This document shows, in pieces, positions 1 to 64,000 of a stretch of DNA of 64,000 nucleotides. Positions within the stretch are counted from its first letter, which is position 1, and each line of letters begins with the position of its first letter. The position numbers and the translations under genes are program-made. The DNA is taken from contig NZ_WELI01000001.1 of assembly GCF_009184635.1 (NCBI RefSeq), positions 124,001 through 188,000 on the forward strand. The letters run 5' to 3'. Source of the stretch: Rudanella paleaurantiibacter (GTDB lineage: Bacteria > Bacteroidota > Bacteroidia > Cytophagales > Spirosomataceae). The notes under the pieces were generated by a model, which was not told the DNA's origin, made no database searches, and saw only the letters and a list, made by a program, of their open reading frames with translations.

Positions 1-994
1 AATTTATGATAAGTCGCTGTTGCTGGGCCTGAAAGCGGCCAAGCCCAACCAACAACTGGCCGACATCAATTCGCGGCAAACCCGGGAGGAGATTATCTAC
101 AACATCGCCAGCAATTACTATCAGGTGTTTGTGGTACAGCAGCAAATTAAACTGCTGAAAGACAACCTCGAACGGACGCAACAGGTGTTGAATATTCTGA
201 AGCTGCAACGCGACAATGGCGTGATTCAGCCCATTGACTACACCAACACCGAGGTGAATTACAACAATACCCGGTCGCAGTTGGCCCTGGCCGAGAACGA
301 CTTGAACCTGGCCCTGAACCGGCTCAAGTTTCAGATGGGTATGACGCAGGAGCAAACCATTTCGCTGGCCGATTCGCTCGTGGCGAGTCAGCTGCCAACC
401 GTACAGCCCGCCGTATTTGACCCCCGTAATCTGGCCAGTTACCAGCAGGGTGAGGCCAATCTGGCCCTCCAGCGGATTCAGCTCGAACGCAACCGGGCGG
501 GGTATCTGCCTACCTTAAGCGCAACGGCCAGTTATGGTACATTGGCATTTGCCAACGACTTCGGCGGAGCGTTTAAAAACATGACCGGCTTCGGGAGCAT
601 TGGCCTCCGGCTGAACGTGCCGATTTTTGACGGGTTGCAACGCGACGCGCAGGTGCAGCAGGCCAAACTAACCGTACTGACGCAGGAAGAGCGGCAGCGG
701 CTCAACACGGCCTCGTTTCAGTTGCAGTTCAACAACGCCCAGTCGCAGTTGCAGCGGGCGCAGGTGAGCGCGCAAAACGACGATCGCAACGTGCAGCTGG
801 CCCAGCAGGTGTACAACGTAACCACCCTCCAATACCGGCAGGGCACCAAATCGCTAACCGACCTGCTCAATGCCGACAACAGCTACCGGCAAGCGCAGTC
901 GAACTACATCAATTCACTCATTAATTTTTATCAGGCGCGGCTCGACCTCGAACAGTCGCAGGGTACGCTCCTGACTTTCTACAACGGGCTTTAA
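1..994 (+). CDS. TolC-family outer membrane efflux protein (5' partial)
   Basis: This is the outer-membrane channel of a tripartite RND efflux pump. The reading frame is open to the left edge (codons from base 2 read IYDKSLLL), so the true start and signal peptide lie outside the window. The visible part is rich in Gln, Asn and Leu in long amphipathic helices, with the TolC repeat pattern seen twice. The first repeat runs through YYQVFVVQQQIKLLKDNLE and RDNGVIQPIDYTNTEVNYNN. The second includes LNVPIFDGLQRDAQVQQAKL, a typical TolC-family landmark, and YRQGTKSLTDLLNADNSYRQ. It ends 24 nt before the periplasmic adaptor gene and is clearly cotranscribed with the adaptor and inner-membrane pump. 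The family call is secure; the substrate cannot be told from sequence. Confidence 0.92.
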   Translation, partial: IYDKSLLLGLKAAKPNQQLADINSRQTREEIIYNIASNYYQVFVVQQQIKLLKDNLERTQQVLNILKLQRDNGVIQPIDYTNTEVNYNNTRSQLALAENDLNLALNRLKFQMGMTQEQTISLADSLVASQLPTVQPAVFDPRNLASYQQGEANLALQRIQLERNRAGYLPTLSATASYGTLAFANDFGGAFKNMTGFGSIGLRLNVPIFDGLQRDAQVQQAKLTVLTQEERQRLNTASFQLQFNNAQSQLQRAQVSAQNDDRNVQLAQQVYNVTTLQYRQGTKSLTDLLNADNSYRQAQSNYINSLINFYQARLDLEQSQGTLLTFYNGL

Positions 995-1018
995 TCAACC
1001 GGAATACAACCGAATGTC

Positions 1019-2074
1019 ATGAAAAAGACACCTTTAATCGTCATCATGAGTGCCTTAGCCATTGTCGCTTTGATCGGCTTCCGGCTGGCCTCCAACAAAA
1101 AGAAAATCGACGAGCAGAAAGCGCCCGTCGTAGCTACCAACGTGGCTATTCCGGTTACGGTAGCCTCGGTGGAAGAGGGCACGGTGAGCCAGCAGCTGAT
1201 CAAAACGGGTAATCTGATTCCGTTTCGGGAGGCCAACATTACGGCTACAACTGCCGGTAAGGTCGAAGCGGTCAACTTCAATCTGGGTAGCCAGATTCGG
1301 CAGGGGCAGATGCTCGTACAGCTCGACAATAAGCTGAAAGAATTGTCGCTCCAGTCGACGCAGCTGACCATCGACAAACTGAAGAAAGACGTTGACCGGT
1401 ATAATACCTTGTTGGCGGGTAATGCTACCACCGAAATTCAGGTAAACGAAACCCGGTATAACTACCAGAACGCCCTGAATCAGGCCGAGCAGATTCGGAA
1501 GCAGATTCAGGACGCCAACGTGAAGGCCCCTATCAGCGGGCAGGTGGTGAAAAAAGACATTGAGCCGGGCGAGTACATTTCGCCGGGTACGGTGCTGGGT
1601 ACGGTACTCGATGTGTCGCGGCTGAAAGTAAACGTGCTGGTTAATGAAAGCGATGTGTACGGGCTCCGCAAAGGGCAGTCGGTACGGATTTCGGCCGATG
1701 TGTTTCCGGGTCGGACGTTCAGCGGGCAAATCTCGTACATCGCTCCGCAGGGTACCGAAGAGCACAATTACCCCGTTGAGATTACCCTCAGCAGTGCAGG
1801 TGGTTTGAAAGCAGGCACGTTTGTCAATGTTGACTTCTCGCAGCAGTCGAACCAGAAAGCCCTGCAAATTCCGCGCATCGCCCTGGTGGAGAGCATCAAG
1901 AATCCGTACGTGTACGTGATTGAGGGCGGAGTAGCCCGGCAACGGAAAATTAAGGTGGGTCGCGAGTTTGGCGATGCAATCGAGGTAATCGGTGGATTGT
2001 CGGTGGGTGATCAGGTAGTCACAACCGGTCAATTGAACCTGAGCGACGGTAAGACCGTGCAAATCACGAAATAA
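1019..2074 (+). CDS. RND efflux periplasmic adaptor (HlyD/MFP family)
   Basis: Membrane-fusion adaptor linking the inner-membrane RND pump to the TolC-type channel. An N-terminal hydrophobic segment (residues about 5-22) anchors it or serves as an uncleaved signal; there is no lipobox. Then come a barrel-sandwich (lipoyl-like) half ending near GKVEAVNFNLGSQIRQGQML, a short alpha-helical hairpin (about 105-165), the second lipoyl half (VKAPISGQVVKKDIEPGEYI), a beta-barrel domain, and a C-terminal membrane-proximal domain ending in GDQVVTTGQLNLSDGKTVQI. The 351-residue length is normal for the family. The ATG at 1019 gives the only sensible N-terminus. It sits 9 nt before the pump gene, so the three genes form one operon. 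Confidence 0.95.
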   Translation: MKKTPLIVIMSALAIVALIGFRLASNKKKIDEQKAPVVATNVAIPVTVASVEEGTVSQQLIKTGNLIPFREANITATTAGKVEAVNFNLGSQIRQGQMLVQLDNKLKELSLQSTQLTIDKLKKDVDRYNTLLAGNATTEIQVNETRYNYQNALNQAEQIRKQIQDANVKAPISGQVVKKDIEPGEYISPGTVLGTVLDVSRLKVNVLVNESDVYGLRKGQSVRISADVFPGRTFSGQISYIAPQGTEEHNYPVEITLSSAGGLKAGTFVNVDFSQQSNQKALQIPRIALVESIKNPYVYVIEGGVARQRKIKVGREFGDAIEVIGGLSVGDQVVTTGQLNLSDGKTVQITK

Positions 2075-2083
2075 CGAGAAATC

Positions 2084-5000
2084 ATGTCTGTATCCGAAAT
2101 AGCTGTCAAACGGCCGCTGTTGGTCACCACGGTCTTTATCGTACTGATTTTGTTCGGTGCGCTGGCCTACCAGCAGTTGTCGTATAATTTGTTACCCAAG
2201 TTTGAGGCCAACGTGATTAGCGTGGCCACGGTGTACCGGGGGGCCTCGGCCGATGAGGTCGAAACCAACGTAACCAAACGCATCGAAGACGCCTTGTCGT
2301 CGCTCGAAGGGCTCGACCGGATGACCTCAACCTCGCAGGAGGGGGCTTCTATTGTGGTGGTGCAGTTGAAAAACGGGGTGAGCACTACGCTTGCCCAACA
2401 GGATGCCCAACGCAAGGTGGAGCAGATTCTGAACCTCCTGCCCGACGGTGCCGACCGGCCTATTCTGAATAAGTTTTCGACCGATGAGATTCCGGTGTTG
2501 CGGATGGGCGTGACGGCCGATATGCCCCCCACGGCGCTTTACGACCTCATCGACAAGAATATTAAGCCGCAGCTCTCTAACGTGTCGGGGGTGGGGCAGG
2601 TAAACATCATCGGTGGGAACGAGCGTGAAATTCAGATCAACGTAAACAGCGAGAAACTGCGCGGTTACGGGATGTCCATCGGGCAGGTGTCGCAGGCCAT
2701 TGCCTCGGCCAACGCCAGCTACCCGGCTGGTCAGATCGAAACCCGCGAGTCGCAGTACTCCATTCGGTTCGATGCCTCGGTCGAAACCACCAACCGGCTA
2801 CGAAACCTGATTGTGGCCCGGCGGGCCAATGGAAGTGAGGTGTTGCTGAAAGACGTAGCCGAAGTAGTGGATGCCACCACCAAGCCTACGGCCATTAACC
2901 ACATCAACGCCCGCCCGTCGATTGGTTTGCAGATTCAGAAGCAGTCGGACGCCAACGCCGTGTCGGTGAGTCAACTGACGCAGGCGCGTATCAAGCAGCT
3001 CGAAAAGCAGTACGATAACGTGAAGCTGAAGTTCAATATCGCGTCCGATCAGTCGGTGTACACGCTGGCTTCGGCCGATGCCGTGGTGTTCGATATGGGG
3101 CTGGCTATCCTGATTGTGTCGGTGGTGATGCTGCTTTTCCTGCACAGTTTCCGGTCGGCCATGTTCGTACTGGTGGCGTTGCCTTCGTCCATGATTCCGA
3201 CGTTTGCGCTCATGTACATTATGGGCTTCTCGCTTAACCTGATGACTCTCATGGCCCTTTCGCTCGTGGTGGGTATTCTGGTTGACGACTCGATTGTGGT
3301 CCTGGAAAACATCAACCGGCACCTCGAAATGGGTAAAGACAAGCGGCAGGCGGCCTTGGATGGCCGGAGCGAAATTGGCTTTACCGCCCTTGCTATTACC
3401 CTTGTCGACGTGGTGGTGTTTGTTCCGCTCGCCATGACGGGTGGTCTGATTGGTAACATTCTGCGCGAGTTTGCGCTGGTGGTGGTGTTCTCTACGCTCA
3501 TGAGCTTGCTCGTGTCGTTTACCCTGACCCCCTTGCTGGCGTCTCGGTTCGGTAAAATTGAGGTGCTGAACCCGAAGTCGTTGTGGGGTCGGTTGAACCT
3601 TGGTTTTGAGAACATGATTACCCGCCTGACCGAGGCATATGGCCGGGTGTTGCAATGGTCGCTGGGGCATAAGCGTTGGATTTTTCTGGGCGTTATTGCG
3701 CTGATGGTGGGTTCTATTGCGCTGGTGCCGGCCGGATTTATCGGGGGGGCATTTATGCCGCAAAGCGATCAGGGCGAGATGAACGTTCAGATTGAGCTGG
3801 CTCCAACGGCGTCTATTTATCAGACCAATGCCGTAGCGCAGCGGGCCGAGCAGATTATTATGAAGCATCCCGAGGTGACCAATGTGTTTACCAACGTGGG
3901 TTACAGCAGCAACGGTCTGGCAACGGCATCGAACAGTAACCTGGCCGACCTGAACGTGAAGCTGGTGGATAAAAAACAGCGGACTGTATCGACCGAAGGG
4001 TTTGGGCAGATCCTGAAAGACGAAGTGGGGCGTATTCCGGGCGTGAAAGTAACGGTAAGCCCTGTGGGTATTGTGGGGGCGCAACAGGCTCCTATTCAGA
4101 TCGCCGTGAAGGGTACCAACCTTGCCGACATTCGGAAGGCAGCCGCCATTGTGAAAAAGGCAACGCAGGCCGTGCCGGGTACGCAGGATGTGAAGTACTC
4201 GGTGAAAGACCCCAAACCCGAAGTGACCGTAAACCTCGACCGCGAGAAAATGGCGCAGTTGGGCATCAATGCGGCCGAAGTGGGTATGGCCCTGCAAAAT
4301 GCGTTCCGGGGTAACGATCAGTCCAAGTTCAAGCAAAACGGTAACGAGTATGATATTCTGGTTAGCCTCGACCGATTCGACCGGAGCAACCCGCAGGACA
4401 TCAGTCGCCTGGCGTTTATGAACAACAAAGGGCAGATGTTCGAGTTGTCGCAGTTTGCCCGCGTGGAAGAACAGGTAGGTGAGAGCGTGCTTGAGCGGAT
4501 CGACCGGCTTTCGTCAGTGACCATCAACGCGCAGGTTGTGGGTCGTCCGGTGGGTACGGTGGGTACCGATATTCAGAATCTGATGGCTAAAGAGCAACTA
4601 CCCGAAGGCGTGTCGATTCAGTATCTCGGTCAGTTGCAGCAACAGTCCGACGCCTTTGGTAGCCTCGGCCTGGCCCTCGGTATAGCCATTTTGCTGGTCT
4701 ATTTCATCATGGTGGCCCTGTACGAGAGCGTTGTGTACCCGTTTGTGGTCTTGTTCTCGATTCCGGTGGCACTCGTTGGGGCGTTGCTCGCACTGGCCCT
4801 GACCATGGAGAGCCTGACGGTGTTCTCGATTGTGGGGATGATTATGTTGCTGGGTCTGGTGGCTAAAAACGCCATCCTGATCGTCGACTTTGCGAACCAG
4901 TTAAAAGCTGAGGGGCACGATGTGATTCATGCCCTGATCGAAGCGGGTAAAGAGCGTCTGCGCCCGATTCTGATGACCACCTTAGCCATGATTTTGGGTA

Positions 5001-5215
5001 TGTTGCCCATTGCGTTGGCGAGTGGTGCCGGTGCCGAAACCAAAAACGGTATGGCGTGGGTTATCATCGGTGGCCTTACCTCGTCGCTTTTGCTGACCTT
5101 GCTCGTGGTGCCGGCCATCTACCTCGTTGTCGACCGGCTCATTGCCCGGTTCACCCGGAAAAAGGTGCAGCCCAAGAAGCCGCAGGAACTGGAAGTAGCC
5201 AAGGCGATTAGCTGA
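2084..5215 (+). CDS. RND efflux pump, inner-membrane permease (HAE1/AcrB-like)
   Basis: Proton-driven inner-membrane transporter of the RND superfamily. At 1043 residues it has the full length of an AcrB-type pump: a first TM helix at about 12-30, a large periplasmic domain, TM2-6, a cytoplasmic linker, TM7, a second periplasmic domain and TM8-12. The proton-relay acidic pair is visible in TM4 as GILVDDSIVVLENI with Asp401-Asp402. The second half has the matching VGMIMLLGLVAKNAILIVDF segment. The C-terminus is short and basic (ARFTRKKVQPKKPQE). It is the last gene of the efflux operon and is followed 7 nt later by a strong hairpin. Substrate is unknown; the HAE1 type suggests hydrophobic or amphiphilic compounds rather than heavy metals. 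Confidence 0.95.
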   Translation: MSVSEIAVKRPLLVTTVFIVLILFGALAYQQLSYNLLPKFEANVISVATVYRGASADEVETNVTKRIEDALSSLEGLDRMTSTSQEGASIVVVQLKNGVSTTLAQQDAQRKVEQILNLLPDGADRPILNKFSTDEIPVLRMGVTADMPPTALYDLIDKNIKPQLSNVSGVGQVNIIGGNEREIQINVNSEKLRGYGMSIGQVSQAIASANASYPAGQIETRESQYSIRFDASVETTNRLRNLIVARRANGSEVLLKDVAEVVDATTKPTAINHINARPSIGLQIQKQSDANAVSVSQLTQARIKQLEKQYDNVKLKFNIASDQSVYTLASADAVVFDMGLAILIVSVVMLLFLHSFRSAMFVLVALPSSMIPTFALMYIMGFSLNLMTLMALSLVVGILVDDSIVVLENINRHLEMGKDKRQAALDGRSEIGFTALAITLVDVVVFVPLAMTGGLIGNILREFALVVVFSTLMSLLVSFTLTPLLASRFGKIEVLNPKSLWGRLNLGFENMITRLTEAYGRVLQWSLGHKRWIFLGVIALMVGSIALVPAGFIGGAFMPQSDQGEMNVQIELAPTASIYQTNAVAQRAEQIIMKHPEVTNVFTNVGYSSNGLATASNSNLADLNVKLVDKKQRTVSTEGFGQILKDEVGRIPGVKVTVSPVGIVGAQQAPIQIAVKGTNLADIRKAAAIVKKATQAVPGTQDVKYSVKDPKPEVTVNLDREKMAQLGINAAEVGMALQNAFRGNDQSKFKQNGNEYDILVSLDRFDRSNPQDISRLAFMNNKGQMFELSQFARVEEQVGESVLERIDRLSSVTINAQVVGRPVGTVGTDIQNLMAKEQLPEGVSIQYLGQLQQQSDAFGSLGLALGIAILLVYFIMVALYESVVYPFVVLFSIPVALVGALLALALTMESLTVFSIVGMIMLLGLVAKNAILIVDFANQLKAEGHDVIHALIEAGKERLRPILMTTLAMILGMLPIALASGAGAETKNGMAWVIIGGLTSSLLLTLLVVPAIYLVVDRLIARFTRKKVQPKKPQELEVAKAIS

Positions 5216-5222
5216 TTAGTGA

Positions 5223-5271
5223 CTAGAGCCAGGATGTTATCTCATTTAGGGAGATGACATTCTGGCTCTAG
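5223..5271. terminator. Hairpin between convergent efflux operon and beta-helix gene
   Basis: A 21-nt stem (5223-5243 pairing with 5251-5271, starting CTAGAGCCAGG) with two mismatches, both G-U compatible in RNA, and a 7-nt loop. It lies between two convergent genes and reads equally from both sides. There is no clean T run, so the bidirectional terminator role is inferred from position and stem strength. Confidence 0.7.
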
Positions 5272-5295
5272 TTAATTTATCGCTTATTCACTCAA

Positions 5296-7389
5296 TTACA
5301 GGCCCAACTTCAACCGGCCGCCTGTACCGAATACATTTAGCCCACCCATTTTGTACTGAACGCGAAAAGCCGCCACCGATACATTCGGTGGAATCGTAAC
5401 GGAATGCTGAATTTCTACTGAATCAGCAAACGTAGGTACACGCCCGCACGACCAAACGGATGGGTCTGTCCAATCGCCGTTTCGCAGTGTAAATAAGGCT
5501 GACGCATCTGTCTGTAATTCCAGCGCTCCAATATCTATACGTCCATTGCCGTAAAAACGAGGGGCCCCGGCAAAATCGAAGATGCCGACTTGCGGTTCCT
5601 GAATTGCTGGGTTACCCGCATTGATGGCGGGTGAGCAAGGCGCTAATTGTAGCGAGATTGCGCTAATAAACGGCGACGAAGTGGCTGTAAAATTATTTGT
5701 GCCAGTAAGGCTGGTCGGAAACTCTTCAAACAAGCTATGATTGGCTTCACAAACCCGGTCGTGCGTGTTGATAGATCGTGCCCCATTGTTCCAAAGAATA
5801 CAATTATCCAGCTGAAGAGTGGCAAAATCATCGTAAAAAGCTCCGCCAAAAGGTGATCGGTTGCCTTCAAACGTGCAGTTAATCGCCTTGAGTGTACCGC
5901 TGTTTGTTCGGGCCACTCCTCCATTAAAAGCCGAGTTTCGTTGGGCTATTGAGTTTGTCAGTGTGATAAACGAGTTAGGTCCAACATTATAAATAGCCCC
6001 ACCCGCATCAGTTGAGGTATTATCGTTGAGCCGGCATCGATTGAATTTAATGGTGCTCTCTCCATTGTTGCATAAAGCACCTCCCCGTTGTGTAACGGTA
6101 TTTTCGGTGAAAGTGCAGTTGTCCAGTATGGAGTTAGCCCGAAACGTATACAGCCCACCTCCATACGCCGATTTGTTTTTCTGAAAAGTACCACCAGAAA
6201 CCGTGGCTGTTGAGCTCAGAACACTAACGGAAGCTCCGTACACGGCCGAATTGCTCTCGAAATGAGTGGTTGTTATCGTACCAACGGCCGCATCCAGCTG
6301 AACTCCTCCGCCATAGTTTGTAGCAGTATTCCCAGTCAAGGTGCAACTGGTGATAAGCGTGGGCCGGGTGGTGGCTACGCTTGCGTTAGAGAGTACATAA
6401 ACTCCCCCTCCCGAATTAGCCACATTGTTTTTTATAGTACTGGTAACCAGACTAAAACTCGTTCCATTCGTACTGAATACGCCACCTCCAAGCGTTGCGG
6501 AATTGCTTTCTAACGTGCAATTTGTCAAACTTGCCGACGATCCATTTAAGTAGATTCCCCCTCCGGGGCTTTGGGATACATTGTTTTTGAAAAGGACATT
6601 GGTGGCCTGCAGTGTGGCTCCTGATTGAAGGTAAGACCCAGCCCCCTGAAGGGCCCTATTATCGCCAAGAATACAGTTAACCATTTTGGGAGCTGATCCG
6701 GCCCCCAGTAACATCGCACCGCCCTGGCCATCTGTTACATTGTAACGGAATGAACAATCTGTAAAGGTTGGAGAGCCTTCGTAACAGGCCACGGCAGCAC
6801 CACCACCCGAAGCAGCGTTATATTCGATGCTACAGTTCTTTACATGGATGGAAGAAAAGAGTAAATAGATACCTCCACCGTTCGTATTTTGCGTGTAGGC
6901 GTACCCGCCCGTGATAACAAAGCCATCTAATTGAGTGCTGGCATTCCCGTAGCTTTCAACAACTCGATAGCTATTGTCGGTGACCGATCCGGGTAAACCG
7001 ATCTCTCCACTTAAGGTTGTCGAAATAGCCGAAGTCGTTGCGGGCATCTGCAAGGCTGGCCGTTGGTCAAGTGAGGCTTCGTTGCCAACGAAACTACCGT
7101 AAACCTTAACCCCTGATGGAATAAAAAAGGAAAGGCCACGATTGGTGTTACTGGCTCCTCCAGGTTTGTATAAACCATTCGCTATCCATACCTGATCCCC
7201 GGCCTGACTGGCGTTTAGGCAACCTTGTAAATTCGTCGTGCTGGTTGCCCAACTGGTAGCGGATGCCGGATTCGTATTCAGACCGGTTGTACTAACAAAG
7301 CGAGTTGTCTGACTCTGTGCTGAAAAGGAGATTATTACAGAAAAAAGGAGAATAATAAGGCGTAGAATTTGCGGTAAACGGTAAAACAT
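5296..7389 (-). CDS. Secreted right-handed parallel beta-helix protein
   Basis: Large exported protein with a polymorphic-outer-membrane-protein/pectate-lyase-like beta-helix. The ATG at 7389 (MFYRLPQILRLIILLF) gives a classic signal peptide ending SAQSQ; a TTG at 7422 would only add 11 poorly fitting residues. Residues about 30-80 resemble the 'choice-of-anchor' start of such proteins (WIANGLYKPGG, a tandem SWATSTTNLQGCLNASQAGD). Most of the protein is a ladder of repeats of the type NCTFxxNxAxxGGGxY, with many Asn, Cys, Gly and Ser. After the motif FAGAPRFYGNGRIDIGALEL comes a C-terminal segment NGDWTDPSVWSCGRVPTFAD resembling a G8-type module. I see no T9SS sorting domain. Role unknown; surface adhesion or glycan contact is plausible. 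Confidence 0.85.
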   Translation of the reverse strand: MFYRLPQILRLIILLFSVIISFSAQSQTTRFVSTTGLNTNPASATSWATSTTNLQGCLNASQAGDQVWIANGLYKPGGASNTNRGLSFFIPSGVKVYGSFVGNEASLDQRPALQMPATTSAISTTLSGEIGLPGSVTDNSYRVVESYGNASTQLDGFVITGGYAYTQNTNGGGIYLLFSSIHVKNCSIEYNAASGGGAAVACYEGSPTFTDCSFRYNVTDGQGGAMLLGAGSAPKMVNCILGDNRALQGAGSYLQSGATLQATNVLFKNNVSQSPGGGIYLNGSSASLTNCTLESNSATLGGGVFSTNGTSFSLVTSTIKNNVANSGGGVYVLSNASVATTRPTLITSCTLTGNTATNYGGGVQLDAAVGTITTTHFESNSAVYGASVSVLSSTATVSGGTFQKNKSAYGGGLYTFRANSILDNCTFTENTVTQRGGALCNNGESTIKFNRCRLNDNTSTDAGGAIYNVGPNSFITLTNSIAQRNSAFNGGVARTNSGTLKAINCTFEGNRSPFGGAFYDDFATLQLDNCILWNNGARSINTHDRVCEANHSLFEEFPTSLTGTNNFTATSSPFISAISLQLAPCSPAINAGNPAIQEPQVGIFDFAGAPRFYGNGRIDIGALELQTDASALFTLRNGDWTDPSVWSCGRVPTFADSVEIQHSVTIPPNVSVAAFRVQYKMGGLNVFGTGGRLKLGL

Positions 7390-7474
7390 CGGCGTGTATG
7401 GTGAGTATCTAATTTGTTGCAAACCGTAAATAAAGCCTTAAAAAGTAATCGACCAATATATATTGTATTTACGG

Positions 7475-9049
7475 CTACATCTGGTTCAAAGCGGCCTTTG
7501 CTTTGTTGTCGATGCTGTTTTTGTATTCGTGTTTTTTGTAGCTCAGTGCTTTTTCGAAGAATTGTCGGGCCAGTGTTCGCTGGCCTTTTTGTTGGTGGAT
7601 ATAGCCTAGTTGCAGAGCGGCTGTGGCCCCAAATGATAGCCCCGCCCCAGCGCTGTCGGTGAGGGTAATGGCCCGCCGAAACGGAGCCAACGACAGTTCC
7701 GGCGTGTTTCGGCGCTGGTAAATACGGCCCAGCCGGTACTGGTATTCGGCCCGGTCGGCGAGGGTCGAAAAGCGGATTTCGGTGTACGGAGCCAATACCG
7801 CAAGGGCGCGGTCGGTGAAGCCGCCATCGGTAGCGAGCCGGGCCTGCATCAGTACGGTTTGCGCGGGGGTGAGTCCCCGGTTGCCCTGCGTTTCAGCAAA
7901 CTTCTGAGCGGCCTTGTCCGATTCGGTCACTGTACGGCCCACCGTTCTGACTTTCTGGAGGTAGGGGAGGGCCACGGCCGGGTTGCCGCTTAGCCAATGA
8001 CTCAGAAACAGTTTGTAGTACGTGTCTTTCAGGAAATTCTGGCCCCGGTACTGGCGCAAAAACTGTTCGTAATGCCGGATTGACGCGCTTTCGTCGCCTT
8101 TTTGCAGATAAATATCCCCCAGAATATTCTCGATGATGGGCATGGGCAGGTACGCGCTACCCGTTGGGCGACTCTCCAGAAACAGCAGTGCCTTGTCGCT
8201 TTGCCCGTTTTTCATCTGTATGGTGGCCCCAAAAAAGTGCAGCAGCAGGTTGTCGGGGTTTTGCCCGACAAGGATAGTCAGTTGTTTGGTGTCGGCATCG
8301 GTAAAGCGCAGAATGTACGACCGGATCAGGAGCGTCACCATCTCGACCTCGGTTCGGAACACCGGGTCTTGCCGGGCCCGTTCCAGTTCGGCCAACCCTT
8401 GTTGCACATTACCCCGCAGACCAATCAGGCGGGTTACCCAGGTGTAGTTTTCGGGCACCGACCCGATCAGGATGTGTAGCACCCCAAGGGCTTTCAGTTG
8501 GGGTAAAAACGTGGGGTGGAGCCGGGCGTTCTCATCCAGCAGCTTGTACGCCTTGATAATATCCCAGCAGGCGCTCACCTCGCGGCCAAACTTCAGCTTC
8601 ACAAACGCGTCGTGTAGTCGCACTTCGGCCTGTAACATACGCGCCCAGGGCGATTCGGCCGGGAGAGCCTCCAGCCGTTCGAGCCGGGTTTGCAGCAGAT
8701 CGCTTTTGCGGTCATACCCCGACTCATCGTCCGACACGAGCAGGGTAATCATCTCCGCGTAGTTAGCCAGCCAGATCGTCAGGCCATTGTTAGGGTTTTC
8801 GCGGGCAATTTGGGCGCGGGCATCGGTAACACGCAGTTTAATCAGGTCGGAATAGGCTCGCTGGAGGCCGGGTGTCCAGGTAGCATACACCGTTGGGCCG
8901 GTGTTTTTTGCGTAAACCGCAACGGGTGGAACGGCCGCACTCTGGCCAGAAAACAAGGCAAATGCTGCAAAAAAAATGAGCAGCTGACAGCCGATGGCCC
9001 GAAGAAACGTTCTTCTCAACCAATTGCCTGTCAACTGCTCGTTGCTCAC
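7475..9049 (-). CDS. Tetratricopeptide-repeat protein, exported
   Basis: A 524-residue helical repeat protein with a signal peptide or N-terminal anchor (LLIFFAAFALFSGQSAA, about residues 23-40). TPR-like helices are visible throughout, for example ILGDIYLQKGDESASIRHYE, YQYRLGRIYQRRNTPELSLA and ALQLGYIHQQKGQRTLARQF, the last two being classic TPR units close to the C-terminus. The best upstream start is a GTG at 9049; no ATG lies between it and the hydrophobic segment, so the start is uncertain and an internal TTG is possible. It lies 13 nt downstream of the zinc-ribbon gene and is probably cotranscribed with it. The specific partner cannot be read from sequence. Confidence 0.8.
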   Translation of the reverse strand: MSNEQLTGNWLRRTFLRAIGCQLLIFFAAFALFSGQSAAVPPVAVYAKNTGPTVYATWTPGLQRAYSDLIKLRVTDARAQIARENPNNGLTIWLANYAEMITLLVSDDESGYDRKSDLLQTRLERLEALPAESPWARMLQAEVRLHDAFVKLKFGREVSACWDIIKAYKLLDENARLHPTFLPQLKALGVLHILIGSVPENYTWVTRLIGLRGNVQQGLAELERARQDPVFRTEVEMVTLLIRSYILRFTDADTKQLTILVGQNPDNLLLHFFGATIQMKNGQSDKALLFLESRPTGSAYLPMPIIENILGDIYLQKGDESASIRHYEQFLRQYRGQNFLKDTYYKLFLSHWLSGNPAVALPYLQKVRTVGRTVTESDKAAQKFAETQGNRGLTPAQTVLMQARLATDGGFTDRALAVLAPYTEIRFSTLADRAEYQYRLGRIYQRRNTPELSLAPFRRAITLTDSAGAGLSFGATAALQLGYIHQQKGQRTLARQFFEKALSYKKHEYKNSIDNKAKAALNQM

Positions 9050-9062
9050 TGTTCGTTGTAGT

Positions 9063-9815
9063 CTACCGACGGCCGGGTGTTACCGGCTCAGGGGCACCTT
9101 CAACATCGGCCAGAATACGGCCGCAGTGTTCGCACACGATGATTTTCTTCCGGTCTTTGATGTCGGCCTGACGCTGGGGTGGCACTACGTTGTAGCAACC
9201 CCCGCAAGCACCCCGCCGAACGGGCACTACCGCCAGTCCGTTGAGGGCGTTACCCCGAATCCGGTCGTACGATTTCAGCAAACGCTCTTCAATGGTCAGA
9301 GCCTGCTCGTCGCGCTCAACTTTGAGGGTCTTTTCTTCCTCCTGACTTTCGGCCAGAATCTGATCCAGTTCCTGCTTCTTTACTTTCAGGTCTTCTTTCC
9401 GCTCATTCAGGGCAGCCTGCGTAGCCTTGATTTCCTCTTCCTTCGTCCGAATGCGGAATGAAGCTTCGTTGATGCGTTTGTCAGCCAGTTCAATTTCGAG
9501 CGATTGGAGCTCAATTTCCTTCGAAATAGCGTCGTATTCGCGGTTGTTCCGCACATTCATCTGCTGCTCCTTGTACCGGGTAATCAGCTTCTCCGCGTCT
9601 TTCTTAGCGGTTTTGTTGCGGTCGATTTCGTCGTCCTGCGTTTTGACTTCGTCCTGAAACTTACTGATGCGGGTTTCAAAACCGATGATCTCGTCTTCCA
9701 GGTCGCGTACTTCTTCGGGGAGGCTACCCCGAATCTTTACCAATTCATCGAGTTGAGAGTCAATAGATTGCAATTTGAGGAGAGCATCGAGCTTTTGCGC
9801 AATCGTTAGTTCCAT
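9063..9815 (-). CDS. Coiled-coil protein with C-terminal C4 zinc ribbon (DUF164-like)
   Basis: 250-residue cytoplasmic protein. Residues about 1-190 form a long charged antiparallel coiled coil (rich in Glu, Lys, Asp and Leu heptads). The C-terminus is a zinc ribbon with Cys204, Cys207, Cys228 and Cys231 (CGGC and CEHC). This is the widespread C4-type zinc-ribbon family (PF02591-like), found in many bacteria next to a Nif3-like gene, exactly as here (the Nif3-like gene is directly upstream). Members have been linked to nucleic-acid or translation-related roles, but none can be assigned here. Length and motif fit the family well. Confidence 0.9.
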   Translation of the reverse strand: MELTIAQKLDALLKLQSIDSQLDELVKIRGSLPEEVRDLEDEIIGFETRISKFQDEVKTQDDEIDRNKTAKKDAEKLITRYKEQQMNVRNNREYDAISKEIELQSLEIELADKRINEASFRIRTKEEEIKATQAALNERKEDLKVKKQELDQILAESQEEEKTLKVERDEQALTIEERLLKSYDRIRGNALNGLAVVPVRRGACGGCYNVVPPQRQADIKDRKKIIVCEHCGRILADVEGAPEPVTPGRR

Positions 9816-9828
9816 GTTGCTATATTAA

Positions 9829-9914
9829 TTAGCGAATGAGTGAATGAGTGAATGAGCGAATAGTATCCCCGCAGGGTCATTCGCTCATTCACTCATTCGC
9901 TAAATCACTCATTG
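9829..9914. repeat. Word-built inverted repeat (GAATGAGT type) between Nif3-like and zinc-ribbon genes
   Basis: Left arm 9829-9861 reads as tandem copies of GAATGAGT/GAATGAGC after TTAGC. The right arm 9879-9903 is its reverse complement with one unit fewer, and a further partial copy runs to 9914. The loop is about 17 nt. The last copy overlaps the stop codon of the Nif3-like gene (TCA at 9909-9911). Transcribed RNA would form a long stem. The same words are used again at 23331-23468. Confidence 0.8.
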
Positions 9915-11012
9915 AAAAAAGTAGTTGACCGGATTGGTGACTGTTTCCGATAAAATTACCGCAAAGGTAGAGAAATTTTTTTCCAAATGCTGTCCAATCA
10001 GGTCTTTCGTGAACACTTCGCTCTCGTAATGGCCTATATCGCAGATGGTAACCCGGTTGTCGGCATCGAAAAACTCGTGGTACTTATAATCAGCTGTTAC
10101 AAAGACCTCGGCCCCGGCTCGTAGGGCATCGTTGAGCAGGAAGCCACCGGCCCCTCCGCAAACGGCTACCCGGCGCACCGGTCGGTCGAGCAGGGCCGTG
10201 TGTCGGATTACCGATAGGCCCATCTGATGTTTCAGGTAATGCAGCCATTCGCGGCCGTACATGGGTGCGGGCAGGTCGCCCACGGCCCCCGAACCCACGG
10301 TCTGATTCTGGTTGTTCAGCGCGTACAAATCGTAGGCGACTTCTTCGTACGGATGGGCTTGTTTCATGGCCGCCACCACGGCCGATTCGAGGTAGCTCGG
10401 AAACACCACTTCCACCCGATGTTCGGCCACGGCTTCATCGTCGCCCACGGCCCCGATGGCGGGGTTAGCTCCGTCGAGTGGTCGGAAGGTACCGGTGCCT
10501 TCGGTTCGGAACGAGCAGCGGTCGTAGAGACCAATTTGCCCGGCTCCGGCATCGTGCAGAGCATTGAGCAGGGTTTGCGAATGGTCGACCGGGACAAAAA
10601 CGACCAATTTGGTCAGTACCCCACTCTTGGGGGCCAGAATCCGGACGTTCTGAAGGCCCAGTTTTTCGGCAATCATGAAGTTGACCCCGCCCACCACATT
10701 GTCGAGGTTGGTATGAATGGCGTAGAGGGCTACATCGTTTTTGATGGCCTTAATCACAGTGCGCTCCACGTAGGTGCGGCCGGTGAGTTTTTTGAGGCCC
10801 TTGAATACAATAGGGTGGTGGGCTACCACCACATTGCAGCCTTTGGCAATGGCCTCGTCGATAACGGCTTCGGTAGCGTCGAGCGAAACCAGCACCCCGG
10901 TTACTTCGGTGTTGGGATCGCCCACAATCAGGCCCGAGTTGTCGTATGATTCCTGATAGGCCGGTGGGGCCATTTTTTCGAGGATAAAAGAAAGTTCGCG
11001 GAGTTGAGTCAT
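9909..11012 (-). CDS. Nif3-like dinuclear metal centre protein
   Basis: 367-residue member of the Nif3/NIF3L1/YbgI family (sometimes annotated GTP cyclohydrolase I type 2 homologue). Metal-site segments are visible: VVAHHPIVFKG near residue 65, YAIHTNLDN near 100 and, at the C-terminal side, DIGHYESEVF. Between them is an inserted PII-like/CutA-like domain (about 125-235), usual for the longer bacterial forms of this length. The ATG at 11012 starts MTQLRELSFILEKMAPPAYQ, matching the family N-terminus. The next gene downstream is the zinc-ribbon protein, the classical neighbour. Biochemical function remains unsettled in the family. Confidence 0.92.
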   Translation of the reverse strand: MTQLRELSFILEKMAPPAYQESYDNSGLIVGDPNTEVTGVLVSLDATEAVIDEAIAKGCNVVVAHHPIVFKGLKKLTGRTYVERTVIKAIKNDVALYAIHTNLDNVVGGVNFMIAEKLGLQNVRILAPKSGVLTKLVVFVPVDHSQTLLNALHDAGAGQIGLYDRCSFRTEGTGTFRPLDGANPAIGAVGDDEAVAEHRVEVVFPSYLESAVVAAMKQAHPYEEVAYDLYALNNQNQTVGSGAVGDLPAPMYGREWLHYLKHQMGLSVIRHTALLDRPVRRVAVCGGAGGFLLNDALRAGAEVFVTADYKYHEFFDADNRVTICDIGHYESEVFTKDLIGQHLEKNFSTFAVILSETVTNPVNYFFQ

Positions 11013-11065
11013 TCAAATGGGGTCTAAAACGTATGTATTGGCTACAACGCGGGAGCGCGCAAAAA

Positions 11066-11108
11066 GAGTTTAGCGTTGCTGGTTGATCCTACCAAAAACG
11101 CTAAACCC
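11066..11108 (-). terminator. Rho-independent terminator after ridA-like gene
   Basis: A perfect 10-bp stem, GTTTAGCGTT at 11068-11077 with AACGCTAAAC at 11097-11106, and a shorter inner stem. On the minus strand it is followed by a T5 run (11061-11065 region). It sits just after the RidA stop and before the Nif3-like start, so the two are probably separate transcription units. Confidence 0.7.
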
Positions 11109-11118
11109 AAAACGGCTA

Positions 11119-11583
11119 TCAGTCGGCCAGCTCAAACATGGCTTCGATTTCGACGGAGATGTTGCCCGGCAACGAGCCCATTCCGACGGCACTACGCACG
11201 CCCACGCCGTTTTCTTCGCCCCAAATCTTGGCAAACAGCTCGCTGCAACCATTGATTACCTTGGGGTGCTCACCAAACGTTTCAACGGCGTTGACCATGC
11301 CCAGCACTTTCACTACGCGCTTCACGCGGTCGAGGCTGCCCAAAGCCGCCTTGAGCGTAGCCAGAATCGCCAGACCGGTTTGCTGAGCGGCCGCAATGCC
11401 AGCTTCCATATCCACTTCGGAGCCGACACGGCCCACCATCAGCGTATCGTCGGGTTTGTACGGGCCGTGGCCCGATACGTAAATCATGTTGCCCACAATC
11501 AGCGAGGGCTTGTAAACGCCTTTGGGGGCCGGGGCTGGGGGTAACTGAAGGTTGAGGGCCTGAAAATTCTGTTCGGGAGACAT
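11119..11583 (-). CDS. RidA/YjgF-family protein
   Basis: 154-residue member of the RidA (YjgF/YER057c/UK114) superfamily, typically a trimeric imine/enamine deaminase protecting PLP enzymes. It is of the longer subtype often annotated 'RidA family' with an N-terminal PPAPAPKGVYKPSLIVGNM segment. The AGIAAAQQTGLAILATLKAA helix and the C-terminal RSAVGMGSLPGNISVEIEAM strand match this subgroup. The archetypal catalytic Arg of IRxxYP-type RidA is at a similar place (GVRSAVG), so activity is possible but not certain. It is flanked by a terminator downstream and a word-repeat element upstream, and so appears monocistronic. Confidence 0.9.
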   Translation of the reverse strand: MSPEQNFQALNLQLPPAPAPKGVYKPSLIVGNMIYVSGHGPYKPDDTLMVGRVGSEVDMEAGIAAAQQTGLAILATLKAALGSLDRVKRVVKVLGMVNAVETFGEHPKVINGCSELFAKIWGEENGVGVRSAVGMGSLPGNISVEIEAMFELAD

Positions 11584-11590
11584 AGGGGGG

Positions 11591-11687
11591 AGTTTACAGT
11601 TTATGGTTTATAGTTTATCGTTTCTGGTCTATGGTTCCTGGTTGCGTATGAATAACCATAAACCAAAAACGATGAACCCTATTCTTA
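11591..11687. repeat. Degenerate inverted repeat (TTTATGGTTTATAG type)
   Basis: The left arm 11591-11643 is a run of related words such as TTTATGGTTTATAG and TTTATCGTTTCTGG. The right arm 11651-11687 contains the complements AACCATAAACC and AAAACGATGAACCC. Pairing is imperfect but both arms use the same vocabulary. It fills the gap between the GH20 stop (11685) and the RidA start. Confidence 0.6.
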
Positions 11688-13574
11688 CCGACGGCGCAGC
11701 AGGGCGTCGCGGGTGAGTGTGATGAGGTGGCCCACTGGTTGTCCGTTGCGGTAGGTAATTACGCGCAACGTGATGGGGCCATCGGGTACGGCAACGGGTT
11801 GTGTGTACTTAGCCGACTGAGCATCGGGCATCGTATCGTCGAAGGTATAGTGAATATCGAGGCCCGGAATTTCGCCTTCCAGTTCGAGCATCAGTTTACC
11901 GTCTTTCTGAACCGCGCGAATGATGGGGTCATAAATCGCTTTGGCGTAGTTGATGTTAGCGGCATCGGCGCGCCCGAAATGGGTTTCCATCCGTTGTACA
12001 AAATTCGGCCAGTTTTTGGCTTCTACCGGCGACCAGAACACCTCCGACAAGGCCCACGCCCGCGGGAAGGTCATGTATTCCATGTGCCGAACCGTCGGGA
12101 TTTGCTCGGTCCAGAGGTTGCCCTGCCCGCCCAGAATCCGCTTGGGATCAACGCCCGGCGGCACGGGGTCGTAGCTGTAGCTTTTCTGTGCCCGCAACGA
12201 TGCATAAATGGGCGGGTCGATGGTGGGGTCGCCCTGGGTGTAGTCGAGGTAGGCGAAGGTAGTCGGGGTCATTACTACGTTGTGCCCGGCCTGAGCCGCT
12301 TCGATACCGCCTTTGATGCCCCGCCAGCTCATGACGGCCGCATCAGACGGAACGCCCCCTTCCAGAATCTCATCCCAGCCAATCATCTTCTTGCCTTTCG
12401 ACTGCACAATTTTGGCCACCCGCTCCATAAAGTAGCCCTGCAAATCTTCGACGTGCCGGATATTAAGCTTCTTCATCAACGCCTGACAGCCGGGGTCAGC
12501 CGCCCAGAAACCCTTGTAGCACTCATCGCCCCCGACGTGGATGTACGGGTTCGGAAACAGCGTAGCTACCTCGGTAAATACCTTGTCCAGAAACTCATAC
12601 ACCTTCTCGTCTGACGGGTTGAGGGTATTTTCTACGAGCATCTTAAACGTACCGTTGCCGTACCACTCCGAGAAAGCCGTGCCGGGGTTTACGCTAACGG
12701 CCGCTTTGGTGCAGCTCAGTTCGGGGTAGGCGGCCAACGCGGCCATGCTGTGGCCGGGCACGTCAACTTCGGGTACGATGGTCACATGGCGGTCGGCGGC
12801 ATAGCGCACTACCTCCCGGATATCGTCGTGGGTGTAAAAACCGCCGTACGTGGTTGGTTCGTTGGGTTTGGGGGCTTCGCGCTGCCCAAATTTACCCGAC
12901 CGGGCTACCCGCCACGCACCCACCTCGGTGAGTTTGGGCAACGACTTGATCTCGATTCGCCAGCCGTTATCGTCGGTTAGGTGCCAGTGAAACGTGTTGT
13001 ATTTCAGAGCCGCCAGCTGGTCGATGTAGCGTTTTACCTCCTCTTTGGTGAAGAAATGGCGGCTCACATCGAGCATGATGCCCCGCCACGGAAAGCGCGG
13101 ATAGTCGGTGATGTTCACGGCCGGGGCAGTCCAGGCTACGTTGGCCACTTTGCTGCCGTTGATTTCTTTCGGAAGCAGTTGCAAAAACGACTGAACCCCG
13201 TAAAAAAGACCGGCGGGCTGGTTGGCCGCAATCACCACCTGCTTAGGCGTTACCTGTAGGGTGTAACCTTCCGGGCCGAGCTTTTGGTCGGGCGTGGCGT
13301 TAATTTTCAGCTGAATGCCGCCCCGGTCGCCGGGTACAGCCCGGAGTTTGAACCCCGTGGGCGTGTTCAGTTTTTGGGCGAGCATATCGGCCGCGTACTG
13401 CGCCGGTAACTGCCCGAAATGAATGCTGGTGGTATTGGTGAGCCGAAACGTACCTGCCCCGGCCTGTACCGATACGGGCTGCGGAATAATCGAGATCGGC
13501 AGCTGTTGGGCAGCAAGCGACATCGAAAACAGCAAAAAGCCGTTTAAGAGGGCCAATAATGATAATTTCATCAA
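11685..13574 (-). CDS. Beta-N-acetylhexosaminidase, GH20
   Basis: 629-residue secreted glycoside hydrolase family 20 enzyme that removes terminal GlcNAc/GalNAc residues by substrate-assisted catalysis. Signal peptide MMKLSLLALLNGFLLFSMSL-AAQQ. Residues about 25-150 are the GH20b domain, and the TIM barrel starts at about 160 (YPRFPWRGIMLDVSRHF). The catalytic pair is Asp350-Glu351 in HVGGDECYKG, and the barrel motifs WHLTDDNGWRIEIKS and EVDVPGHSMAAL are intact. A C-terminal Fn3/CHB-HEX-like domain (about 540-629) completes the usual architecture. Likely periplasmic or surface, used in chitin-oligosaccharide or glycan recycling. Confidence 0.95.
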   Translation of the reverse strand: MMKLSLLALLNGFLLFSMSLAAQQLPISIIPQPVSVQAGAGTFRLTNTTSIHFGQLPAQYAADMLAQKLNTPTGFKLRAVPGDRGGIQLKINATPDQKLGPEGYTLQVTPKQVVIAANQPAGLFYGVQSFLQLLPKEINGSKVANVAWTAPAVNITDYPRFPWRGIMLDVSRHFFTKEEVKRYIDQLAALKYNTFHWHLTDDNGWRIEIKSLPKLTEVGAWRVARSGKFGQREAPKPNEPTTYGGFYTHDDIREVVRYAADRHVTIVPEVDVPGHSMAALAAYPELSCTKAAVSVNPGTAFSEWYGNGTFKMLVENTLNPSDEKVYEFLDKVFTEVATLFPNPYIHVGGDECYKGFWAADPGCQALMKKLNIRHVEDLQGYFMERVAKIVQSKGKKMIGWDEILEGGVPSDAAVMSWRGIKGGIEAAQAGHNVVMTPTTFAYLDYTQGDPTIDPPIYASLRAQKSYSYDPVPPGVDPKRILGGQGNLWTEQIPTVRHMEYMTFPRAWALSEVFWSPVEAKNWPNFVQRMETHFGRADAANINYAKAIYDPIIRAVQKDGKLMLELEGEIPGLDIHYTFDDTMPDAQSAKYTQPVAVPDGPITLRVITYRNGQPVGHLITLTRDALLRRR

Positions 13575-13789
13575 TCCTGTGGTTTATGAAGTTCGTGAAA
13601 TAAAAAGGACAAACTCGTTTTGCCAAATCGGTGGGCTTGGCCGTTCTCAGAAAAAACCGAAGTGTGTCCCAACCCTTTTAAAGCAAAAAGGGTCTTAAGG
13701 CTATCCATGCCGATACGAATCTTTCGCTTTCGAGGTGAAAAGAGGAGGTCGGTGGTCCACGATTCCCGGTTTACCTAAACAGCAAAACA
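13575..13789. other. Divergent intergenic region with hairpin
   Basis: 215-nt gap between the divergent GH20 and serpin genes. It contains an 8-bp hairpin, ACCCTTTT (13672-13679) with AAAAGGGT (13686-13693). No convincing TAnnTTTG box was found for either gene. No ORF of note. Confidence 0.5.
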
Positions 13790-15031
13790 ATGAAAAAAGC
13801 ACGCATAGGTACGCATTTGCTCACTACCGTGGCTACTACGCTCGCTCTGGTAGTGGGCTGCACCTCGTCGCCCCAAACGCCCGACCCCGGCAGCACGGCC
13901 GGCTCGTTGCGGGTGTCGGCTCCGTTTGCCGCCCAAACCACCGATTTTGCCTTTGATCTGCTCAAGCAGGTTAGTGCGCAGGATGGTAGAGAGACCAACT
14001 CGTTTGTGTCGCCCCTGAGCCTGCACATGGCGCTGGGTATGTTGCTCAACGGAGCCAAGGGCCAAACCGCGACCGAAATCCAGAAAACGCTCAAGCTCGA
14101 TGCCCAAACGCTGGCCGAAGCGAATCAGACCTACACCAATCTGCTCGAAAACCTGCCCGGCGTTGATCCCAAGGTGAAACTAACGCTGGCCAACTCGGTC
14201 TGGTACCGGCAGGGGTTTGCCGTCGAAACGTCGTTTGAGGATGTGCTGCGGAAAAGCTTTAAGGCCGAAGTAACGGCTCTCGATTTTGCCAGCCCTACGG
14301 CCAAAGACCGCATCAACACCTGGGCGAGCAACCAAACGAACGGTAAAATTCAGAAGGTGATTGAGGAGGTGAAGCCCGACCACGTTATGTTTCTGCTCAA
14401 TGCCCTGTATTTCAAGGGCGACTGGAAAACCGAGTTCAAAACCGAGCAAACCGTGGAAATGCCGTTCCGGCTGGCGTCGGGGGCGACCAAAAATGTGAAC
14501 ATGATGCGGCTCAACACCGGCCTGCGTCGGGTGTTCCGGCCTACGTACACCGCGTTTGAGCTGCCCTACGCCAACGGCAACTTTGCCATGACGGTGCTGC
14601 TGCCCGCCGAAAACTCATCGGCCGATGCGCTCATCAATAGCCTGAACGGTGCCGCGTGGACTGCTCTCCAGAAAGACATGACGGAGGGGACTATCGACAT
14701 CGGGATGCCCCGGTTTACGCTGAACTACGAAATTCAGTTGAACAACATTCTGTCTAAAATGGGTATGCCAACCGCATTCTCCAACGCGGCTGACCTCTCC
14801 GGCATCCGGCGCGAGGGCGGACTCAAAACCGATTTCGTGAAGCAGAATACCTTTATCGCCGTCGATGAAAAAGGCACCGAAGCAGCCGCCGTCACCTCCA
14901 TCGGAATTGTGGTCACGTCGATGCCGGCCTCGTACCATTGCGACCGGCCGTTTGTGTTTGTCATCCACGAAAAAACGTCGGGTACGGTGCTATTTACGGG
15001 GAAAATCGCCAATCCGCAGACCAACGGATAA
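13790..15031 (+). CDS. Serpin-family protease inhibitor, lipoprotein
   Basis: 413-residue serpin. The N-terminus MKKARIGTHLLTTVATTLAL-VVGC is a lipoprotein signal with the lipid-accepting Cys near residue 24. The serpin fold is full length: NSFVSPLSLHMALGMLLNGA (helix B/D region), FKGDWKTEF and MPRFTLNYEIQLNNIL. The reactive-centre-loop hinge is of inhibitory type: Gly362 (P15), Thr363 (P14), then Glu-Ala-Ala-Ala. Counting along gives P1 at about Thr376 within IVVTSMP, a small-residue site suggesting an elastase- or subtilisin-like target. The C-terminal strand RPFVFVIHEKTSGTVLFTGK is canonical. It is followed after 39-69 nt by an M28 peptidase on the same strand. It probably protects the cell envelope from host, prey or self proteases (inference). 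Confidence 0.93.
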   Translation: MKKARIGTHLLTTVATTLALVVGCTSSPQTPDPGSTAGSLRVSAPFAAQTTDFAFDLLKQVSAQDGRETNSFVSPLSLHMALGMLLNGAKGQTATEIQKTLKLDAQTLAEANQTYTNLLENLPGVDPKVKLTLANSVWYRQGFAVETSFEDVLRKSFKAEVTALDFASPTAKDRINTWASNQTNGKIQKVIEEVKPDHVMFLLNALYFKGDWKTEFKTEQTVEMPFRLASGATKNVNMMRLNTGLRRVFRPTYTAFELPYANGNFAMTVLLPAENSSADALINSLNGAAWTALQKDMTEGTIDIGMPRFTLNYEIQLNNILSKMGMPTAFSNAADLSGIRREGGLKTDFVKQNTFIAVDEKGTEAAAVTSIGIVVTSMPASYHCDRPFVFVIHEKTSGTVLFTGKIANPQTNG

Positions 15032-15100
15032 GGGCAGATGCTAATTTAGGCGAACCAACCGCCTGAGTTAATGAGTCCAATAGATGCGGTTGGACAACGG

Positions 15101-16585
15101 ATGATAGCACAACGCATTTCTAACATTTTGGTGGCTTTGTGGCTGGGCTGTATGCTCACCGGTACGGCCCAGCCCTTGCCCAACAGCCCCGACAATGTGG
15201 GCGCCATTAAAGAGGCCGATATTAAGCGCGACCTGTTTGCCCTCTCGGGTGATCATTTCCGGGGACGCCGGGCCGGTACCCTCGACGAGCTGCGGGCGTC
15301 TATGTGGATTGCCGAACAGCTCCGGGCTATGGGCCTGCAACCGGCCGGCGACGACGGTACGTACTTTCAGTTTTTTCACCTTCAGCGCACCCGTATTTCT
15401 GAAACCAGCCGCCTGACCATCGGCAACCGTACCCTCGAATACGGCGAGGATGCCATTGCGCTGGCACCGGCCATTGCCTCAGTGGTGGCTCCGCTGGTGT
15501 ACGTAGGTACCGGCACACCCGACGATCTGGCAAAGGTCGACGTGAAGGGCAAGGCCGTTGCGATTCTGTTTTCGGGCAATCCGCCGGGCGATATGAGCTA
15601 CCGGCGGTTCTTGTTTTCGAGCATGCAGCAGCGGTCGGCGGCTCTGGTAAAGGCCGGGGCGGTGGCTGTTTTATTTGTGTCGGATGCGCCCGCGCAAGCC
15701 ATTTTTGAGCGGTGGAGTGGAGCCTACGATGCCGGCCGGTACGACCTGCCCGGTGGCCCAAACACCCGGGTGTTCAGCCAGGCACCCACCATCTGGCTAC
15801 CGGCTAAGGCCCTGCCCTGGGTGCAGCAACCCGACGCGCAGTTTACCAACATCGTCAACGTCGAGAGCTTCAGCTATCCGTCGGTCAATATTGTGGCCAA
15901 AGTGCCGGGCACCGATCCCGTGCTCAAAAACGAGTACGTGCTGTTCAGTACCCATCAGGACCACGACGGGCTCCGGCGTCCGTTTATCGAGGGCGACTCC
16001 ATTTACAACGGGGCCGACGACAACGCGACGGGCTGCGCGGCTGCCATGGCTATTGGCCGGGCGTTTGTGAAGAAGCCCGGTAAGCGGTCGGCGCTGATTG
16101 TGTTTCACGGGGCCGAGGAGCGGGGTCTGCTGGGCTCGCGGTATTTTGTAGATAACCCAACGGTGCCTAAAAACAGTATTATAGCTTGCCTGAACGGTGA
16201 GATGATTGGCCGGAATGCCCCCGACAGTGCCGCGCTGCTGGGCTCTCAGGTGCCCCACCGCAACTCACCCGATTTGGTCAATATTGCTTTGGCGGCCAAC
16301 CGGGCTACGGCCAATTTCAAGCTCGATACGCTCTGGGACCGGCCCGACCACCCCGAAGGCTGGTATTTCCGCAGTGACCACCTGCCGTATGCGCGGGCGG
16401 GAATTCCGGCCATTTGCTTTACTACTCTGTTGCACCCGGATTACCACACGGCCAACGACGAGCCCGACCGAATCGATATTCGGAAGCTAACCAACGTAAC
16501 CCGCTGGATGTACCGAACGGGCTGGGCCGTGGCCAACAATCCCAAACGCCCCGCCGTTGATCCCAATTTTAAGCTCGAACGGTAA
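15101..16585 (+). CDS. M28-family zinc metallopeptidase, exported
   Basis: Aminopeptidase-type M28 enzyme with an inserted PA domain (about residues 120-250, region VKGKAVAILFSGNPPGD). Metal and catalytic motifs are in order: STHQDHDG (first His), NGADDNATG (bridging Asp), HGAEERGLLGS (catalytic and liganding Glu), LNGEMIGRN and HPDYHTANDEPDRI (last His). The fourth motif has Glu where most M28 enzymes have Asp (usually NLDMIGR), a conservative change. The ATG at 15101 gives a compact signal peptide MIAQRISNILVALWLGCMLT; an ATG at 15071 would add ten polar residues. It is downstream of the serpin and may be cotranscribed. Confidence 0.9.
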   Translation: MIAQRISNILVALWLGCMLTGTAQPLPNSPDNVGAIKEADIKRDLFALSGDHFRGRRAGTLDELRASMWIAEQLRAMGLQPAGDDGTYFQFFHLQRTRISETSRLTIGNRTLEYGEDAIALAPAIASVVAPLVYVGTGTPDDLAKVDVKGKAVAILFSGNPPGDMSYRRFLFSSMQQRSAALVKAGAVAVLFVSDAPAQAIFERWSGAYDAGRYDLPGGPNTRVFSQAPTIWLPAKALPWVQQPDAQFTNIVNVESFSYPSVNIVAKVPGTDPVLKNEYVLFSTHQDHDGLRRPFIEGDSIYNGADDNATGCAAAMAIGRAFVKKPGKRSALIVFHGAEERGLLGSRYFVDNPTVPKNSIIACLNGEMIGRNAPDSAALLGSQVPHRNSPDLVNIALAANRATANFKLDTLWDRPDHPEGWYFRSDHLPYARAGIPAICFTTLLHPDYHTANDEPDRIDIRKLTNVTRWMYRTGWAVANNPKRPAVDPNFKLER

Positions 16586-16590
16586 AGTCC

Positions 16591-19272
16591 TTACCGAATA
16601 CGGCCATCTGCCACGGCCTCGTCGTCTTCGCCCCGGTTCAGGTTACCATTGCCGGGCGTAGAGTCGAGGTCGGTGCCGGTGGCCGTACTTATTTCGCATC
16701 GGAGCTGAAACGGTCCTCTGACCGCTCCAACGCGTAAGATAAGCACCTGTGTGCCAGTTTGGTCCGCATCGATTAAGCCGATTGGCACCATAACCACCCC
16801 GCCCGTTTGGCTCTGACCGGCGGTTGGCAGCAGTTGCCAGCCTGCCGGGAGGGTAGTTTGCACCGAAACCGCTGATGCCGAAAGCCCGCCCGCGTTGGTC
16901 ACCCGAATCTGTAGCTGAAGCGTGTCGCCGGGTTGGGCAACACGTCGGCTTAGCTCGGTGGTGAGACTGAGGTCGGTGTGGGTCGAGTCGGGGAGGGGTT
17001 GGTTCGAAAGTACGGGCGGTAGCACACGCCCGTTGGGGTTGGGCGACACCCGGCGGGTAAGCACCCCATCAAGGGTGCGGACGTCGGTACCGGCCATGTC
17101 GTTCTCGCCATCGTCGGTGCCGGAGCCGGGCAAACTGTTCGGGTCGGTTTGGTCGAGGGCCGTAATTTCGGCCCGATTGTCGAATACGCCCGGTGCCCTA
17201 ACAACCGCGCTGAACGTGAGCGATTGGGTAGCCCCCGGTTCCAGTCCGGCCAATGTGGTGGATAGTACACCACTCAACGCGCTCACCCCAGTACTGGTAC
17301 CGAATTGGAGGGCATCGGGCAGTCGGTCGGTCAGGCCAATATGGGTGGCATCGTCGGGGCCGTTGTTGGTGACCTGAATCGTGTAGGTGAGGTACCCACC
17401 CACGGGCACAACCCGCTTATCGACGTGCATCTGCAAAGCCAGATCGGCCTGGTCGGGGAGGGATTTGGGCGTTGGTGCCGTTTCGTTGGCGATGTACACC
17501 GTATGCCGTTTGTCCAGAAAAGTCCCTTCAACCCACACCCCCGTGCCGGTGTCGCCCTGCCGCCGTACCGACAGCCGGTACCGGCCCCACTCAATACCGC
17601 CCACACCCAAGGCCACCGGCGGGTAGTTTCGGAACTGGTTAAAGCTGGGGAAGTTGGCTGTTGGGCTCGCTAGGGTCCAGTTCGTATCGGTAAACAAGCC
17701 GCCATCGAGCCGTTGCATCCGTATCTCGACCGGCTCCGACGCCCACACCAACGCTTCGAATCCGTGCGTTGGCGCATCGTACCGATACCCGATCCGCACG
17801 ATGGCGGGGTCGGGCTGCCCGCCAGTCACGAACGGGGTCGAAGGGGCCGGGTTTATGGCTGGTGCCGCTACCGGGTCGATCTGAAAAGGTTCGCTCCAGC
17901 TGCTATTCAGAACAGGCGAGGTGGTTTGCACCCGCACCCGATACACGCCCGGCCCAATTCGATTGGGTATAATCCAACGAATCGGATCTTGGTCAGTAAC
18001 GAGCTCTGATTGAGCCACAATTACCTCGTCGGTTGCGCGGGCCAGTTGAAGCCGGAACAAGTTGCCGGGCAATAACGGAGCTGTTTGTACGAAGGGCACC
18101 GAAAGGGTATCGCCCGGACGGCGGCTGAGTGGCAAAATATAGCCGGTGGTAAGCATGGCCACCGAGTCGGGCATGAACGGTGTTGCCGAGTTGAAAAATT
18201 GACCGGAGAGCCGTTCGTTCCAAAGGGTGGCCAGTAGGCTTAACCCCTTGTTTCCCCCAAAATGCAGGCCGTCGAGTCGCAGAGAGTCACTCGTGTAGAG
18301 GTCGGTTTCGGGGCCGGGCCAGATGTTTTGTGTGCTGGTAATGAGGTTGTTTTGTGCCTGGATAATGGCATTGCTGGTGGTGCCGCTGATGTAGCTGGCG
18401 CGCGACATGAGCCAGGGCAGTTGCGCAAAGCCGGTTTGCTGACGGGTTTTCTGAATCACCGTGAGCAGGTTGTTTACATACGTTTGTACCGAGGTGCCGC
18501 CCAGATTGTCGCTTTCGCCCTGATGCCAGAGAACGGCTCGTAACCCCGTCCGGGCTGCGTAGTGCCGTAACGCAACTCCCAACCGGCGGTAGGGCGACAG
18601 GTACGCCGGGCCCACGCCACTTGCGGTTTGGGCCCACTCGGAGCTGGAGGTGCCCCCCTGAGCCGCACCCAGAAACAAGACCGGCACGTTGAGCCGTCGG
18701 GTCAGGCTATCGCCCAGAATAGTCCAGATGTACGGAGGGTTGGCCGGGCCAACGTTCGTTTTGGCACCGGCCCGGCTAAACGGTAGCAGAAGGCATTGCT
18801 CGGCGGGGTCGTCTTGCCGAGAGTCGATGCAGGAAACCCGGTCGTCGGTGGCATCAACGGATTCTTCAAACACACCCAATGCGTTGGATTGGCCCGCTAC
18901 CACGAAGACTTCGCCCACACCAACCCGGTTCAGCGTGGTTTGGGCCAGCACCGCAAAACCGGCTTTGGCACGTACCTGAAGCTGATACCACCCTCCCTGT
19001 GCCCGCACATGCCCCCGAAACGCGGTTGTACCATTAATGAACGAGAGAGATTGCCAGTTGGTGGATGTTCCCAGCCCCTCAGTCAACGGCAAAAGACGGG
19101 CCTCAATGCGGGTGGTGCCGGTGGGAGCGATGCCCGTTACGGGTACGCGGGCTTCATTGTTCAGGGCACGCTGATAAACAACCCGCGCTTGTGGGGTGCT
19201 CAGGGTAATGGATTGTGCCTGAATGGTCAGGGTACTGAATAGAAGAAATAGAAACCGGTAAAATGACGGCAT
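16591..19272 (-). CDS. SGNH-type sialate O-acetylesterase-like protein with DUF11 repeats
   Basis: Large exported protein. Starting at ATG 19272 gives a clean signal peptide MPSFYRFLFLLFSTLTIQAQ; ATGs at 19287 and 19326 would extend it. The N-terminal half carries an SGNH/GDSL hydrolase of the sialate O-acetylesterase (SASA) type: VVAGQSNALG (block I Ser), LWHQGESDN and DGLHFGGNKG (Asp/His block). The middle region (about 380-590) looks like Ig/Fn3-type modules. The C-terminal third has two DUF11/CARDB-like repeats (DLALQMHVDKRVVPVGGYLT, then DLSLTTELSRRVAQPGDTLQ), typical of Bacteroidota surface proteins. No T9SS C-terminal domain is seen. Probably removes O-acetyl groups from surface or environmental glycans. 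Confidence 0.82.
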   Translation of the reverse strand: MPSFYRFLFLLFSTLTIQAQSITLSTPQARVVYQRALNNEARVPVTGIAPTGTTRIEARLLPLTEGLGTSTNWQSLSFINGTTAFRGHVRAQGGWYQLQVRAKAGFAVLAQTTLNRVGVGEVFVVAGQSNALGVFEESVDATDDRVSCIDSRQDDPAEQCLLLPFSRAGAKTNVGPANPPYIWTILGDSLTRRLNVPVLFLGAAQGGTSSSEWAQTASGVGPAYLSPYRRLGVALRHYAARTGLRAVLWHQGESDNLGGTSVQTYVNNLLTVIQKTRQQTGFAQLPWLMSRASYISGTTSNAIIQAQNNLITSTQNIWPGPETDLYTSDSLRLDGLHFGGNKGLSLLATLWNERLSGQFFNSATPFMPDSVAMLTTGYILPLSRRPGDTLSVPFVQTAPLLPGNLFRLQLARATDEVIVAQSELVTDQDPIRWIIPNRIGPGVYRVRVQTTSPVLNSSWSEPFQIDPVAAPAINPAPSTPFVTGGQPDPAIVRIGYRYDAPTHGFEALVWASEPVEIRMQRLDGGLFTDTNWTLASPTANFPSFNQFRNYPPVALGVGGIEWGRYRLSVRRQGDTGTGVWVEGTFLDKRHTVYIANETAPTPKSLPDQADLALQMHVDKRVVPVGGYLTYTIQVTNNGPDDATHIGLTDRLPDALQFGTSTGVSALSGVLSTTLAGLEPGATQSLTFSAVVRAPGVFDNRAEITALDQTDPNSLPGSGTDDGENDMAGTDVRTLDGVLTRRVSPNPNGRVLPPVLSNQPLPDSTHTDLSLTTELSRRVAQPGDTLQLQIRVTNAGGLSASAVSVQTTLPAGWQLLPTAGQSQTGGVVMVPIGLIDADQTGTQVLILRVGAVRGPFQLRCEISTATGTDLDSTPGNGNLNRGEDDEAVADGRIR

Positions 19273-19590
19273 ACTGTAACGGCTCATGGTGGGTGGTACC
19301 CGGCGGGCCGGGTGTACTATCAGCATCTAATTACTGGCAATTGGACGCCGATGAAAGCAAACGTACTATGTTTTTATTATGCGTAAAGGTGTCTATTTAT
19401 TTCTAAACCTTCATATGTATTTGGGCGGATTAATCGGTTTATAACTGAGCTTTTACCGGGTCTCTGGCCGCCTTGTATGAAATATTGTACTTGCTGTATT
19501 TGAGCTTGTGTTTAAGTAAGTTTTGAGTATGCTTTTCGGTGTAATTGTGTACGAAGAACCTGAGTAAATAATTGGGGTTCTTTGTCTGTT
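19273..19590. other. 318-nt intergenic region upstream of the esterase gene
   Basis: AT-rich gap between the photolyase stop and the esterase start, both on the minus strand. It holds the promoter candidate at 19358-19387 but no supported ORF or long inverted repeat. Confidence 0.5.
19358..19387 (-). promoter_or_regulatory. Candidate Bacteroidota promoter for the esterase gene
   Basis: Read on the minus strand, 19365-19358 is TACGTTTG, a match to the TAnnTTTG -7 box. A weak TTTAC lies 17 nt upstream in place of the -33 TTTG. It is about 80 nt before the preferred ATG. Confidence 0.4.
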
Positions 19591-21252
19591 TTATCGGCTG
19601 GGCGATTCTTTCGGAATAGCGTGTCGAGTCAGGATGCGCTGTTTTTCGGCTTGACCAATGGCTGTTTTGCGAGGCCGGTGGAGCTCGGTTTGGGCCGCGC
19701 GCCCGGTGACAGCAATGTCGACAACCGGAGCCGGGTAATCGACCCCAACCTGAAACCGATAAAGTGCCTGCTCAAGTGGGGGCATGGTCCAGGGTTGATG
19801 GATGTAGGCGTTGGGGCAATGGGTGAGCTCGGGCACCCACTGTCGGATAAAAACACCCTCGGGGTCATGCTCCTGCGATTGCTTCACGGGGTTGTACACG
19901 CGCACGGTGTTGGTACCGGTCATGCCGGCCTGCATCTGAATCTGCGCGTAGTGAATACCGGGCTCAAAATCGGTGTAGAGCCGTGCCAGATGCAGGGCCC
20001 CCTCTTTCCAGTGTTGAAACAGATGGTGGGTCAGAAATGACGTGAGCATGGCCCGCATCCGAAAGTTAATGTACCCGGTTTGGTTCAGGCAGCGCATACA
20101 GGCGTCTACCAACGGGTACCCGGTGCACCCCTCGGCCCAGGCCTGGTACTGCTCAGGATTGGTGTGTTTGGCGAGGCCGTCGAACGCCCGATTCACATTT
20201 TCGAACTCAATTCGGTCTTCGCTCTCAAACTTCTGGATGAAGTGACAATGCCACCGCAACCGCGACGCAAAGGCGGCTAATTGCCGCTTATGCCTGCTGG
20301 TTCCTTTGGCGGCCTGTTGCGCCCCAAATACCTGCCGAATGCTCAGGCAACCCCATGCGAGGTAGGGCGACAGGCGGCTGCATCCCCGCCGACTTTCGAG
20401 CGGTTTTGAGATGCTCTGCGCGTAGAGGGCTATCCGGTCGGTGAGAAAGGAGTGGAGATACCGGTGGGCATTGTACTCCCCGCCCGGCTGAAAACGTCCA
20501 TTGGGCTGTTGCCACGCATCGGGTAAGGGGCCCCCTTTTTGCTGCTCGTACCAGGTGGGGTCGAGGTGGGCGGGTAGCCAGTGAGGTAGGTCGGGGTGTT
20601 GTTGCGGAGCCCGAACAGTCTGATACCAGCGGGCCGTCCAGTCGGTACGGTTGGTGAGTCGCCGAATCACGCCATTGCTCTGAAACTCCTGCCATTGTAT
20701 GCCCTGCTCGTGGCAGAAACGGGCCACGGCTTTGTCGCGCTCAAAGGTGATGCGCAGGCCCGTTTCTTCGTGTGAAAACAAGTTCTGAATGGTGTATTGG
20801 CTATTTAACTCGGTAAGTACGTCGAGCACTTCCCGGTGAAACACCCAGAGCTGTTGCGGGCCGGGTGCCGGGCGTTCGGCCGCTGTTGGCGGTAGGGGTG
20901 CTTCCTCGTCAAACACAAACGGCAACCATTCTACAGGCTTCGGCGGCTGGATGGTCAATGCCGCCGGGGACGCCAGTTGCAGGTCGGCGAGTTGGCGGTT
21001 GAGGTCGGTAAGGCACTCGTGCACAAAACGCCAATGGCGTCCGTCGTAATTCGGATCAGCCACTACCGAGGGTTCAAAACAATAGAGCAACAACAGCGGG
21101 ACACCGGCCGCGCAGGCGTCGATAGCGGCCTGCAAGGGGGCATGGTCGCGCAGGCGCAGGTCGCGTTTGAACCACAGGATGTTTATCGTCGGGCGTGTCT
21201 CCACAGGGTCGGGCAGGGCCGAATAACTCGGCAAACCCTTCAATGAAGCCAT
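19591..21252 (-). CDS. Cryptochrome/photolyase-family flavoprotein
   Basis: Deoxyribodipyrimidine photolyase/cryptochrome superfamily protein with both domains. The N-terminal Rossmann antenna-binding domain begins [20 protein letters not shown]. The C-terminal helical FAD-binding domain contains [60 protein letters not shown] and [20 protein letters not shown], all characteristic. The ATG at 21252 ([10 protein letters not shown]) is favoured; an ATG at 21303 adds 17 residues. It is divergent from the ABA4-like gene. Light-driven repair of UV-induced pyrimidine dimers is the likely role; a (6-4) or signalling role cannot be excluded. Confidence 0.92.
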
Positions 21253-21343
21253 TGTTGACCCTTTTTGTTTTGGGCCGGTTAGAGACCTGACCTCGCTTGC
21301 CATTGCACGGCCAACGTGTTACATTATAATCCGCCTAATCTTG

Positions 21344-21351
21344 TACCTTCG
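21344..21351 (+). promoter_or_regulatory. Candidate -7 box for the ABA4-like gene
   Basis: TACCTTCG matches TAnnTTYG and lies 28 nt before the ATG at 21380. No good -33 TTTG is present at the usual spacing, so support is limited. Confidence 0.3.
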
Positions 21352-21379
21352 GATTCAATCCTGCACAACCAAACCTGAT

Positions 21380-21805
21380 ATGACTCCCGAAACCGCTTTC
21401 ACGCTGGCCAACGCGCTGGTGTTTCCGCAATGGTTGCTGATGGCCGTAGCCCCGCGCTGGCGGGTGACCCAATGGCTTGTGACAACGCTCGTAATCCCGA
21501 TGGTTCTGGCCGTGATGTACCTGGCCTACCTCTTCACCGGCTCGAAACCGCTTGACTTTATGGCTTTCAGCACGTTGCAGGGTGTTATGTCGCTGTTGGG
21601 TTCGGGCGACAAAGGCCCGGCCCTGGCGGGTTGGGTTCATTACCTCGCCTTCGATCTGGTAGCCGGTAGCTGGGTACTCCGCGACGGGCAGCAACGCCAG
21701 ATTCACCACGGTTTGCTGGTTCCCTGTCTGCTATTCTGTTTCATGCTTGGTCCCACGGGCTTACTGTTGTATGGAATTGTGCGGCTGGTGGCATCCCGGA
21801 AGTAA
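21380..21805 (+). CDS. ABA4-like (DUF4281) membrane protein
   Basis: 141-residue, four-helix integral membrane protein of the ABA4-like family, named for the plant neoxanthin-synthesis protein. Landmarks are the N-terminal TPETAFTLANALVFPQWLLM, the motif GWVHYLAFDLVAGSWVLRD and the last helix pair FMLGPTGLLLYGIVRLV. In bacteria these proteins are often near photolyases or carotenoid genes; here it is divergent from the photolyase, which fits a light-response or carotenoid-related role (inference). The start at ATG 21380 is chosen because the upstream TTG at 21341 adds non-conserved residues and overlaps the promoter candidate. Confidence 0.85.
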   Translation: MTPETAFTLANALVFPQWLLMAVAPRWRVTQWLVTTLVIPMVLAVMYLAYLFTGSKPLDFMAFSTLQGVMSLLGSGDKGPALAGWVHYLAFDLVAGSWVLRDGQQRQIHHGLLVPCLLFCFMLGPTGLLLYGIVRLVASRK

Positions 21806-21826
21806 ACAGCTATGATTTGCTTCCGG
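21796..21826 (+). promoter_or_regulatory. Hairpin enclosing the start codon of the TIMP-like gene
   Basis: CCGGAAG at 21796-21802 pairs with CTTCCGG at 21820-21826, with further partial pairing inside (AAA with TTT). The stop codon of the ABA4-like gene (21803-21805) and the ATG of the next gene (21812) both lie inside. It could couple translation of the two genes. Confidence 0.4.
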
Positions 21827-22402
21827 CAACCTCCTATTTTCTTTGGCCTTTTACTGGGACTCTGGCTCTGTAAACCATACTCAGGTTACGGCTGTAGCTG
21901 CGATCCATTGCGTAGCGTTCAGGCAGAGTACCAGGCAGCTGATTTAGTGGTTTACGGACGAATAAAGATAATGAGGTTTCTGCCCTGGGCTGACACGCAA
22001 ACAGTCAATCTACTGGAGGGGGCTTGGCTACTCAAGACCGTTGCCCGTTTGCCTGCTCACCCTCATATTTGGGGCTCAACCCGCGCAGTAATCATCGAAG
22101 TACTACATGGTTTTAAAGGTGCTCACAAGGGAGATGTTATCACGGTGTTTACGCCTGTTAGGATAGCTGCCTGCGGCTACAACTTTGCCAGTGTAAGTGC
22201 GAATTATATCATCTATGCGATCAGAGATAATTTCGATGGAAGTAGCCAGATTCAGGCGCGTCTGTCTCGGCCTTTTACATTGGATACCTTCTGGACAAGC
22301 CGCTGTAACCGCACGCAACCGTATTCGATCCGCGAAATCACTGCTCTGGAAAAACTCCAGTCAGGCAGTGAAAAGTATGTAAATCGGCGAAAATCGGGCT
22401 AA
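21812..22402 (+). CDS. TIMP/NTR-like cysteine-rich secreted protein
   Basis: 196-residue protein with a signal peptide (MICFRQPPIFFGLLLGLWLC) followed directly by the motif YGCSCDPLRSVQAEYQAADL. This CxC start, then the strand VVYGRI, the inner CGYNFASVSANYIIYAI and the closing SRCNRTQPYS, match bacterial tissue-inhibitor-of-metalloproteinase (NTR domain) proteins. Cys spacing predicts disulfides, so the protein should be periplasmic or surface exposed. The name comes from fold similarity; inhibitor activity has not been shown for most bacterial members. It lies 6 nt after the ABA4-like gene. Confidence 0.75.
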   Translation: MICFRQPPIFFGLLLGLWLCKPYSGYGCSCDPLRSVQAEYQAADLVVYGRIKIMRFLPWADTQTVNLLEGAWLLKTVARLPAHPHIWGSTRAVIIEVLHGFKGAHKGDVITVFTPVRIAACGYNFASVSANYIIYAIRDNFDGSSQIQARLSRPFTLDTFWTSRCNRTQPYSIREITALEKLQSGSEKYVNRRKSG

Positions 22403-22424
22403 TTGGCGTCATTCGCGTGCTATT

Positions 22425-22910
22425 CTATCGCAACTCCTTCCAGCTATACGCGTACAAGCCCACAAAAATGAGGCTGAAAAACACGCCAAATGAAGTGTGC
22501 AATGCGCTGAAACCAAGTAAGGCAATGGGCGCAATGATACCCACCAATACGCCCGTTACATACACGAAAAAACCCAGCCGACGCCCGAAGAACATTAGCA
22601 AGGCACCCACCAGCGTGATGAGGTTGTAGACAAAGCTCGAAGCGGCCAACGGCCGAATTTCTTCGGGGTCGCCGGGGATGGGATCATCGCTATTAGAGCG
22701 GTCTTCGAAATACTCAGGGGGTTTGGTGGGGTCCACCTCGCGCGGGCGGTCGATGCGCTGGGTGCGGGCCACGTCGGCTGTTCGGGTGTATGATGTGGCA
22801 CTATCGATAAGGCCGATTCCGCAGCTCATAAACGTCAGGATGCACAGCAGGGTCAGAAAGTCGGAGCGTTTGGGGCGGGCCGACGGGGTCGCAGAATCAG
22901 ATGAAGTCAT
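22425..22910 (-). CDS. Small four-helix membrane protein, unknown function
   Basis: 161-residue protein with an N-terminal cytoplasmic tail (SSDSATPSARPKRSD), a first TM (about 18-38), an acidic polar loop with PREVDPTKPPEYFEDRSNSD, then three closely spaced TM helices (SSFVYNLITLVGALLMFFGR onward) to a short basic end (YSWKELR). I do not recognise a named family. The ATG at 22910 is preferred; a longer frame to 23027 would run over the divergent promoter and has no membrane-protein character. Confidence 0.7.
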   Translation of the reverse strand: MTSSDSATPSARPKRSDFLTLLCILTFMSCGIGLIDSATSYTRTADVARTQRIDRPREVDPTKPPEYFEDRSNSDDPIPGDPEEIRPLAASSFVYNLITLVGALLMFFGRRLGFFVYVTGVLVGIIAPIALLGFSALHTSFGVFFSLIFVGLYAYSWKELR

Positions 22911-22915
22911 CGTTT

Positions 22916-22946
22916 TTTGAATTCGTATAAATCCGGTATAGTTTTG
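22916..22946 (+). promoter_or_regulatory. Bacteroidota consensus promoter for the SCP2-like gene
   Basis: TTTG at 22916-22919, a 19-nt spacer, and TAGTTTTG at 22939-22946: an exact match to the TTTG-N19-TAnnTTTG consensus. The predicted transcription start is about 80 nt upstream of the ATG at 23034. The opposite strand carries a related TACGTTTTG just downstream that could serve the divergent membrane-protein gene. Confidence 0.6.
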
Positions 22947-23033
22947 ACAAAACGTAGTACGCCAACAGGCGGCCTCCCCGGCAGGGTAGCCATTACGTTT
23001 CAAAGAGCAAAACAAACGAAAAACCAATTACCA

Positions 23034-23330
23034 ATGACTTTACAGGAACTTACTGAGCAGATCCGACTGAAAGCCGCCCATGCCGACGGCCTCGACGCTA
23101 CCGTGAAAATTGATACCGATCAGGGCCCTATTTTTATCGACGCCCGTCAGTCGCCCGCCGTCGTAACTAACGACGATCAGCCCGCCGATACGACTATCTC
23201 GGTCAGTGTGTCTGACCTCGTAAAGATGGGTTCCGGCGATATGAACCCCATGATGGCCTTCATGACCGGTAAGCTGAAAGTAAAAGGCGATATGGGTCTG
23301 GCCATGAAAATGGGGCAGATTATGGGATAA
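23034..23330 (+). CDS. SCP2 sterol-binding-domain-like protein
   Basis: 98-residue stand-alone SCP2-type domain, a small lipid-binding fold. Typical features are the N-terminal helix LQELTEQIRLKAAHADG, the strand VKIDTDQGPIFIDA and the ending MAFMTGKLKVKGDMGLAMKM, which is the hallmark of SCP2 proteins (GKLKVxGD followed by an amphipathic helix). No signal peptide, so cytosolic. The ATG at 23034 is chosen over an in-frame upstream start because it opens directly on the domain and follows the consensus promoter. Ligand unknown; fatty acyl or isoprenoid lipids are usual candidates. Confidence 0.88.
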   Translation: MTLQELTEQIRLKAAHADGLDATVKIDTDQGPIFIDARQSPAVVTNDDQPADTTISVSVSDLVKMGSGDMNPMMAFMTGKLKVKGDMGLAMKMGQIMG

Positions 23331-23468
23331 GGTGAATGAGCGATTGGGCGAATGAGTGATTGAGTGAAGGGAGAAAGGAGACTCTGCCCTCTTTTATGTA
23401 AGCATATCGAGGAAACGCCGTTTTCGGGTTTCATTCACCCAATCACTCATTCGCTCAATCACTCATTG
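23331..23468. repeat. Word-built inverted repeat (GAATGAG/GATTGAG type)
   Basis: Left arm 23331-23368 and right arm 23429-23468 share words GAATGAG, GATTGAG and GATTGGG separated by TGA/CGA. A 15-nt core GCGAATGAGTGATTG in the left arm has its exact complement in the right. The element starts right after the SCP2 stop and ends 1 nt before the next ATG (23470). It uses the same vocabulary as 9829-9914. Confidence 0.8.
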
Positions 23469-23469
23469 T

Positions 23470-24852
23470 ATGAAGCGTCGCAACTTTCTCAAAACCAGCG
23501 CCGTGGCGGCCGCTGGTTTTTATATTGTACCCCGGCACGTGCTGGGGCGGGGCTTTGTGGCCCCCTCCGATAAACTGAATATTGCCGCTGTGGGCTGTGG
23601 CGGCAAAGCTGACTACAATATTCAGCAGGCCTACAATGGGGGCACCGACAATGTGGTGGCCCTTTGCGATGTGGACGACCGGCAGTCTAAAAAGTACCGG
23701 GCCAAGTTTCCGCAGGCACCATACTTTAAGGATTACCGGCACCTGTTCGATCAGGCCGGGAAAACCTTCGACGCGGTCATTATCAGCACGCCCGACCACA
23801 TGCACGCACCCATCGCTATGGCGGCTATGCAATTGGGTAAGCACGTGTACGTAGAAAAACCCCTCACGCACAACATTCACGAGGCCCGGATGCTCACCGA
23901 AGCCGCCCGCAAATACAAAGTGGTGACCCAAATGGGCAATCAGGGTAGCAGTGGCGATGCCACCCGGCACATTGAGACGTACATTCAGAAAGGTCTCATC
24001 GGGCGCGTACACAAAGTGGAGTGCTGGACCAACCGCCCCGTTTGGCCGCAGGGGGTGAAGTCGCCCAAAGACCGGGGCGAAAGCCAGCCCGTACCGCCTG
24101 AGGTCGACTGGAAACTGTGGCTGGGGGTGGCTCCGTTCCGCGAGTATCACGAGGCTTACATGCCGTTCCGGTGGCGGGGCTACTGGGATTTTGGAACCGG
24201 GGCGCTCGGCGATATGGGTTGCCATTTTATGGATGTACCCTTCCGCGCTCTGAAACTCAAATACCCCACTTCGGTCGAGTGTAGCGTGGGTTCGGTGTAC
24301 GCCGATTTTTTTCAGGAGGCCTTTTTCGACGATGTGTGCCCACCTTCGGCGGCTATTCACCTCACATTTCCATCGGCCGACCCCAAGGTGAAGGAGATTA
24401 AGTTTTCGTGGTATGATGGAGGCATCCGGCCGGCCTTGCCCGACGGCATACCCTACGAAGTAATGTTTGCCAGTCAGGACGGGGGCATGATTTTCTACGG
24501 CTCCAAAGGGATGCTCACGGCGGGCCTGTTTGGCAATAATCCGCGCCTGTTTCCCGAAGAAAAATTTAACGGCAAAAAGCTCCCTGACCCCGAAAAGCCG
24601 CTGGTGGAGGGCAACGTAGAAGGGCATCAGCAGCAATGGGTCAAAGCCTGCAAGCAGGGGTACGGCGCTTACACCTCGTCGTCATTCGAGGAGGCCGGGC
24701 CGCTCACCGAAACCGTACTGATGGGCAATCTGGCTACCCGTAGTTTTATGTACCGCGAGGGCAAGCAGTTTCCGGGTCGCAAAAAACTGCTTTGGGACGG
24801 CGAAGCGATGCGTATCACCAACTTCGATTACGCCAATCAGTTTGTGAAATAG
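23470..24852 (+). CDS. Gfo/Idh/MocA-family oxidoreductase, Tat-exported
   Basis: 460-residue NAD(P)-dependent oxidoreductase family protein. The leader MKRRNFLKTSAVAAAGFYIV is a twin-arginine signal, so the enzyme is likely folded with cofactor and exported to the periplasm, common in Bacteroidota sugar catabolism. The Rossmann fold begins KLNIAAVGCGGKADYNIQQA. The family motif around the catalytic Lys is visible as GKHVYVEKPLTHNIHEARML (EKP). The C-terminal alpha/beta domain includes WRGYWDFGTGALGDMGCHFM, typical of the large 'Gfo/Idh bacterial type' group. The sugar substrate cannot be predicted. The stop overlaps the start of the purine-rich repeat. Confidence 0.92.
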   Translation: MKRRNFLKTSAVAAAGFYIVPRHVLGRGFVAPSDKLNIAAVGCGGKADYNIQQAYNGGTDNVVALCDVDDRQSKKYRAKFPQAPYFKDYRHLFDQAGKTFDAVIISTPDHMHAPIAMAAMQLGKHVYVEKPLTHNIHEARMLTEAARKYKVVTQMGNQGSSGDATRHIETYIQKGLIGRVHKVECWTNRPVWPQGVKSPKDRGESQPVPPEVDWKLWLGVAPFREYHEAYMPFRWRGYWDFGTGALGDMGCHFMDVPFRALKLKYPTSVECSVGSVYADFFQEAFFDDVCPPSAAIHLTFPSADPKVKEIKFSWYDGGIRPALPDGIPYEVMFASQDGGMIFYGSKGMLTAGLFGNNPRLFPEEKFNGKKLPDPEKPLVEGNVEGHQQQWVKACKQGYGAYTSSSFEEAGPLTETVLMGNLATRSFMYREGKQFPGRKKLLWDGEAMRITNFDYANQFVK

Positions 24853-24968
24853 GGAGAAAAGGAGAGAAGAAGGAAAGGAAGAAAGGGAGGAAAGGAGAAG
24901 ATGAAACTACGCTTGCGTCCCTTTCCTCCTTTCCTCCTTTCCTCCTTTCCTCCCTTTCTCCTTTTTCC
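24851..24968. repeat. Purine/pyrimidine word-built inverted repeat (GGAGGAAA type)
   Basis: The left arm 24851-24900 is almost pure purine (GGAGAAA, GGAAAGGA and GGGAGGAAA units). The right arm 24918-24968 is the complementary pyrimidine run of TCCTCCTT words. The 17-nt spacer is the only mixed sequence. The arms exactly fill the gap between the convergent stop codons of the Gfo/Idh and DUF2382 genes. It could also form triplex (H-DNA) structures. Confidence 0.8.
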
Positions 24969-26023
24969 TACAACCCCCGATTCGTTACGTCACGTTCGGG
25001 GTCGATGGTGCGGTCGGAGTCGGTGCGGTGCATATCGGCGTTGGTACCCGACAGGTTTTGCACGTCGACATCGGTATGGCGCACCGTATCGCGGATGGTC
25101 TCGTCGCGTTCGGTCACGTCTTTATTCAGGCGAACCTCTTCCACAACCCGGGCCTCTTTGCCCACCACGGGTACCTCAGCATGTTCCACCATTTCGACGT
25201 CGCCCTCGCGGAAAGCCGTAAAATCGGCGTCGGTGGCCGGGCGGTTCACGGGGTTGCGCTCAACCCGGACCCGCTCTTCGCGCAGGCGGACGCTCTCTTC
25301 TACGGGCCGTTCTACGATCCGGCTCCGCAGCCGCATACCGCCCCGTTCTACGGTCCGCTTGCCTACGTTCAGCTGTTCGTCGATAATCGGAATGTTGAGG
25401 CTCTCGTCGTTTGTGGTGTTTCTGAACTCGTCCCGATCCATCCGGCCCCGATCCAAATTATCGTGCTCATTCAGGTTGGTATCGGCATAATTGGTCGTAC
25501 CTGAAGTGGTAATGCCTGAGGTGACACCGTAGGCCGGGGCAAGTGGGTCGGCCGATACACCGGTGCCCAGCGTTGAACCCGGGTAGCCCTCGTCGGTTGT
25601 GTACGAGCCCCGGTTACCAGCATAGGTGCCGCTCCGGTATTGTTCGGCCCGCTCGTCGACATCAATCGCACCGGCATCGTCCATAATATCGGCTGCCCGC
25701 TGGGCTTCATCGGCATCCATGGCGTGTACGGTCAGAATAGAGTGACGGTCGCCCACGGTGGTGTAATTGTCGCGCATCCGCCGATCGTCGTCATCGTCGG
25801 TGCCAAAGAGCGACGCAAAGAACCCGCTAATGCCGCCTTTTTCCTCGCGGTGTTCGTGGGTGTATGAGCTATCAGTTTGGTACGAGCTGCTGCCAGTCAT
25901 GTCTGAGCTGGTTTGCGCTGAAAGGTCGATGTTGTTGCGCGAGAAACCCGCTTCCATCAATTCCTGCATTGCCTGTTGGGCTTCTGAGGCATCATCGAAG
26001 ACGCCGATCACGGTCTGTGCCAT
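24968..26023 (-). CDS. YsnF/AvaK-type DUF2382 stress-related protein
   Basis: 351-residue cytosolic protein. The N-terminus (AQTVIGVFDDASEAQQAMQE) is a GsiB/YflT-like 'general stress protein 17M' domain with an acidic GISGFFASLFGTDDDDD segment and a mid-domain VHAMDADEAQRAADIMDDAG. Residues about 215-330 form the DUF2382 (YsnF/AvaK) module with repeated short basic-acidic strands (LNVGKRTVERGGMRLRSRIV, then RPVEESVRLREERVRVERNP). A low-complexity Ser/Thr/Gly/Tyr region lies between. It is next to a second, shorter DUF2382 gene in the same operon. Role unknown, linked to stress in related bacteria. Confidence 0.85.
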   Translation of the reverse strand: MAQTVIGVFDDASEAQQAMQELMEAGFSRNNIDLSAQTSSDMTGSSSYQTDSSYTHEHREEKGGISGFFASLFGTDDDDDRRMRDNYTTVGDRHSILTVHAMDADEAQRAADIMDDAGAIDVDERAEQYRSGTYAGNRGSYTTDEGYPGSTLGTGVSADPLAPAYGVTSGITTSGTTNYADTNLNEHDNLDRGRMDRDEFRNTTNDESLNIPIIDEQLNVGKRTVERGGMRLRSRIVERPVEESVRLREERVRVERNPVNRPATDADFTAFREGDVEMVEHAEVPVVGKEARVVEEVRLNKDVTERDETIRDTVRHTDVDVQNLSGTNADMHRTDSDRTIDPERDVTNRGL

Positions 26024-26053
26024 GGTTTTGTTTTTTTAACGTTGATACTTCAT

Positions 26054-26512
26054 TTATAACTCAGCAGATGAGTCCGTTGGGGGTGATGCACTGGGTACCC
26101 GTTCGACGCTGACCGTCTCCTGCCGTAGCGACACGGTCTCCTGCCGATAGGTGTGCACGGGCTTGCGGGTAATGTGAACTTCTTCGACCAAAATCAGTCG
26201 TTTAAGAATTGTTACCTCTTCGCGCAGCACGGGTATGATGAGCGTATCGCCCTCGTGCCGTACCGGGGGAGCTGTATCGATAACCTGATTGACGGCCACC
26301 CGATAGACCTCCGTTTCTTCATGCATTTCGGGCAACTCAACCGACTGCACCGTTTCCTCGACCGATTTGCTTACCCGAAGGCGACCCGTTTCGACAAGCT
26401 GGCTATCCACCCGTAGTTCTTCCGCCCGAACCGGAATCACCACTGAGTTGGTCTGCTCAAATGGCCCTGGCTCCTGTTCTGTGTTGGGCTGCTTTTCCGG
26501 TTGATTATCCAT
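26054..26512 (-). CDS. DUF2382 (YsnF/AvaK) domain protein
   Basis: 152-residue protein made almost only of the DUF2382 domain. Two matching half-repeats are visible: VVIPVRAEELRVDSQLVETG with RLRVSKSVEETVQSVELPEM, and TLIIPVLREEVTILKRLILV with EEVHITRKPVHTYRQETVSL. It ends in a Ser/Pro-rich tail. It is upstream of the longer DUF2382 gene by 30 nt, and the two are evidently cotranscribed and paralogous. Confidence 0.85.
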   Translation of the reverse strand: MDNQPEKQPNTEQEPGPFEQTNSVVIPVRAEELRVDSQLVETGRLRVSKSVEETVQSVELPEMHEETEVYRVAVNQVIDTAPPVRHEGDTLIIPVLREEVTILKRLILVEEVHITRKPVHTYRQETVSLRQETVSVERVPSASPPTDSSAEL

Positions 26513-26682
26513 TTATTTATTGCCTATGGGTTTAGTAGGTGAACAGGTGGGGGTGCGGGTTGTTTTGAAAAATTTCGTTATCCGAATTAAATTTTTCGTG
26601 AGCCTGCTCGGGTAAATAGGTGGTTTCTTTGACTGATAAATAGGTTAGAGTGAACGCCGTTGAGTAAGCATATTGAGCGTCA

Positions 26683-26714
26683 TTTAGGACTATTCCGATA
26701 AAGCCCTATTTTTG
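26683..26714 (+). promoter_or_regulatory. Candidate promoter for the glycosyltransferase operon
   Basis: TATTTTTG at 26707-26714 matches TAnnTTTG. TTTA at 26683-26686, 20 nt upstream, is one base off the -33 TTTG. It gives a short leader before the TTG start at 26737. Confidence 0.45.
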
Positions 26715-26736
26715 TTGCGTACAATCACCACCTGCT

Positions 26737-27717
26737 TTGGACAGTTCGACGGTAACTCCCTCTGATACCATTTACGTTGTTATTCCTCTTTTCAATGATT
26801 GGGAGGCACTAAGCCTGTTGCTCGAACGGATGCGCGCGGTGGTGCCCGCTCCCTTACTGGACCGGCTCTCGTTTCTGGTGGTCGATGACTGTTCGGCGCA
26901 GGATTACCGCACGTTGCCAACGGGCATTGGGCGGTCGTTGTCTATTCTGCGTTTGTATCGCAACGTGGGCCATCAGAAGGCCATTGCCCTGGGGTTGTCG
27001 TACCTGGCCGACGAGAAAGTGTCCTGCCCGGTGATTGTGATGGATTCCGACGGTGAAGACCAACCCGAAGACATTGCCCGGCTGGTGGCAGCTTCGGAGC
27101 AGCAACCCGGCCATGTGGTGTTTGCGCACCGTGCCAAACGCCGGGAGCGACTCCTGTTTCGGGTGTTTTATTCCCTCTACAAAGGCATGTTCCGGCTGCT
27201 GACGGGCAAGGTAATTACGTTTGGTAATTTCAGCCTGGTACCGGCCCCGCTGCTGCGTAAACTGGCGCACGTGTCGGAGATCTGGAATAATTATCCCGGC
27301 GGAGTTATCCGGTCGCGGTTACCCTACACGGCCATTCCGCTCGAACGTGGCAAGCGGCTGGCGGGCGAGTCGAAAATGAATTTTGTATCGCTCATTCTGC
27401 ACGGCCTCAGCACCGTGTCGGTCCTGATGGATACCACGGCCGTGCGTATTGCCTTATTTTGTGTGCTGGCTGCAGCGGCCTCGGTAGTGGGCATTGGTTT
27501 GGTGGTGGTGGTGCGGTTCTTTACTGATTTTGGCCCTAAGCCGGGGGTACCCAGCTGGGGCAGTTTTCTGGTGTTTTCGTTTCTGGTGGTGATTATGCAG
27601 GCCTTCCTGATCTCGCTACTTCTGGTTTTTATTGTGTTGACCTACCGTACCCAACCGCAGTTCATTCCGGCTATTGAGTACCAAAGCTTTGTAGAACGGC
27701 GAGAGGTAATATACTGA
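26737..27717 (+). CDS. GT2 glycosyltransferase, DPM-synthase/GtrB-like
   Basis: 326-residue family 2 glycosyltransferase likely transferring a sugar from a nucleotide donor to a polyprenyl phosphate. The GT-A domain starts IYVVIPLFNDWEALSLLLER, with the nucleotide-binding VVDDCS (about 48-53) and the metal motif MDSDGEDQPEDI (about 101-112). Two C-terminal TM helices (about 230-255 and 270-300) anchor it. No ATG precedes the domain, so the TTG at 26737 is the best start. It heads a four-gene run with two membrane GT-C-like proteins and another GT2, a set typical of surface polysaccharide or glycolipid decoration. Confidence 0.9.
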   Translation: MDSSTVTPSDTIYVVIPLFNDWEALSLLLERMRAVVPAPLLDRLSFLVVDDCSAQDYRTLPTGIGRSLSILRLYRNVGHQKAIALGLSYLADEKVSCPVIVMDSDGEDQPEDIARLVAASEQQPGHVVFAHRAKRRERLLFRVFYSLYKGMFRLLTGKVITFGNFSLVPAPLLRKLAHVSEIWNNYPGGVIRSRLPYTAIPLERGKRLAGESKMNFVSLILHGLSTVSVLMDTTAVRIALFCVLAAAASVVGIGLVVVVRFFTDFGPKPGVPSWGSFLVFSFLVVIMQAFLISLLLVFIVLTYRTQPQFIPAIEYQSFVERREVIY

Positions 27718-27790
27718 CGTTGGATACTGGACGTTAGACGCTGGACTAAAACCGAAAGTCTATTGTCTAACGTCCAGTAGCTAACGTTCT
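27716..27790. repeat. Inverted repeat (TACTGGACGTTAGAC type)
   Basis: TACTGGACGTTAGAC at 27725-27739 has its exact complement at 27765-27779. The flanks extend the pairing imperfectly with related words (ACGTTGGA and CTAACGTT). It fills the gap between the first GT2 gene and the first GT-C-like gene. Confidence 0.75.
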
Positions 27791-27796
27791 CTACTT

Positions 27797-29089
27797 ATGA
27801 TTTCATTAGATACAACTTCGCTTGTTAAAACCATCATTGCCCTGGGGCTTTCGGCGGTGGTTATGCTGGTTTGGTATGGGCAACGACGCCTGATGCCCGT
27901 GTTGGACGCGCACGAGCGCACTACCCGCTGGCTGGCGTTTGTGGCGTTGCGGCTCGTTCCGTTCGCGGCTGTTTATCTGGTTCTCAATCAGGAACCGCGC
28001 TCCGACGTTATATTCTTCTACGAGCGCGCCGTCCCCGCCATGGAAGGCAAGCTGGTGTACCGCGACTTTCTGTCGTTTCATGCGCCCTTGTTTACCTACC
28101 TCACGGTTTTGCCCCTGTTTATCTGGAACAATGCCCGGGTGCTGGTGCTCATGATGGCTTTGCTCGAATTTGTGATTGCCAATGCCACCTATCGTTACGT
28201 ACGGCCCCGTACCCCCGATGCGCTGCTCCGGTACGTGTTGTATTACCTGTTGCCGTTGCCCTTTGTGGCCATGGTGCTCAGTAGCGAAGAGGACGTCTGG
28301 ATGTGGGGTTTTGGGCTGCTGACGCTTGCCCTCCCGGCGAGCCTGAGCGATCGCCGATTTGCTTTCCTGACGGGCCTGATTTGGGGTGTAGCCATGCTGA
28401 CCATCAAGTTCATGCTGGTTGTGCTGCTGATTCCGTTGTTTTTTCTGATCAAAGATCGGTTGTACTATCTGCTGGGGCTGGCCGTCGTTGGTATTCCGTC
28501 GATTCTGATTCTGTACGCGCTCATGGGAACGGCTTTTCTGATGCCCATTCAGCACTCATCGTACCCGATGGCCCCGAACCTGGTCAGCGTACTCCGGCCA
28601 ATTCTGGGAAGTTTGTTTGGGCAGGTATCGCTCACGAGCCTCAACTGGGTGGGTTTGCTGGGTACCATTGGCGGAGGCTCCTGGGTGGCCTGGCAGTTCC
28701 GGCAGTTGGGGTACCGGCGGGCGTTTCCGCTCGTGTTCTGTTTCGTGTTCGGGTTGTTTATGGTGATGCTACCAAGTGCGCCGGGTTATTACCTCTTCAC
28801 GCAGGAGATGGCGCTGGTGTTTGTGTTGCTGGCCAATACCCGCACTCACTGGCTTCGGTTTGCCGTACTTAATTTTTTACTGGTGGTACAGCCAATCCTG
28901 ATGATTGTGTACGCCGATAATGCGCTGTACACCAGTTTATCGATGCTGAGCAATCCGGTGTACCTGCTCGATTATGGCATTCAGGTAATCGAGCTGGCCG
29001 GGCTTATCTGGCTGGTCGTTCTGAGTTATAACAAACTAAAAGTGGAGGAAGTAGGAAAGGGAGTAAGCGCAGAAAAGGGGGTTGTATAG
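27797..29089 (+). CDS. Multi-pass membrane protein, GT87/GT-C-like glycosyltransferase
   Basis: 430-residue integral membrane protein with about ten TM helices. The first periplasmic loop carries QEPRSDVIFFYERAVPAMEG and YRDFLSFHAPLFTYLTVLPL, the Asp-containing and Tyr/Pro-rich landmarks of DUF2029/GT87-type polyprenyl-phosphate-sugar-dependent transferases. It is clearly related to the next gene (same loop layout, similar length). The last residues (from VEEVGKGVSAEKGVV) are encoded inside the left arm of a purine-rich inverted repeat, so the native C-terminus may have been extended by that element. Acceptor and sugar unknown; it likely uses the product of an adjacent GT2 enzyme. Confidence 0.78.
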   Translation: MISLDTTSLVKTIIALGLSAVVMLVWYGQRRLMPVLDAHERTTRWLAFVALRLVPFAAVYLVLNQEPRSDVIFFYERAVPAMEGKLVYRDFLSFHAPLFTYLTVLPLFIWNNARVLVLMMALLEFVIANATYRYVRPRTPDALLRYVLYYLLPLPFVAMVLSSEEDVWMWGFGLLTLALPASLSDRRFAFLTGLIWGVAMLTIKFMLVVLLIPLFFLIKDRLYYLLGLAVVGIPSILILYALMGTAFLMPIQHSSYPMAPNLVSVLRPILGSLFGQVSLTSLNWVGLLGTIGGGSWVAWQFRQLGYRRAFPLVFCFVFGLFMVMLPSAPGYYLFTQEMALVFVLLANTRTHWLRFAVLNFLLVVQPILMIVYADNALYTSLSMLSNPVYLLDYGIQVIELAGLIWLVVLSYNKLKVEEVGKGVSAEKGVV

Positions 29090-29133
29090 TTCCCTTTCTC
29101 CGTTCTCCCTTTTCTCCTTCCTCCTTCCATTCC
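29041..29133. repeat. Purine/pyrimidine inverted repeat overlapping a gene end
   Basis: The left arm 29041-29082 (GGAGGAAG, GGAAAGGGAG and AGAAAAGGGG words) lies inside the last codons of the preceding gene. The right arm 29090-29133 is a pyrimidine run (CCCTTTCTCC, CTTCCTCCTT) that ends at the next ATG (29134). Pairing is imperfect. The vocabulary is like 24851-24968. Confidence 0.7.
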
Positions 29134-30447
29134 ATGTTTATCGTCCTTGTAAAAACAGCTGTTTCCGTCGGATTGTGTTTGTGGCTGGCGGTGTTGCTCT
29201 GGAAACGGCTGTGGATCACTGAGTATCTGCAACAGCATCACCGAACGCCCTGGATCGCCCTGTTTTATACCGTTTTTCGGTTATTGCCAATCGTGCTGAC
29301 GTTCTTCGTGCTGGGGTATCAGCCCCAATCGGACGTTCAATATTACTACTATCCCATTGCCAACACGGCCCGTCAGTTTGGGATTGTGTATCGTGATGTG
29401 TACTGCCCCTACAGCCCGTTTTTCGGGTACTGGCTTTCTATCCCGCTGCACATCTGGAACGACATGCGAACCATTGTCGTGGCTATGACCCTCATTGAGT
29501 GGCTGGCGGTGTACGTCACGTTCCGTATCTATCGGGGTGTTGAGAGTAACGGGCAACGGCTGTTCCGAGCCTTATTTTATTTCAGCCTGCCGGTACCGTT
29601 TGTGATGTGCGTGTTCAGCGGGCAGGAGGACGTAGCTCTCTGGCTGCTGGCTCTGGTGGCGGTGTGGGTCTGGCAGGAGAAAAAAAGTCCTTTCTGGGGG
29701 GGCGTGTTGCTGGCTTTGGGCTTGCTCTCTACCAAGGCAGTGTTTGTGTTTCTGATTATTCCGTTGTTTCTGATGGCCCCCAACCACCAGAAAGCCCCGT
29801 TGGTGGCGGGGCTGGCCGCTCTGGGCCTGCCGGTGCTGGCATTTCTGTACTGGAAAACCGGCTTGTTGTTCATTGAGCAACCCCTCGATGAGGGCGAATA
29901 CCTGAAAGCGCCCAACTGGCGGTCGGTACTCAACCCGATTATTGGGGGGCTTATTCCCGAAAATGGGGGCGTTTGGAAATGGGTGATGATGCTGATCACA
30001 CTCGTCATCATTTCGCTGACCGGTATCCGGGCGTATGGCAAACGACTGGTGGATACGTTACCTCTTATCTTTCTGGTGGCTTTTGGGAGTATGACGGTCT
30101 TGCAACAAAACGCCGTAAGCAACTACGCGTATCTGTTTGTACTGCCCGTGGTGTTTACCATGACCGATTTCAAAAGCCGTCTGACAACCTTTTTGCTGAT
30201 TGGTTTCAACGCACTGGCAGCTATTCACCCTTCGTTGTGGTGGCGTATTGGCCAGCCATTTTACAAGGGCTTCGATATGTTTAGCCGTCCCGACTACGCC
30301 CTGGAGTATGGCATCGAACTGGCCCTGGTCGCGGGCTTTCTGTATTATGCCTGGCTGGGGTACAGAGCTATTGATGACGTGCCGCTCTCGGCCGAAGGGG
30401 CCGTGCGGAACCGCTCGTTTCGGGGGCGGTTGTTTGGCCTGAAATAG
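29134..30447 (+). CDS. Multi-pass membrane protein, GT87/GT-C-like (paralogue of upstream gene)
   Basis: 437-residue polytopic protein with about ten TM helices, a paralogue of the gene just upstream. The corresponding loop reads YQPQSDVQYYYYPIANTARQ and YRDVYCPYSPFFGYWLSIPL, followed by HIWNDMRTIVVAMTLIEWLA, matching the upstream protein's IWNNARVLVLMMALLEFVIA. The basic C-terminus (RNRSFRGRLFGLK) is predicted cytoplasmic. Tandem duplication with divergence suggests two successive sugar additions in one glycan pathway (inference). Confidence 0.78.
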   Translation: MFIVLVKTAVSVGLCLWLAVLLWKRLWITEYLQQHHRTPWIALFYTVFRLLPIVLTFFVLGYQPQSDVQYYYYPIANTARQFGIVYRDVYCPYSPFFGYWLSIPLHIWNDMRTIVVAMTLIEWLAVYVTFRIYRGVESNGQRLFRALFYFSLPVPFVMCVFSGQEDVALWLLALVAVWVWQEKKSPFWGGVLLALGLLSTKAVFVFLIIPLFLMAPNHQKAPLVAGLAALGLPVLAFLYWKTGLLFIEQPLDEGEYLKAPNWRSVLNPIIGGLIPENGGVWKWVMMLITLVIISLTGIRAYGKRLVDTLPLIFLVAFGSMTVLQQNAVSNYAYLFVLPVVFTMTDFKSRLTTFLLIGFNALAAIHPSLWWRIGQPFYKGFDMFSRPDYALEYGIELALVAGFLYYAWLGYRAIDDVPLSAEGAVRNRSFRGRLFGLK

Positions 30448-30490
30448 CGCAGGAGGGGCGTTGACCAATCAAGGTTCGCCCGCAATGGAT

Positions 30491-30498
30491 TACTTTTG
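30491..30498 (+). promoter_or_regulatory. Candidate -7 box before the second GT2 gene
   Basis: TACTTTTG fits TAnnTTTG and is 84 nt before the ATG at 30582. No -33 TTTG at normal spacing, so this may be a weak internal promoter. Confidence 0.35.
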
Positions 30499-30581
30499 TA
30501 CAAACCGGGCTGTCTGTGGCTACGCTCAACCGAGCAACCTGCCCCGGCCGCATCGATGCATAAACACCTACTTATTACCGA

Positions 30582-31550
30582 ATGACCCCTTTAATTTCCA
30601 TCGTGGCTCCTCTCTACAATGAGCGCGAATCGTTTGGGCCGCTGATTGAGCGACTCAATGCGCTCATGGATAAACTGCCCTACCCGGTAGAGGTGGTGCT
30701 GGTCGACGATGGAAGCCGCGACAATACGGCCGACCTGATCCGGCTCACGGCCCTGTCGGACCCCCGCTATCATGGGGTGTTGCTGGCGCGTAACTTCGGC
30801 CATCAGACAGCCGTAACGGCGGGCATGGCGGCCGCGCGCGGCACCGAAGCCGTGCTCATTATCGACGGCGATCTGCAGGACCCGCCCGAATTGCTCGAAG
30901 AGTTTTACGCGCACATTCAGAATGGCTACGATGTGGTGTACGCCGTTCGGCGGAAACGCAAGGAGGGGGTGTTGAAGCGGTTTGCCTACTCGACCTTCTA
31001 TCGAATCCTGAAGAATATCTCGTACGTTGATATTCCGCTCGACAGTGGCGATTTCTCGATGGTGAGCCGTCGGGTGGTCGACATTATGAACAAGATGCCC
31101 GAAGAAAGTCGGTTTTTACGCGGTATGCGGAGCTGGATCGGCTTCAAGCAGATTGGTGTAGAGTACGAACGGAGCGAGCGTGTGGCGGGGGTACCCAAGT
31201 ATTCGTTCAAGATGCTGCGTCGGCTGGCCTACAACGGGATCTTCAACTTTAGTGAGTTTCCGGTCAAGTTTATCATCCGTACCGGGGCTTTTGCCATCGG
31301 TATCGCATTGATTTACCTGATTCAGACGCTGGTGAAGAAATATGTATTTGGCACGGTGCCGCAGGGATTCACGGCGCTTTTGTTCGTGATTATCCTTTTC
31401 AGCGGTATTCAGCTTATGGCGCTTGGTATCATTGGTGAGTACGTACTGCGCGTATTTTTCCAGGTAAAAGGCCGTCCCTTGTTTGTGGTGCGGGAAGAAA
31501 TAAAAGATGGAGCGGCAGGTGCGCCAGAAAGTATGATTACGTACAAGTGA
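30582..31550 (+). CDS. GT2 glycosyltransferase, GtrB/DPM-synthase-like
   Basis: 322-residue family 2 glycosyltransferase. The GT-A domain begins LISIVAPLYNERESFGPLIE, with VVLVDDGSRDNTADLI and the metal motif IIDGDLQDPPELLEEF intact. GtrB-type landmarks follow: YAVRRKRKEG, SGDFSMVSRRVVDIMNKMPE and RERFLRG-like ESRFLRGMRSWIGF. Two C-terminal TM helices (about 228-250 and 262-290) form the membrane anchor. It is closer to canonical undecaprenyl-phosphate sugar transferases (ArnC/GtrB) than the first GT2 of the operon. It ends 2 nt from the convergent small gene. Confidence 0.93.
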   Translation: MTPLISIVAPLYNERESFGPLIERLNALMDKLPYPVEVVLVDDGSRDNTADLIRLTALSDPRYHGVLLARNFGHQTAVTAGMAAARGTEAVLIIDGDLQDPPELLEEFYAHIQNGYDVVYAVRRKRKEGVLKRFAYSTFYRILKNISYVDIPLDSGDFSMVSRRVVDIMNKMPEESRFLRGMRSWIGFKQIGVEYERSERVAGVPKYSFKMLRRLAYNGIFNFSEFPVKFIIRTGAFAIGIALIYLIQTLVKKYVFGTVPQGFTALLFVIILFSGIQLMALGIIGEYVLRVFFQVKGRPLFVVREEIKDGAAGAPESMITYK

Positions 31551-31552
31551 GT

Positions 31553-31855
31553 TTAGGGGGTAATAAGCTGCTCCAACTCGCGCAGGTCTTCGTCGTTGAT
31601 AGAGGTTTGCGTAGGTAGCGGGTCCTTGTAAAAACGGGCAATAAGTTGCTGTATAACAAGATAGCTGGAGGAGGAAGCTAAAACGGGCCCCGCGAAAAGC
31701 TGGATAATCTGGGCGAAAAGCTTATCCTTACGGGCCTGATATTGTGAAAGCATGAACGAATCGGCCGAGTGTGTTTTGTGCAACGTAATCAGTTCGTCCA
31801 GTTGCTGAACATCTTTGACAAGGTCGTAGATCTTTAATAGTCTTGGATTCTTCAT
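31553..31855 (-). CDS. Small helical protein paired with nucleotidyltransferase gene
   Basis: 100-residue, mostly alpha-helical, charged protein (MKNPRLLKIYDLVKDVQQLD; C-terminus NDEDLRELEQLITP). I do not recognise a family. It has no signal peptide and no HEPN RxxxxH motif. The gene starts 2 nt after the stop of the nucleotidyltransferase-like gene, so the two are translationally linked. GC content is visibly lower than in flanking genes, suggesting transfer as a two-gene unit. A partner or antidote role in a toxin-antitoxin-like pair is possible but unproven. Confidence 0.6.
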   Translation of the reverse strand: MKNPRLLKIYDLVKDVQQLDELITLHKTHSADSFMLSQYQARKDKLFAQIIQLFAGPVLASSSSYLVIQQLIARFYKDPLPTQTSINDEDLRELEQLITP

Positions 31856-31857
31856 GA

Positions 31858-32340
31858 TTACTTGTTGATGGTTAGTTCAAGAAAGCCTTTCGGATAAATT
31901 ACCCCTCTACGGTTACGAGGTGTTTTATCAAATTTATCCATCCAGTAGGCGCGGTCGCCGTAGTATAAAGCGGCTAACCGATGGTCAGAAGGATAAACTT
32001 TTACAATATAAGCATCTATTCCGAATGAAAGTGATTGCGGATATTTCAGGGGTTGTAAAGCAGACTCTACGTTCTCAACAACATCAAATGGAATAAAGCT
32101 AACAATGTCAATGTCCGATGGTTCGGGTTTTCGGGTGGTAAAGCTTCCGTCGACCCACTGTACAAATGGGGTGTGGCCTACAACCTCAGACAGTATGTTC
32201 AGATAAGTTTTGTAGTTTTCAAACAAGTCTCTTCGAGCGTGTGAATCAATGTCCCTTACAAACATTTCCTCCATTTCGTCAACCGTTGAGGGAAGATTAT
32301 AATTGGGGACCAGCAAACCGCGATTATTGAAAGTAAGCAT
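31858..32340 (-). CDS. Nucleotidyltransferase-fold protein (DUF6932-like)
   Basis: 160-residue protein with a compact polymerase-beta-type nucleotidyltransferase signature: Gly65-Ser66, then Asp76-x-Asp78 (DGSFTTRKPEPSDIDIV) and a third acidic candidate at Asp109 (FGIDAYIVKVYP). The N-terminus FNNRGLLVPNYNLPSTVDEM resembles proteins now grouped as DUF6932. No other domain is present. It is the first gene of a two-gene unit inserted between the glycan operon and the MBOAT gene, on the opposite strand, and lower in GC. NTases of this size often AMPylate tRNA or proteins in toxin-antitoxin systems; that is inference here. Confidence 0.7.
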   Translation of the reverse strand: MLTFNNRGLLVPNYNLPSTVDEMEEMFVRDIDSHARRDLFENYKTYLNILSEVVGHTPFVQWVDGSFTTRKPEPSDIDIVSFIPFDVVENVESALQPLKYPQSLSFGIDAYIVKVYPSDHRLAALYYGDRAYWMDKFDKTPRNRRGVIYPKGFLELTINK

Positions 32341-32414
32341 GACTGCAACCTATTTAAAATTAGCCAATTTAACCAGTTGAGGGCTGAAGTAGCTGCTTAC
32401 GATTTTGCCTGTTT

Positions 32415-33929
32415 ATGTTATTCAACTCTCTCCAATTCCTGCTTTTTTTCGTCGTCGTGACGATCCTGTACTTCAGCCTGAGGTTTCAGCTGAGGTGGGC
32501 GTTGCTGCTGGCTGCCAGTTGTTATTTCTACATGGTGTTTCAGCCGGCGTATATCCTGATTCTGTTTCTCACGATTGTCATCGACTACATAGCTGGCCTG
32601 TGGATTGAGCGTTCGGAAGGCAAAACCCGAAAATGGCTGCTTATTCTTTCGCTTATTTCAAACATCGGCATTCTGGCGTTTTTTAAATACCTCGGGTTCT
32701 TCACCGAAAATATTGCGCTTCTGTTTGATACGCTCAGTATGCCCGATTTCGCCGACCGCATCACAAACGGTACTAACCGCATTTTTGTGGGCGTGCTGAA
32801 GCTCTTCGGCGAGAGCGGTATTGATTCGTTTAAAGACAACATGAGTATTCTGCCCATTGGCCTGTCGTTTCACACGTTTCAGGCCATGAGCTACACCATT
32901 GAGGTGTACCGGGGCAACCAAAAAGCTGAGCGGCATTTCGGTATCTACGCGCTGTACGTGATGTTTTACCCGCAGTTGGTGGCCGGTCCTATCGAACGAC
33001 CGCAGAACGTACTGCATCAGTTTCATAAGCCACATGCCTACGACTTTGAGGAGGTAAAAGCTGGCCTTATGCAGATGGCCTTCGGGTTTTTTAAGAAGTG
33101 CGTCATTGCCGACCGGCTCGTCTTGTTTCTCGACCCGGCCTTCAGCCATCCGGAGGGGTACAACGGCCTGTCGTTGCTGATGGCCACGTTTTTCTTTACT
33201 ATCCAGATTTACTGCGACTTTTCGGCTTACTCGGATATTGCCATTGGGGCCGCCCGCGTAATGGGCTTCAAACTGATGGAAAACTTCCATACGCCTTACT
33301 TTGCCCATTCGATTTCGGAGTTCTGGCGACGCTGGCACATCTCACTTTCGACCTGGTTTCGCGATTATCTGTACATCCCGCTGGGCGGCAACCGAAAAGG
33401 GCAGTTCCGGACGTACCTCAACCGGTTTATTGTGTTCATGACGAGCGGACTCTGGCACGGGGCCAACTGGACGTATGTGATCTGGGGGGCGCTGCACGGC
33501 TTGTACATTGTGCTCGATATTGCGCTGGATAAGCGCAATGCGCGGAAAGGAGAAGGGAAAACCCAAAAAACGGCAGCACAGTTGGGCGGGTTGAGCCTGT
33601 CCCGCCGGGTGTTTGGTGTCTTGTTTACCTTCGTACTGGTAATGCTGACGTGGGTGTTTTTTCGGGCTGTATCGGTGTCAGATGCCCTGCTGATTCTGGG
33701 CCGTATCTTCACGCTTTCGCCTACCGACCCGCTCCAATCGGCCCTGAACCCAGTCGAGCTTTGGTTCAGCTTCGGGCTGATTGCGTTTATGTTCTGGAAA
33801 GAGTGGTACTATTTTATCATTCCCACGCGGAGTACCGCCCGGTTTGTGGTGGTGTTTGCCTTGCTCGCCTTTACCACCTACCTATTTGGGGTGTTTACGA
33901 GCAACCAGTTTATCTATTTCCAGTTTTAA
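32415..33929 (+). CDS. MBOAT-family O-acyltransferase (AlgI/DltB-like)
   Basis: 504-residue polytopic membrane-bound O-acyltransferase. Family signatures are complete: YTIEVYRGNQKAERHFGIYA, FYPQLVAGPIERPQNVLHQF, AYSDIAIGAARVMGFKLMEN, SEFWRRWHISLSTWFRDYLY and IPLGGNRKG. The catalytic His is His348 in TSGLWHGANW. About eleven TM helices. AlgI-type enzymes pass acetyl groups across the membrane to exopolysaccharides, usually with an SGNH partner encoded next door; no such partner follows here (the next gene is on the other strand). It may modify the glycan made by the preceding operon. Confidence 0.94.
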   Translation: MLFNSLQFLLFFVVVTILYFSLRFQLRWALLLAASCYFYMVFQPAYILILFLTIVIDYIAGLWIERSEGKTRKWLLILSLISNIGILAFFKYLGFFTENIALLFDTLSMPDFADRITNGTNRIFVGVLKLFGESGIDSFKDNMSILPIGLSFHTFQAMSYTIEVYRGNQKAERHFGIYALYVMFYPQLVAGPIERPQNVLHQFHKPHAYDFEEVKAGLMQMAFGFFKKCVIADRLVLFLDPAFSHPEGYNGLSLLMATFFFTIQIYCDFSAYSDIAIGAARVMGFKLMENFHTPYFAHSISEFWRRWHISLSTWFRDYLYIPLGGNRKGQFRTYLNRFIVFMTSGLWHGANWTYVIWGALHGLYIVLDIALDKRNARKGEGKTQKTAAQLGGLSLSRRVFGVLFTFVLVMLTWVFFRAVSVSDALLILGRIFTLSPTDPLQSALNPVELWFSFGLIAFMFWKEWYYFIIPTRSTARFVVVFALLAFTTYLFGVFTSNQFIYFQF

Positions 33930-34002
33930 GACCTGCGTGTAGAATGCTGAGTCGTTCGGCCACGTAGCTGGAAACTACGCCCGACTTTTGGCTGGTTTTC
34001 CA

Positions 34003-34479
34003 TTACTCGTCGGCCTGGATGCCCTCTTCCTGGAGCTTACTCTCGGCGTCTTTGATCGCTTCCTCTACGGAGTGCGATTTGCGGAGGTCAATGTGCTTAC
34101 GGGTCAGTTCGGCCATGGTGTGGTAGTGCTGGCATAAGACCTCCAGTTCATCATCGCCCATTTCTTCTACCGCAACGAGCCGGTTACTGGCCCCTTTGGT
34201 GGCGGCAATCAGTTCGTTAAGTTTTAACTGAATCGCCAGCGAATCTTTGTTTTGGGCTTTCTGGATAATAAACACCATCAGGAAGGTCACAATGGTTGTT
34301 CCGGTGTTGATGACCAGTTGCCAATCTTCCGAATAGTTGAAAATTGGGCCGGTAACGGCCCAGACCAGTACCACCCCGAAGGCCGTCAGAAAGGCTTTCG
34401 AACTACCCGTAACCTTGGTAATGTACGTGGCAAAATGATCGAATTGGGTGTTGAGTCGACTCGGTTTGTGGTTCTCCAT
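34003..34479 (-). CDS. Low-affinity iron permease family protein
   Basis: 158-residue protein with two TM helices near the N-terminus (SSKAFLTAFGVVLVWAVTGP and WQLVINTGTTIVTFLMVFII), then KAQNKDSLAIQLKLNELIAA, the diagnostic block of the FET4-like Iron_permease family (PF04120). The C-terminal half is a soluble acidic helix-rich tail (EEMGDDELEVLCQHY). The ATG at 34479 (MENHKPSRLNTQFDHFATY) is chosen; an upstream in-frame start at 34509 overlaps the terminator region. Real iron transport by these short bacterial forms has not been shown. Confidence 0.88.
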   Translation of the reverse strand: MENHKPSRLNTQFDHFATYITKVTGSSKAFLTAFGVVLVWAVTGPIFNYSEDWQLVINTGTTIVTFLMVFIIQKAQNKDSLAIQLKLNELIAATKGASNRLVAVEEMGDDELEVLCQHYHTMAELTRKHIDLRKSHSVEEAIKDAESKLQEEGIQADE

Positions 34480-34505
34480 GACTGTAGGCCTTCGTAAAGA
34501 CGATA

Positions 34506-34550
34506 ACAAAAACCAGCCCGAACCGCCGTATTCTTTATCCGACGGTTCGG
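34506..34550 (-). terminator. Rho-independent terminator of the Ig-like lipoprotein gene
   Basis: Stem CCGAACCGCCG (34518-34528) with CGACGGTTCGG (34540-34550), one mismatch, 11-nt loop. On the minus strand it is followed by TTTTTG. It lies 10 nt after the stop codon of the Ig-like gene. Confidence 0.75.
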
Positions 34551-34559
34551 ACCGGGTGC

Positions 34560-36206
34560 CTAGAAGTTAATATCCCCCAGTTCAAAATCGGCCTTGAGCG
34601 GAATGATGCCTTTCTGGAAACCGGGATGGTAGATAATCTCCTCGGGTTGAATGAGTTTCTGGATATTACCCGTATCGCGTCGGCCATTGCCGTTGCGGTC
34701 CAGAATAAGCCGCACCCGGTATCGCCCCGGTTTGAGCCGGGCAAATACGTAATTAGGCGTATTGGCCACCGACCGAATCACCTTGTAGTTTTCGTCGGTC
34801 AGCTCCACAATGAATTTTTCGCCCGTGGGCCGGTTCACCTGCCCCGAAATAAGCCCAAAGTCTTCTGTATTAAGCACCCGGTACTGAAGCCGTGCCCGCG
34901 CTGAGGTATCGTTCTGAATGCTCATAAACGCCCCCCGCCGAAACAACAGGTTAAGCGTATCGGCTATGTTGGTGCGGGCCGTAATGGTCAGGCGGGTGTT
35001 GCCGTTGCTGAATGAAAACGACGTAGCCGAAGCCGGCAGGGCCTTGGTACTGTCGGAGCGGTAAATCCGAATCAGGTCGGGGGTGAGGGTTTTAATAGGC
35101 TTGTTAAACGTGACCGTAAACACCTGATTGTTATCGATAGCTTCGCCCGATTTGGGGTCTACATCCTGGCCCAGCACCACCCGGTCGCGGGCGCGCGACT
35201 TGAGCGGGGAGAAGTACAGCCGCTCGCGGAGTTCGTTGGCATTGCCCACCGAGTCGATGGTTGTGATGAGCACCGGAATGGTGTCGCCAGCCGCCCGGCC
35301 TTCGGGTTTGTAGATTCGAATGAGGGTGGGCCGTTCCAGAAACGATATCACCGAGTCGACGGGGGTGAGGGTTGAGCTACTCGGGATTTGTGGTTGCAGC
35401 CGGTAGCTCGCGATACCGCTGCTCAGTTCGAGGCCCATGGTTTCGTCGGTGCGTTCGCGCCGGGTGATGCGTGGTTTCACATAGCCCCGAAAGGCCACCA
35501 GATTCACGTCGTCGTAGTTGCGGTTGAGGTTCACGAGCGAATCGCGGAAGGCCACCCGCTCACCGGGCTGATTGTTCACCAGGTTCAGGTCTTTGTCTTC
35601 AAACGCAAACGGTTTGTAGGCTGCGGTCTTGATGTTCTCGATCAGGTACACCCCGTTGCTGTCTGTCCGGGCAAAGTACTGCGGGCGTTTGCGTTGTACC
35701 GGCAGGGTATCGTCGGGCGCAAAGAGCCCAACCACCATGCCCAGAATCGGTTGTTTGGTGTCGGCGTCGAGTATGGTACCGCCAAGGCGGAGCGAGTCGA
35801 TAGCGGGGCCGGTGCTGAACACCAGCTTAGGGTTTTCGGCCACGTTGCGCTCGGTTACGTCGCGGATGGCGTCGGCAAAGCTGATGGTATAGGTTGTGTT
35901 GGGCTTAAAATTCTGGTTGAACACCAGCCGGAACCCCTGCGGAAGTTGCCGTACCACAAAGGGGTTGGTATCCTGCGGAGTGATGAGAATTTTCTGTTGC
36001 AGATTCTCGGCCGACACGTACTCGTCGAACAGGAGTTCGATTGTTTTACCCTGTACATTCAATTGTCGGTTTTTGGGGATGCTGCTCACCAGTTTGGGAG
36101 CCAGCGTGTCTTTTTTACCACCCGGCGGGTTAGCTACCTGCGCGCAGTTTTGCAGCAGAAAGGGCAGCGAAAGCAGAACCAGAAAGAAACTTATGCGTAA
36201 GGACAT
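34560..36206 (-). CDS. Lipoprotein with Big_5 Ig-like domain
   Basis: 548-residue protein with a lipoprotein signal MSLRISFFLVLLSLPFLLQN-C. Residues about 30-130 form a bacterial Ig-like (Big_5) domain: LAPKLVSSIPKNRQLNVQGK, ELLFDEYVSAENLQQKILIT and PNTTYTISFADAIRDVTERN, standard for this widespread Bacteroidota lipoprotein family. The middle has a carboxypeptidase-regulatory-like segment (GGTILDADTKQPILGMVVGL). The C-terminus carries a second prealbumin-like fold (YVFARLKPGRYRVRLILDRN, GNGRRDTGN). Likely outer-membrane anchored; function unknown. Confidence 0.88.
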   Translation of the reverse strand: MSLRISFFLVLLSLPFLLQNCAQVANPPGGKKDTLAPKLVSSIPKNRQLNVQGKTIELLFDEYVSAENLQQKILITPQDTNPFVVRQLPQGFRLVFNQNFKPNTTYTISFADAIRDVTERNVAENPKLVFSTGPAIDSLRLGGTILDADTKQPILGMVVGLFAPDDTLPVQRKRPQYFARTDSNGVYLIENIKTAAYKPFAFEDKDLNLVNNQPGERVAFRDSLVNLNRNYDDVNLVAFRGYVKPRITRRERTDETMGLELSSGIASYRLQPQIPSSSTLTPVDSVISFLERPTLIRIYKPEGRAAGDTIPVLITTIDSVGNANELRERLYFSPLKSRARDRVVLGQDVDPKSGEAIDNNQVFTVTFNKPIKTLTPDLIRIYRSDSTKALPASATSFSFSNGNTRLTITARTNIADTLNLLFRRGAFMSIQNDTSARARLQYRVLNTEDFGLISGQVNRPTGEKFIVELTDENYKVIRSVANTPNYVFARLKPGRYRVRLILDRNGNGRRDTGNIQKLIQPEEIIYHPGFQKGIIPLKADFELGDINF

Positions 36207-36592
36207 TCAAGTGTTGGAACGGTTGAGAGCCCCGAAATAAACGGGCCATCAGTATTTCAGAACAAACATACGGCCCAGCCGGGCTGCTGCCGATGCCCGA
36301 CCCCTTAAAATTAGTTAAGTAGCCGGGGTGATGTAACGTAAAAACGCTCGGCATGGGTGCCCGGTCGGAGTATATTGGTTGGTAAACATAGGGCTGTACA
36401 CTTGTAAGTGGTTGATTACTTGCTGTATATGTCTACGTTCGAGCGGGTGTGAGAAGCTATTTTGTATATAAAAACAACAAATTATCAGCGTGTTTACATT
36501 TTACTGACCAGATAACAGATTAATATTTATTAATATAAAAGGACTATATAGTTTTGGTAAACCTCTATAAACCTTAACTACTTTACAATCAA
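36207..36592. other. AT-rich divergent intergenic region upstream of P47-like cluster
   Basis: 386-nt gap between the divergent Ig-like lipoprotein and P47-like genes. From about 36400 it becomes strikingly AT-rich. It contains the promoter candidate at 36526-36556 and a second TATTTTG at about 36468-36474. No ORF or long inverted repeat is supported. Confidence 0.5.
36526..36556 (+). promoter_or_regulatory. Candidate promoter of the P47-like operon
   Basis: TAGTTTTG at 36549-36556 matches TAnnTTTG, with TTTA at 36526-36529 exactly 19 nt upstream (one base off TTTG). Predicted leader about 30 nt before the ATG at 36593. The TATAGTTTTG context is the same as in the perfect promoter at 22916-22946. 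Confidence 0.5.
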
Positions 36593-37930
36593 ATGGATGC
36601 AGGCGGCTGGGATGTTATCTACGCCAGCGATGTAGCCCGGCTCAACGTGGTGTTGGGCGAGTCATCGCAGCAGTTTATGCCGACGTTTTCGTTCAACGAT
36701 TCGTCGACGCAGGTGTCGTTCAACGGCACGTTTGGCCCGTGGGCCATTACGCCGGGTGGGAGTGCCAACCGGATCAATGTGCAGGTGCCCGTTACGCAGG
36801 GAACGCTCAATGCACCGGGCTTCTCCAACTTTTCGCTGACCGGTATCCAGCCGGTGATGAATATGGCACTCACGTTTGTGGAAGATGCCAACAGCGCCGG
36901 TACCCAAAACGTTGTGTTCGATATTCAGTCGGTGGCTGCTTCGGCTACATCGGCCACGGATGGGCAGATTTACGTGGCCAACCCCGACGTCAGCGGAACC
37001 CTGAACCAGCGCGACCCGTCGGGCACGGTAAAAAGTATGCTGGAAACTGACTTGCCCCAGTGTTTCATTACCAACCGGGCGGCTATCTCGTTTGTATTTG
37101 CGGCTTTGTTCACCAATCCGCAAAATGTGCCGTGGTTAACGCCAAAAGCCAGTAGCATCGTGTATTTCGGGTCGAGCGACAACTCGATTCAGGCTATTGC
37201 CATTCGTACGCTCACACAGTCGCCCTGGGGCCCCGAGGGGCTGTCGACTTCGGTAGATCCGAGTTTGCTCAACGCGAATCAGAATCTGTTTTACGCGCTC
37301 TCGCAGGGTGTATTCATGAAGAACCTGTTGCTGCCCGCTTTGCCGTCGGCGATGGGAAATGTGGCGGCCGATGTATTCCAGTTCAACGGGCCCACACAGC
37401 CCAATCAGCAAAACGCCTGTTCGATTACCAATACGCGTTCGTTCAATACGAAATCCGTCGAAAACGCGGGCACGACCTACTATCCGCAAATTGATAGCTT
37501 CACGATGAAAATAAGTGATAATCAGATTATCACAACGGCATCGGGGCAGTTCAATATCACCGGGTTGGCGGGAGCATGGGTGTCGTTTGATAACTTACAG
37601 GTTGTCAACTCAATCTCATACAACCCGGCCACCAAGTCTATTCAGTTCCAGTTGGTAAGCCAAACGTCGCCCTCCACCACGCGGCATATTCCGTGGGAAT
37701 ACTGGTTTCTGGCACTGGGTGGACTGATTGGGTTGATCGTGATCGCCATTATAAACATTGTGGTGACGGTGATCGAAAACGCCGTACAAAGCGCCCTGAC
37801 CGGAGCCGGTAATCTGTCGGTGGTGGGGCTGCCTACCAGCACGGCCTCGTGGGCGGGTGCCGGGTCATTCCAGATCAACCAGGCCGACCTCGAAAGCGCC
37901 CTCGTCATTCGGGGCGAAAGTGCTTCCTGA
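36593..37930 (+). CDS. P47/OrfX-like TULIP-family protein, paralogue 1
   Basis: 445-residue protein opening almost directly with the clostridial P47 signature: Gly5-Trp6-Asp7 in GGWDVIYASDVARLN, then FNGTFGPWAITPGGSANRIN and PVTQGTL, the ordered landmarks of the Clostridium P47 family (PF06597). P47 and OrfX proteins have a TULIP (BPI-like) lipid-binding fold and accompany some botulinum neurotoxin genes. No signal peptide. A long hydrophobic stretch near the C-terminus (WFLALGGLIGLIVIAIINIV, about 370-395) may insert in membrane or line the lipid groove. The end motif (W-x-aromatic ... ALVIRGES) is shared with the other three paralogues. First gene of a four-gene array; 102 nt to the next. 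Family call from pattern, not a search. Confidence 0.8.
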   Translation: MDAGGWDVIYASDVARLNVVLGESSQQFMPTFSFNDSSTQVSFNGTFGPWAITPGGSANRINVQVPVTQGTLNAPGFSNFSLTGIQPVMNMALTFVEDANSAGTQNVVFDIQSVAASATSATDGQIYVANPDVSGTLNQRDPSGTVKSMLETDLPQCFITNRAAISFVFAALFTNPQNVPWLTPKASSIVYFGSSDNSIQAIAIRTLTQSPWGPEGLSTSVDPSLLNANQNLFYALSQGVFMKNLLLPALPSAMGNVAADVFQFNGPTQPNQQNACSITNTRSFNTKSVENAGTTYYPQIDSFTMKISDNQIITTASGQFNITGLAGAWVSFDNLQVVNSISYNPATKSIQFQLVSQTSPSTTRHIPWEYWFLALGGLIGLIVIAIINIVVTVIENAVQSALTGAGNLSVVGLPTSTASWAGAGSFQINQADLESALVIRGESAS

Positions 37931-38032
37931 CACGTAGTTTCTGGTTTTGGGTTGCTCGTCTATCCCCCAAAGCCATCCATCGCACCGACTTTTTAGTACC
38001 TCTTTATCTCGTTAACCAAAAACAAAACAATC

Positions 38033-39784
38033 ATGGTAATGCAGGAAAATCCGACGGCTACCGCCAGCGGTGGCGTCGACCTTATGGGCTGGGATACCGT
38101 TTTTGCCCTCTCGCTCGAAGCCCTCAACGATTCGATAGTGGCGCAAAACACTACCCCGCCCTCGTTTTCGGGCACCGACCCGCAGGGTGGGGCCTCGGTG
38201 AGTGGCTCGTGGGGGCCGTGGAGCGTAACCGGGGGCGAAGGCACCGGTATTTACATTAAATGCCCGGTCAAAACGGGGCAGCTGACCGTGCCGGGCTCGG
38301 GCAATCCGTTTACGCTGGATGGGGGCTCGGTATGCGTCGAAATCACGTTGCAGCAAAATAAGGCTCCGCAGCAAATCGACGACAGTTCGGCTAAGCCGGG
38401 CACGGGCACTACGTATCATTTTCAGGCCAACAGCACCTCAGAAGATCCGTTTCAGCAGCCAAAAGTAATCGGGGTGAGCTTCACCACCGTAACGGGCTAC
38501 ATCGTGTATGCCTGCGAAGCGGCTTTTGGCAACTACTTCAACAATAACCTGTCGGCATTCGACGCGGTTTTTTCGGCCGTTCGGCTCGAAGAAGAAGCCA
38601 TTGAAGCAGGTAAACAGTGGCTTAAACCGCAGGTTTCGCTGTACGCGATGGCCTCGCCGGGCTCGTCGGTAGCGGCTGACGGCAGTGGTGGTACCCCCTG
38701 CGATCAGATTCAGCAGGGGGCGTACTTCGGGATTCTGAGCCTCACGTCGCCCGCACCGGGTAAGCTACCACAGCAGAACTTCGATCTGCAAATGTTTGCA
38801 CCTTTTGCCAAAACGACTCCGCCTACCAACTCGGTTTTTGCCATTTCGGGCCCGTTGGCTATGCAAAACATGATTATGCAGTCGGCTTCGTTGTGCGTAA
38901 AACAGTCGTCGGTAAGTGATTTCAAGATTACCAACAACGGCATCACCGTCACCAACGTGAATACATTGAACTGGGGCGATTTTCAGTTCGATAAAAACGA
39001 CCCGACCAGTATCGTGACTCCGTCTATTGCGCCGGGTAATTTTCAGCTCACGCTCGACGGGTCGCAGTTTCACCTCTCCATTAGCCAGGCGGCCTTTACC
39101 ACGCCCGACGGAAGTTGTGACGTAAAAATCACGGCCGACCAGTACTTTAATTTCGGGGCTACTAAGCTCTCCGACGGCAAGTATTATTTCACGCCCGACC
39201 CCGGTTTGGGCACCAACAGTATCCGGGCCGATGTAACCGCCAACAAAGGGTTCGAGATCGCCATGATTATCGAAAGTGTAGTGATTGGGGTGGCCTTCGG
39301 GTTCATTGGATCGTCGTTGGGGGAAGCTTTGGGCGATGCCCTGTCGTCGGGAACATCGTCGGCTACGGAAGGGGCTGTGGAAGGAACTGCCGAGGATATC
39401 GAAAACAGCATCAGCGAAATGAGCGAGGAAGAGATACAGCAGGCCACGCAGGACTCACTCACCGACGCCACCGATTCGATTTCGTCGGAAGGTGAAAATA
39501 CGGGCGGGAAGACCGGCATTTTTGCCAACAAGTTTAAAGTATGGGGCGGGGTACTGGGCGGCATGTTCGGAATTCCGGTCGGGTTGCTGCCGCAGATCAT
39601 GACCGCCATTTACAACAATAAGATTACGCAGGGCAACGTACCTACCATCGACGATTTTGCCGCTAACTTCACGGGTACTGTGCAGTGGCCGCAGGTATCG
39701 AGCTGGCAGGTAACGGGCGGCACGTTTCAGGGTGCGTTTTTGCTCGCGGGAAGTGCATCGGCCGGAACATCAGCCACCGAATAA
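38033..39784 (+). CDS. P47/OrfX-like TULIP-family protein, paralogue 2
   Basis: 583 residues, the longest of the four. N-terminal signature Gly19-Trp20-Asp21 in LMGWDTVFALSLEALND, then GSWGPWSVTGGEGTGIYIKC, in the same order as paralogue 1. The middle holds beta-rich TULIP-like segments (PGNFQLTLDGSQFHLSISQA). Near the C-terminus is a hydrophobic helix (IAMIIESVVIGVAFGFIGSS), then an acidic low-complexity stretch (EDIENSISEMSEEEIQQATQ) and a second apolar helix (GGMFGIPVGLLPQIMTAIYN). It ends with the shared motif WQVTGGTFQGAFLLAG. The helix-acidic linker-helix layout is shared only with paralogue 4, suggesting 2 and 4 are one subgroup. No signal peptide. Confidence 0.78.
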   Translation: MVMQENPTATASGGVDLMGWDTVFALSLEALNDSIVAQNTTPPSFSGTDPQGGASVSGSWGPWSVTGGEGTGIYIKCPVKTGQLTVPGSGNPFTLDGGSVCVEITLQQNKAPQQIDDSSAKPGTGTTYHFQANSTSEDPFQQPKVIGVSFTTVTGYIVYACEAAFGNYFNNNLSAFDAVFSAVRLEEEAIEAGKQWLKPQVSLYAMASPGSSVAADGSGGTPCDQIQQGAYFGILSLTSPAPGKLPQQNFDLQMFAPFAKTTPPTNSVFAISGPLAMQNMIMQSASLCVKQSSVSDFKITNNGITVTNVNTLNWGDFQFDKNDPTSIVTPSIAPGNFQLTLDGSQFHLSISQAAFTTPDGSCDVKITADQYFNFGATKLSDGKYYFTPDPGLGTNSIRADVTANKGFEIAMIIESVVIGVAFGFIGSSLGEALGDALSSGTSSATEGAVEGTAEDIENSISEMSEEEIQQATQDSLTDATDSISSEGENTGGKTGIFANKFKVWGGVLGGMFGIPVGLLPQIMTAIYNNKITQGNVPTIDDFAANFTGTVQWPQVSSWQVTGGTFQGAFLLAGSASAGTSATE

Positions 39785-39796
39785 CCGACCCAGGCC

Positions 39797-41254
39797 ATGT
39801 GTAATTCAACAACAACGGGCGAAATCTCGACTTTCGGGTGGGATACAGCTTTTGCTGTGCGTATTGAAAACGTGAATGCCGCTATTGTGAGCCAGAAGTC
39901 GTCTCCGGCGGGCTTCAGCTTTACGGACCCGGCCGACGCACAGGTACACTGCTCGGGTACGTTTGGAGACTGGCAGGTGGTACGTGGGGGCGATGGCAGC
40001 GGGGTGAATGTGCAACTGCCGCTCCTGAACATCAGCGGGCAAATGAAAGACAACGATGGGTATGTGCCGTACACCTGCGCGGGAGCTTCTATCATCGTGA
40101 CGGTTCGGCTGACGTATTTTGATACGGGACAGCCCAATGAGCAAAATCTGAAGGTAAAACCAACCAGCGATACCCCCGACGTGCCGGTAGTAGAACTCTA
40201 CTCGGCCGATTTTTCGCAACACCCGGTGCAGCCAAGTTATGCTTTGTACGCCATTCAGGCGGCTGTAATGAACTGGTGCGCCGAAAATCTGGCCGATTTT
40301 GAGCACGTCTTTTCGGTGATCGACATCAACGATGAAGCCGATACCGGCGCTTGGTCGTTTCTGAAACCAACGGCTGTGTCGTACGCCTACGTGGATGGTG
40401 AAACCGACGCCGACGCGTTTCTGGGGGTTCTGGCCATGACCACCGGCAGTCCGTCGGGCGGGCTACAGCAGGTACTCGATACCCGCATTGTACAGGCATC
40501 TGAAGAGGGAGCTTTCTGTATTTCGCGGGGGCTGTTGCTGAGTAAGCTCATTTTGCCCAATCTGATGGCTCTGTGGCCCAACCTACAGGCGAGCCAGATT
40601 TCGGTGCTCGACGACTGCATCAAGCTCAACCCCAACCAGTCGGTCGATTTGCCGCAGACCGAGTATCAGGGCAATACCTACACGCCCCAGCTTAAGCAGT
40701 TTACGCTGTCTATTGAAGGACAACAGGTGACTATCGACGCCTACACCGAAACCGATGTGCAGGATGGCGTTACGGCCTGGTGCCGCAATGTAGCCCAGTA
40801 CACCCTGGTGAAAAGTACGAACAAAAGCGGCCAGACAACCCTCGCGTATAAGCAACTGGGTGAGCCTCAAACAAGCAATGGCCACTACATTGCCGAGTGG
40901 GTCCAGATCACCGATGCGATTCTGGCCGTTGTGCTCGGCGTGGCTTTGGCGGCTTTGGCCGTTGTGACCGGTGGGGCGGCTGTACCCATTATTGCCGTGA
41001 TTGGTGCCCTGATTGTGGGAGCGGTTGCCCTGTCGCCCACGATTGATGGGATGATTCAGAACAACGACGCTCCCGCCATCGACCTGTTGCAGGAAAATAT
41101 CTACGCGCCCATTGTATGGACCGATAGTCAGGCGTTTGCCGTCAGTAGCGTCGACCTGAACGGGTCGCTGCGGCTGGGTGGTGCCCTCGGGTTCAGTGCC
41201 TTGCGGCAGATACTGGCGAACCAACAACCCCTAAACGCGCTACAAGCATGTTAA
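39797..41254 (+). CDS. P47/OrfX-like TULIP-family protein, paralogue 3
   Basis: 485 residues. The N-terminal motif Gly14-Trp15-Asp16 in FGWDTAFAVRIENVNAAIVS is followed by CSGTFGDWQVVRGGDGSGVN. The region LLLSKLILPNLMALWPNLQA matches the equivalent MKNLLLPALPSAM block of paralogue 1. A long hydrophobic segment (ILAVVLGVALAALAVVTGGA and continuing, about 375-410) precedes the common C-terminal motif FAVSSVDLNGSLRLGGAL, the clearest version of the terminal P47-type signature. The gene begins 12 nt after paralogue 2 and overlaps paralogue 4 by 7 nt, so expression is tightly coupled. Paralogues 1 and 3 form the second subgroup. Lipid ligand unknown. Confidence 0.8.
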   Translation: MCNSTTTGEISTFGWDTAFAVRIENVNAAIVSQKSSPAGFSFTDPADAQVHCSGTFGDWQVVRGGDGSGVNVQLPLLNISGQMKDNDGYVPYTCAGASIIVTVRLTYFDTGQPNEQNLKVKPTSDTPDVPVVELYSADFSQHPVQPSYALYAIQAAVMNWCAENLADFEHVFSVIDINDEADTGAWSFLKPTAVSYAYVDGETDADAFLGVLAMTTGSPSGGLQQVLDTRIVQASEEGAFCISRGLLLSKLILPNLMALWPNLQASQISVLDDCIKLNPNQSVDLPQTEYQGNTYTPQLKQFTLSIEGQQVTIDAYTETDVQDGVTAWCRNVAQYTLVKSTNKSGQTTLAYKQLGEPQTSNGHYIAEWVQITDAILAVVLGVALAALAVVTGGAAVPIIAVIGALIVGAVALSPTIDGMIQNNDAPAIDLLQENIYAPIVWTDSQAFAVSSVDLNGSLRLGGALGFSALRQILANQQPLNALQAC

Positions 41255-42915
41255 CCGAACTTTCTGACGCTACTACAGCTAGCCCGGCCATTACGTCGTT
41301 GGGCTGGGATATGACCTACGCCACCACCTTTGCCCAACTCAATCGGGTGATGGCGGCATCGGGAACACTCCCCCAAACCTTTGCGGGTACCAGTGCCAAC
41401 GCTGCTGCCGTATCGGGGGCGTGGGCGTCGTGGACGGTGGTGAGTGGAGGACCCAGCAACCGGCTGTATCTGAGCTGTGTGGTAGCCCACGGGCAATTGA
41501 CCACCGCGGCCAGGCAAAGCGACATCAGCGGCTCGGTCTGGACGGTGCAGTTGGGGCTCACCCTGGCCAAAGGAGGCACTACGCCCGGCGGAGGTACACG
41601 CTGGCAACTGGCTACTTCGGCAACTGGCCCCGAAGCCCCCATACTAACCGGCCACGCGAATGTGCAGGTGTCGGGCAGCGATTTGTACGTGCTGGAGCAA
41701 CTTATGGCCGAGGCTATTGTGCCGCAGGTGCTGGCACTCGACCTGTCGGGCATTGCCATTACTACCGGCGATACAACTTCGGCATCCGACCAACCCTGGC
41801 TGGTACCAACGTCGGCCGAGTTTGCGTGCGAGTCGTTGCCGCCGGGCGACGCACGGGGGGGCATCATCGGGCTATTGGCCATGACCGAAGGGCGGTCGGC
41901 GGCCGGAAAACAGGTGGTGATTGATGCCCGTGTACTCGACGGTGCGCCCGACGGCGCGTCGGCGGCCTGGTTTCTGGGCCCCACGCTTATGACAAGTCAA
42001 TTGCTGGCTCCGGCCATTCAGGGACTGGTGCAGGGCTCGCAGGCGGCCAATTTCAGCGTTGATGGTACGGGAACTACGGTGTACAATAATTCGGATATGA
42101 CCTGGGGGGCCTTTTCGTACGATGAGTCAGATGGAACCACCGTAACCGTTACACCCCGGATTCCGAAAGGAAACATTCAGCTGTCGCTCAATGGCTCGCT
42201 GGTGCACTTGTCCATGTCGAATATCAACTTCCCGTATCCGGGTTGGGCTGGGCCGGGCGAAATCACGGTCGCGTTTAATGCCGAGCAGTTTATTGGTTTC
42301 CAGTTTATTCAGCGTGCTGATGGTGGATTGGTCATGGTGCCCGATACGCAAACGTTTGGCAGTAGCAGCAACATCACGATTATACCGGATCAGACCGTAC
42401 TGGAATTTCAGATTGCGCTCAATGCGGTGACCCAGGTTCTGATGGCGTTTGTTGGGGGAGCTATCGAGAGCGTGGGCGAAGCCGCCGGAGCGGCCATGCA
42501 GGAGGGAGCCGAAGGTACGTACAATGCCGAATTCGACCTGATTGAGATGGAAGAGCTGGGCAACAGCGTGAACCCGAATGTAGAACAGACCGAAGAAGAC
42601 GCAGCTACTCAGGCGGGCGACGCACTCGCCAACGAAGGCAAGGCGGGCTACGTGCAGCGGTTCAAAAACGCCGTTATCGCCAACCGTTGGAAGATTCTGT
42701 CGAAAGTGGTGCAAAAAATGGTGACGATTCCGGTAGGTAAGGTGTCGGACATTGCACTCTGGGCGGCCGAGAAAGATTACGACAAACTCCCCACCTTACA
42801 GCCCTTTGTAAGTAATGCGGTCACGGCCGTGCACTGGGCCAACGGAGCCACGTTTACACCCGTGGGTGGTAGTGTGCAGGGCGGCATGTTGATCTGGGGA
42901 ACGCTGACGGAGTAG
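41248..42915 (+). CDS. P47/OrfX-like TULIP-family protein, paralogue 4
   Basis: 555 residues. N-terminal motif Gly19-Trp20-Asp21 in LGWDMTYATTFAQLNRVMAA, then SGAWASWTVVSGGPSNRLYL and the strand HGQLT. It parallels paralogue 2 closely: GNIQLSLNGSLVHLSMSNIN corresponds to GNFQLTLDGSQFHLSISQAA. A glycine/alanine-rich helix (LMAFVGGAIESVGEAAGAAM) is followed by an acidic linker (NPNVEQTEEDAATQAGDALA) and the terminal motif VHWANGATFTPVGG with QGGMLIWGTL. The ATG lies inside the end of paralogue 3 (7-nt overlap, ATGTTAA), pointing to translational coupling. No signal peptide. Last gene of the P47-like array. Confidence 0.78.
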   Translation: MLTELSDATTASPAITSLGWDMTYATTFAQLNRVMAASGTLPQTFAGTSANAAAVSGAWASWTVVSGGPSNRLYLSCVVAHGQLTTAARQSDISGSVWTVQLGLTLAKGGTTPGGGTRWQLATSATGPEAPILTGHANVQVSGSDLYVLEQLMAEAIVPQVLALDLSGIAITTGDTTSASDQPWLVPTSAEFACESLPPGDARGGIIGLLAMTEGRSAAGKQVVIDARVLDGAPDGASAAWFLGPTLMTSQLLAPAIQGLVQGSQAANFSVDGTGTTVYNNSDMTWGAFSYDESDGTTVTVTPRIPKGNIQLSLNGSLVHLSMSNINFPYPGWAGPGEITVAFNAEQFIGFQFIQRADGGLVMVPDTQTFGSSSNITIIPDQTVLEFQIALNAVTQVLMAFVGGAIESVGEAAGAAMQEGAEGTYNAEFDLIEMEELGNSVNPNVEQTEEDAATQAGDALANEGKAGYVQRFKNAVIANRWKILSKVVQKMVTIPVGKVSDIALWAAEKDYDKLPTLQPFVSNAVTAVHWANGATFTPVGGSVQGGMLIWGTLTE

Positions 42916-42955
42916 CCCGGCAGCCCCGCCAAACGAGTTGTAAACCGTACTTAGT

Positions 42956-43027
42956 CGTGTTCATCGACGTTTTTGGTCGACCAGAAAGCCCGTAGCGGTT
43001 GGTCAGCCACAGGCGTTGGTGAACACG
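42956..43027. other. Structured gap after P47-like array
   Basis: CGTGTTCA (42956-42963) and TGAACACG (43020-43027) are perfect complements enclosing a shorter GTCGAC-centred palindrome. This may end the P47-like transcript, but there is no T run. A TACTTTCG at 43079-43086 could be a -7 box for the next gene, but lacks a -33 element. Confidence 0.4.
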
Positions 43028-43114
43028 TTTTGTTTAACCGTTTGTCCTAAAATAAACAACCTTAACCAATCGGTGCCATACTTTCGTTAGGTTAAAAGAC
43101 GTTAACGGTTTTTG

Positions 43115-43840
43115 ATGCAGGGCACCATTCTTCATTACGATTCTCTCACGGGCTGTGGCCTCCTTCGCGTTGATGCCCATCGGCGCGACGACCACCCTAT
43201 TTTGTTTCGGCAGAACCAGTTGATCGACGCCCGCTCTGTGAAAGCGGGGCAGCGTATCTCGGTGAGTGGCTCAGGAGCAGGACTAACCATTGTGACCCGG
43301 TCCGGCGAGACCCGGTCCGGCGAGACCCGACCATCGGATGCCATCCCTGACCAGTACGAGGAGTTGCTGGATGCCGAACCGGTAACGTATCTGGATGCCA
43401 AACCCGTCATTCCACGCGCACAACCTGTTTATGACCAGACCGCTTACACCACCGGTTCAGGGCCGGTTGCGCCTGCATCGGGTGGGTTGTACAACTGGCC
43501 GGGTACGCTGGTGGCAGCGGCCGCCTTTGGGTTGCTGCTGGCGGCAGGGCAGGGCTACAAACCCGAGAGCCGGGTCGAGAAGAACGTGCCGCTGATCAAC
43601 TCGATCTGGGGCATGGTGGCGGCTGCGCTGCTCGTGATGACCACCTACTGGCAGGCCGTGGGTATGTCGCGGGGGCGGGTACGCTCGGCCGTGTGGGGCG
43701 TGGCCATTTGCTCAATAATGGCGTATCTGTTGCAGGGTTGCAGCGGATTTGTGGCCGATGGCGCGGCTCAGTGGTACATTTACGCCCTCATTGTGTTATT
43801 TCTGATTGTCTATATATTGCCGTATCGAGTACGATTTTGA
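43115..43840 (+). CDS. Membrane protein with N-terminal OB/cold-shock-like domain
   Basis: 241-residue protein starting at ATG 43115 (a TTG one codon earlier also fits). Residues 1-60 (QGTILHYDSLTGCGLLRVDA, HPILFRQNQLIDARSVKAGQ, RISV) have the layout of a cold-shock/S1-type OB fold. Next is a linker with an in-frame RSGET tandem repeat and proline-rich stretch, then three to four TM helices (NWPGTLVAAAAFGLLLAAGQ; SIWGMVAAALLVMTTYW; AVWGVAICSIMAYLLQG; WYIYALIVLFLIVYILPY). The fusion of an OB-like domain to a membrane anchor is not one I can name. It stands between the P47-like array and the tubulin/actin-like operon and could belong to either. Confidence 0.65.
   Translation: MQGTILHYDSLTGCGLLRVDAHRRDDHPILFRQNQLIDARSVKAGQRISVSGSGAGLTIVTRSGETRSGETRPSDAIPDQYEELLDAEPVTYLDAKPVIPRAQPVYDQTAYTTGSGPVAPASGGLYNWPGTLVAAAAFGLLLAAGQGYKPESRVEKNVPLINSIWGMVAAALLVMTTYWQAVGMSRGRVRSAVWGVAICSIMAYLLQGCSGFVADGAAQWYIYALIVLFLIVYILPYRVRF
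43294..43330 (+). repeat. 15-bp tandem repeat inside the OB/TM gene
   Basis: GACCCGGTCCGGCGA occurs twice in tandem (43294-43308 and 43309-43323) plus a partial third copy. In frame, it encodes a repeated RSGET in the linker, so copy-number change would keep the frame. Confidence 0.85.
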
Positions 43841-43932
43841 GTACAGTGGAGTGGTACTCCGCTGGGCCGTTAGGCCAAAAAAATAGTCATGTAATTGGCC
43901 TGGCGGCCCAGCGGAGTACCACTCCACTGTAC
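43841..43932. repeat. Near-perfect 38-bp inverted repeat
   Basis: Arm 43841-43878 (starts GTACAGTGGAGTGGTACTCC) pairs with 43895-43932 over 38 nt with two mismatches, both wobble-compatible; loop 16 nt, A-rich. It starts at the base after the upstream stop codon and ends 12 nt before the next ATG. It is the most stable stem visible in the window. Function could be terminator, attenuator or mRNA-stability element. Confidence 0.9.
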
Positions 43933-43944
43933 ATTAAGAACACT

Positions 43945-45228
43945 ATGCCTACTTTGCGAATAATACCGATTGCTTTACTTGCTTTCTCGATCCTCTTTTC
44001 TTCCTGTGGAGGGGGGGGGAAGCGCAAGCCCAAAGATGAGGCTACCAAACCTGCCCAGAAAGCGGCAGGCATTGGCCGTATTCATTTCTTTCTGGAAACC
44101 TCAGCCAGTATGGGAGGCTACCTTAAGGGAGCCACCACGTTTAAAGATGTGGTGTCGGAAGTAGTCAATAAAAGCAATCAGATTGCTCCCGTTTCGGTGT
44201 ACACCATCACCGATAAGCCGCAGCCGTATCAGGGTGGGGTAGGGCCGTTTGTGGAGGGACTGGCTACCACGCCCTTAGCCAATGGCAAAAGCTCGAAACT
44301 GCACACCATTTTTGGGCAGGTAGGGGCCAAAGCCACCGGCAATGATGTAGCCGTGCTGGTGTCAGACTGTATCCTGTCGTTTCCCGACGCCGACATCAAG
44401 CGTGACCCCGAAATTAACCGCAACAACGCGTCGAGTGTCCTGAAAAACCAGATCAACGATCAGTTTGCGAGCCTGAGCCGCAAGGGAATATCGGCTACGG
44501 TATATGCCTACAATTCGGCCTTCAATGGTACGTATTACGATTACCAAAACAAGAAATCGCAGCTTAATGGCGAGCAGCGGCCGTTTTATATCTGGGTGAT
44601 CGGCAAGCAATCGCTCGTGGCCGATTTCGATCGGCAGCTGCTGGAGCGCCTGAGCGAACGCCCGGCTCAGCAGCTTAGTTTTGGCTCGGGCGATGGGCTG
44701 AAAAAGTACGAACTGTTTTTCGGCCTGAACAAAAAAGGCGACTGGCGCGCTGAGCGGGGCAACGTGACCGAAATCAAATTTGGCCGCAAAGCCGAGCCGG
44801 CGGAGTTTGCCATCGGCCTCGATCTGGCCGGGCTGCCCGCCTACGCGCAGGCTCCGGATTATCTGAAAGAGAATCTGGTGATTAAGGCCGACAATGCCAC
44901 GCTCAAGCTCGTGAACGTGCAACGGCGCGAAAACGTGAACACCACCAAACGCATGACCGACCGCGAGCAACAGCTACTGGCCCGGAACTCGCACGTGCTG
45001 ACCTTTAAAATCGATGATCTGTTCGACGATGAAGCCACGGTGAACGTGCGGATGCCTGTTCGGTTCGATACGTGGTACCAAACCGACTGGTCGACGATGG
45101 ATGACCGCACCGAGGCCGGTCGGCGGAAGAAGACGTTTGCGCTCGTTCATCTCATGAACGGCGTCCGCGAAGCCTATCAGACCGGCACTAACGATTTTGT
45201 CAACTTTACATTTAAACTCGAAAAATAG
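43945..45228 (+). CDS. Lipoprotein with vWA-like domain
   Basis: 427-residue protein. The ATG at 43945 gives MPTLRIIPIALLAFSILFSS-Cys21, a clear lipoprotein signal followed by GGGGKRKPKDE. A longer frame from 43693 would run back through the hairpin and the upstream gene and is rejected. Residues about 45-220 look like a von Willebrand A fold: IHFFLETSASMGGYL has Glu51-Thr-Ser53-Ala-Ser55 where the MIDAS motif is DxSxS (Glu replaces Asp), and VAVLVSDCILSF holds Asp141 at the second metal position. The rest is beta-rich, with paired strands ending VRMPVRFDTWYQTD. vWA proteins are reported partners of one tubulin-like family, fitting the gene two positions downstream. Confidence 0.75.
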   Translation: MPTLRIIPIALLAFSILFSSCGGGGKRKPKDEATKPAQKAAGIGRIHFFLETSASMGGYLKGATTFKDVVSEVVNKSNQIAPVSVYTITDKPQPYQGGVGPFVEGLATTPLANGKSSKLHTIFGQVGAKATGNDVAVLVSDCILSFPDADIKRDPEINRNNASSVLKNQINDQFASLSRKGISATVYAYNSAFNGTYYDYQNKKSQLNGEQRPFYIWVIGKQSLVADFDRQLLERLSERPAQQLSFGSGDGLKKYELFFGLNKKGDWRAERGNVTEIKFGRKAEPAEFAIGLDLAGLPAYAQAPDYLKENLVIKADNATLKLVNVQRRENVNTTKRMTDREQQLLARNSHVLTFKIDDLFDDEATVNVRMPVRFDTWYQTDWSTMDDRTEAGRRKKTFALVHLMNGVREAYQTGTNDFVNFTFKLEK

Positions 45229-45231
45229 CCA

Positions 45232-45310
45232 ACGCGTAATGATGAATGCGTAACGCGTAATTGCTTGCGCCAGCCCATTATGCATTACGCATTATTCATT
45301 ACACATTCAT
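45232..45310. repeat. Word-built inverted repeat (GCGTAATG type)
   Basis: Left arm 45232-45261 is made of GCGTAATG/GAATGCGTAA words. The right arm 45277-45310 has the complements CATTACGC and CATTATTCATTAC. It lies between the vWA-like lipoprotein stop and the ATG at 45318. Confidence 0.75.
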
Positions 45311-45317
45311 AAAAACC

Positions 45318-45692
45318 ATGTTTACTTCCCTATACGAACTCTGGCTGGGTCAGAACGACGACCCGATTTACGCAGAAACCATTTTCAACCCGGTCGGCCT
45401 GCTCACGCTGGTAGTAGCGTTTGTACTGGCGGCCATTTTTTACCTGGGTCTGGGCCGCTGGAAAGCCGTTTTCTACAAAGTGGGGCCGTGGGTGGTCACG
45501 CTGATTGTGGCGGCTTTGTTTGGCTATGCATATGCCCTGAGCTATGCCCTCGACCAAACCGGTGCCGACGAATCGGACGCGTATATGCAGGGGTTTGGTG
45601 GGGTAAATGCCCTGTACGCCGTACTGTACTTCGTCCTCTTTTCGTTTTTACTGAAGCGTTTCTCGATTTACGCCCGGCGGACACCGGTTTAA
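45318..45692 (+). CDS. Small three-TM membrane protein in the tubulin/actin-like operon
   Basis: 124-residue protein starting MFTSLYELWLGQNDDPIYAE. Three TM helices are clear: VGLLTLVVAFVLAAIFYLGL, VGPWVVTLIVAALFGYAYAL, and VNALYAVLYFVLFSFLLKRF. The polar loop between TM2 and TM3 is acidic (DQTGADESDAYMQGFGG). No family recognised. Its position between the vWA-like lipoprotein and the tubulin-like gene suggests a membrane anchor for the complex (inference). The ATG at 45318 is preferred to an in-frame start at 45261, which lies in the inverted repeat. Confidence 0.75.
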   Translation: MFTSLYELWLGQNDDPIYAETIFNPVGLLTLVVAFVLAAIFYLGLGRWKAVFYKVGPWVVTLIVAALFGYAYALSYALDQTGADESDAYMQGFGGVNALYAVLYFVLFSFLLKRFSIYARRTPV

Positions 45693-45699
45693 AAGTAGA

Positions 45700-45789
45700 T
45701 AGGAGTGAGGAGGTAGGAGCGAGTAGGGCTGACGCAACGTTGCTTTCGCCGGACGGCTCCTAGCTCCTCACTCCTAGCTCCTCACTCCT
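45700..45789. repeat. Word-built inverted repeat (TAGGAGTGAGGAG type)
   Basis: Arm 45700-45720 reads TAGGAGTGAGGAGGTAGGAG. The right side, 45754-45789, holds two tandem copies of its complement (CTCCTAGCTCCTCACTCCT pattern). Middle segment about 33 nt. It ends 7 nt before the ATG of the tubulin-like gene (45797). Confidence 0.8.
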
Positions 45790-45796
45790 TCAAAGT

Positions 45797-47275
45797 ATGA
45801 AACTATTCCTTTTCGGCATCGGCGGAACCGGTGCCCGCGTATTACGCTCGCTGACCATGATGTTGGCGGCCGGGGCCAAAACCCCCGCTGACCTGACCAT
45901 TGTACCGATTCTGCTCGATATGGATATGCAGAATGGCGATACCGAACGCAGCCTGCGGGTGGTCGACCTGTACCGCACGATCCGCCGGGGCGCGTACGAA
46001 GGGCCTACCGGTTCGCAGGGCCAAAAAACCTTTTTTGCCACGCCCTTGCAGCCTCTCGGCACCCTACAGGCCGAAAACGCGCAGGAACGGCTAGGCGATT
46101 CGGTGATGCCCAAGCTGACCGATCACGAGGGTACGTTCGAGGAATTTTTGCAGGTGAGCAGCATGGACGATACCGACCGAGAACTGCTTAAACTGCTGTA
46201 CGATAACTCGGCCAAGCCAACCACGGCTGAGCTGAAGCTGAACCTGTCGGTGGGTTTCAAAGGGAATCCCAACATCGGGAGCGTGGTGTTCAATGCCCTC
46301 GAAGACTCGGCGGTGTACAAATACTTCACCGGGGCCTTTAACGATGCCACCGACCGGATTTTTATCATCAGCTCGATCTTTGGCGGCACCGGCTCGTCGG
46401 GGTTCCCGCAGTTGGTGAAACTGTTGCAGCAACCCAATCAGAAGCTACCCATTCGGAACGCCCGCAAAGGAGCCGTGACCGTGATGCCCTACTTCGCGCT
46501 CGAAGACAATACCAATAGCTCGATTGACCAGAACCGGTTTCTGTCGAAAACCAAAGCGGCCCTGAGTTACTACCAGACGCAAGTGCACCTCGACGCCCTG
46601 TATTACATTGGCGATCAGGCCGGTGGTAAGCTGTACCCGAACGTAGAGGGCGGTGCGCAGCAGGTCAACAACGCTCACGTGGTGGAGATGCTCGCGGCTG
46701 CGGCCGTGCTCGATTTTGCCCGGCGGCCCGCCGATGAGTTTGGGGGGGGCAAGCAGCATTACGAATTTGGGGTGAAGCGGAACGACCGCACCCTCGACTT
46801 GCCCCACTTCTACGACCGTACCTACAACGACTTGCTCGAACCGCTCATCCGGTTTGCGTACGCCACCAAATTTTACACCGATTTCCTGCCCGGTCATCTG
46901 ACCGAAGCTTTTGCCCGCAACCTGAACCTGCGGCAGGACATCACCACCAACTCGTTTTACACGGCCCTGCAAAACTTTATGGGTGTGCATTTTCGGGGCT
47001 GGCTGGCCGAAATGGCACAGAATGACCGGGCCTTCGCGCCGTTCGATCTGAACGCTGATTTTAACTCGATGGTCCGCTCGAAGCAGATTGAAACGGGGTT
47101 CTTCAAGAAAGGCATCAGTGAGGGTTTTCTGCGCGATCAGGCCGGCGAGGTCGAAAACAAGTTGCAAAAAAGCTTCCCCCAGAACGAAGCCCGTTTCATG
47201 CAGATGCTCATTGAGGTAGCCGACCGTTGCCGCGAAAAATTAGAAACAGTAAACCGACAATTAGCTGACAGTTAA
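45797..47275 (+). CDS. Tubulin/FtsZ-superfamily GTPase-like protein
   Basis: 492-residue protein of the tubulin-like (Tubulin_2/FtsZ-like) group. The N-terminal nucleotide-binding glycines are Gly7, Gly9, Gly10 and Gly12 in FLFGIGGTGARVLRSLTMML. The tubulin signature T4 loop is Gly196 to Gly202, GGTGSSG, in SIFGGTGSSGFPQLVKLL, the hallmark of this superfamily. Residues VPILLDMDMQNGD form the next strand-loop. The protein is longer than FtsZ and lacks an FtsZ-type C-terminal peptide. Comparative-genomic work has described such divergent tubulin-like families in operons with vWA proteins and proposed membrane remodelling. Here the vWA-like lipoprotein is two genes upstream and an actin-like ATPase is next downstream. 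Confidence 0.82.
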   Translation: MKLFLFGIGGTGARVLRSLTMMLAAGAKTPADLTIVPILLDMDMQNGDTERSLRVVDLYRTIRRGAYEGPTGSQGQKTFFATPLQPLGTLQAENAQERLGDSVMPKLTDHEGTFEEFLQVSSMDDTDRELLKLLYDNSAKPTTAELKLNLSVGFKGNPNIGSVVFNALEDSAVYKYFTGAFNDATDRIFIISSIFGGTGSSGFPQLVKLLQQPNQKLPIRNARKGAVTVMPYFALEDNTNSSIDQNRFLSKTKAALSYYQTQVHLDALYYIGDQAGGKLYPNVEGGAQQVNNAHVVEMLAAAAVLDFARRPADEFGGGKQHYEFGVKRNDRTLDLPHFYDRTYNDLLEPLIRFAYATKFYTDFLPGHLTEAFARNLNLRQDITTNSFYTALQNFMGVHFRGWLAEMAQNDRAFAPFDLNADFNSMVRSKQIETGFFKKGISEGFLRDQAGEVENKLQKSFPQNEARFMQMLIEVADRCREKLETVNRQLADS

Positions 47276-47370
47276 TGAATAATGCAGAATGTATAATGAA
47301 TAGTGCTCTGGCTGAGCGCCTGTTCACCATTCACCCCATTATACATTAGTCATTATCCATTATCCATTAA
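47271..47370. repeat. Word-built inverted repeat (AATGTATAATG type)
   Basis: Left arm 47271-47305 consists of TAATGAATAATG, AATGTATAATGAATAG words and includes the stop codon of the tubulin-like gene. Right arm 47328-47370 has the complements CATTATACATT, CATTATCCATTATCC. It ends 6 nt before the next ATG. Confidence 0.75.
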
Positions 47371-47376
47371 GAAGTT

Positions 47377-50300
47377 ATGCCACATATCCTTCGCATTGAT
47401 AAAGACCCGAATGTGGGTCAGCAGGACCATCAGGACTGGACCCAGAGCCGGGGCGGCCTGACCGGCAACCGCATTGAACACATTCCCGACACGCTCACGG
47501 GTGGTAGTGGCTCGGCCTCGAAAGCAGGCACGTCGATTCCGTCGCCGTTTGCCCGGCTGTATCTGTTCGATACGGCGTTTCGGATGGTTAAAAATGACCT
47601 CAACCCCCGCGAGCACTCGCTGTATCACGTGCTGGTGTCGCACTGCCTCGACCTGCTCGAACTGTTGTTTCAGGGTGGCCCGCGCAATACCGACATCACG
47701 TACCGGGTCTGGAACAAAGGCGAACGGCTCGAAGCCCTCCGGCAGCGGGCCGGTGCGCCGGGCTCGGGACAGCGGCACGCGCACGCGATTCTGGCCAAAG
47801 CCCTCGAACTGGATATGCAGGGCGACCTGGGTACGCTCCAGCAGATTACCATGATCTACTACAAGGGGGCATTGCTCGGCGGAACGTCGCCCCTGTCGCT
47901 TGTATTTACCTCACCCAACTGGGAGCAGGAGCGACAGAATCGGTTTATTGAACCGCCCAAAAGCACCAATGGTCGCACCCTGTTCCGCAATGAATACGTA
48001 CCGCTGGCTGACCGCGATATTGCCTTTGTGACCTATCTGGCACGCATTTATCGGGAGCAGAATGGACTGCTGACGGGTGGTTTCCGGGAGTTCTTGTATC
48101 GGATATTCGACGATAACACCTCGCCCCTCCGTACCGAAGCCGACAAAACACTGGGCAGCTTCGACCCGATCACGGTGGGGGGCGAAACCAACGCGACCCT
48201 TCAGGTGGTGCCGGGGCTGGTTCTCTACGGCGTTCGCGAAGCCGACGTGCTCGAAGATATTGAGCGCGAAAGTGATTTTGTGATGCAGCCCACGGTTGAT
48301 TATTACGCGGCCGAAACCTACGCCAACGGGGCCCCGACCAAAGTACGCAAGCCACTGGCGTTGGCCTCGCGCATGGAGGTGGCCGGGAAATACGTAAAAA
48401 ATACCGACTGGAATCCGCGTACCGAGGTCTTGCCCGTTCACCTGAACGACCTCAGCCGCGATGGCCTCCTGGCCGACCGGTACCTGCCCGGCGTGGATAA
48501 TGTACGGTACCCGTTTGTATCGACCGACGACTTTCTGGAGGATTTTCTCGTCCGAATGCCGTACAAGATCAACAACGAGCGTTTCCAGACCGGCATGCGC
48601 GATGGGGCTGATTGCCATTTCCTGTTGCCCGTACGGAAAGAGTATTTCAACTTTTTCACGCCCGATGACCTCGACCGGTATCTGACTATTCAGATTGACG
48701 CTAACATGGTAACGGCCACGCTCGAAGTACCCGTGAAGAACAACCGTCGGGTTACGTTCCGCAAAGCCTACGATCTGCGCGACCCCAATACCGTCATCGA
48801 GTTTCGGGCCGATCTGGCGTTTTTCCCGTTCTACCGGGTTACCCGCCCCGATTTGCAGGACCTGAACAATTACACGGTCATGCTGGCCGATGGCAGCGGG
48901 GTAGAGTACGGTTTCCGGCCCACGGGCGTGCATTTTTACCAGTTTCCGAACCTGATTCGGAAAGCGCCCGTACAGGTGAACACGCCCGAAGCACGGAGCC
49001 TTAAATCGCCGTTGGCCCCGGCTTCGTACTACTACAAGGTACCGCAGGCCTTCGACCTGATGGAGGTGCAGCTCAACTACGGGGGCGACACGTACCGGGG
49101 GCTTATTCTGCCCTCGTTCCGGGTTATCAACCAAAGTTACCGGGCCTTTACGTTTGCCATCGACTTTGGTACGTCGAACACGCACGTTGCCTATCTGGAA
49201 AACGATGGCGTAGCGGGTAATGCCGAACCGCAACCCCTGACCGTAGCCGACGATGCTGAGCTACAGGTAGTTCTGCTCAACAAGCCCTACAACGGGCCCG
49301 AAGCCCAGACCACCTATCAGCGGTACGCCCTGAAGAGCGGATTTGGTACCTTCGATGAGATGGAGCCGCTGATTCGGCGGGAGTTTGTGCCGCCCGTTAT
49401 TAGTGGCGATGGCCGGGCGGGCTCGCCGTTTGCGTTTCCATTGCGCACCACGGTGTACGAGAAAAAAGGCATTCAGGACGGGGGCGATTATCTGTTCAGC
49501 AAGCTCAATCTGGGCTTCAATATCGACCTGGAGCAATCGGCAAGTGGCGATGTGAACCGCTACGTGACCAACCTGAAATGGTTGTTTGAGAACCAGCCTA
49601 AAGATGCCCTCAACCGGCCGCGGGTACGGGCGTTTTTCGAGACGTTACTCCTGCTGATCCGCAACAAGATTATTCTGAACGAGGGCGACATTACTAAGAC
49701 TAAAGTGGTTTGGCTGGCACCGTCGAGTATGCGCCGGGGCACCCGCAACGGGCTTGTTGAAGAGTGGCAGAAGGCCTTTGAGCAGGCGTTCAGAGGCAGC
49801 GGTCAGTTTGTGTACGAACCCATTTCGGAGTCGGTAGCGCCGTATTTCTACCTCATGAAAAAAGGCGTGCTGCCCACGTCCGATGCCGTCAACATCGACA
49901 TCGGGGGCGGTACCTCCGATATTATGTTGTTTGTGCAGCAGCAACGGCGGTATCTGAATACGTCGTTCCGGTTTGCAGCCAACGATATTTGGGGGGGCGG
50001 CCTCAACGAACAGGGCTATCCGTCGTACCGCAAAGACAACGGTTTTATCCAGAACTACCTGCTGTACAAACAGCGGAACCCCATGCCGTACCGGGCTGAG
50101 GATGGTACGCTGGAGTCGTTTTTGCAGAAAGACGAAATGACCGCCGAAGACGTGGTAAGCCTGCTGTTCAAGCAGGATGCGCACTTCCGGTTTACGCAGT
50201 CGATGAAAGATTTCCGGCCGGCGCTTCGGATGGTGCTTTACCTGCACTACGCGTCGATTATCTACCACCTCACGCAGTTGCTCGAAGCCAACGGCCTTCA

Positions 50301-50922
50301 GTTGCCGCGCTTCCTGACCTTTACCGGCCGGGGCTCGCAGTACCTGAACCTGCTCGGTTCTACGGCCGACCTGACGGAGTTTACCCAACTGCTGTTTCAG
50401 GCGTACTCGAACCAGCCGGCACCGGGCGGTTTCCGAATTGTGTTTACCGACAAGCCGAAGGAAACCACGGCCAATGGCGCCGTGCTGTATCAGCAGCAAC
50501 AGGATACCAACGTTGGGCAAAGCGTACGCCCTGAGCCGGTTACGTACTGGGGTGAGGCCCGGAAAACCGACGAGGCACCGGTCGATTTTGTGTACAATAT
50601 CACCAGCGCTGAGGAAGCCCGCTTGCGGACCGATTTCCACGAAGCGGTGATCGAAAACGTGCGGGTGTTTCTGGAAAAGACCCTGAAAAACCGCACCATC
50701 GCGTCGTTCCTGGCCGATTTCGATATTCAGCGGCCCGACCAGTATTACGATTTTCTGGTGGGTAACGACCCGGCGTCGCGCCATAATGTGCTGTGGGATA
50801 GCTATCTGCTGGGCAGGTTGGCGATTGAGCGCGACCCCGACGCCCGTTTGTCGGAGACGTTCTTCTTCCTGCCGCTCAAACACGCGTTGTACGAGTTGTC
50901 GAAACATATTCAGCAGGGCTAA
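47377..50922 (+). CDS. Large protein with actin/Hsp70-like ATPase domain
   Basis: 1181-residue cytosolic protein. The first 590 residues are a novel-looking region without a family I can name: Arg/Asp-rich, alpha/beta, with FARLYLFDTAFRMVKNDLNP, HLNDLSRDGLLADRYLPGVD and FFPFYRVTRPDLQDLN. From about 590 an ASKHA ATPase is evident: phosphate-1 motif FAIDFGTSNTHVAYLEN with Asp596, and phosphate-2 motif NIDIGGGTSDIMLF with Asp841-Ile-Gly-Gly-Gly. The adenosine-type motif follows as FLTFTGRGSQYLNLLGS at about 980. The DFGTSNT form is typical of Hsp70/MreB relatives in conflict or cytoskeletal systems. It lies 102 nt after the tubulin-like gene, and the next gene is only 15 nt away. Confidence 0.8.
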   Translation: MPHILRIDKDPNVGQQDHQDWTQSRGGLTGNRIEHIPDTLTGGSGSASKAGTSIPSPFARLYLFDTAFRMVKNDLNPREHSLYHVLVSHCLDLLELLFQGGPRNTDITYRVWNKGERLEALRQRAGAPGSGQRHAHAILAKALELDMQGDLGTLQQITMIYYKGALLGGTSPLSLVFTSPNWEQERQNRFIEPPKSTNGRTLFRNEYVPLADRDIAFVTYLARIYREQNGLLTGGFREFLYRIFDDNTSPLRTEADKTLGSFDPITVGGETNATLQVVPGLVLYGVREADVLEDIERESDFVMQPTVDYYAAETYANGAPTKVRKPLALASRMEVAGKYVKNTDWNPRTEVLPVHLNDLSRDGLLADRYLPGVDNVRYPFVSTDDFLEDFLVRMPYKINNERFQTGMRDGADCHFLLPVRKEYFNFFTPDDLDRYLTIQIDANMVTATLEVPVKNNRRVTFRKAYDLRDPNTVIEFRADLAFFPFYRVTRPDLQDLNNYTVMLADGSGVEYGFRPTGVHFYQFPNLIRKAPVQVNTPEARSLKSPLAPASYYYKVPQAFDLMEVQLNYGGDTYRGLILPSFRVINQSYRAFTFAIDFGTSNTHVAYLENDGVAGNAEPQPLTVADDAELQVVLLNKPYNGPEAQTTYQRYALKSGFGTFDEMEPLIRREFVPPVISGDGRAGSPFAFPLRTTVYEKKGIQDGGDYLFSKLNLGFNIDLEQSASGDVNRYVTNLKWLFENQPKDALNRPRVRAFFETLLLLIRNKIILNEGDITKTKVVWLAPSSMRRGTRNGLVEEWQKAFEQAFRGSGQFVYEPISESVAPYFYLMKKGVLPTSDAVNIDIGGGTSDIMLFVQQQRRYLNTSFRFAANDIWGGGLNEQGYPSYRKDNGFIQNYLLYKQRNPMPYRAEDGTLESFLQKDEMTAEDVVSLLFKQDAHFRFTQSMKDFRPALRMVLYLHYASIIYHLTQLLEANGLQLPRFLTFTGRGSQYLNLLGSTADLTEFTQLLFQAYSNQPAPGGFRIVFTDKPKETTANGAVLYQQQQDTNVGQSVRPEPVTYWGEARKTDEAPVDFVYNITSAEEARLRTDFHEAVIENVRVFLEKTLKNRTIASFLADFDIQRPDQYYDFLVGNDPASRHNVLWDSYLLGRLAIERDPDARLSETFFFLPLKHALYELSKHIQQG

Positions 50923-50937
50923 CCACCGCGAACCCAC

Positions 50938-52338
50938 ATGAAAACCTTTCTAACTCTCTTTCTTTTCCCGCTGACTACACTCGCCCAAACCCTGACCGCC
51001 GATCAGGTGGGCGACCGGGCCTTCAAAATGGCCAAAGCAACGGTCGAGTTTTTGGCTACCGACTCCAAAACGTACGGGTATCCGGCCAAAAAATCGTGCC
51101 CCGATTGTGTAAGTTACCCGAGCCTGAAAACGTTTATTCGGGAACAGAAACTCACCAAAGCTGATGAGCTTGTGGGTGGGGTAGAGCGCTGGGTTGCCAA
51201 TCCGGCTACAGCAGCCAAAGACCCGGCTACGGCCCTCGCTGAGCTACGTACCGATCTGCTCAACCGCGTCACCAGTGGAACCGAGCGGCAACACCGGCGG
51301 AGCTTGCCGTCTTTTGCTTCGTACGAAGCGCAGATGACCGAGCTGTCGGGCGGGCAGTCGGCACCGGCAACGCTGGCTATGAACGCCCCTGCTCAGGGTG
51401 GAGACCCCGCCCAGGGTGGTGTCACAGAAATCGACACGGCGTATGCCGACGCCGATGACATTACCCCCGTGAGTGCTACGCAACAGGCTGACAACGGTTG
51501 GCTCTCCAAAAGCGGATTGGCCCTGGTTTTGTCGTTGCTGGGTCTGGCGTTGGCGGGTTGGGTATTTTTTATTCACCGCCGGTCGGGCGGGTCGGGGGCA
51601 GCTCCTAAGCCTCTGGATGCGGCTACCGACAAGCAACTGGCGCAGCTAAGCGATGATCTGTTTCACCTGAAAGGCGAGCGGAATCGGGTGCAGGATGCCA
51701 ACCGGCGGCTCGAAGAACGAGTAGCTCAACTGGAAAGTCAGATTGCGGTGCTGCAAAAAGCGGTGGGCCTGCCAACGGGCATACCGGTGGTAGCGGCCCC
51801 GGCCACCAAAGAGCCTGTGCCTGCCCCGGCCCCCCGTGCTCAAATGCAGCAGGCCACAACAACGTCGGCCCCGGCACCTGCGCCCGCAGCCGACAATCGT
51901 CCGGTGAACCCGCCATCTCCGCAGAACCGGCCCCGTTCGGCGGCCCCCGCCCCGGCGCAGCCACCGGTGACCTCGGCCCCCGCAGCCGTGCCCCCGCAAC
52001 CAGCCCCGGCTCCGCCTGCCCCTACGCTCCTGTACGCGCGTACGGTAGACCTGGGCGACGGGTTCAGTGCCGACTCGCTGTCGGAGAAAACAAGCGAGCG
52101 CCCTATGATTTACCAGTTGCAGATACAGGCTCCCGGGCAGGCTACTTTCCGCGTTGCCGACGACCCGTACGCGCAGCGGCTCGCTCTGAGTGACCCGTAC
52201 TCGTACCTCAACGATGCCTGTGAGTACACCTCGCAACCTGCACCCAACAGCCGGATTCAGACTATCCAGCCGGGGCGGCTCGTTTTGCAGGGAAATAAAT
52301 GGCTCATTCAGGAAAAAGCGCAGATTGCGTTTAGCTGA
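50938..52338 (+). CDS. Signal-peptide/TM/coiled-coil protein at end of the tubulin/actin-like operon
   Basis: 466 residues. A signal peptide (MKTFLTLFLFPLTTLAQ) leads into a helical domain with CPDC and a Glu/Lys pattern (DQVGDRAFKMAKATVEFLAT) up to about 185. A single TM helix follows (GLALVLSLLGLALAGWVFFI, about 192-212), then a basic stretch and a coiled coil (FHLKGERNRVQDANRRLEER, to about 270). A long Pro/Ala-rich linker (about 280-360) leads to a C-terminal globular domain (TLLYARTVDLGDGFSADSLS; SRIQTIQPGRLVLQGNKWLI). The topology therefore gives a periplasmic N-domain and a cytosolic coiled coil and end domain, a good bridge between the envelope lipoprotein and the cytosolic filament-like proteins (inference). 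No named family. Confidence 0.72.
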   Translation: MKTFLTLFLFPLTTLAQTLTADQVGDRAFKMAKATVEFLATDSKTYGYPAKKSCPDCVSYPSLKTFIREQKLTKADELVGGVERWVANPATAAKDPATALAELRTDLLNRVTSGTERQHRRSLPSFASYEAQMTELSGGQSAPATLAMNAPAQGGDPAQGGVTEIDTAYADADDITPVSATQQADNGWLSKSGLALVLSLLGLALAGWVFFIHRRSGGSGAAPKPLDAATDKQLAQLSDDLFHLKGERNRVQDANRRLEERVAQLESQIAVLQKAVGLPTGIPVVAAPATKEPVPAPAPRAQMQQATTTSAPAPAPAADNRPVNPPSPQNRPRSAAPAPAQPPVTSAPAAVPPQPAPAPPAPTLLYARTVDLGDGFSADSLSEKTSERPMIYQLQIQAPGQATFRVADDPYAQRLALSDPYSYLNDACEYTSQPAPNSRIQTIQPGRLVLQGNKWLIQEKAQIAFS

Positions 52339-52597
52339 GAGAGAAAAGCGAGTGGATTAACCCGATAGAATACCCCGTTAGGGGTCAAACATAGGTAGAA
52401 AAGACGCCATCTGCCTCCTCATGAAGAGCCCCGAAGGGGCGTAACTTGTTTAGGGTTACGCTCCTTCGGGGCTCTGGTATTCGGTCTATGTTCCGGGTTA
52501 GCTACCAACATTGGGCCCCAAACGGGGCGTAGCGTAGAGGCCTCTGCTACCCTAAAATTCGGGATGACTCATGCTTAGTAGTCCGGGGCTCAACCAA
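52339..52597. other. Gene-free region with clustered GC-rich hairpins
   Basis: 260-nt gap between the convergent operon end and the copper-protein gene. It holds a 21-bp hairpin (52425-52445 with 52455-52475, one wobble), enclosed by AACATAG (52388-52394) pairing with CTATGTT. Small palindromes follow: ACCCC-GTTA-GGGGT near 52370, GCCCC-AAAC-GGGGC near 52514, and AGAGGCCTCT near 52537. No ORF. Confidence 0.65.
52425..52475. terminator. Strong hairpin at the end of the tubulin/actin-like operon
   Basis: AGAGCCCCGAAGGGGCGTAAC pairs with GTTACGCTCCTTCGGGGCTCT over 21 bp with one wobble. It has no T run, so it could be a transcript-end stabiliser or a bidirectional terminator between convergent genes. 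Confidence 0.6.
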
Positions 52598-52945
52598 TTA
52601 ATTCAGGTTATGCGCTGACAGAGCCATTTGGCGGCAAGCTTCGGCACAACGGCGGCAGGCTTCGGCGCAGGCCCGGCAATGGTCTTCATCGTGTTGGCCA
52701 CACTCGGCCGCACAAGCCTCGCAGATATGGGCGCACAATTTGCACACGTCAGCGGCATGCGCACTGTTCGACGCCATAAACGAAACGGCCATCTGACACA
52801 CTTTGGCACAATCACGGTCGAGCCGAATACACGCAACCATGTGGTGTACGTGTTCTTCGCCTAAGCAGGCATCGGCACATTGGTCGCAGGCGAGGGCGCA
52901 GGCCTGACAGGCGTCTATACAATCCTGAACGTGTTGAGCAATCAT
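52598..52945 (-). CDS. Csp3-like cytosolic copper-storage protein
   Basis: 115-residue four-helix-bundle Cys-rich protein of the copper storage protein (Csp/DUF326) family. The sequence from ATG 52945 has 19 Cys, mostly in the CxxxC pattern down the helices (QDCIDACQACALACDQCADA; EDHCRACAEACRRCAEACRQ). Met and His residues near the bundle ends (EEHVHHMVACI) match the Csp mouth. No signal peptide, so it resembles the cytosolic Csp3 type, which stores Cu(I) with about this number of Cys. An upstream in-frame start at 53026 would add non-conserved residues. Monocistronic. Confidence 0.92.
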   Translation of the reverse strand: MIAQHVQDCIDACQACALACDQCADACLGEEHVHHMVACIRLDRDCAKVCQMAVSFMASNSAHAADVCKLCAHICEACAAECGQHDEDHCRACAEACRRCAEACRQMALSAHNLN

Positions 52946-53111
52946 AGCGTATAACGGTTTGTTTACCGCCTTAACCCGGTAGACTATTGAATGTTGGTCA
53001 ATTGCGATTACCCGGTCATTTTCCAAAAATTATGTACAGGTTCAGCCGGGCCTGGCTACTGACCGATTCCGCGAAATGAGTCTAAACAGGTACACACAAG
53101 GTGCCTGCTTT

Positions 53112-55613
53112 ATGAAAAAATGGCCTCGGTTCAACGTTACGTCGCCCAATGATCTGTATAACTTTTCGGCTAAACCGAGCGATACGCGTTCTGTTAGAGC
53201 GCTGATTGTGATTGGTTTGTTTTGGGTTGGGGCGTTTGTGTATGTGTACTTTCAGCGGGCCAACCGGGGGTATTCGTGGCTATTTGTGCTCCTGACTATC
53301 TCGGTTGTGTTCAAACTGCTTCGGCTCCTGCACGAATGGTACCATTACTGGAAGGTGGTACCGCCCGTTCGGCCGCCCGTAACCCGCACCTGGACCGTCG
53401 ATGTGCTGACCACGTATTGCCCCGGCGAGCCGCACGAGATGGTCATCAACACCTTGCAGGCTATTGAAGCCCTTACCTACCCGCACACTACCTACCTCTG
53501 CGACGAAGCCGACGACCCGTACCTGAAACAAGTGTGTGCCCAAATGGGCGTGCGGCACGTGACGCGTACCGACAAAACCGACGCCAAAGCGGGAAACATT
53601 AACAACGCCCTGCGCGAGGCTACCGGCGATATATGTCTCGTGATCGACCCCGACCATGTGCCGGTGCCTGATTTTCTCGATCACGTATTGCCGTATTTTG
53701 AAGACCCCAACATCGGGTTTGTGCAATGCACGCAGGCGTATTATAACCGCAAAGAAAGCGTGGTGGCCTTTGGCGCTACCGAGCAGACTTACAGCTTTTA
53801 TGGCCCCATGATGACCTGCATGGGGCAGTACGGTACCGCGCAGGCAATCGGGGCCAATTGTACGTTCCGGCGGGCCGCCCTCGACTCTGTCGGGGGGCAT
53901 GCCAACGGCCTTTCCGAAGATATGCACACGGCTATGCGGCTCCATGCCAAAGGCTGGCAGTCGGTGTATGTACCCCTGCCGCTTTCGTATGGTCTGGTGC
54001 CGGCTACGCTGTCGGCGTATTACAAACAGCAACTGAAATGGTCGCGCGGAACGTTTGAACTGCTCGTGACCACATTGCCACGGGTGTTTGGTGGGTTGTC
54101 GTGGCGACAAAAAATTCATTACCTGACCTTGCCCCTGTACTACCTGCTTGGGGTGGTGCAGCTCATCGACCTGCTGATTCCGATCTGTTCGCTGGTGATG
54201 ATGCGGTTGCCCATCAAGCTCGACCTGCTCTTATTTGCGATGGTCTATACCCCCCTGCTACTGACGGGGTTTCTGATTCGGCAATTTGCGCAGCGGTGGC
54301 TCATTGAGCGGCACGAAGCGGGTTTCCACCTGCTCGGCGGTATTCTGGCGGGCGGAACCTGGTGGGTGTACGTGCTCGGGTTTGTGTACACCCTGTTTCG
54401 GGTTCGGGTGCCCTATATTCCAACGCCTAAAGACGACCGCCCGCGCAATAACCGGGTCTTGGTTTTGCCTAACCTGCTCATGGTATTGGCTACGCTGGGG
54501 GCCATTGCCTACAGTATCTACTACTACGGCCGCTTTGCACTCAATAACACGTACGCACAGCTCATGATTGGGTTCGGGGTGATCAATGTGCTGATGCTGA
54601 GTGCCAATGTTCTGATTGGGCAGGAGCTGTTCTGGGCCCGGCTGGGCCACCGACTACAGGCCCTGTCGAGCGGAAACATGGCCGTTTGGCGCATGCGTAT
54701 TGCCGCCTGGAAAGTACGTTACGGGTTGTACTACTGGCTGCGGCTGTCGGCCATTCCGTTGGCGGGAGTTGTGCTGCTGCTCACCCTCGGCATGACCATG
54801 TACAGCTACCGAACCGAGATTATCCGGCCGACAATTGATATTCGGTATGCCAACACCCAGCCGTTTTACGTGGGCATGAACGGCATCACAAAGCGAACCT
54901 CAGTGCAACTGGCCGATTCGACTGCCTTTATCATACCGCAGTCGGTACGGTGGCTGACCGGGCCGGGTAGCCGTATCGACCAGCCCAACTGGCCGCGTGT
55001 GGCGGGGCAGATTCCGTTTTTGTCAATAGAGCCGGATGTTCGCTTAAAGCCCACAGAGCAACAGGTTGCCGGGTTTCTGAGTGGCATTGTGAACCGTCGG
55101 CACGATACCACCCTACTCGAATTTCTACGGGTTTCTAAAGCCTACGGCCGCCCGGTACTGGTTAGTTTTCTACCCCAGTTTGATAACCCCGACCGGCCGT
55201 GGGGCTCGCGTCGGGATACCACGTTGATTCTGTACCGCATGGCCTGGCAGCACATCGTTCATCTGGCCCGGCAACAGCGTGTGCATAATCTGGCCTGGGT
55301 CTGGTGCCCCTCGCGTCCGTCGAGCATCAGTGCGCACTATCCGGGCTCCGATTACGTACACTGGATTGGTCTGAGCGTGGTGAATAACCCCGACCGCGCC
55401 CCCGACGGCCGTAGTCATTCGTTTGCGGCCTTGTACCAACCCCTGCATACCACCATCAGGACCCATGCCGCCTACAGCATCCGGCAAAAACCGATTTTGC
55501 TCACCCATTTATATTCTACCGAACGAGGTCCCGCCGGTGCGAAGTGGCTCACTGAAGCGCAAAATCTGCTGCACGAGCGATACCCACAGATTCGGGGGAT
55601 ACTTTTTGAGTGA
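53112..55613 (+). CDS. Cellulose-synthase-like GT2 with degenerate GH26-like C-terminal domain
   Basis: 833 residues from ATG 53112 (MKKWPRFNVTSPNDLYNFSA); an ATG at 53076 gives 845. Two TM helices (about 30-75) precede a processive GT2 domain: CDEADDPYLKQVCAQM, VIDPDHVPVPDFLDHV, SEDMHTAMRLHAKGW and the exit motif QQLKWSRGTFELL (QxxRW variant with Lys). Further TM helices follow to about 585. The last 240 residues resemble a GH26 mannanase barrel: MAWQHIVHLARQQRVHNLAW, VWCPSRPS and YPGSDYVHWIGLSVV. However, the acid/base segment reads FLPQFDNPDRPWGS instead of the HEMNG-type, and the nucleophile segment is THLYSTE, so hydrolase activity is doubtful. Likely makes and binds a beta-glycan. Confidence 0.85.
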   Translation: MKKWPRFNVTSPNDLYNFSAKPSDTRSVRALIVIGLFWVGAFVYVYFQRANRGYSWLFVLLTISVVFKLLRLLHEWYHYWKVVPPVRPPVTRTWTVDVLTTYCPGEPHEMVINTLQAIEALTYPHTTYLCDEADDPYLKQVCAQMGVRHVTRTDKTDAKAGNINNALREATGDICLVIDPDHVPVPDFLDHVLPYFEDPNIGFVQCTQAYYNRKESVVAFGATEQTYSFYGPMMTCMGQYGTAQAIGANCTFRRAALDSVGGHANGLSEDMHTAMRLHAKGWQSVYVPLPLSYGLVPATLSAYYKQQLKWSRGTFELLVTTLPRVFGGLSWRQKIHYLTLPLYYLLGVVQLIDLLIPICSLVMMRLPIKLDLLLFAMVYTPLLLTGFLIRQFAQRWLIERHEAGFHLLGGILAGGTWWVYVLGFVYTLFRVRVPYIPTPKDDRPRNNRVLVLPNLLMVLATLGAIAYSIYYYGRFALNNTYAQLMIGFGVINVLMLSANVLIGQELFWARLGHRLQALSSGNMAVWRMRIAAWKVRYGLYYWLRLSAIPLAGVVLLLTLGMTMYSYRTEIIRPTIDIRYANTQPFYVGMNGITKRTSVQLADSTAFIIPQSVRWLTGPGSRIDQPNWPRVAGQIPFLSIEPDVRLKPTEQQVAGFLSGIVNRRHDTTLLEFLRVSKAYGRPVLVSFLPQFDNPDRPWGSRRDTTLILYRMAWQHIVHLARQQRVHNLAWVWCPSRPSSISAHYPGSDYVHWIGLSVVNNPDRAPDGRSHSFAALYQPLHTTIRTHAAYSIRQKPILLTHLYSTERGPAGAKWLTEAQNLLHERYPQIRGILFE

Positions 55614-55727
55614 GCCCCTGACGCTGACAGTCGCCGAATCTAAAACAGCTACCTGTGCCACTTACTTAGCAGTAACCGGGCGCGAATTGGCGCTTTGGCC
55701 AATAGGCAAACCGCCTAACTGTTGACC

Positions 55728-57920
55728 ATGCGCACCGTACTGCTTTCCTTTCTGATTGGATTTTTCCCCTTCGGGCTACAGGCTCAGGCTCTGCCCGAAC
55801 TGCCTCTTTGGCCCGGCGAAAAAACCGTTGCGGCCGATTGGCTCGTGACCCCGGTATCGGCTCCGGCGCGGGTGTACCGCTCGGCCGACAACCGCGAACT
55901 ATACCTGACCAACGGCCTCCTGCTCCGCCGGTTCCGGCTGACGCCCAATGCCGCTACTGTTTCGCTCAAACACCTCGGTACGGGTGAGCAGTTTGTGCGC
56001 TCGGTGCGGCCCGAGGCCCGGCTTACCCTCAATGGCCGGTCGTACAACATTGGGGGCCTCATGGGCCAACCCCTGCACGCATACCTGCGCGAGGAATGGC
56101 TCGACAAACTGACCGCGTCGGCGGCTGATTTTCAGTTGCAACGGGTGCAGGTAGAAACCCTGAAACCTTATGTGAACTGGAAACCGAAGCTGTGGGCCAC
56201 CAACCCCAATCAGCCTACCGGCCAAACGCTCTCGTTTACGTATACTCACCGGGCTCCTGAGCTGAAAGACCTGACCGTGACGGTGCATTACGGTCTGTAC
56301 GACGGCCTGCCGCTGTTGGTAAAATGGCTGACGGTGCAGAACGGTGGTACGGCCGAGGTTACGCTCGATGCGGTCACAAATGAGATTCTGGCGGTGCCCG
56401 AAGAGGAGTCGGCCGTGGTGGGGCGGCCCGATCAGATGCAGAAACCGGCCCGGTTGTACATTGAAAGCAACTACGCCTTCAACAACGCCATGAAAGCGAA
56501 CCTGTCGGACCAGACAACCCACTGGAAAACCGATAGTTTGTACCGGTCACAGGTCAATTACGAGTATCAGACCCCCTGTTTGCTGGAGGTGCATCCGTCT
56601 ATTGGGCCGGGCGTAACCCTGTCGGGCGGGGCGTCGTTTACGTCGATCAGAACACACGAGCTACTCCTCGACTCCTACGATCGGGAGCGCAACGGGCTGG
56701 CCAAGCGTCGGATGTACCGGACTATTGCCCCCTGGACCACCCAAAACCCAATTTTCATGCACCTGATCAGCACCGATCCGGTCAAGGTGCGCGATATGGT
56801 AGATCAGTGTGCAGCTACGGGCTACGAGATGATTATCCTGAGCTTTGGTAGTGGTCTGAACATGGAAGATACGTCGGCGGCCAATATCCAGAAGTTCAAA
56901 GCCCTGGCCGATTATGCGCATAGCAAAGGGATTTTATTGGGTGGTTACTCGCTGTTTAGTAGCCGCCGGATCAGCGATGCCGACGATGTGATCGACCCTA
57001 AAACAGGCCTGCCCGACAAGGGCGCGCAGTTTGGCGCGGCTCCCTGCCTCGGTAGCGTATGGGGGCTGGCGTATCTCAAAAAGCTGAAAAAATTCATCAC
57101 CGAAACGGGCTTCGATATTCTCGAACACGACGGCCCTTACCCCGGCGATGTGTGCGCGTCGACCACGCATCCCGGCCATAAAGGGCTGGCCGATAGCCAA
57201 TGGGCGCAGATGGAGATGCAGAAAGGATTCTACCGCTGGCTCAACGAGCGCGGGGTGTACATCAACGCGCCTGACTGGTATTTTCTGGACGGCACCCACA
57301 AGATAGCTATGGGCTACCGCGAGGTGAATTTTTCGCTCCCCCGTGCCGAACAGATTGTGCACGGGCGTCAGCATATTTTCGACGGGACTTGGGAGAAAAC
57401 GCCCTCAATGGGCTGGATGTTTGTACCCCTGACCGAGTATCAGGGCGGGGGCAGTGCGGCCACTATTGAGCCTCTTTCGGAACACCTGCCCGACTACAAA
57501 GCCCTGATGTTGCAGAATTACGGCTCTGGCGCGCAGGCCTGCTACCGAGGGCCCCGCCTGTACGACACCGACGTAACCAAAGCCGTGGTGAGCGAGGTGG
57601 TGCAGTGGTACAAAACCTACCGAACCGTACTGAACGCCGACCTGATCCACCTCCGCCGACCCGACGGTCGCGATTGGGATGGTATGCTACACGTAGACCC
57701 GACGGGTAAGCAAAAAGGGCTGGCTATCCTGTTTAATCCGCTCAAAGAGCCCATCACCCGCACCATTCAGCTGCCTTTGTACTACACCGGCCTGACGGGA
57801 AAAGCCCGGATTCGGGTGGGGGAGGGCAAGCCCCGCGTGTACCCGCTCAACGGGCAGCACGAAGCTACCGTTACGCTCGAAATGGCTCCCGAAAGCATGA
57901 CCTGGCTACTGATCGACTGA
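55728..57920 (+). CDS. Exported GH36/GH27-like alpha-galactosidase-type hydrolase
   Basis: 730 residues with signal peptide MRTVLLSFLIGFFPFGLQAQ (ATG 55728; a TTG one codon upstream is not preferred). The N-terminal half is a beta-supersandwich (YLTNGLLLRRFRLTPNAATV, PLLVKWLTVQNGGTAEVTLD). The TIM-barrel half has YEMIILSFGSGLNMEDTSAA, DYAHSKGILLGGYSLFSSRR and FDILEHDGPYPGDVCAS, the Asp in which stands where the clan GH-D nucleophile is expected. The C-terminal small beta domain ends in EMAPESMTWLLI. The layout fits GH36/GH27-like enzymes, though the exact family and substrate are uncertain. It overlaps the convergent GH2-like gene by 15 nt. Confidence 0.75.
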   Translation: MRTVLLSFLIGFFPFGLQAQALPELPLWPGEKTVAADWLVTPVSAPARVYRSADNRELYLTNGLLLRRFRLTPNAATVSLKHLGTGEQFVRSVRPEARLTLNGRSYNIGGLMGQPLHAYLREEWLDKLTASAADFQLQRVQVETLKPYVNWKPKLWATNPNQPTGQTLSFTYTHRAPELKDLTVTVHYGLYDGLPLLVKWLTVQNGGTAEVTLDAVTNEILAVPEEESAVVGRPDQMQKPARLYIESNYAFNNAMKANLSDQTTHWKTDSLYRSQVNYEYQTPCLLEVHPSIGPGVTLSGGASFTSIRTHELLLDSYDRERNGLAKRRMYRTIAPWTTQNPIFMHLISTDPVKVRDMVDQCAATGYEMIILSFGSGLNMEDTSAANIQKFKALADYAHSKGILLGGYSLFSSRRISDADDVIDPKTGLPDKGAQFGAAPCLGSVWGLAYLKKLKKFITETGFDILEHDGPYPGDVCASTTHPGHKGLADSQWAQMEMQKGFYRWLNERGVYINAPDWYFLDGTHKIAMGYREVNFSLPRAEQIVHGRQHIFDGTWEKTPSMGWMFVPLTEYQGGGSAATIEPLSEHLPDYKALMLQNYGSGAQACYRGPRLYDTDVTKAVVSEVVQWYKTYRTVLNADLIHLRRPDGRDWDGMLHVDPTGKQKGLAILFNPLKEPITRTIQLPLYYTGLTGKARIRVGEGKPRVYPLNGQHEATVTLEMAPESMTWLLID

Positions 57921-59228
57921 GGCCGGTTTCCCGGTGATCTCGAACGAAAAATTGCCGGTAGCCACGTGGTTGTGGGTGTCGTACACGTTGACGAAGAGCC
58001 GGTAGGCCCCCGGCTGTGTGGGCAACCGGAACGAAACCGCCCGTTGGTCGGTGGTTACGAACAGCCCCTCCAGAGCCGGGCGCGGGGTGCCAATGTAGTC
58101 GGCCGTGCGGAGGGCGCGGGGCTTTATTTCCCACAAATACGTTAGGCTATCGCCGTCGGCATCGGTAGCTATCACCTGCCCCTGGTGCAGGCCGCTCCGG
58201 GCGGCAAATGATCGGTGAGTAGCCGATTGACCATCAATCAGCAAGGCTCGGACCGACGGGGCTTTGTTGGCCGGTTCACGACCACTCCAAAGCGTCTGCA
58301 TCAGCCCGACGAGGGGTGTTTCGCGTCCTTTGTCATCAAACACGCTGAACCATGTGTGCGATTCTTCCTGCTTGGTGCCCCAGTAAAAGAGATAGGCTCC
58401 CAGGCAGTTGGCCGGTCTTGACCCAATGTACGTTGGGTAGAACCGACGCACAAAGTCGGCTTTCTGATCGCTGCTGGGTTCAATTGGGGCCGACCAGGGC
58501 GTAGTCGTGGTTTCCCAATACGCCTGAGCCCCGTATTCCGAAATGATGTAAGGGCCTTTCCAGTCGCCGTCTCTGAAAAACTCGCTCAGCTGGCTCGTGA
58601 GGGCATAAGCATTGACCGACAGCACGTCTACCGCCGGGCACCGCTGGGCCACCAGCCAGATAGCCCGTTTGCTGTCGGGTGAGATAGCCGTGCTCACCGG
58701 ATGGTCGGGGTCGAGGTCATGCACCAGTTTGGCCAGCCGGTTCACCTCATCATAGACCTTAAAATTATCGGCGTTCTGTGCCCACTCGTTACCCACACAC
58801 CAGAGCAGCAGGGCCGGGTGATTGCGGTATTTGAGCACGGTTTTGCGGATACGTTCGTACTGCCGGTCTACAGCGGCCTGATCATCGTAATCAAAACCCT
58901 CGATTTCGCGCTCAACCCACAGACCAAACATGACCGTGAGCCCTAACCGGTGGGCTTCGTCGAGCAGTTGGCCCGCGTCGATGTCGTCCCAGATTCGGAT
59001 GGAGTTGCCGCCTGCCGCCTTGAGCCGGTCATAGTACATAATGCCGCCGGCTCCTTCGATAAAATACGGCTTGCCGTACCGCAGCAACTGGTAGCTTTTT
59101 CCGTCGTAGCTGATCGAGGTAGGCCGGGTCGACGGGTCGGAGTTGGATGGATTGGATTGGCTGCTGGTACAGCCGGGAAGTAGCCAGCTACTCAGCAGCG
59201 TCAGCAGCAACAGGGTAGCCAAACGCAT
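57906..59228 (-). CDS. Lipoprotein with GH2-type TIM-barrel hydrolase domain
   Basis: 440-residue lipoprotein (signal MRLATLLLLTLLSSWLLPG-C, then SSQSNPSNSD). The barrel covers about 35-310: YGKPYFIEGAGGIMYYDRLK, GGNSIRIWDDIDAGQLLDEA, HPALLLWCVGNEWAQNADNF with the acid/base Glu in GNEW, and the nucleophile region YIISEYGAQAYWETT. It lacks the usual GH2 N-terminal domains. A C-terminal PKD/cadherin-like module (about 345-435) includes VIATDADGDSLTYLWEIKPR and YRLFVNVYDTHNHVATGNFS. Both catalytic Glu are present, so the enzyme should be active on a beta-glycan at the outer membrane, possibly together with the neighbouring GT2 product. Confidence 0.85.
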   Translation of the reverse strand: MRLATLLLLTLLSSWLLPGCTSSQSNPSNSDPSTRPTSISYDGKSYQLLRYGKPYFIEGAGGIMYYDRLKAAGGNSIRIWDDIDAGQLLDEAHRLGLTVMFGLWVEREIEGFDYDDQAAVDRQYERIRKTVLKYRNHPALLLWCVGNEWAQNADNFKVYDEVNRLAKLVHDLDPDHPVSTAISPDSKRAIWLVAQRCPAVDVLSVNAYALTSQLSEFFRDGDWKGPYIISEYGAQAYWETTTTPWSAPIEPSSDQKADFVRRFYPTYIGSRPANCLGAYLFYWGTKQEESHTWFSVFDDKGRETPLVGLMQTLWSGREPANKAPSVRALLIDGQSATHRSFAARSGLHQGQVIATDADGDSLTYLWEIKPRALRTADYIGTPRPALEGLFVTTDQRAVSFRLPTQPGAYRLFVNVYDTHNHVATGNFSFEITGKPASVDQ

Positions 59229-59401
59229 GAGTCAATGAGAATAGCGATTCTGATGTATTGACCCTCAGCAACGGGCGTCGTCACATTTCGGGAGTAAAGT
59301 TGTAAGCATTCCGCATAATTGTGTAAAAATAGGCGGGGTTGAGGCAGCGGGGCTTTCGGGGTGAGCGTGTCAAACGTGAGTAAACAATGCCGGGGCTTCG
59401 T

Positions 59402-59409
59402 TACTTTTG
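59402..59409 (+). promoter_or_regulatory. Candidate -7 box for the WG-type gene
   Basis: TACTTTTG matches TAnnTTTG and lies 13 nt before the ATG at 59423, implying a very short leader. The context TTACTTTTGTA is identical to 30490-30500. No -33 TTTG found. Confidence 0.35.
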
Positions 59410-59422
59410 TAGCCAGAAGAAC

Positions 59423-60790
59423 ATGGCAACATTACAGGAGCGTATTAAGGAAGAAATTGTTCTCCGGCGAGGACAGGTGAAAGAGCGCCATTGGCGGCAA
59501 ACTGGCTTGCCCGAGGAGGCCGCCCGTGAAGGCATTTCGGCCGAGGAGTTTCGCCGATTGGTCAACGAGGTGAGTCGGCAAATTAACTTTGAAAAGCTGG
59601 CCGACCTGCGCCGTCGGCTCGAAGATGCCCTGGCAGCTCCACCGCTCTACCAACTCCATCAGACCCAGACCGACGATTTTGTAGCCGAGGCCGAACGGAT
59701 GGGCTTGGGTAGTGTCTTTGTGCGTGACCGCTGGATTCCGCAACTGATTACCGATCTCAAACAAGTAGCCTCCGCAACAACCGAGGTGGTATCCCCGCCC
59801 CTGGTGGCACCCCCTGTGCCCGAAACGCCGGTAGCTCCAACGACAACTCCGCCCGTTGAGGCATCTGACCGCGATCCGGTGGCCCAACCAGACGTGGCCC
59901 GACCGAATGCGGCCCGACCCGATGATGCGGCAGCGGTGCGCGCGCGGGTCAAAACCATTCTGGATGAGTACGAGGGGCATATTACGGCCCGGGAGCTGCG
60001 TTTGTTGTTCCGGGCGATGCCGACCGACGAAAAAGTACTGGCAGAAGAGGTGCTGGCGTACCTGTCGGCTAATTTTTACGCGTCGGTGACGGAGCCCGCT
60101 GGGAATACCCTGTCCGAAAAGCTCCTGTCGACCGATTGGCGGCACCTAAGCTGGTGGGATAAAGAACCCGAGCCTGCTCCGGCCCCCGTGGTTGAGCCTG
60201 TTCGGGCGTACGTGCCCCCGACACCACCTCCGCAGCGTCCGGCACCAACGCCACCCCCGGCCCCGCGTCGGAGTTCGCTCTGGTCCGATGCGGGGGTTTG
60301 GGGTACTGTGTTTGCTGTTTCGGTAGTAATCATTTTGTACCTGCTGATTAAGCCCAATGCAAAGAACAGGAACACCGGGACCGACGAAGACCGCCCGGCC
60401 CGTTCGGAGCAGGTTGAAGAGACGCGCCCCTCAAAACGTAAACGCGAGAAAGCCAAACGGACATCCGAAGCGGTAACTTCCAACGAAAGTGAGGCTACCG
60501 ACGAACCCATGCGTGAGCCAAAGACGGCCCCTGAACCGGCTCCGACCGAGAAACCGGTTGTGGTCGAGGAGAGCAAGCCCGATAAGAAATACGATCAGGT
60601 GCTGGCAACAACCGGTGATTTTGGCGAACGCCCGGCCCGTTTGGGGCGTAAGTGGGGCCTTTGGCGCGACAACAACTGGATGATTTTTCCGATCTACGAC
60701 GATATTACCGTTTTCCGCGACGGTCGGGCTACCGTTGTGCGGAATGGCCGCACCTACGATATTGATGATAAAGGCAATCCGGTTGAGTAA
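59423..60790 (+). CDS. Membrane protein with WG-repeat-like C-terminus
   Basis: 455 residues from ATG 59423 (MATLQERIKEEIVLRRGQVK). The N-terminal 85 residues are charged helices (LVNEVSRQINFEKLADLRRR). A Pro/Ala-rich linker (about 140-180) is followed by a second helical domain (TILDEYEGHITARELRLLFR, AMPTDEKVLAEEVLAYLSAN). One TM helix (about 293-310; VFAVSVVIILYLLIK) precedes a highly charged linker (TRPSKRKREKAKRTSEA). The last 45 residues, KWGLWRDNNWMIFPIYDDIT and VFRDGRATVVRNGRTYDID, form a WG (KWG) repeat. The N-terminal helices face the cytosol if the TM is a single pass. Function unknown. Confidence 0.72.
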   Translation: MATLQERIKEEIVLRRGQVKERHWRQTGLPEEAAREGISAEEFRRLVNEVSRQINFEKLADLRRRLEDALAAPPLYQLHQTQTDDFVAEAERMGLGSVFVRDRWIPQLITDLKQVASATTEVVSPPLVAPPVPETPVAPTTTPPVEASDRDPVAQPDVARPNAARPDDAAAVRARVKTILDEYEGHITARELRLLFRAMPTDEKVLAEEVLAYLSANFYASVTEPAGNTLSEKLLSTDWRHLSWWDKEPEPAPAPVVEPVRAYVPPTPPPQRPAPTPPPAPRRSSLWSDAGVWGTVFAVSVVIILYLLIKPNAKNRNTGTDEDRPARSEQVEETRPSKRKREKAKRTSEAVTSNESEATDEPMREPKTAPEPAPTEKPVVVEESKPDKKYDQVLATTGDFGERPARLGRKWGLWRDNNWMIFPIYDDITVFRDGRATVVRNGRTYDIDDKGNPVE

Positions 60791-60807
60791 ACCCGGTTGA
60801 GTGGGGG

Positions 60808-61509
60808 TTAGGGCGTGCGGACCGTGAGGTTACGGAAGGCGAGCCAATTCCCTTTGGCAAACACCCCGACGCCATTGCCCCGCACCGCCCGGTTCAGGAA
60901 CGGGCTGCCGGGTAGCTCTTTGTCGTTGACGAACACATGCAGTCGAGCGCCCCGACGCCATACCGTGATTCGGTTGCGGCCTTTCTGCGTCGGAAACCGG
61001 ACACTGGCAAGCCGGTCGTTGGTTGAGGTCAGGTCGGGTTTGCCATCGACAATCTGTTGCACAATCACCCGGTCTCTGCCGTTGAGCCACACCCGGCTGT
61101 AATTGAGCGAGTCGGCTACGCCAAACAGGAGGCCACCGTCGGGGTACATATCGGCGCGGGGCAGCACGTCAAGTTGGACCATAAACGTATCAATACGGGG
61201 CAAATCGAACCGGTTGGCGAGCTGAATCCAGGCGCGGGCCAGTTGACTGCTGTCGGCCCCCCGGCGTTCCAACTGGTAGCCTACCGGACCGGGCGTGTAG
61301 GTAAACCCCGCGCGCAGGCCAACGGGCCATCGGTTGGCGTTAGCCTCGGCGAAGGTTTCCCGAAATACAAGCCCCTCGGGGGATCTCCAGGTGGGCATGG
61401 GGCTGGTTTCTACCGCTACCCACGCACTACTGGCCGATTCAACGGTTTTCGACTGGGCGAGGGTCAACTCCGGTAGCCAAATAAGCAGAATGAATAAAAG
61501 TCGGATCAC
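60808..61509 (-). CDS. Secreted LamG/concanavalin-like protein
   Basis: 233 residues with a signal peptide (MIRLLFILLIWLPELTLAQS). The rest resembles a jelly-roll (DUF1080/LamG-type) fold: GLVFRETFAEANANRWPVGL, FMVQLDVLPRADMYPDGGLL, YSRVWLNGRDRVIVQQIVDG, and RNRITVWRRGARLHVFVNDK then FLNRAVRGNGVGVFAKGNWL. That closing FxN...G.VGVFA pattern is common in 'family 16-like' concanavalin domains. Last gene of a three-gene leftward cluster. Confidence 0.7.
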   Translation of the reverse strand: MIRLLFILLIWLPELTLAQSKTVESASSAWVAVETSPMPTWRSPEGLVFRETFAEANANRWPVGLRAGFTYTPGPVGYQLERRGADSSQLARAWIQLANRFDLPRIDTFMVQLDVLPRADMYPDGGLLFGVADSLNYSRVWLNGRDRVIVQQIVDGKPDLTSTNDRLASVRFPTQKGRNRITVWRRGARLHVFVNDKELPGSPFLNRAVRGNGVGVFAKGNWLAFRNLTVRTP

Positions 61510-61552
61510 GGGTCGTAGTTGGTTTAGTAGCCTACAGGCACTGCCGGTTCCC

Positions 61553-62371
61553 TCAGAACCGGGCGCGTATCTGGGCGGTGAGCACCCCGCTTTGCCAGCC
61601 CGGTGCCCAGGTTACGGTTGAGGCTTTTCGGACCGCATGTTGGTCGCGCAGGCCGCGTATAAGCGTGAGCGTCACATCGGTAGCCCAGATCAGGGCGGCC
61701 GCCCGTGTGGCTATATAATACCGTTGGTGGTAGGTGTTGGCGGTTTGGTAAAAGGGCTCGCCCTCGGTTAGGTTTTTCTGGCGGGTGTACTCGTCGTACC
61801 AGGCCCGTGAGAGTCGGCGTTGGTTGAGACCGTATAGCAGCGCACCGTAAAAGCCGGCGGTCACCAGCGGCCGGGCACCCACCCGAAGTTTGGGTTTACC
61901 TGTTATGCCCCGGTGCACAAACATATTGCCCACACCGGGCAGCACAGCCGACAAGGCGGCCCAGCCGGGTCCGATAGGCCACCGGCTCTTATCGTTCAGG
62001 AGCGGATAAAGGGCAATGGCTTCGGGGGCTTCCTGCACAATAGGGCCCGGCAGCGCGAGGGGGCGGGCCAGTACCCGCACCTGTACGTCGGATTTGATGC
62101 GGTGGCCCTCGTCGTAGAGGTACCAAACAATACGGCGGTTGGGGCCTACGGGCACATTACGGCCATAATCGCCGTACAGATAAGCCGCTGTGGGTTTGAG
62201 TTGCCCACCAAAACGGGCTTCTACTTCGATCCAGACCGAATCGGCGGGTTCGAGGAGGTTATACCAGATTTCGAGCCGGGTGGGGTCGGGCATGCGGAGC
62301 CGAACATCGGTCACCCGCTGCGCCATACAAAAACCCGGAAATAACCATAGAAAGAGAAAAATGTGTTTCAT
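61553..62371 (-). CDS. Exported protein with beta N-domain and membrane-associated C-domain
   Basis: 272 residues from ATG 62371 (MKHIFLFLWLFPGFCMAQ signal peptide). The N-terminal domain (RLEIWYNLLEPADSVWIEVE; YLYGDYGRNVPVGPNRRIVW) is of a kind common in Bacteroidota envelope proteins. The second half (WPIGPGWAALSAVLPGVGNM, then FYGALLYGLNQRRLSRAWYD) has Gly/Ala helices and a DUF5683-like 'PG.GN' motif. It is 42 nt downstream of the PKD lipoprotein start of the same cluster. Function unknown. Confidence 0.7.
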   Translation of the reverse strand: MKHIFLFLWLFPGFCMAQRVTDVRLRMPDPTRLEIWYNLLEPADSVWIEVEARFGGQLKPTAAYLYGDYGRNVPVGPNRRIVWYLYDEGHRIKSDVQVRVLARPLALPGPIVQEAPEAIALYPLLNDKSRWPIGPGWAALSAVLPGVGNMFVHRGITGKPKLRVGARPLVTAGFYGALLYGLNQRRLSRAWYDEYTRQKNLTEGEPFYQTANTYHQRYYIATRAAALIWATDVTLTLIRGLRDQHAVRKASTVTWAPGWQSGVLTAQIRARF

Positions 62372-62416
62372 GCGCAACAACCATAGAAACCATACCTGTT
62401 TGCTACCCGTTGCCTG

Positions 62417-62749
62417 CTACTGAATGGTGATGGTTCGGCTCGTCCGAAAAACGTCGTTGCAGCTATTAGCAATAACGATGGATATGGTGTACGTGCCGGG
62501 TTTTGCGTATCGGTGGTACACCGGATTACCAACGCGCGTACGCCCATCGCCCAAATCCCAACCCACGGAGCCAATGTCGCCCCGCGGGTTGGTCAATGAG
62601 AATTCAACTTCCAAAAGATCCTGTTTGAAGCGAATGCCTGCTTCGGGTGCCTGACACTTCGGAAAGTCGAACCGCCGTAAATCGTACGGTTCACAGGCCG
62701 CAAAAAGGCACAATATGAAGCATAGAGGGCCAATTCGTTTGATCATCAT
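62417..62749 (-). CDS. Small PKD-domain lipoprotein
   Basis: 110 residues. Lipoprotein signal with Cys19 (MMIKRIGPLCFILCLFAA-C). The mature part is one PKD fold: VEFSLTNPRGDIGSVGWDLG, DGRTRVGNPVYHRYAKPGTY and TISIVIANSCNDV, with the WDLGDGxT and YxxPGTYTISL signatures intact. First gene of the leftward three-gene cluster; presumably outer-membrane bound. Confidence 0.85.
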   Translation of the reverse strand: MMIKRIGPLCFILCLFAACEPYDLRRFDFPKCQAPEAGIRFKQDLLEVEFSLTNPRGDIGSVGWDLGDGRTRVGNPVYHRYAKPGTYTISIVIANSCNDVFRTSRTITIQ

Positions 62750-62885
62750 TCATATGGGTAGAGTCTGCAAACATACACCAGAGCTACTCGCAGGAGGCCC
62801 TAACTGTCGTGCAGTCAGATAATAAGACGTTAAGCCGGGGGGGAAGTATCGCATAAGCCGTCTTTTTTTGTAGTTTAGATGATTC

Positions 62886-64000
62886 ATGGATACCAAACGG
62901 TATACTGGTGTGTGCTACACAGCCGCCATACAGTCAGGTATCAAACAGCCAACAGCATTCGTTGTGAACACGCCCTCATCAACATTGCCAACTCAAACCG
63001 CCCTTGCCACGCAGCCCGCTACGTTCGACGTTCGTCAGACGGTCGATCAGCTCAATTTGATTGGACTGACCGTCGACAAAGACGGGACGCTTAGCTACGC
63101 CAATCCGTACACCTATCGCGTAACGGCATGGCAACCCGACGACATCATCGGTCGTAATTTTTTTGATGTGTTTGTGCCACCCGCCGACCGCGCCAAACTC
63201 GAAGGAGAATTCGAGGAGGCCCTCCGGCGCGGGGGCTTCGTAGAACAGCGAGAAATCGACCTGCTGGCCCGTAGTGGGGCCGTCAGGAACGTACTCTTAA
63301 ACTCGTTTATCGTCAATCACAGGGCCGGTGAACTGGCTTCATTTACCATTATTGGCGAAGACATCACCACAAAAAAACGCGTCGCGTCGGCACTGTCGTT
63401 TTCAAACGCGCAGCTACAGGATCTGGTCGATAACACCTCCGATCTGATTCAGCTCGTCACGCTGGACGGCAAGTTCATGTTTGTGAACCGCGCCTGGCGT
63501 GAGGTGCTGGGATTCGGCTCCGACGAGGTGGCCTCGCTCACCCTTCACGATGTACTGCATCCCGATTACGCCGATGTGACGATGCAACGGCTTGGGCGGA
63601 TACAGGACGGAGAGAAACTGCCTTACTTCGAAACGGTTTTCCGCAGCAAGGCCGGCAAAACCATCTTTGTGTCGGGCAGCGTCAACTGTCGCTACGACAA
63701 CGGCCGGCCGACGGCCTTCCGTTGTATCCTGCACGATACAACGAGCAAAATTCGGGCCGAAAAAGCCCAGAAGCTGTACTACAGCATTGCCAACTGGACC
63801 ATCAATACCCGCGACCTCGACGACCTGTACGGCAAGATTCACGAGGAACTGGGCAATATTATCGATGCCCGTAACTTCTTTATTGCCCTCTACGATGGCT
63901 CGAAACGTTACCTCTACTTCCCGTACTATGTGGATGAGTACTTTGGCGGGCACCTCCGGTTTACCAAGCGCCGGTTGGGCAACGGCCTCACCGAGTACGC
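62886..64000 (+). CDS. PAS-PAS-GAF sensor protein (3' partial, probable histidine kinase)
   Basis: The ORF is open from ATG 62886 to the right edge (371 codons seen). After a 50-residue N-terminus come a PAS domain (about 52-165: QLNLIGLTVDKDGTLSYANP, IIGRNFFDVFVPPADR, ending IIGEDITTKKRV), a second PAS (about 170-300: LVDNTSDLIQLVTLDGKFMF, VLGFGSDEVASLTLHDVLHP, ILHDTTSKIRAEK) and a GAF domain starting about 305 (YYSIANWTINTRDLDDLYGK; RNFFIALYDGSKRYLYFPYY). No TM helices in the visible part, so it is likely cytosolic. The arrangement is typical of hybrid or simple sensor histidine kinases; the kinase lies outside the window. Confidence 0.88.
   Translation, partial: MDTKRYTGVCYTAAIQSGIKQPTAFVVNTPSSTLPTQTALATQPATFDVRQTVDQLNLIGLTVDKDGTLSYANPYTYRVTAWQPDDIIGRNFFDVFVPPADRAKLEGEFEEALRRGGFVEQREIDLLARSGAVRNVLLNSFIVNHRAGELASFTIIGEDITTKKRVASALSFSNAQLQDLVDNTSDLIQLVTLDGKFMFVNRAWREVLGFGSDEVASLTLHDVLHPDYADVTMQRLGRIQDGEKLPYFETVFRSKAGKTIFVSGSVNCRYDNGRPTAFRCILHDTTSKIRAEKAQKLYYSIANWTINTRDLDDLYGKIHEELGNIIDARNFFIALYDGSKRYLYFPYYVDEYFGGHLRFTKRRLGNGLTEY

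Follow-up and report, generated by a model that had tools for sequence, protein, structure and literature searches.

A conserved gene set with tubulin-like and actin-like members, probably encoding a machine of the cell envelope, in Rudanella paleaurantiibacter and its relatives

What does a bacterium do with a tubulin-like and an actin-like protein that are encoded next to a lipoprotein and several membrane proteins, and do these genes belong together at all? The question is raised by a locus of Rudanella paleaurantiibacter that was analysed within a 64,000-nucleotide stretch of DNA (the window). An open reading frame check places all five genes recognised in a first-pass annotation on the + strand, at unchanged coordinates, with intergenic gaps of 89, 104, 101, and 15 bp from the lipoprotein gene through those for the 3-TM, tubulin-like, and actin-like proteins to the linker gene. 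Two further genes, at 43115-43840 and 59387-60790, are likely to be members of the same set:

43115..43840, + strand: upstream membrane protein (f16) with at least three TM segments, likely a lineage-specific accessory member
43945..45228, + strand: vWA-like lipoprotein, 427 aa, with lipobox C21, ExSxS (E51, S53, S55), and D141
45318..45692, + strand: 3-TM protein, 124 aa, by TM prediction; the reading frame as listed starts at TTG 45261
45797..47275, + strand: predicted tubulin-like GTPase, 492 aa, with T1 GIGGTGAR, T4 FGGTGSSG, and a helical C-terminal domain
47377..50922, + strand: predicted actin/Hsp70-like ATPase, 1181 aa, with an N-terminal region of ~585 aa, an ATPase domain at ~588-1050, and a C-terminal extension
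50938..52338, + strand: TM/coiled-coil linker with a signal-like N-terminus, TM 189-207, a coiled coil, a Pro/Ala linker, and a conserved C-terminal part
59387..60790, + strand: probable displaced last member (f13 family), 467 aa, with TM 303-321 and a C-terminal WG repeat

A scan for regulatory sites returned 6 promoter-like sites (4.9 in shuffles, sd 2.0) and 18 terminator-like sites (12.4 in shuffles, sd 3.2); the limits of the operon were not derived from it.

The partnership of the tubulin-like and actin-like genes is near-obligate. At 80 tubulin-like loci, which are the best 80 of 578 relatives and come about half from Hymenobacter (thus leaving room for other phyla), the actin-like gene is present in 76, and each of the four remaining genomes has an actin-like match on another contig, in one case merely a 295-aa fragment. 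This neighbourhood survey had been set beforehand as the test that could refute the pairing, and the pairing stood. Two loci, L128 and L132, lost their tubulin-like reading frame to an overlap filter, yet the gene was detected there by tblastn. Two genome samples, each including the window's own genome, gave a similar picture. Among 59 genomes, the tubulin-like gene occurs in 20 and the actin-like gene in 19, all within those 20; the unpartnered gene, in genome G037, is a distant one. Among 395 Bacteroidota genomes, 13 carry the tubulin-like gene, 12 of them with an adjoining actin-like gene, and the 13th copy is broken and its partner is gone. At the decayed locus L163, the tubulin-like gene is broken and neither the actin-like nor the linker gene was found. 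In the tubulin-negative genomes of the larger sample, no match of the size of the actin-like protein appears among the matches listed. The 315 genomes with some match to the actin profile were accordingly not all accepted as carriers: the rows judged untrue are ~270-635 aa long and their matches are confined to the ATP-motif region, the pattern expected of FtsA or DnaK, a judgement that covers the matches listed, down to an E value of ~1.2e-4.

At one locus, L093, the two genes are fused into a single 1623-aa reading frame, with neither a stop nor an ATG at the seam; this is a single case from a metagenome-assembled genome, on a contig that stops at the end of the gene and lacks the vWA-like gene, and another contig of that genome has a 103-aa fragment matching the C-terminal end of the actin-like protein. 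In genome G040, the set is split over three places, with the tubulin-like and vWA-like genes in one, the actin-like, linker, and MotA-like genes in another, and the MotB-like gene in the third. Distances between tubulin-like proteins correlate with those between actin-like proteins (r 0.985 over 90 loci, duplicate genomes included). Several genera of the family also have the same downstream neighbours, so that the locus there looks stable rather than mobile.

The tubulin signature noted earlier at 45797-47275 is borne out by a GGTG loop at residues 196-199 and by an AlphaFold2 model (pLDDT 86.9, pTM 0.91) that aligns to CetZ (VIA-align Z 16.8, 197 residues, rmsd 2.7) and matches tubulins and FtsZ at Z 15-16. 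Judged by its loops and predicted fold, the protein is a member of the tubulin/FtsZ superfamily. The GTP-binding residues have not been lost in its homologues: the T4 loop is kept in 99 of 99 and the T1 pattern is found in 95 of 99 (94 distinct proteins in this pool, which contains some genomes twice). The fold matches mostly end near residue 350 and the remainder of the model is helical, which makes formation of a filament of the usual type uncertain. No FtsZ_C match was obtained from Pfam in this protein.

The first-pass annotation had linked this protein to a tubulin-like family that occurs with vWA proteins; the family in question is the divergent FtsZl1/Tubulin_2 (Makarova and Koonin 2010, PMC2875224). 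The link is reasonable. The two have in common a GGTG loop, a helical C-terminus, membrane protein neighbours together with one of vWA type (by motifs in the window), and OmpA-type proteins in several genomes, going by the sections of that paper drawn on here. However, the match to Pfam Tubulin_2 (PF13809; 26.7 bits, E 4.3e-6) falls 0.3 bits short of the cut-off of 27. Matches to this domain at E <=0.001 occur in 31 of 45 members of the tubulin-like family, and none of the 59 genomes has one above the cut-off. Moreover, most FtsZl1 proteins contain a long coiled coil according to the same sections of PMC2875224, whereas the longest helix in the 492-aa model has at most 28 residues and an extended coiled coil is absent; the protein is therefore filed under the superfamily and not as an FtsZl1 member. 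Unlike the FtsZl1 systems described there, the window set has no recognised gene for a protein kinase or P-loop GTPase. The FtsZl1 text covered (PMC2875224) names neither an actin-like partner nor MotA, although the unnamed families of its Additional File 6 could include one.

The actin/Hsp70-like ATPase proposed at 47377-50922 is likewise upheld, by the motifs DFGTSNT (near residue 596) and DIGGGTSD (near 841) and by fold matches. Residues ~588-1050 of its model match ParM (Z 11.7, 267 residues, rmsd 4.6), DnaK, MamK (Z 10.9, 289 residues, rmsd 4.0), and MreB (Z ~10); the best single match is the filament protein ParM, with which DnaK rows tie, and the viral-model matches in the fold search are Hsp70-type proteins. 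The 1181-aa protein thus carries an ATPase domain of the actin/Hsp70 type, as far as its predicted structure and motifs tell. Both phosphate motifs (phosphate-1 and phosphate-2) are present in all 93 homologues of at least 1000 aa (86 distinct) and the adenosine pattern in 83 of these 93; the distant homologues at L160-L162 still retain variant motifs. FtsA is absent among the best 50 fold matches listed, and the protein scores 12.5 bits (E 0.2) against Pfam FtsA, for which the cut-off is 31.8 and the true FtsA of this genome reaches 134. SrfB (PF07520), the large protein of the three-gene SrfABC operon, was considered as an identity and rejected: the likeness is that of a large protein in an operon, PF07520 gives no match at E <=1 in the window protein, and in 19 genomes it is never above its cut-off, its matches spanning only ~20 residues.

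The proposal that these genes make up a single conserved unit, membrane proteins and lipoprotein included, is supported by the locus surveys (in this paragraph, loci are counted out of the best 80 of 578 relatives). The lipoprotein family is found at 75 of the 80 loci. In 19 homologues, C21, E51 and S53 of the ExSxS motif, and D141 are invariant, and 84 of 95 homologues have the E.S.S[MV] pattern. The description of this protein as a vWA lipoprotein holds for the lipobox and the conserved motif residues, but neither Pfam nor the PDB yielded a vWA match, so the label stands on motifs; none of the core proteins had a significant NCBIfam match. The 3-TM family occurs at 62 loci, with a median offset of -490 bp relative to the tubulin-like gene, and for its window member ATG 45318 is a likelier start than TTG 45261, since relatives start there. 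The linker family, detected by profile at 71 loci, follows the actin-like gene. Its description as a TM/coiled-coil protein agrees with the predicted TM at 189-207 and with a coiled coil that is apparent in the sequence and weakly matched by coiled-coil profiles at ~228-275; the conserved columns are mostly C-terminal.

The additional members are less regular. The f16 family is present at 13 loci including the window, always on the same strand and at a median of -2.5 kb from the tubulin-like gene; the preferred start is ATG 43115 over TTG 43112, and the TM segments, in the numbering of the TTG form, lie at 159-177, 197-215, and 218-236. Relatives of the 59387 gene stand directly after the linker gene at other loci of the set. 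The N-terminal ~110 aa of its product match the f12 family (hhalign E 4.2e-6, probability 87%), which is found after the linker in Dyadobacter, Chitinophaga, and Pedobacter loci, and its WG repeat was detected at E 0.0011, below the cut-off level. The extent of five to six genes first given was correct for the five genes, but the set is larger: the 59387 gene and the motor genes of relatives had been overlooked.

These motor genes form a MotA/MotB-type pair found at 38 of the 80 loci, mostly in Hymenobacteraceae, and missing from the other 42; the window genome has no match to the operon-type MotB. In the 59-genome sample, the MotB-like gene occurs in 9 genomes, all with the tubulin-like/actin-like pair, and in none of the 39 genomes without a tubulin-like gene. 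The closest type is Zorya ZorAB: for the MotB-like protein, matches were obtained to profiles of ZorB (E 3.1e-12) and to its chain 8vvn (E 6.9e-6). Of the MotA-like proteins, that of L122 matches PF01618 at 21.5 bits (cut-off 22.9) and PADLOC ZorA at E 4.5e-6, that of L103 matches PF01618 at E 0.052, and that of L143 has no PF01618 match. The ion-site Asp is present in 41 of 41 MotB-like proteins (35 by pattern and 6 seen in the sequences; 40 of 41 by a stricter later pattern), and D17 is invariant in 15 aligned sequences. Comparable to ZorAB and other MotA5-MotB2-type motors, as presented in the parts of PMC11890865 drawn on here, are the long C-terminal tail of the relatives' MotA-like protein and the ion-site Asp and weak OmpA similarity of their MotB-like protein. 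Unlike in Zorya, the motor genes adjoin tubulin-like and actin-like genes, and none of the effectors ZorC/ZorD, ZorE, or ZorF/ZorG was detected among the six window proteins and six proteins of relatives that were scanned.

An operon that combines a tubulin relative with an actin relative had been called unusual, a view that the evidence does not support as such. The textbook pair of this kind is ftsA-ftsZ, found also in this genome, where the canonical genes lie 32 bp apart on contig C23. The window pair resembles FtsZ-FtsA in being encoded by neighbouring genes and, presumably, in being tied to the membrane, and differs in the C-terminal part of its tubulin-like protein, the far larger actin-like protein, and its patchy distribution. 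A further precedent is the Synechocystis cluster of sll0445 (Tubulin_2), sll0446 (FtsA domain), and sll0447 (DivIC domain), in which disruption of each gene impaired phototaxis, according to the portions of PMC9880817 used here. That cluster likewise combines a Tubulin_2-type with an actin-like protein, a likeness drawn from domain descriptions; unlike the window set, it is cyanobacterial and its products are reported to interact with pilus and photosystem proteins (PMC9880817, same portions).

Taken together, the gene set probably encodes a little-known machine working across the cell envelope. The explanation that we favour, and hold to be fairly probable as a whole, is a single envelope-spanning machine with a core of the FtsZ/FtsA manner, put to an accessory use rather than to division. 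Its computed basis comprises the linkage of the genes, their predicted folds and conserved motifs, a single natural fusion, and the motor association in relatives, from which we infer direct binding, assembly, the adaptor role, and topology. The tubulin-like GTPase and the actin-like ATPase would form the core at the inner face of the cytoplasmic membrane, the former assembling in a GTP-dependent manner and the latter serving as its ATP-dependent adaptor. The linker would anchor the pair to the membrane and the periplasm, with the 3-TM protein beside it and the vWA-like lipoprotein as a component beyond the inner membrane. In motor-bearing relatives, ion flow may couple to the cytoskeletal pair through the MotA/MotB-type proteins; the window genome, with no MotB match, would have kept a TM protein of the f12/f13 type. 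Such a machine would most likely serve to place or drive a complex of the cell surface or envelope (motility, appendages, polarity), with surface motility or appendage placement as the leading guess for the role. Several points weigh against this explanation: the helical C-terminal part of the tubulin-like protein, the absence of FtsA among the fold matches listed for the ATPase domain, the lack of a MotB match in the window genome, the flaws of the single fusion locus, and the unpartnered gene of G037. In addition, these Bacteroidota are not known to use type IV pili.

Three other explanations were weighed against this machine. Under a Zorya-type anti-phage defence, the MotA/MotB-like pair would be the sensor of envelope stress, and the response module would consist of the tubulin-like and actin-like proteins. 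The matches to ZorA, the ZorB profiles, and 8vvn fit this idea, as does the patchy distribution (13 of 395 genomes), but we consider it unlikely. In PADLOC, the vWA-like, 3-TM, tubulin-like, actin-like, and upstream TM proteins have no match at E <=1, and the only match of the linker is to LmuB (0.019). The scanned proteins, which cover part of the neighbours, include no Zorya effector; operon motor genes are lacking in the window genome as well as at the 42 loci mentioned above; and both the shared downstream neighbours, which make the locus look stable, and the tracking protein distances, as under vertical descent, speak against such a system. An additional, accessory system for division or cell shape, built on a trio resembling FtsZ, FtsA, and DivIC, is improbable too. 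The gene types do have counterparts in FtsZ, FtsA, and a divisome protein with a TM segment and a coiled coil, and FtsA is the commonest Pfam match of the actin-like family (11 of 41 members at E <=0.01); against this stand the patchy presence, the canonical FtsA and FtsZ encoded elsewhere in the genome, the tubulin-like protein's lack of an FtsZ_C match, and the MotB-type motor and lipoprotein, which to our knowledge are not usual divisome parts.

The two NTPases might also be switches or chaperones rather than polymers, with the Hsp70/actin-like protein loading the tubulin-like GTPase onto a membrane complex or releasing it. Hsp70 stands beside MreB/ParM among the matches of the ATPase domain, the actin-like protein has a large additional N-terminal region, and the C-terminal part of the tubulin-like protein is helical, all of which would suit such a role. 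Nevertheless, the tubulin-like protein retains its tubulin-type N-terminal fold and its GTP loop, and the top ATPase match, ParM, forms filaments (though DnaK ties), so that we give this explanation a small chance.

A bolder extension of the envelope-spanning machine is that GTP-driven tubulin-type and ATP-driven actin-type assemblies and, in many lineages, an ion-driven MotA5-MotB2-type motor are coupled into a single unit that spans inner membrane and peptidoglycan and reports to, or pulls on, the outer lipoprotein. This we regard as tentative and rather unlikely; if true, the motor-less window lineage would have a nucleotide-only form. No system described so far is known to us in which tubulin-type, actin-type, and ion-driven parts are coupled, and a literature search agreed. 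The near-obligate actin-like partner, the natural fusion, and the linked ion-motor pair turn the general membrane remodelling idea for FtsZl1/Tubulin_2 proteins, described in 2010, into specific tests, which culturable carriers in Hymenobacter, Dyadobacter, Larkinella, Spirosoma, and Chitinophaga make practical.

A mobile or viral origin of the set was rejected: one scan of viral contigs returned no relative of a window protein, and the sole match in a plasmid collection was a 1.77-Mb replicon of Prevotella sp. F0039. The P47/TULIP genes just upstream (36593-42915) were rejected as members of the set, being absent near the locus in genomes G002 and G003 and at the other first-round loci (stretches of 9-20 kb). 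Both the window and the sister genome G001 carry four tandem genes of this kind (PF06597).

The five genes at 43945-52338 of the window lie on one strand, in an order that is common among relatives:

43945-45228, + strand: vWA-like lipoprotein
45318-45692, + strand: 3-TM protein
45797-47275, + strand: tubulin-like protein
47377-50922, + strand: actin-like protein
50938-52338, + strand: TM/coiled-coil linker protein

The window belongs to contig C12 of a 6.72-Mb genome. Of the named records that the tubulin-like scan matched, "Flavobacterium sp. SUN052" and a Rudanella MAG come closest (94 to 95% identity in the tubulin-like protein). In a Pfam search, none of the five proteins reached a family cut-off, with the tubulin-like protein scoring 26.7 bits against Tubulin_2 (cut-off, 27). 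Its model, built from 45 sequences (pLDDT 86.9, pTM 0.91), matches CetZ, tubulins, and FtsZ over approximately the first 350 residues (VIA-align Z 16.8 against CetZ, 197 residues, rmsd 2.7; best Foldseek E value, 3.3e-4) and is helical beyond that point. The actin-like model, from 41 sequences (pLDDT 83.9, pTM 0.72), matches ParM, DnaK, MamK, and MreB at residues ∼588 to 1050 (Z 11.7 to ∼10).

The tubulin-like and actin-like genes are almost always found together. Among 59 genomes, including that of the window, the former is present in 20 and the latter in 19, each within those 20; the two are adjacent in 18 of the 19, counting G035, where the pair spans contig ends. Only genome G037 clearly breaks the pairing: its tubulin-like gene is a distant one, and an actin-like gene is absent. 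In genome G040 the set is split, with tubulin-like and vWA-like genes at 3.36 Mb, actin-like, linker, and MotA-like genes at 3.60 Mb, and a MotB-like gene at 1.71 Mb. The vWA-like gene is found in 19 of the 59 genomes, being the only match in G015 and picked up in G029 only afterwards, by profile. In an evenly drawn sample of 395 Bacteroidota genomes, the tubulin-like profile matches in 13, and an actin-like gene adjoins in 12 of these (11 by profile and G346 by reading of the locus). The 13th, G451, listed as 13% contaminated, carries a decayed operon (locus L163, G451:C38:34000-52000) consisting of a vWA-like gene, a tubulin-like gene split by a stop, and truncated MotA-like and MotB-like genes; actin-like and linker genes were not found within the stretch read. 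In tubulin-negative genomes of this sample, the actin-profile matches, among those listed, resemble FtsA or DnaK.

The best 80 of 578 relatives, all with Bacteroidota titles, matched the profiles of the vWA-like (75), 3-TM (62), tubulin-like (78, the two absences being a filter artefact), actin-like (76), and linker (71) proteins. Each of the four genomes whose locus lacks the actin-like gene has a match on a different contig, in one case only a 295-aa fragment. All 99 tubulin-like proteins of the entire set of loci (94 distinct sequences) retain the T4 GTP loop, and 95 show the T1 pattern; the actin-like proteins that reach 1000 aa number 93 (86 distinct sequences), all with both phosphate motifs and 83 with the adenosine pattern. 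Over 90 loci, which include duplicates, the pairwise distances in one family track those in the other (correlation, 0.985); this is compatible with shared descent and alone is no proof of contact. Loci L160, L161, L162, and L063 represent another, distant branch among the tubulin-like proteins, with A-S after the GGTG loop; three of the four have an actin-like neighbor of 1166 to 1301 aa, L063 has none, and L162 has a weak MotB-like match 5' of its vWA-like gene. The motifs of L160 to L162 are variant yet recognizable.

In a Cytophagales MAG (locus L093), a single 1623-aa ORF is matched by both profiles, the usual C-terminal end of the tubulin-like protein running directly into the usual start of the actin-like one. 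Since the seam contains neither a stop nor an ATG, a single sequencing error would not have produced this fusion. It is one case, from a MAG contig that ends with the ORF and lacks the vWA-like gene; a different contig of the same genome encodes a 103-aa fragment matching the actin-like C-terminal end. The fusion suggests that the tubulin-like C terminus and the actin-like N terminus lie close together.

Many relatives carry ion-motor-type genes 3' of the linker: MotA-like in 38 and MotB-like in 35 of the best 80 of 578 relatives (the 38 being mostly Hymenobacter, the genus that makes up much of this list), and in 8 and 7, respectively, of 21 first-round loci. The MotA-like protein, which has a long C-terminal tail, matches PF01618 below the cut-off at locus L122 (E = 2.1e-4; PADLOC ZorA, 4.5e-6), more weakly at L103, and not at all at L143. 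The MotB-like protein matches PADLOC ZorB1 (3.1e-12, at L122) and PDB chain 8vvn (6.9e-6), described as Shewanella ZorAB (PMC11890865); an Asp is present in all 41 MotB-like proteins. All 9 of the 59 genomes with MotB-like genes have the pair; a MotB-like search of the window genome gave no match. In Dyadobacter, Chitinophaga, and Pedobacter, the linker is followed by a gene of another family (f12), which shares ∼110 N-terminal residues with the f13 gene of the window lineage. In related genera the f13 gene comes immediately after the linker; in the window it is ∼7 kb farther on (59387-60790, + strand). The intervening 52598-59228 region encodes a DUF326 protein, a glycosyltransferase with a GH26-like tail, and two glycoside hydrolase-like proteins.

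The actin-like protein probably serves as an adaptor of a tubulin-like assembly, as FtsA does for FtsZ, with the linker transmitting signal or force across the membrane and the lipoprotein forming the far end of the machine. What the computations show is the kept linkage, predicted folds, retained nucleotide motifs, one fusion, the motor association in relatives, and lipobox and TM features. Cell division is an unlikely job for this operon, because canonical FtsA and FtsZ genes are present as well in the window genome (contig C23; 134 and 136 bits; 32 bp apart). A role in surface motility, appendage placement, or polarity is our guess. The sole experimental hint, by analogy, comes from Synechocystis: a cluster there encodes proteins with Tubulin_2, FtsA, and DivIC domains, and phototaxis was impaired whichever of the three genes was interrupted (PMC9880817).

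The first-pass annotation considered a joint tubulin/actin operon unusual, a view that leaves out the precedents of ftsA-ftsZ and sll0445-0446. Membrane systems of vWA, FtsZl1, and OmpA proteins were proposed by Makarova and Koonin in 2010 (PMC2875224); the text compared here names neither an actin-like partner nor MotA, and the unnamed associated families of Additional File 6 may include one. A 2023 study separated Tubulin_2 proteins as FtsZ-like (PMC9871819). Among the open-access papers that the searches listed, no title or abstract described the set in Bacteroidota. What seems new is the constancy of the pairing, the fusion, and the linked ZorAB-like genes.

Upstream of the operon, at 36593-42915, the Clostridium P-47 family (PF06597) is represented by four genes in tandem (E = 6e-70 to 6e-15), common to the sister genome G001 and absent from the 20-kb stretch read of genome G002. 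Large inverted repeats fill the four long operon gaps, each extending from a stop codon almost to the following start, and four more are located between long ORFs in other parts of the window:

43841-43932, 45231-45307, 45694-45782, 47273-47362: operon gaps, arms of 26 to 38 nt
9827-9913, 23335-23467, 24846-24966, 27717-27787: elsewhere, arms of 27 to 49 nt

The hairpin sequence varies from gap to gap and, at the same gap, among close relatives (the window and loci L045 and L065), and the tubulin-actin gap of locus L066 is only 6 bp long, all of which points to a fast turnover of these gap fillers.
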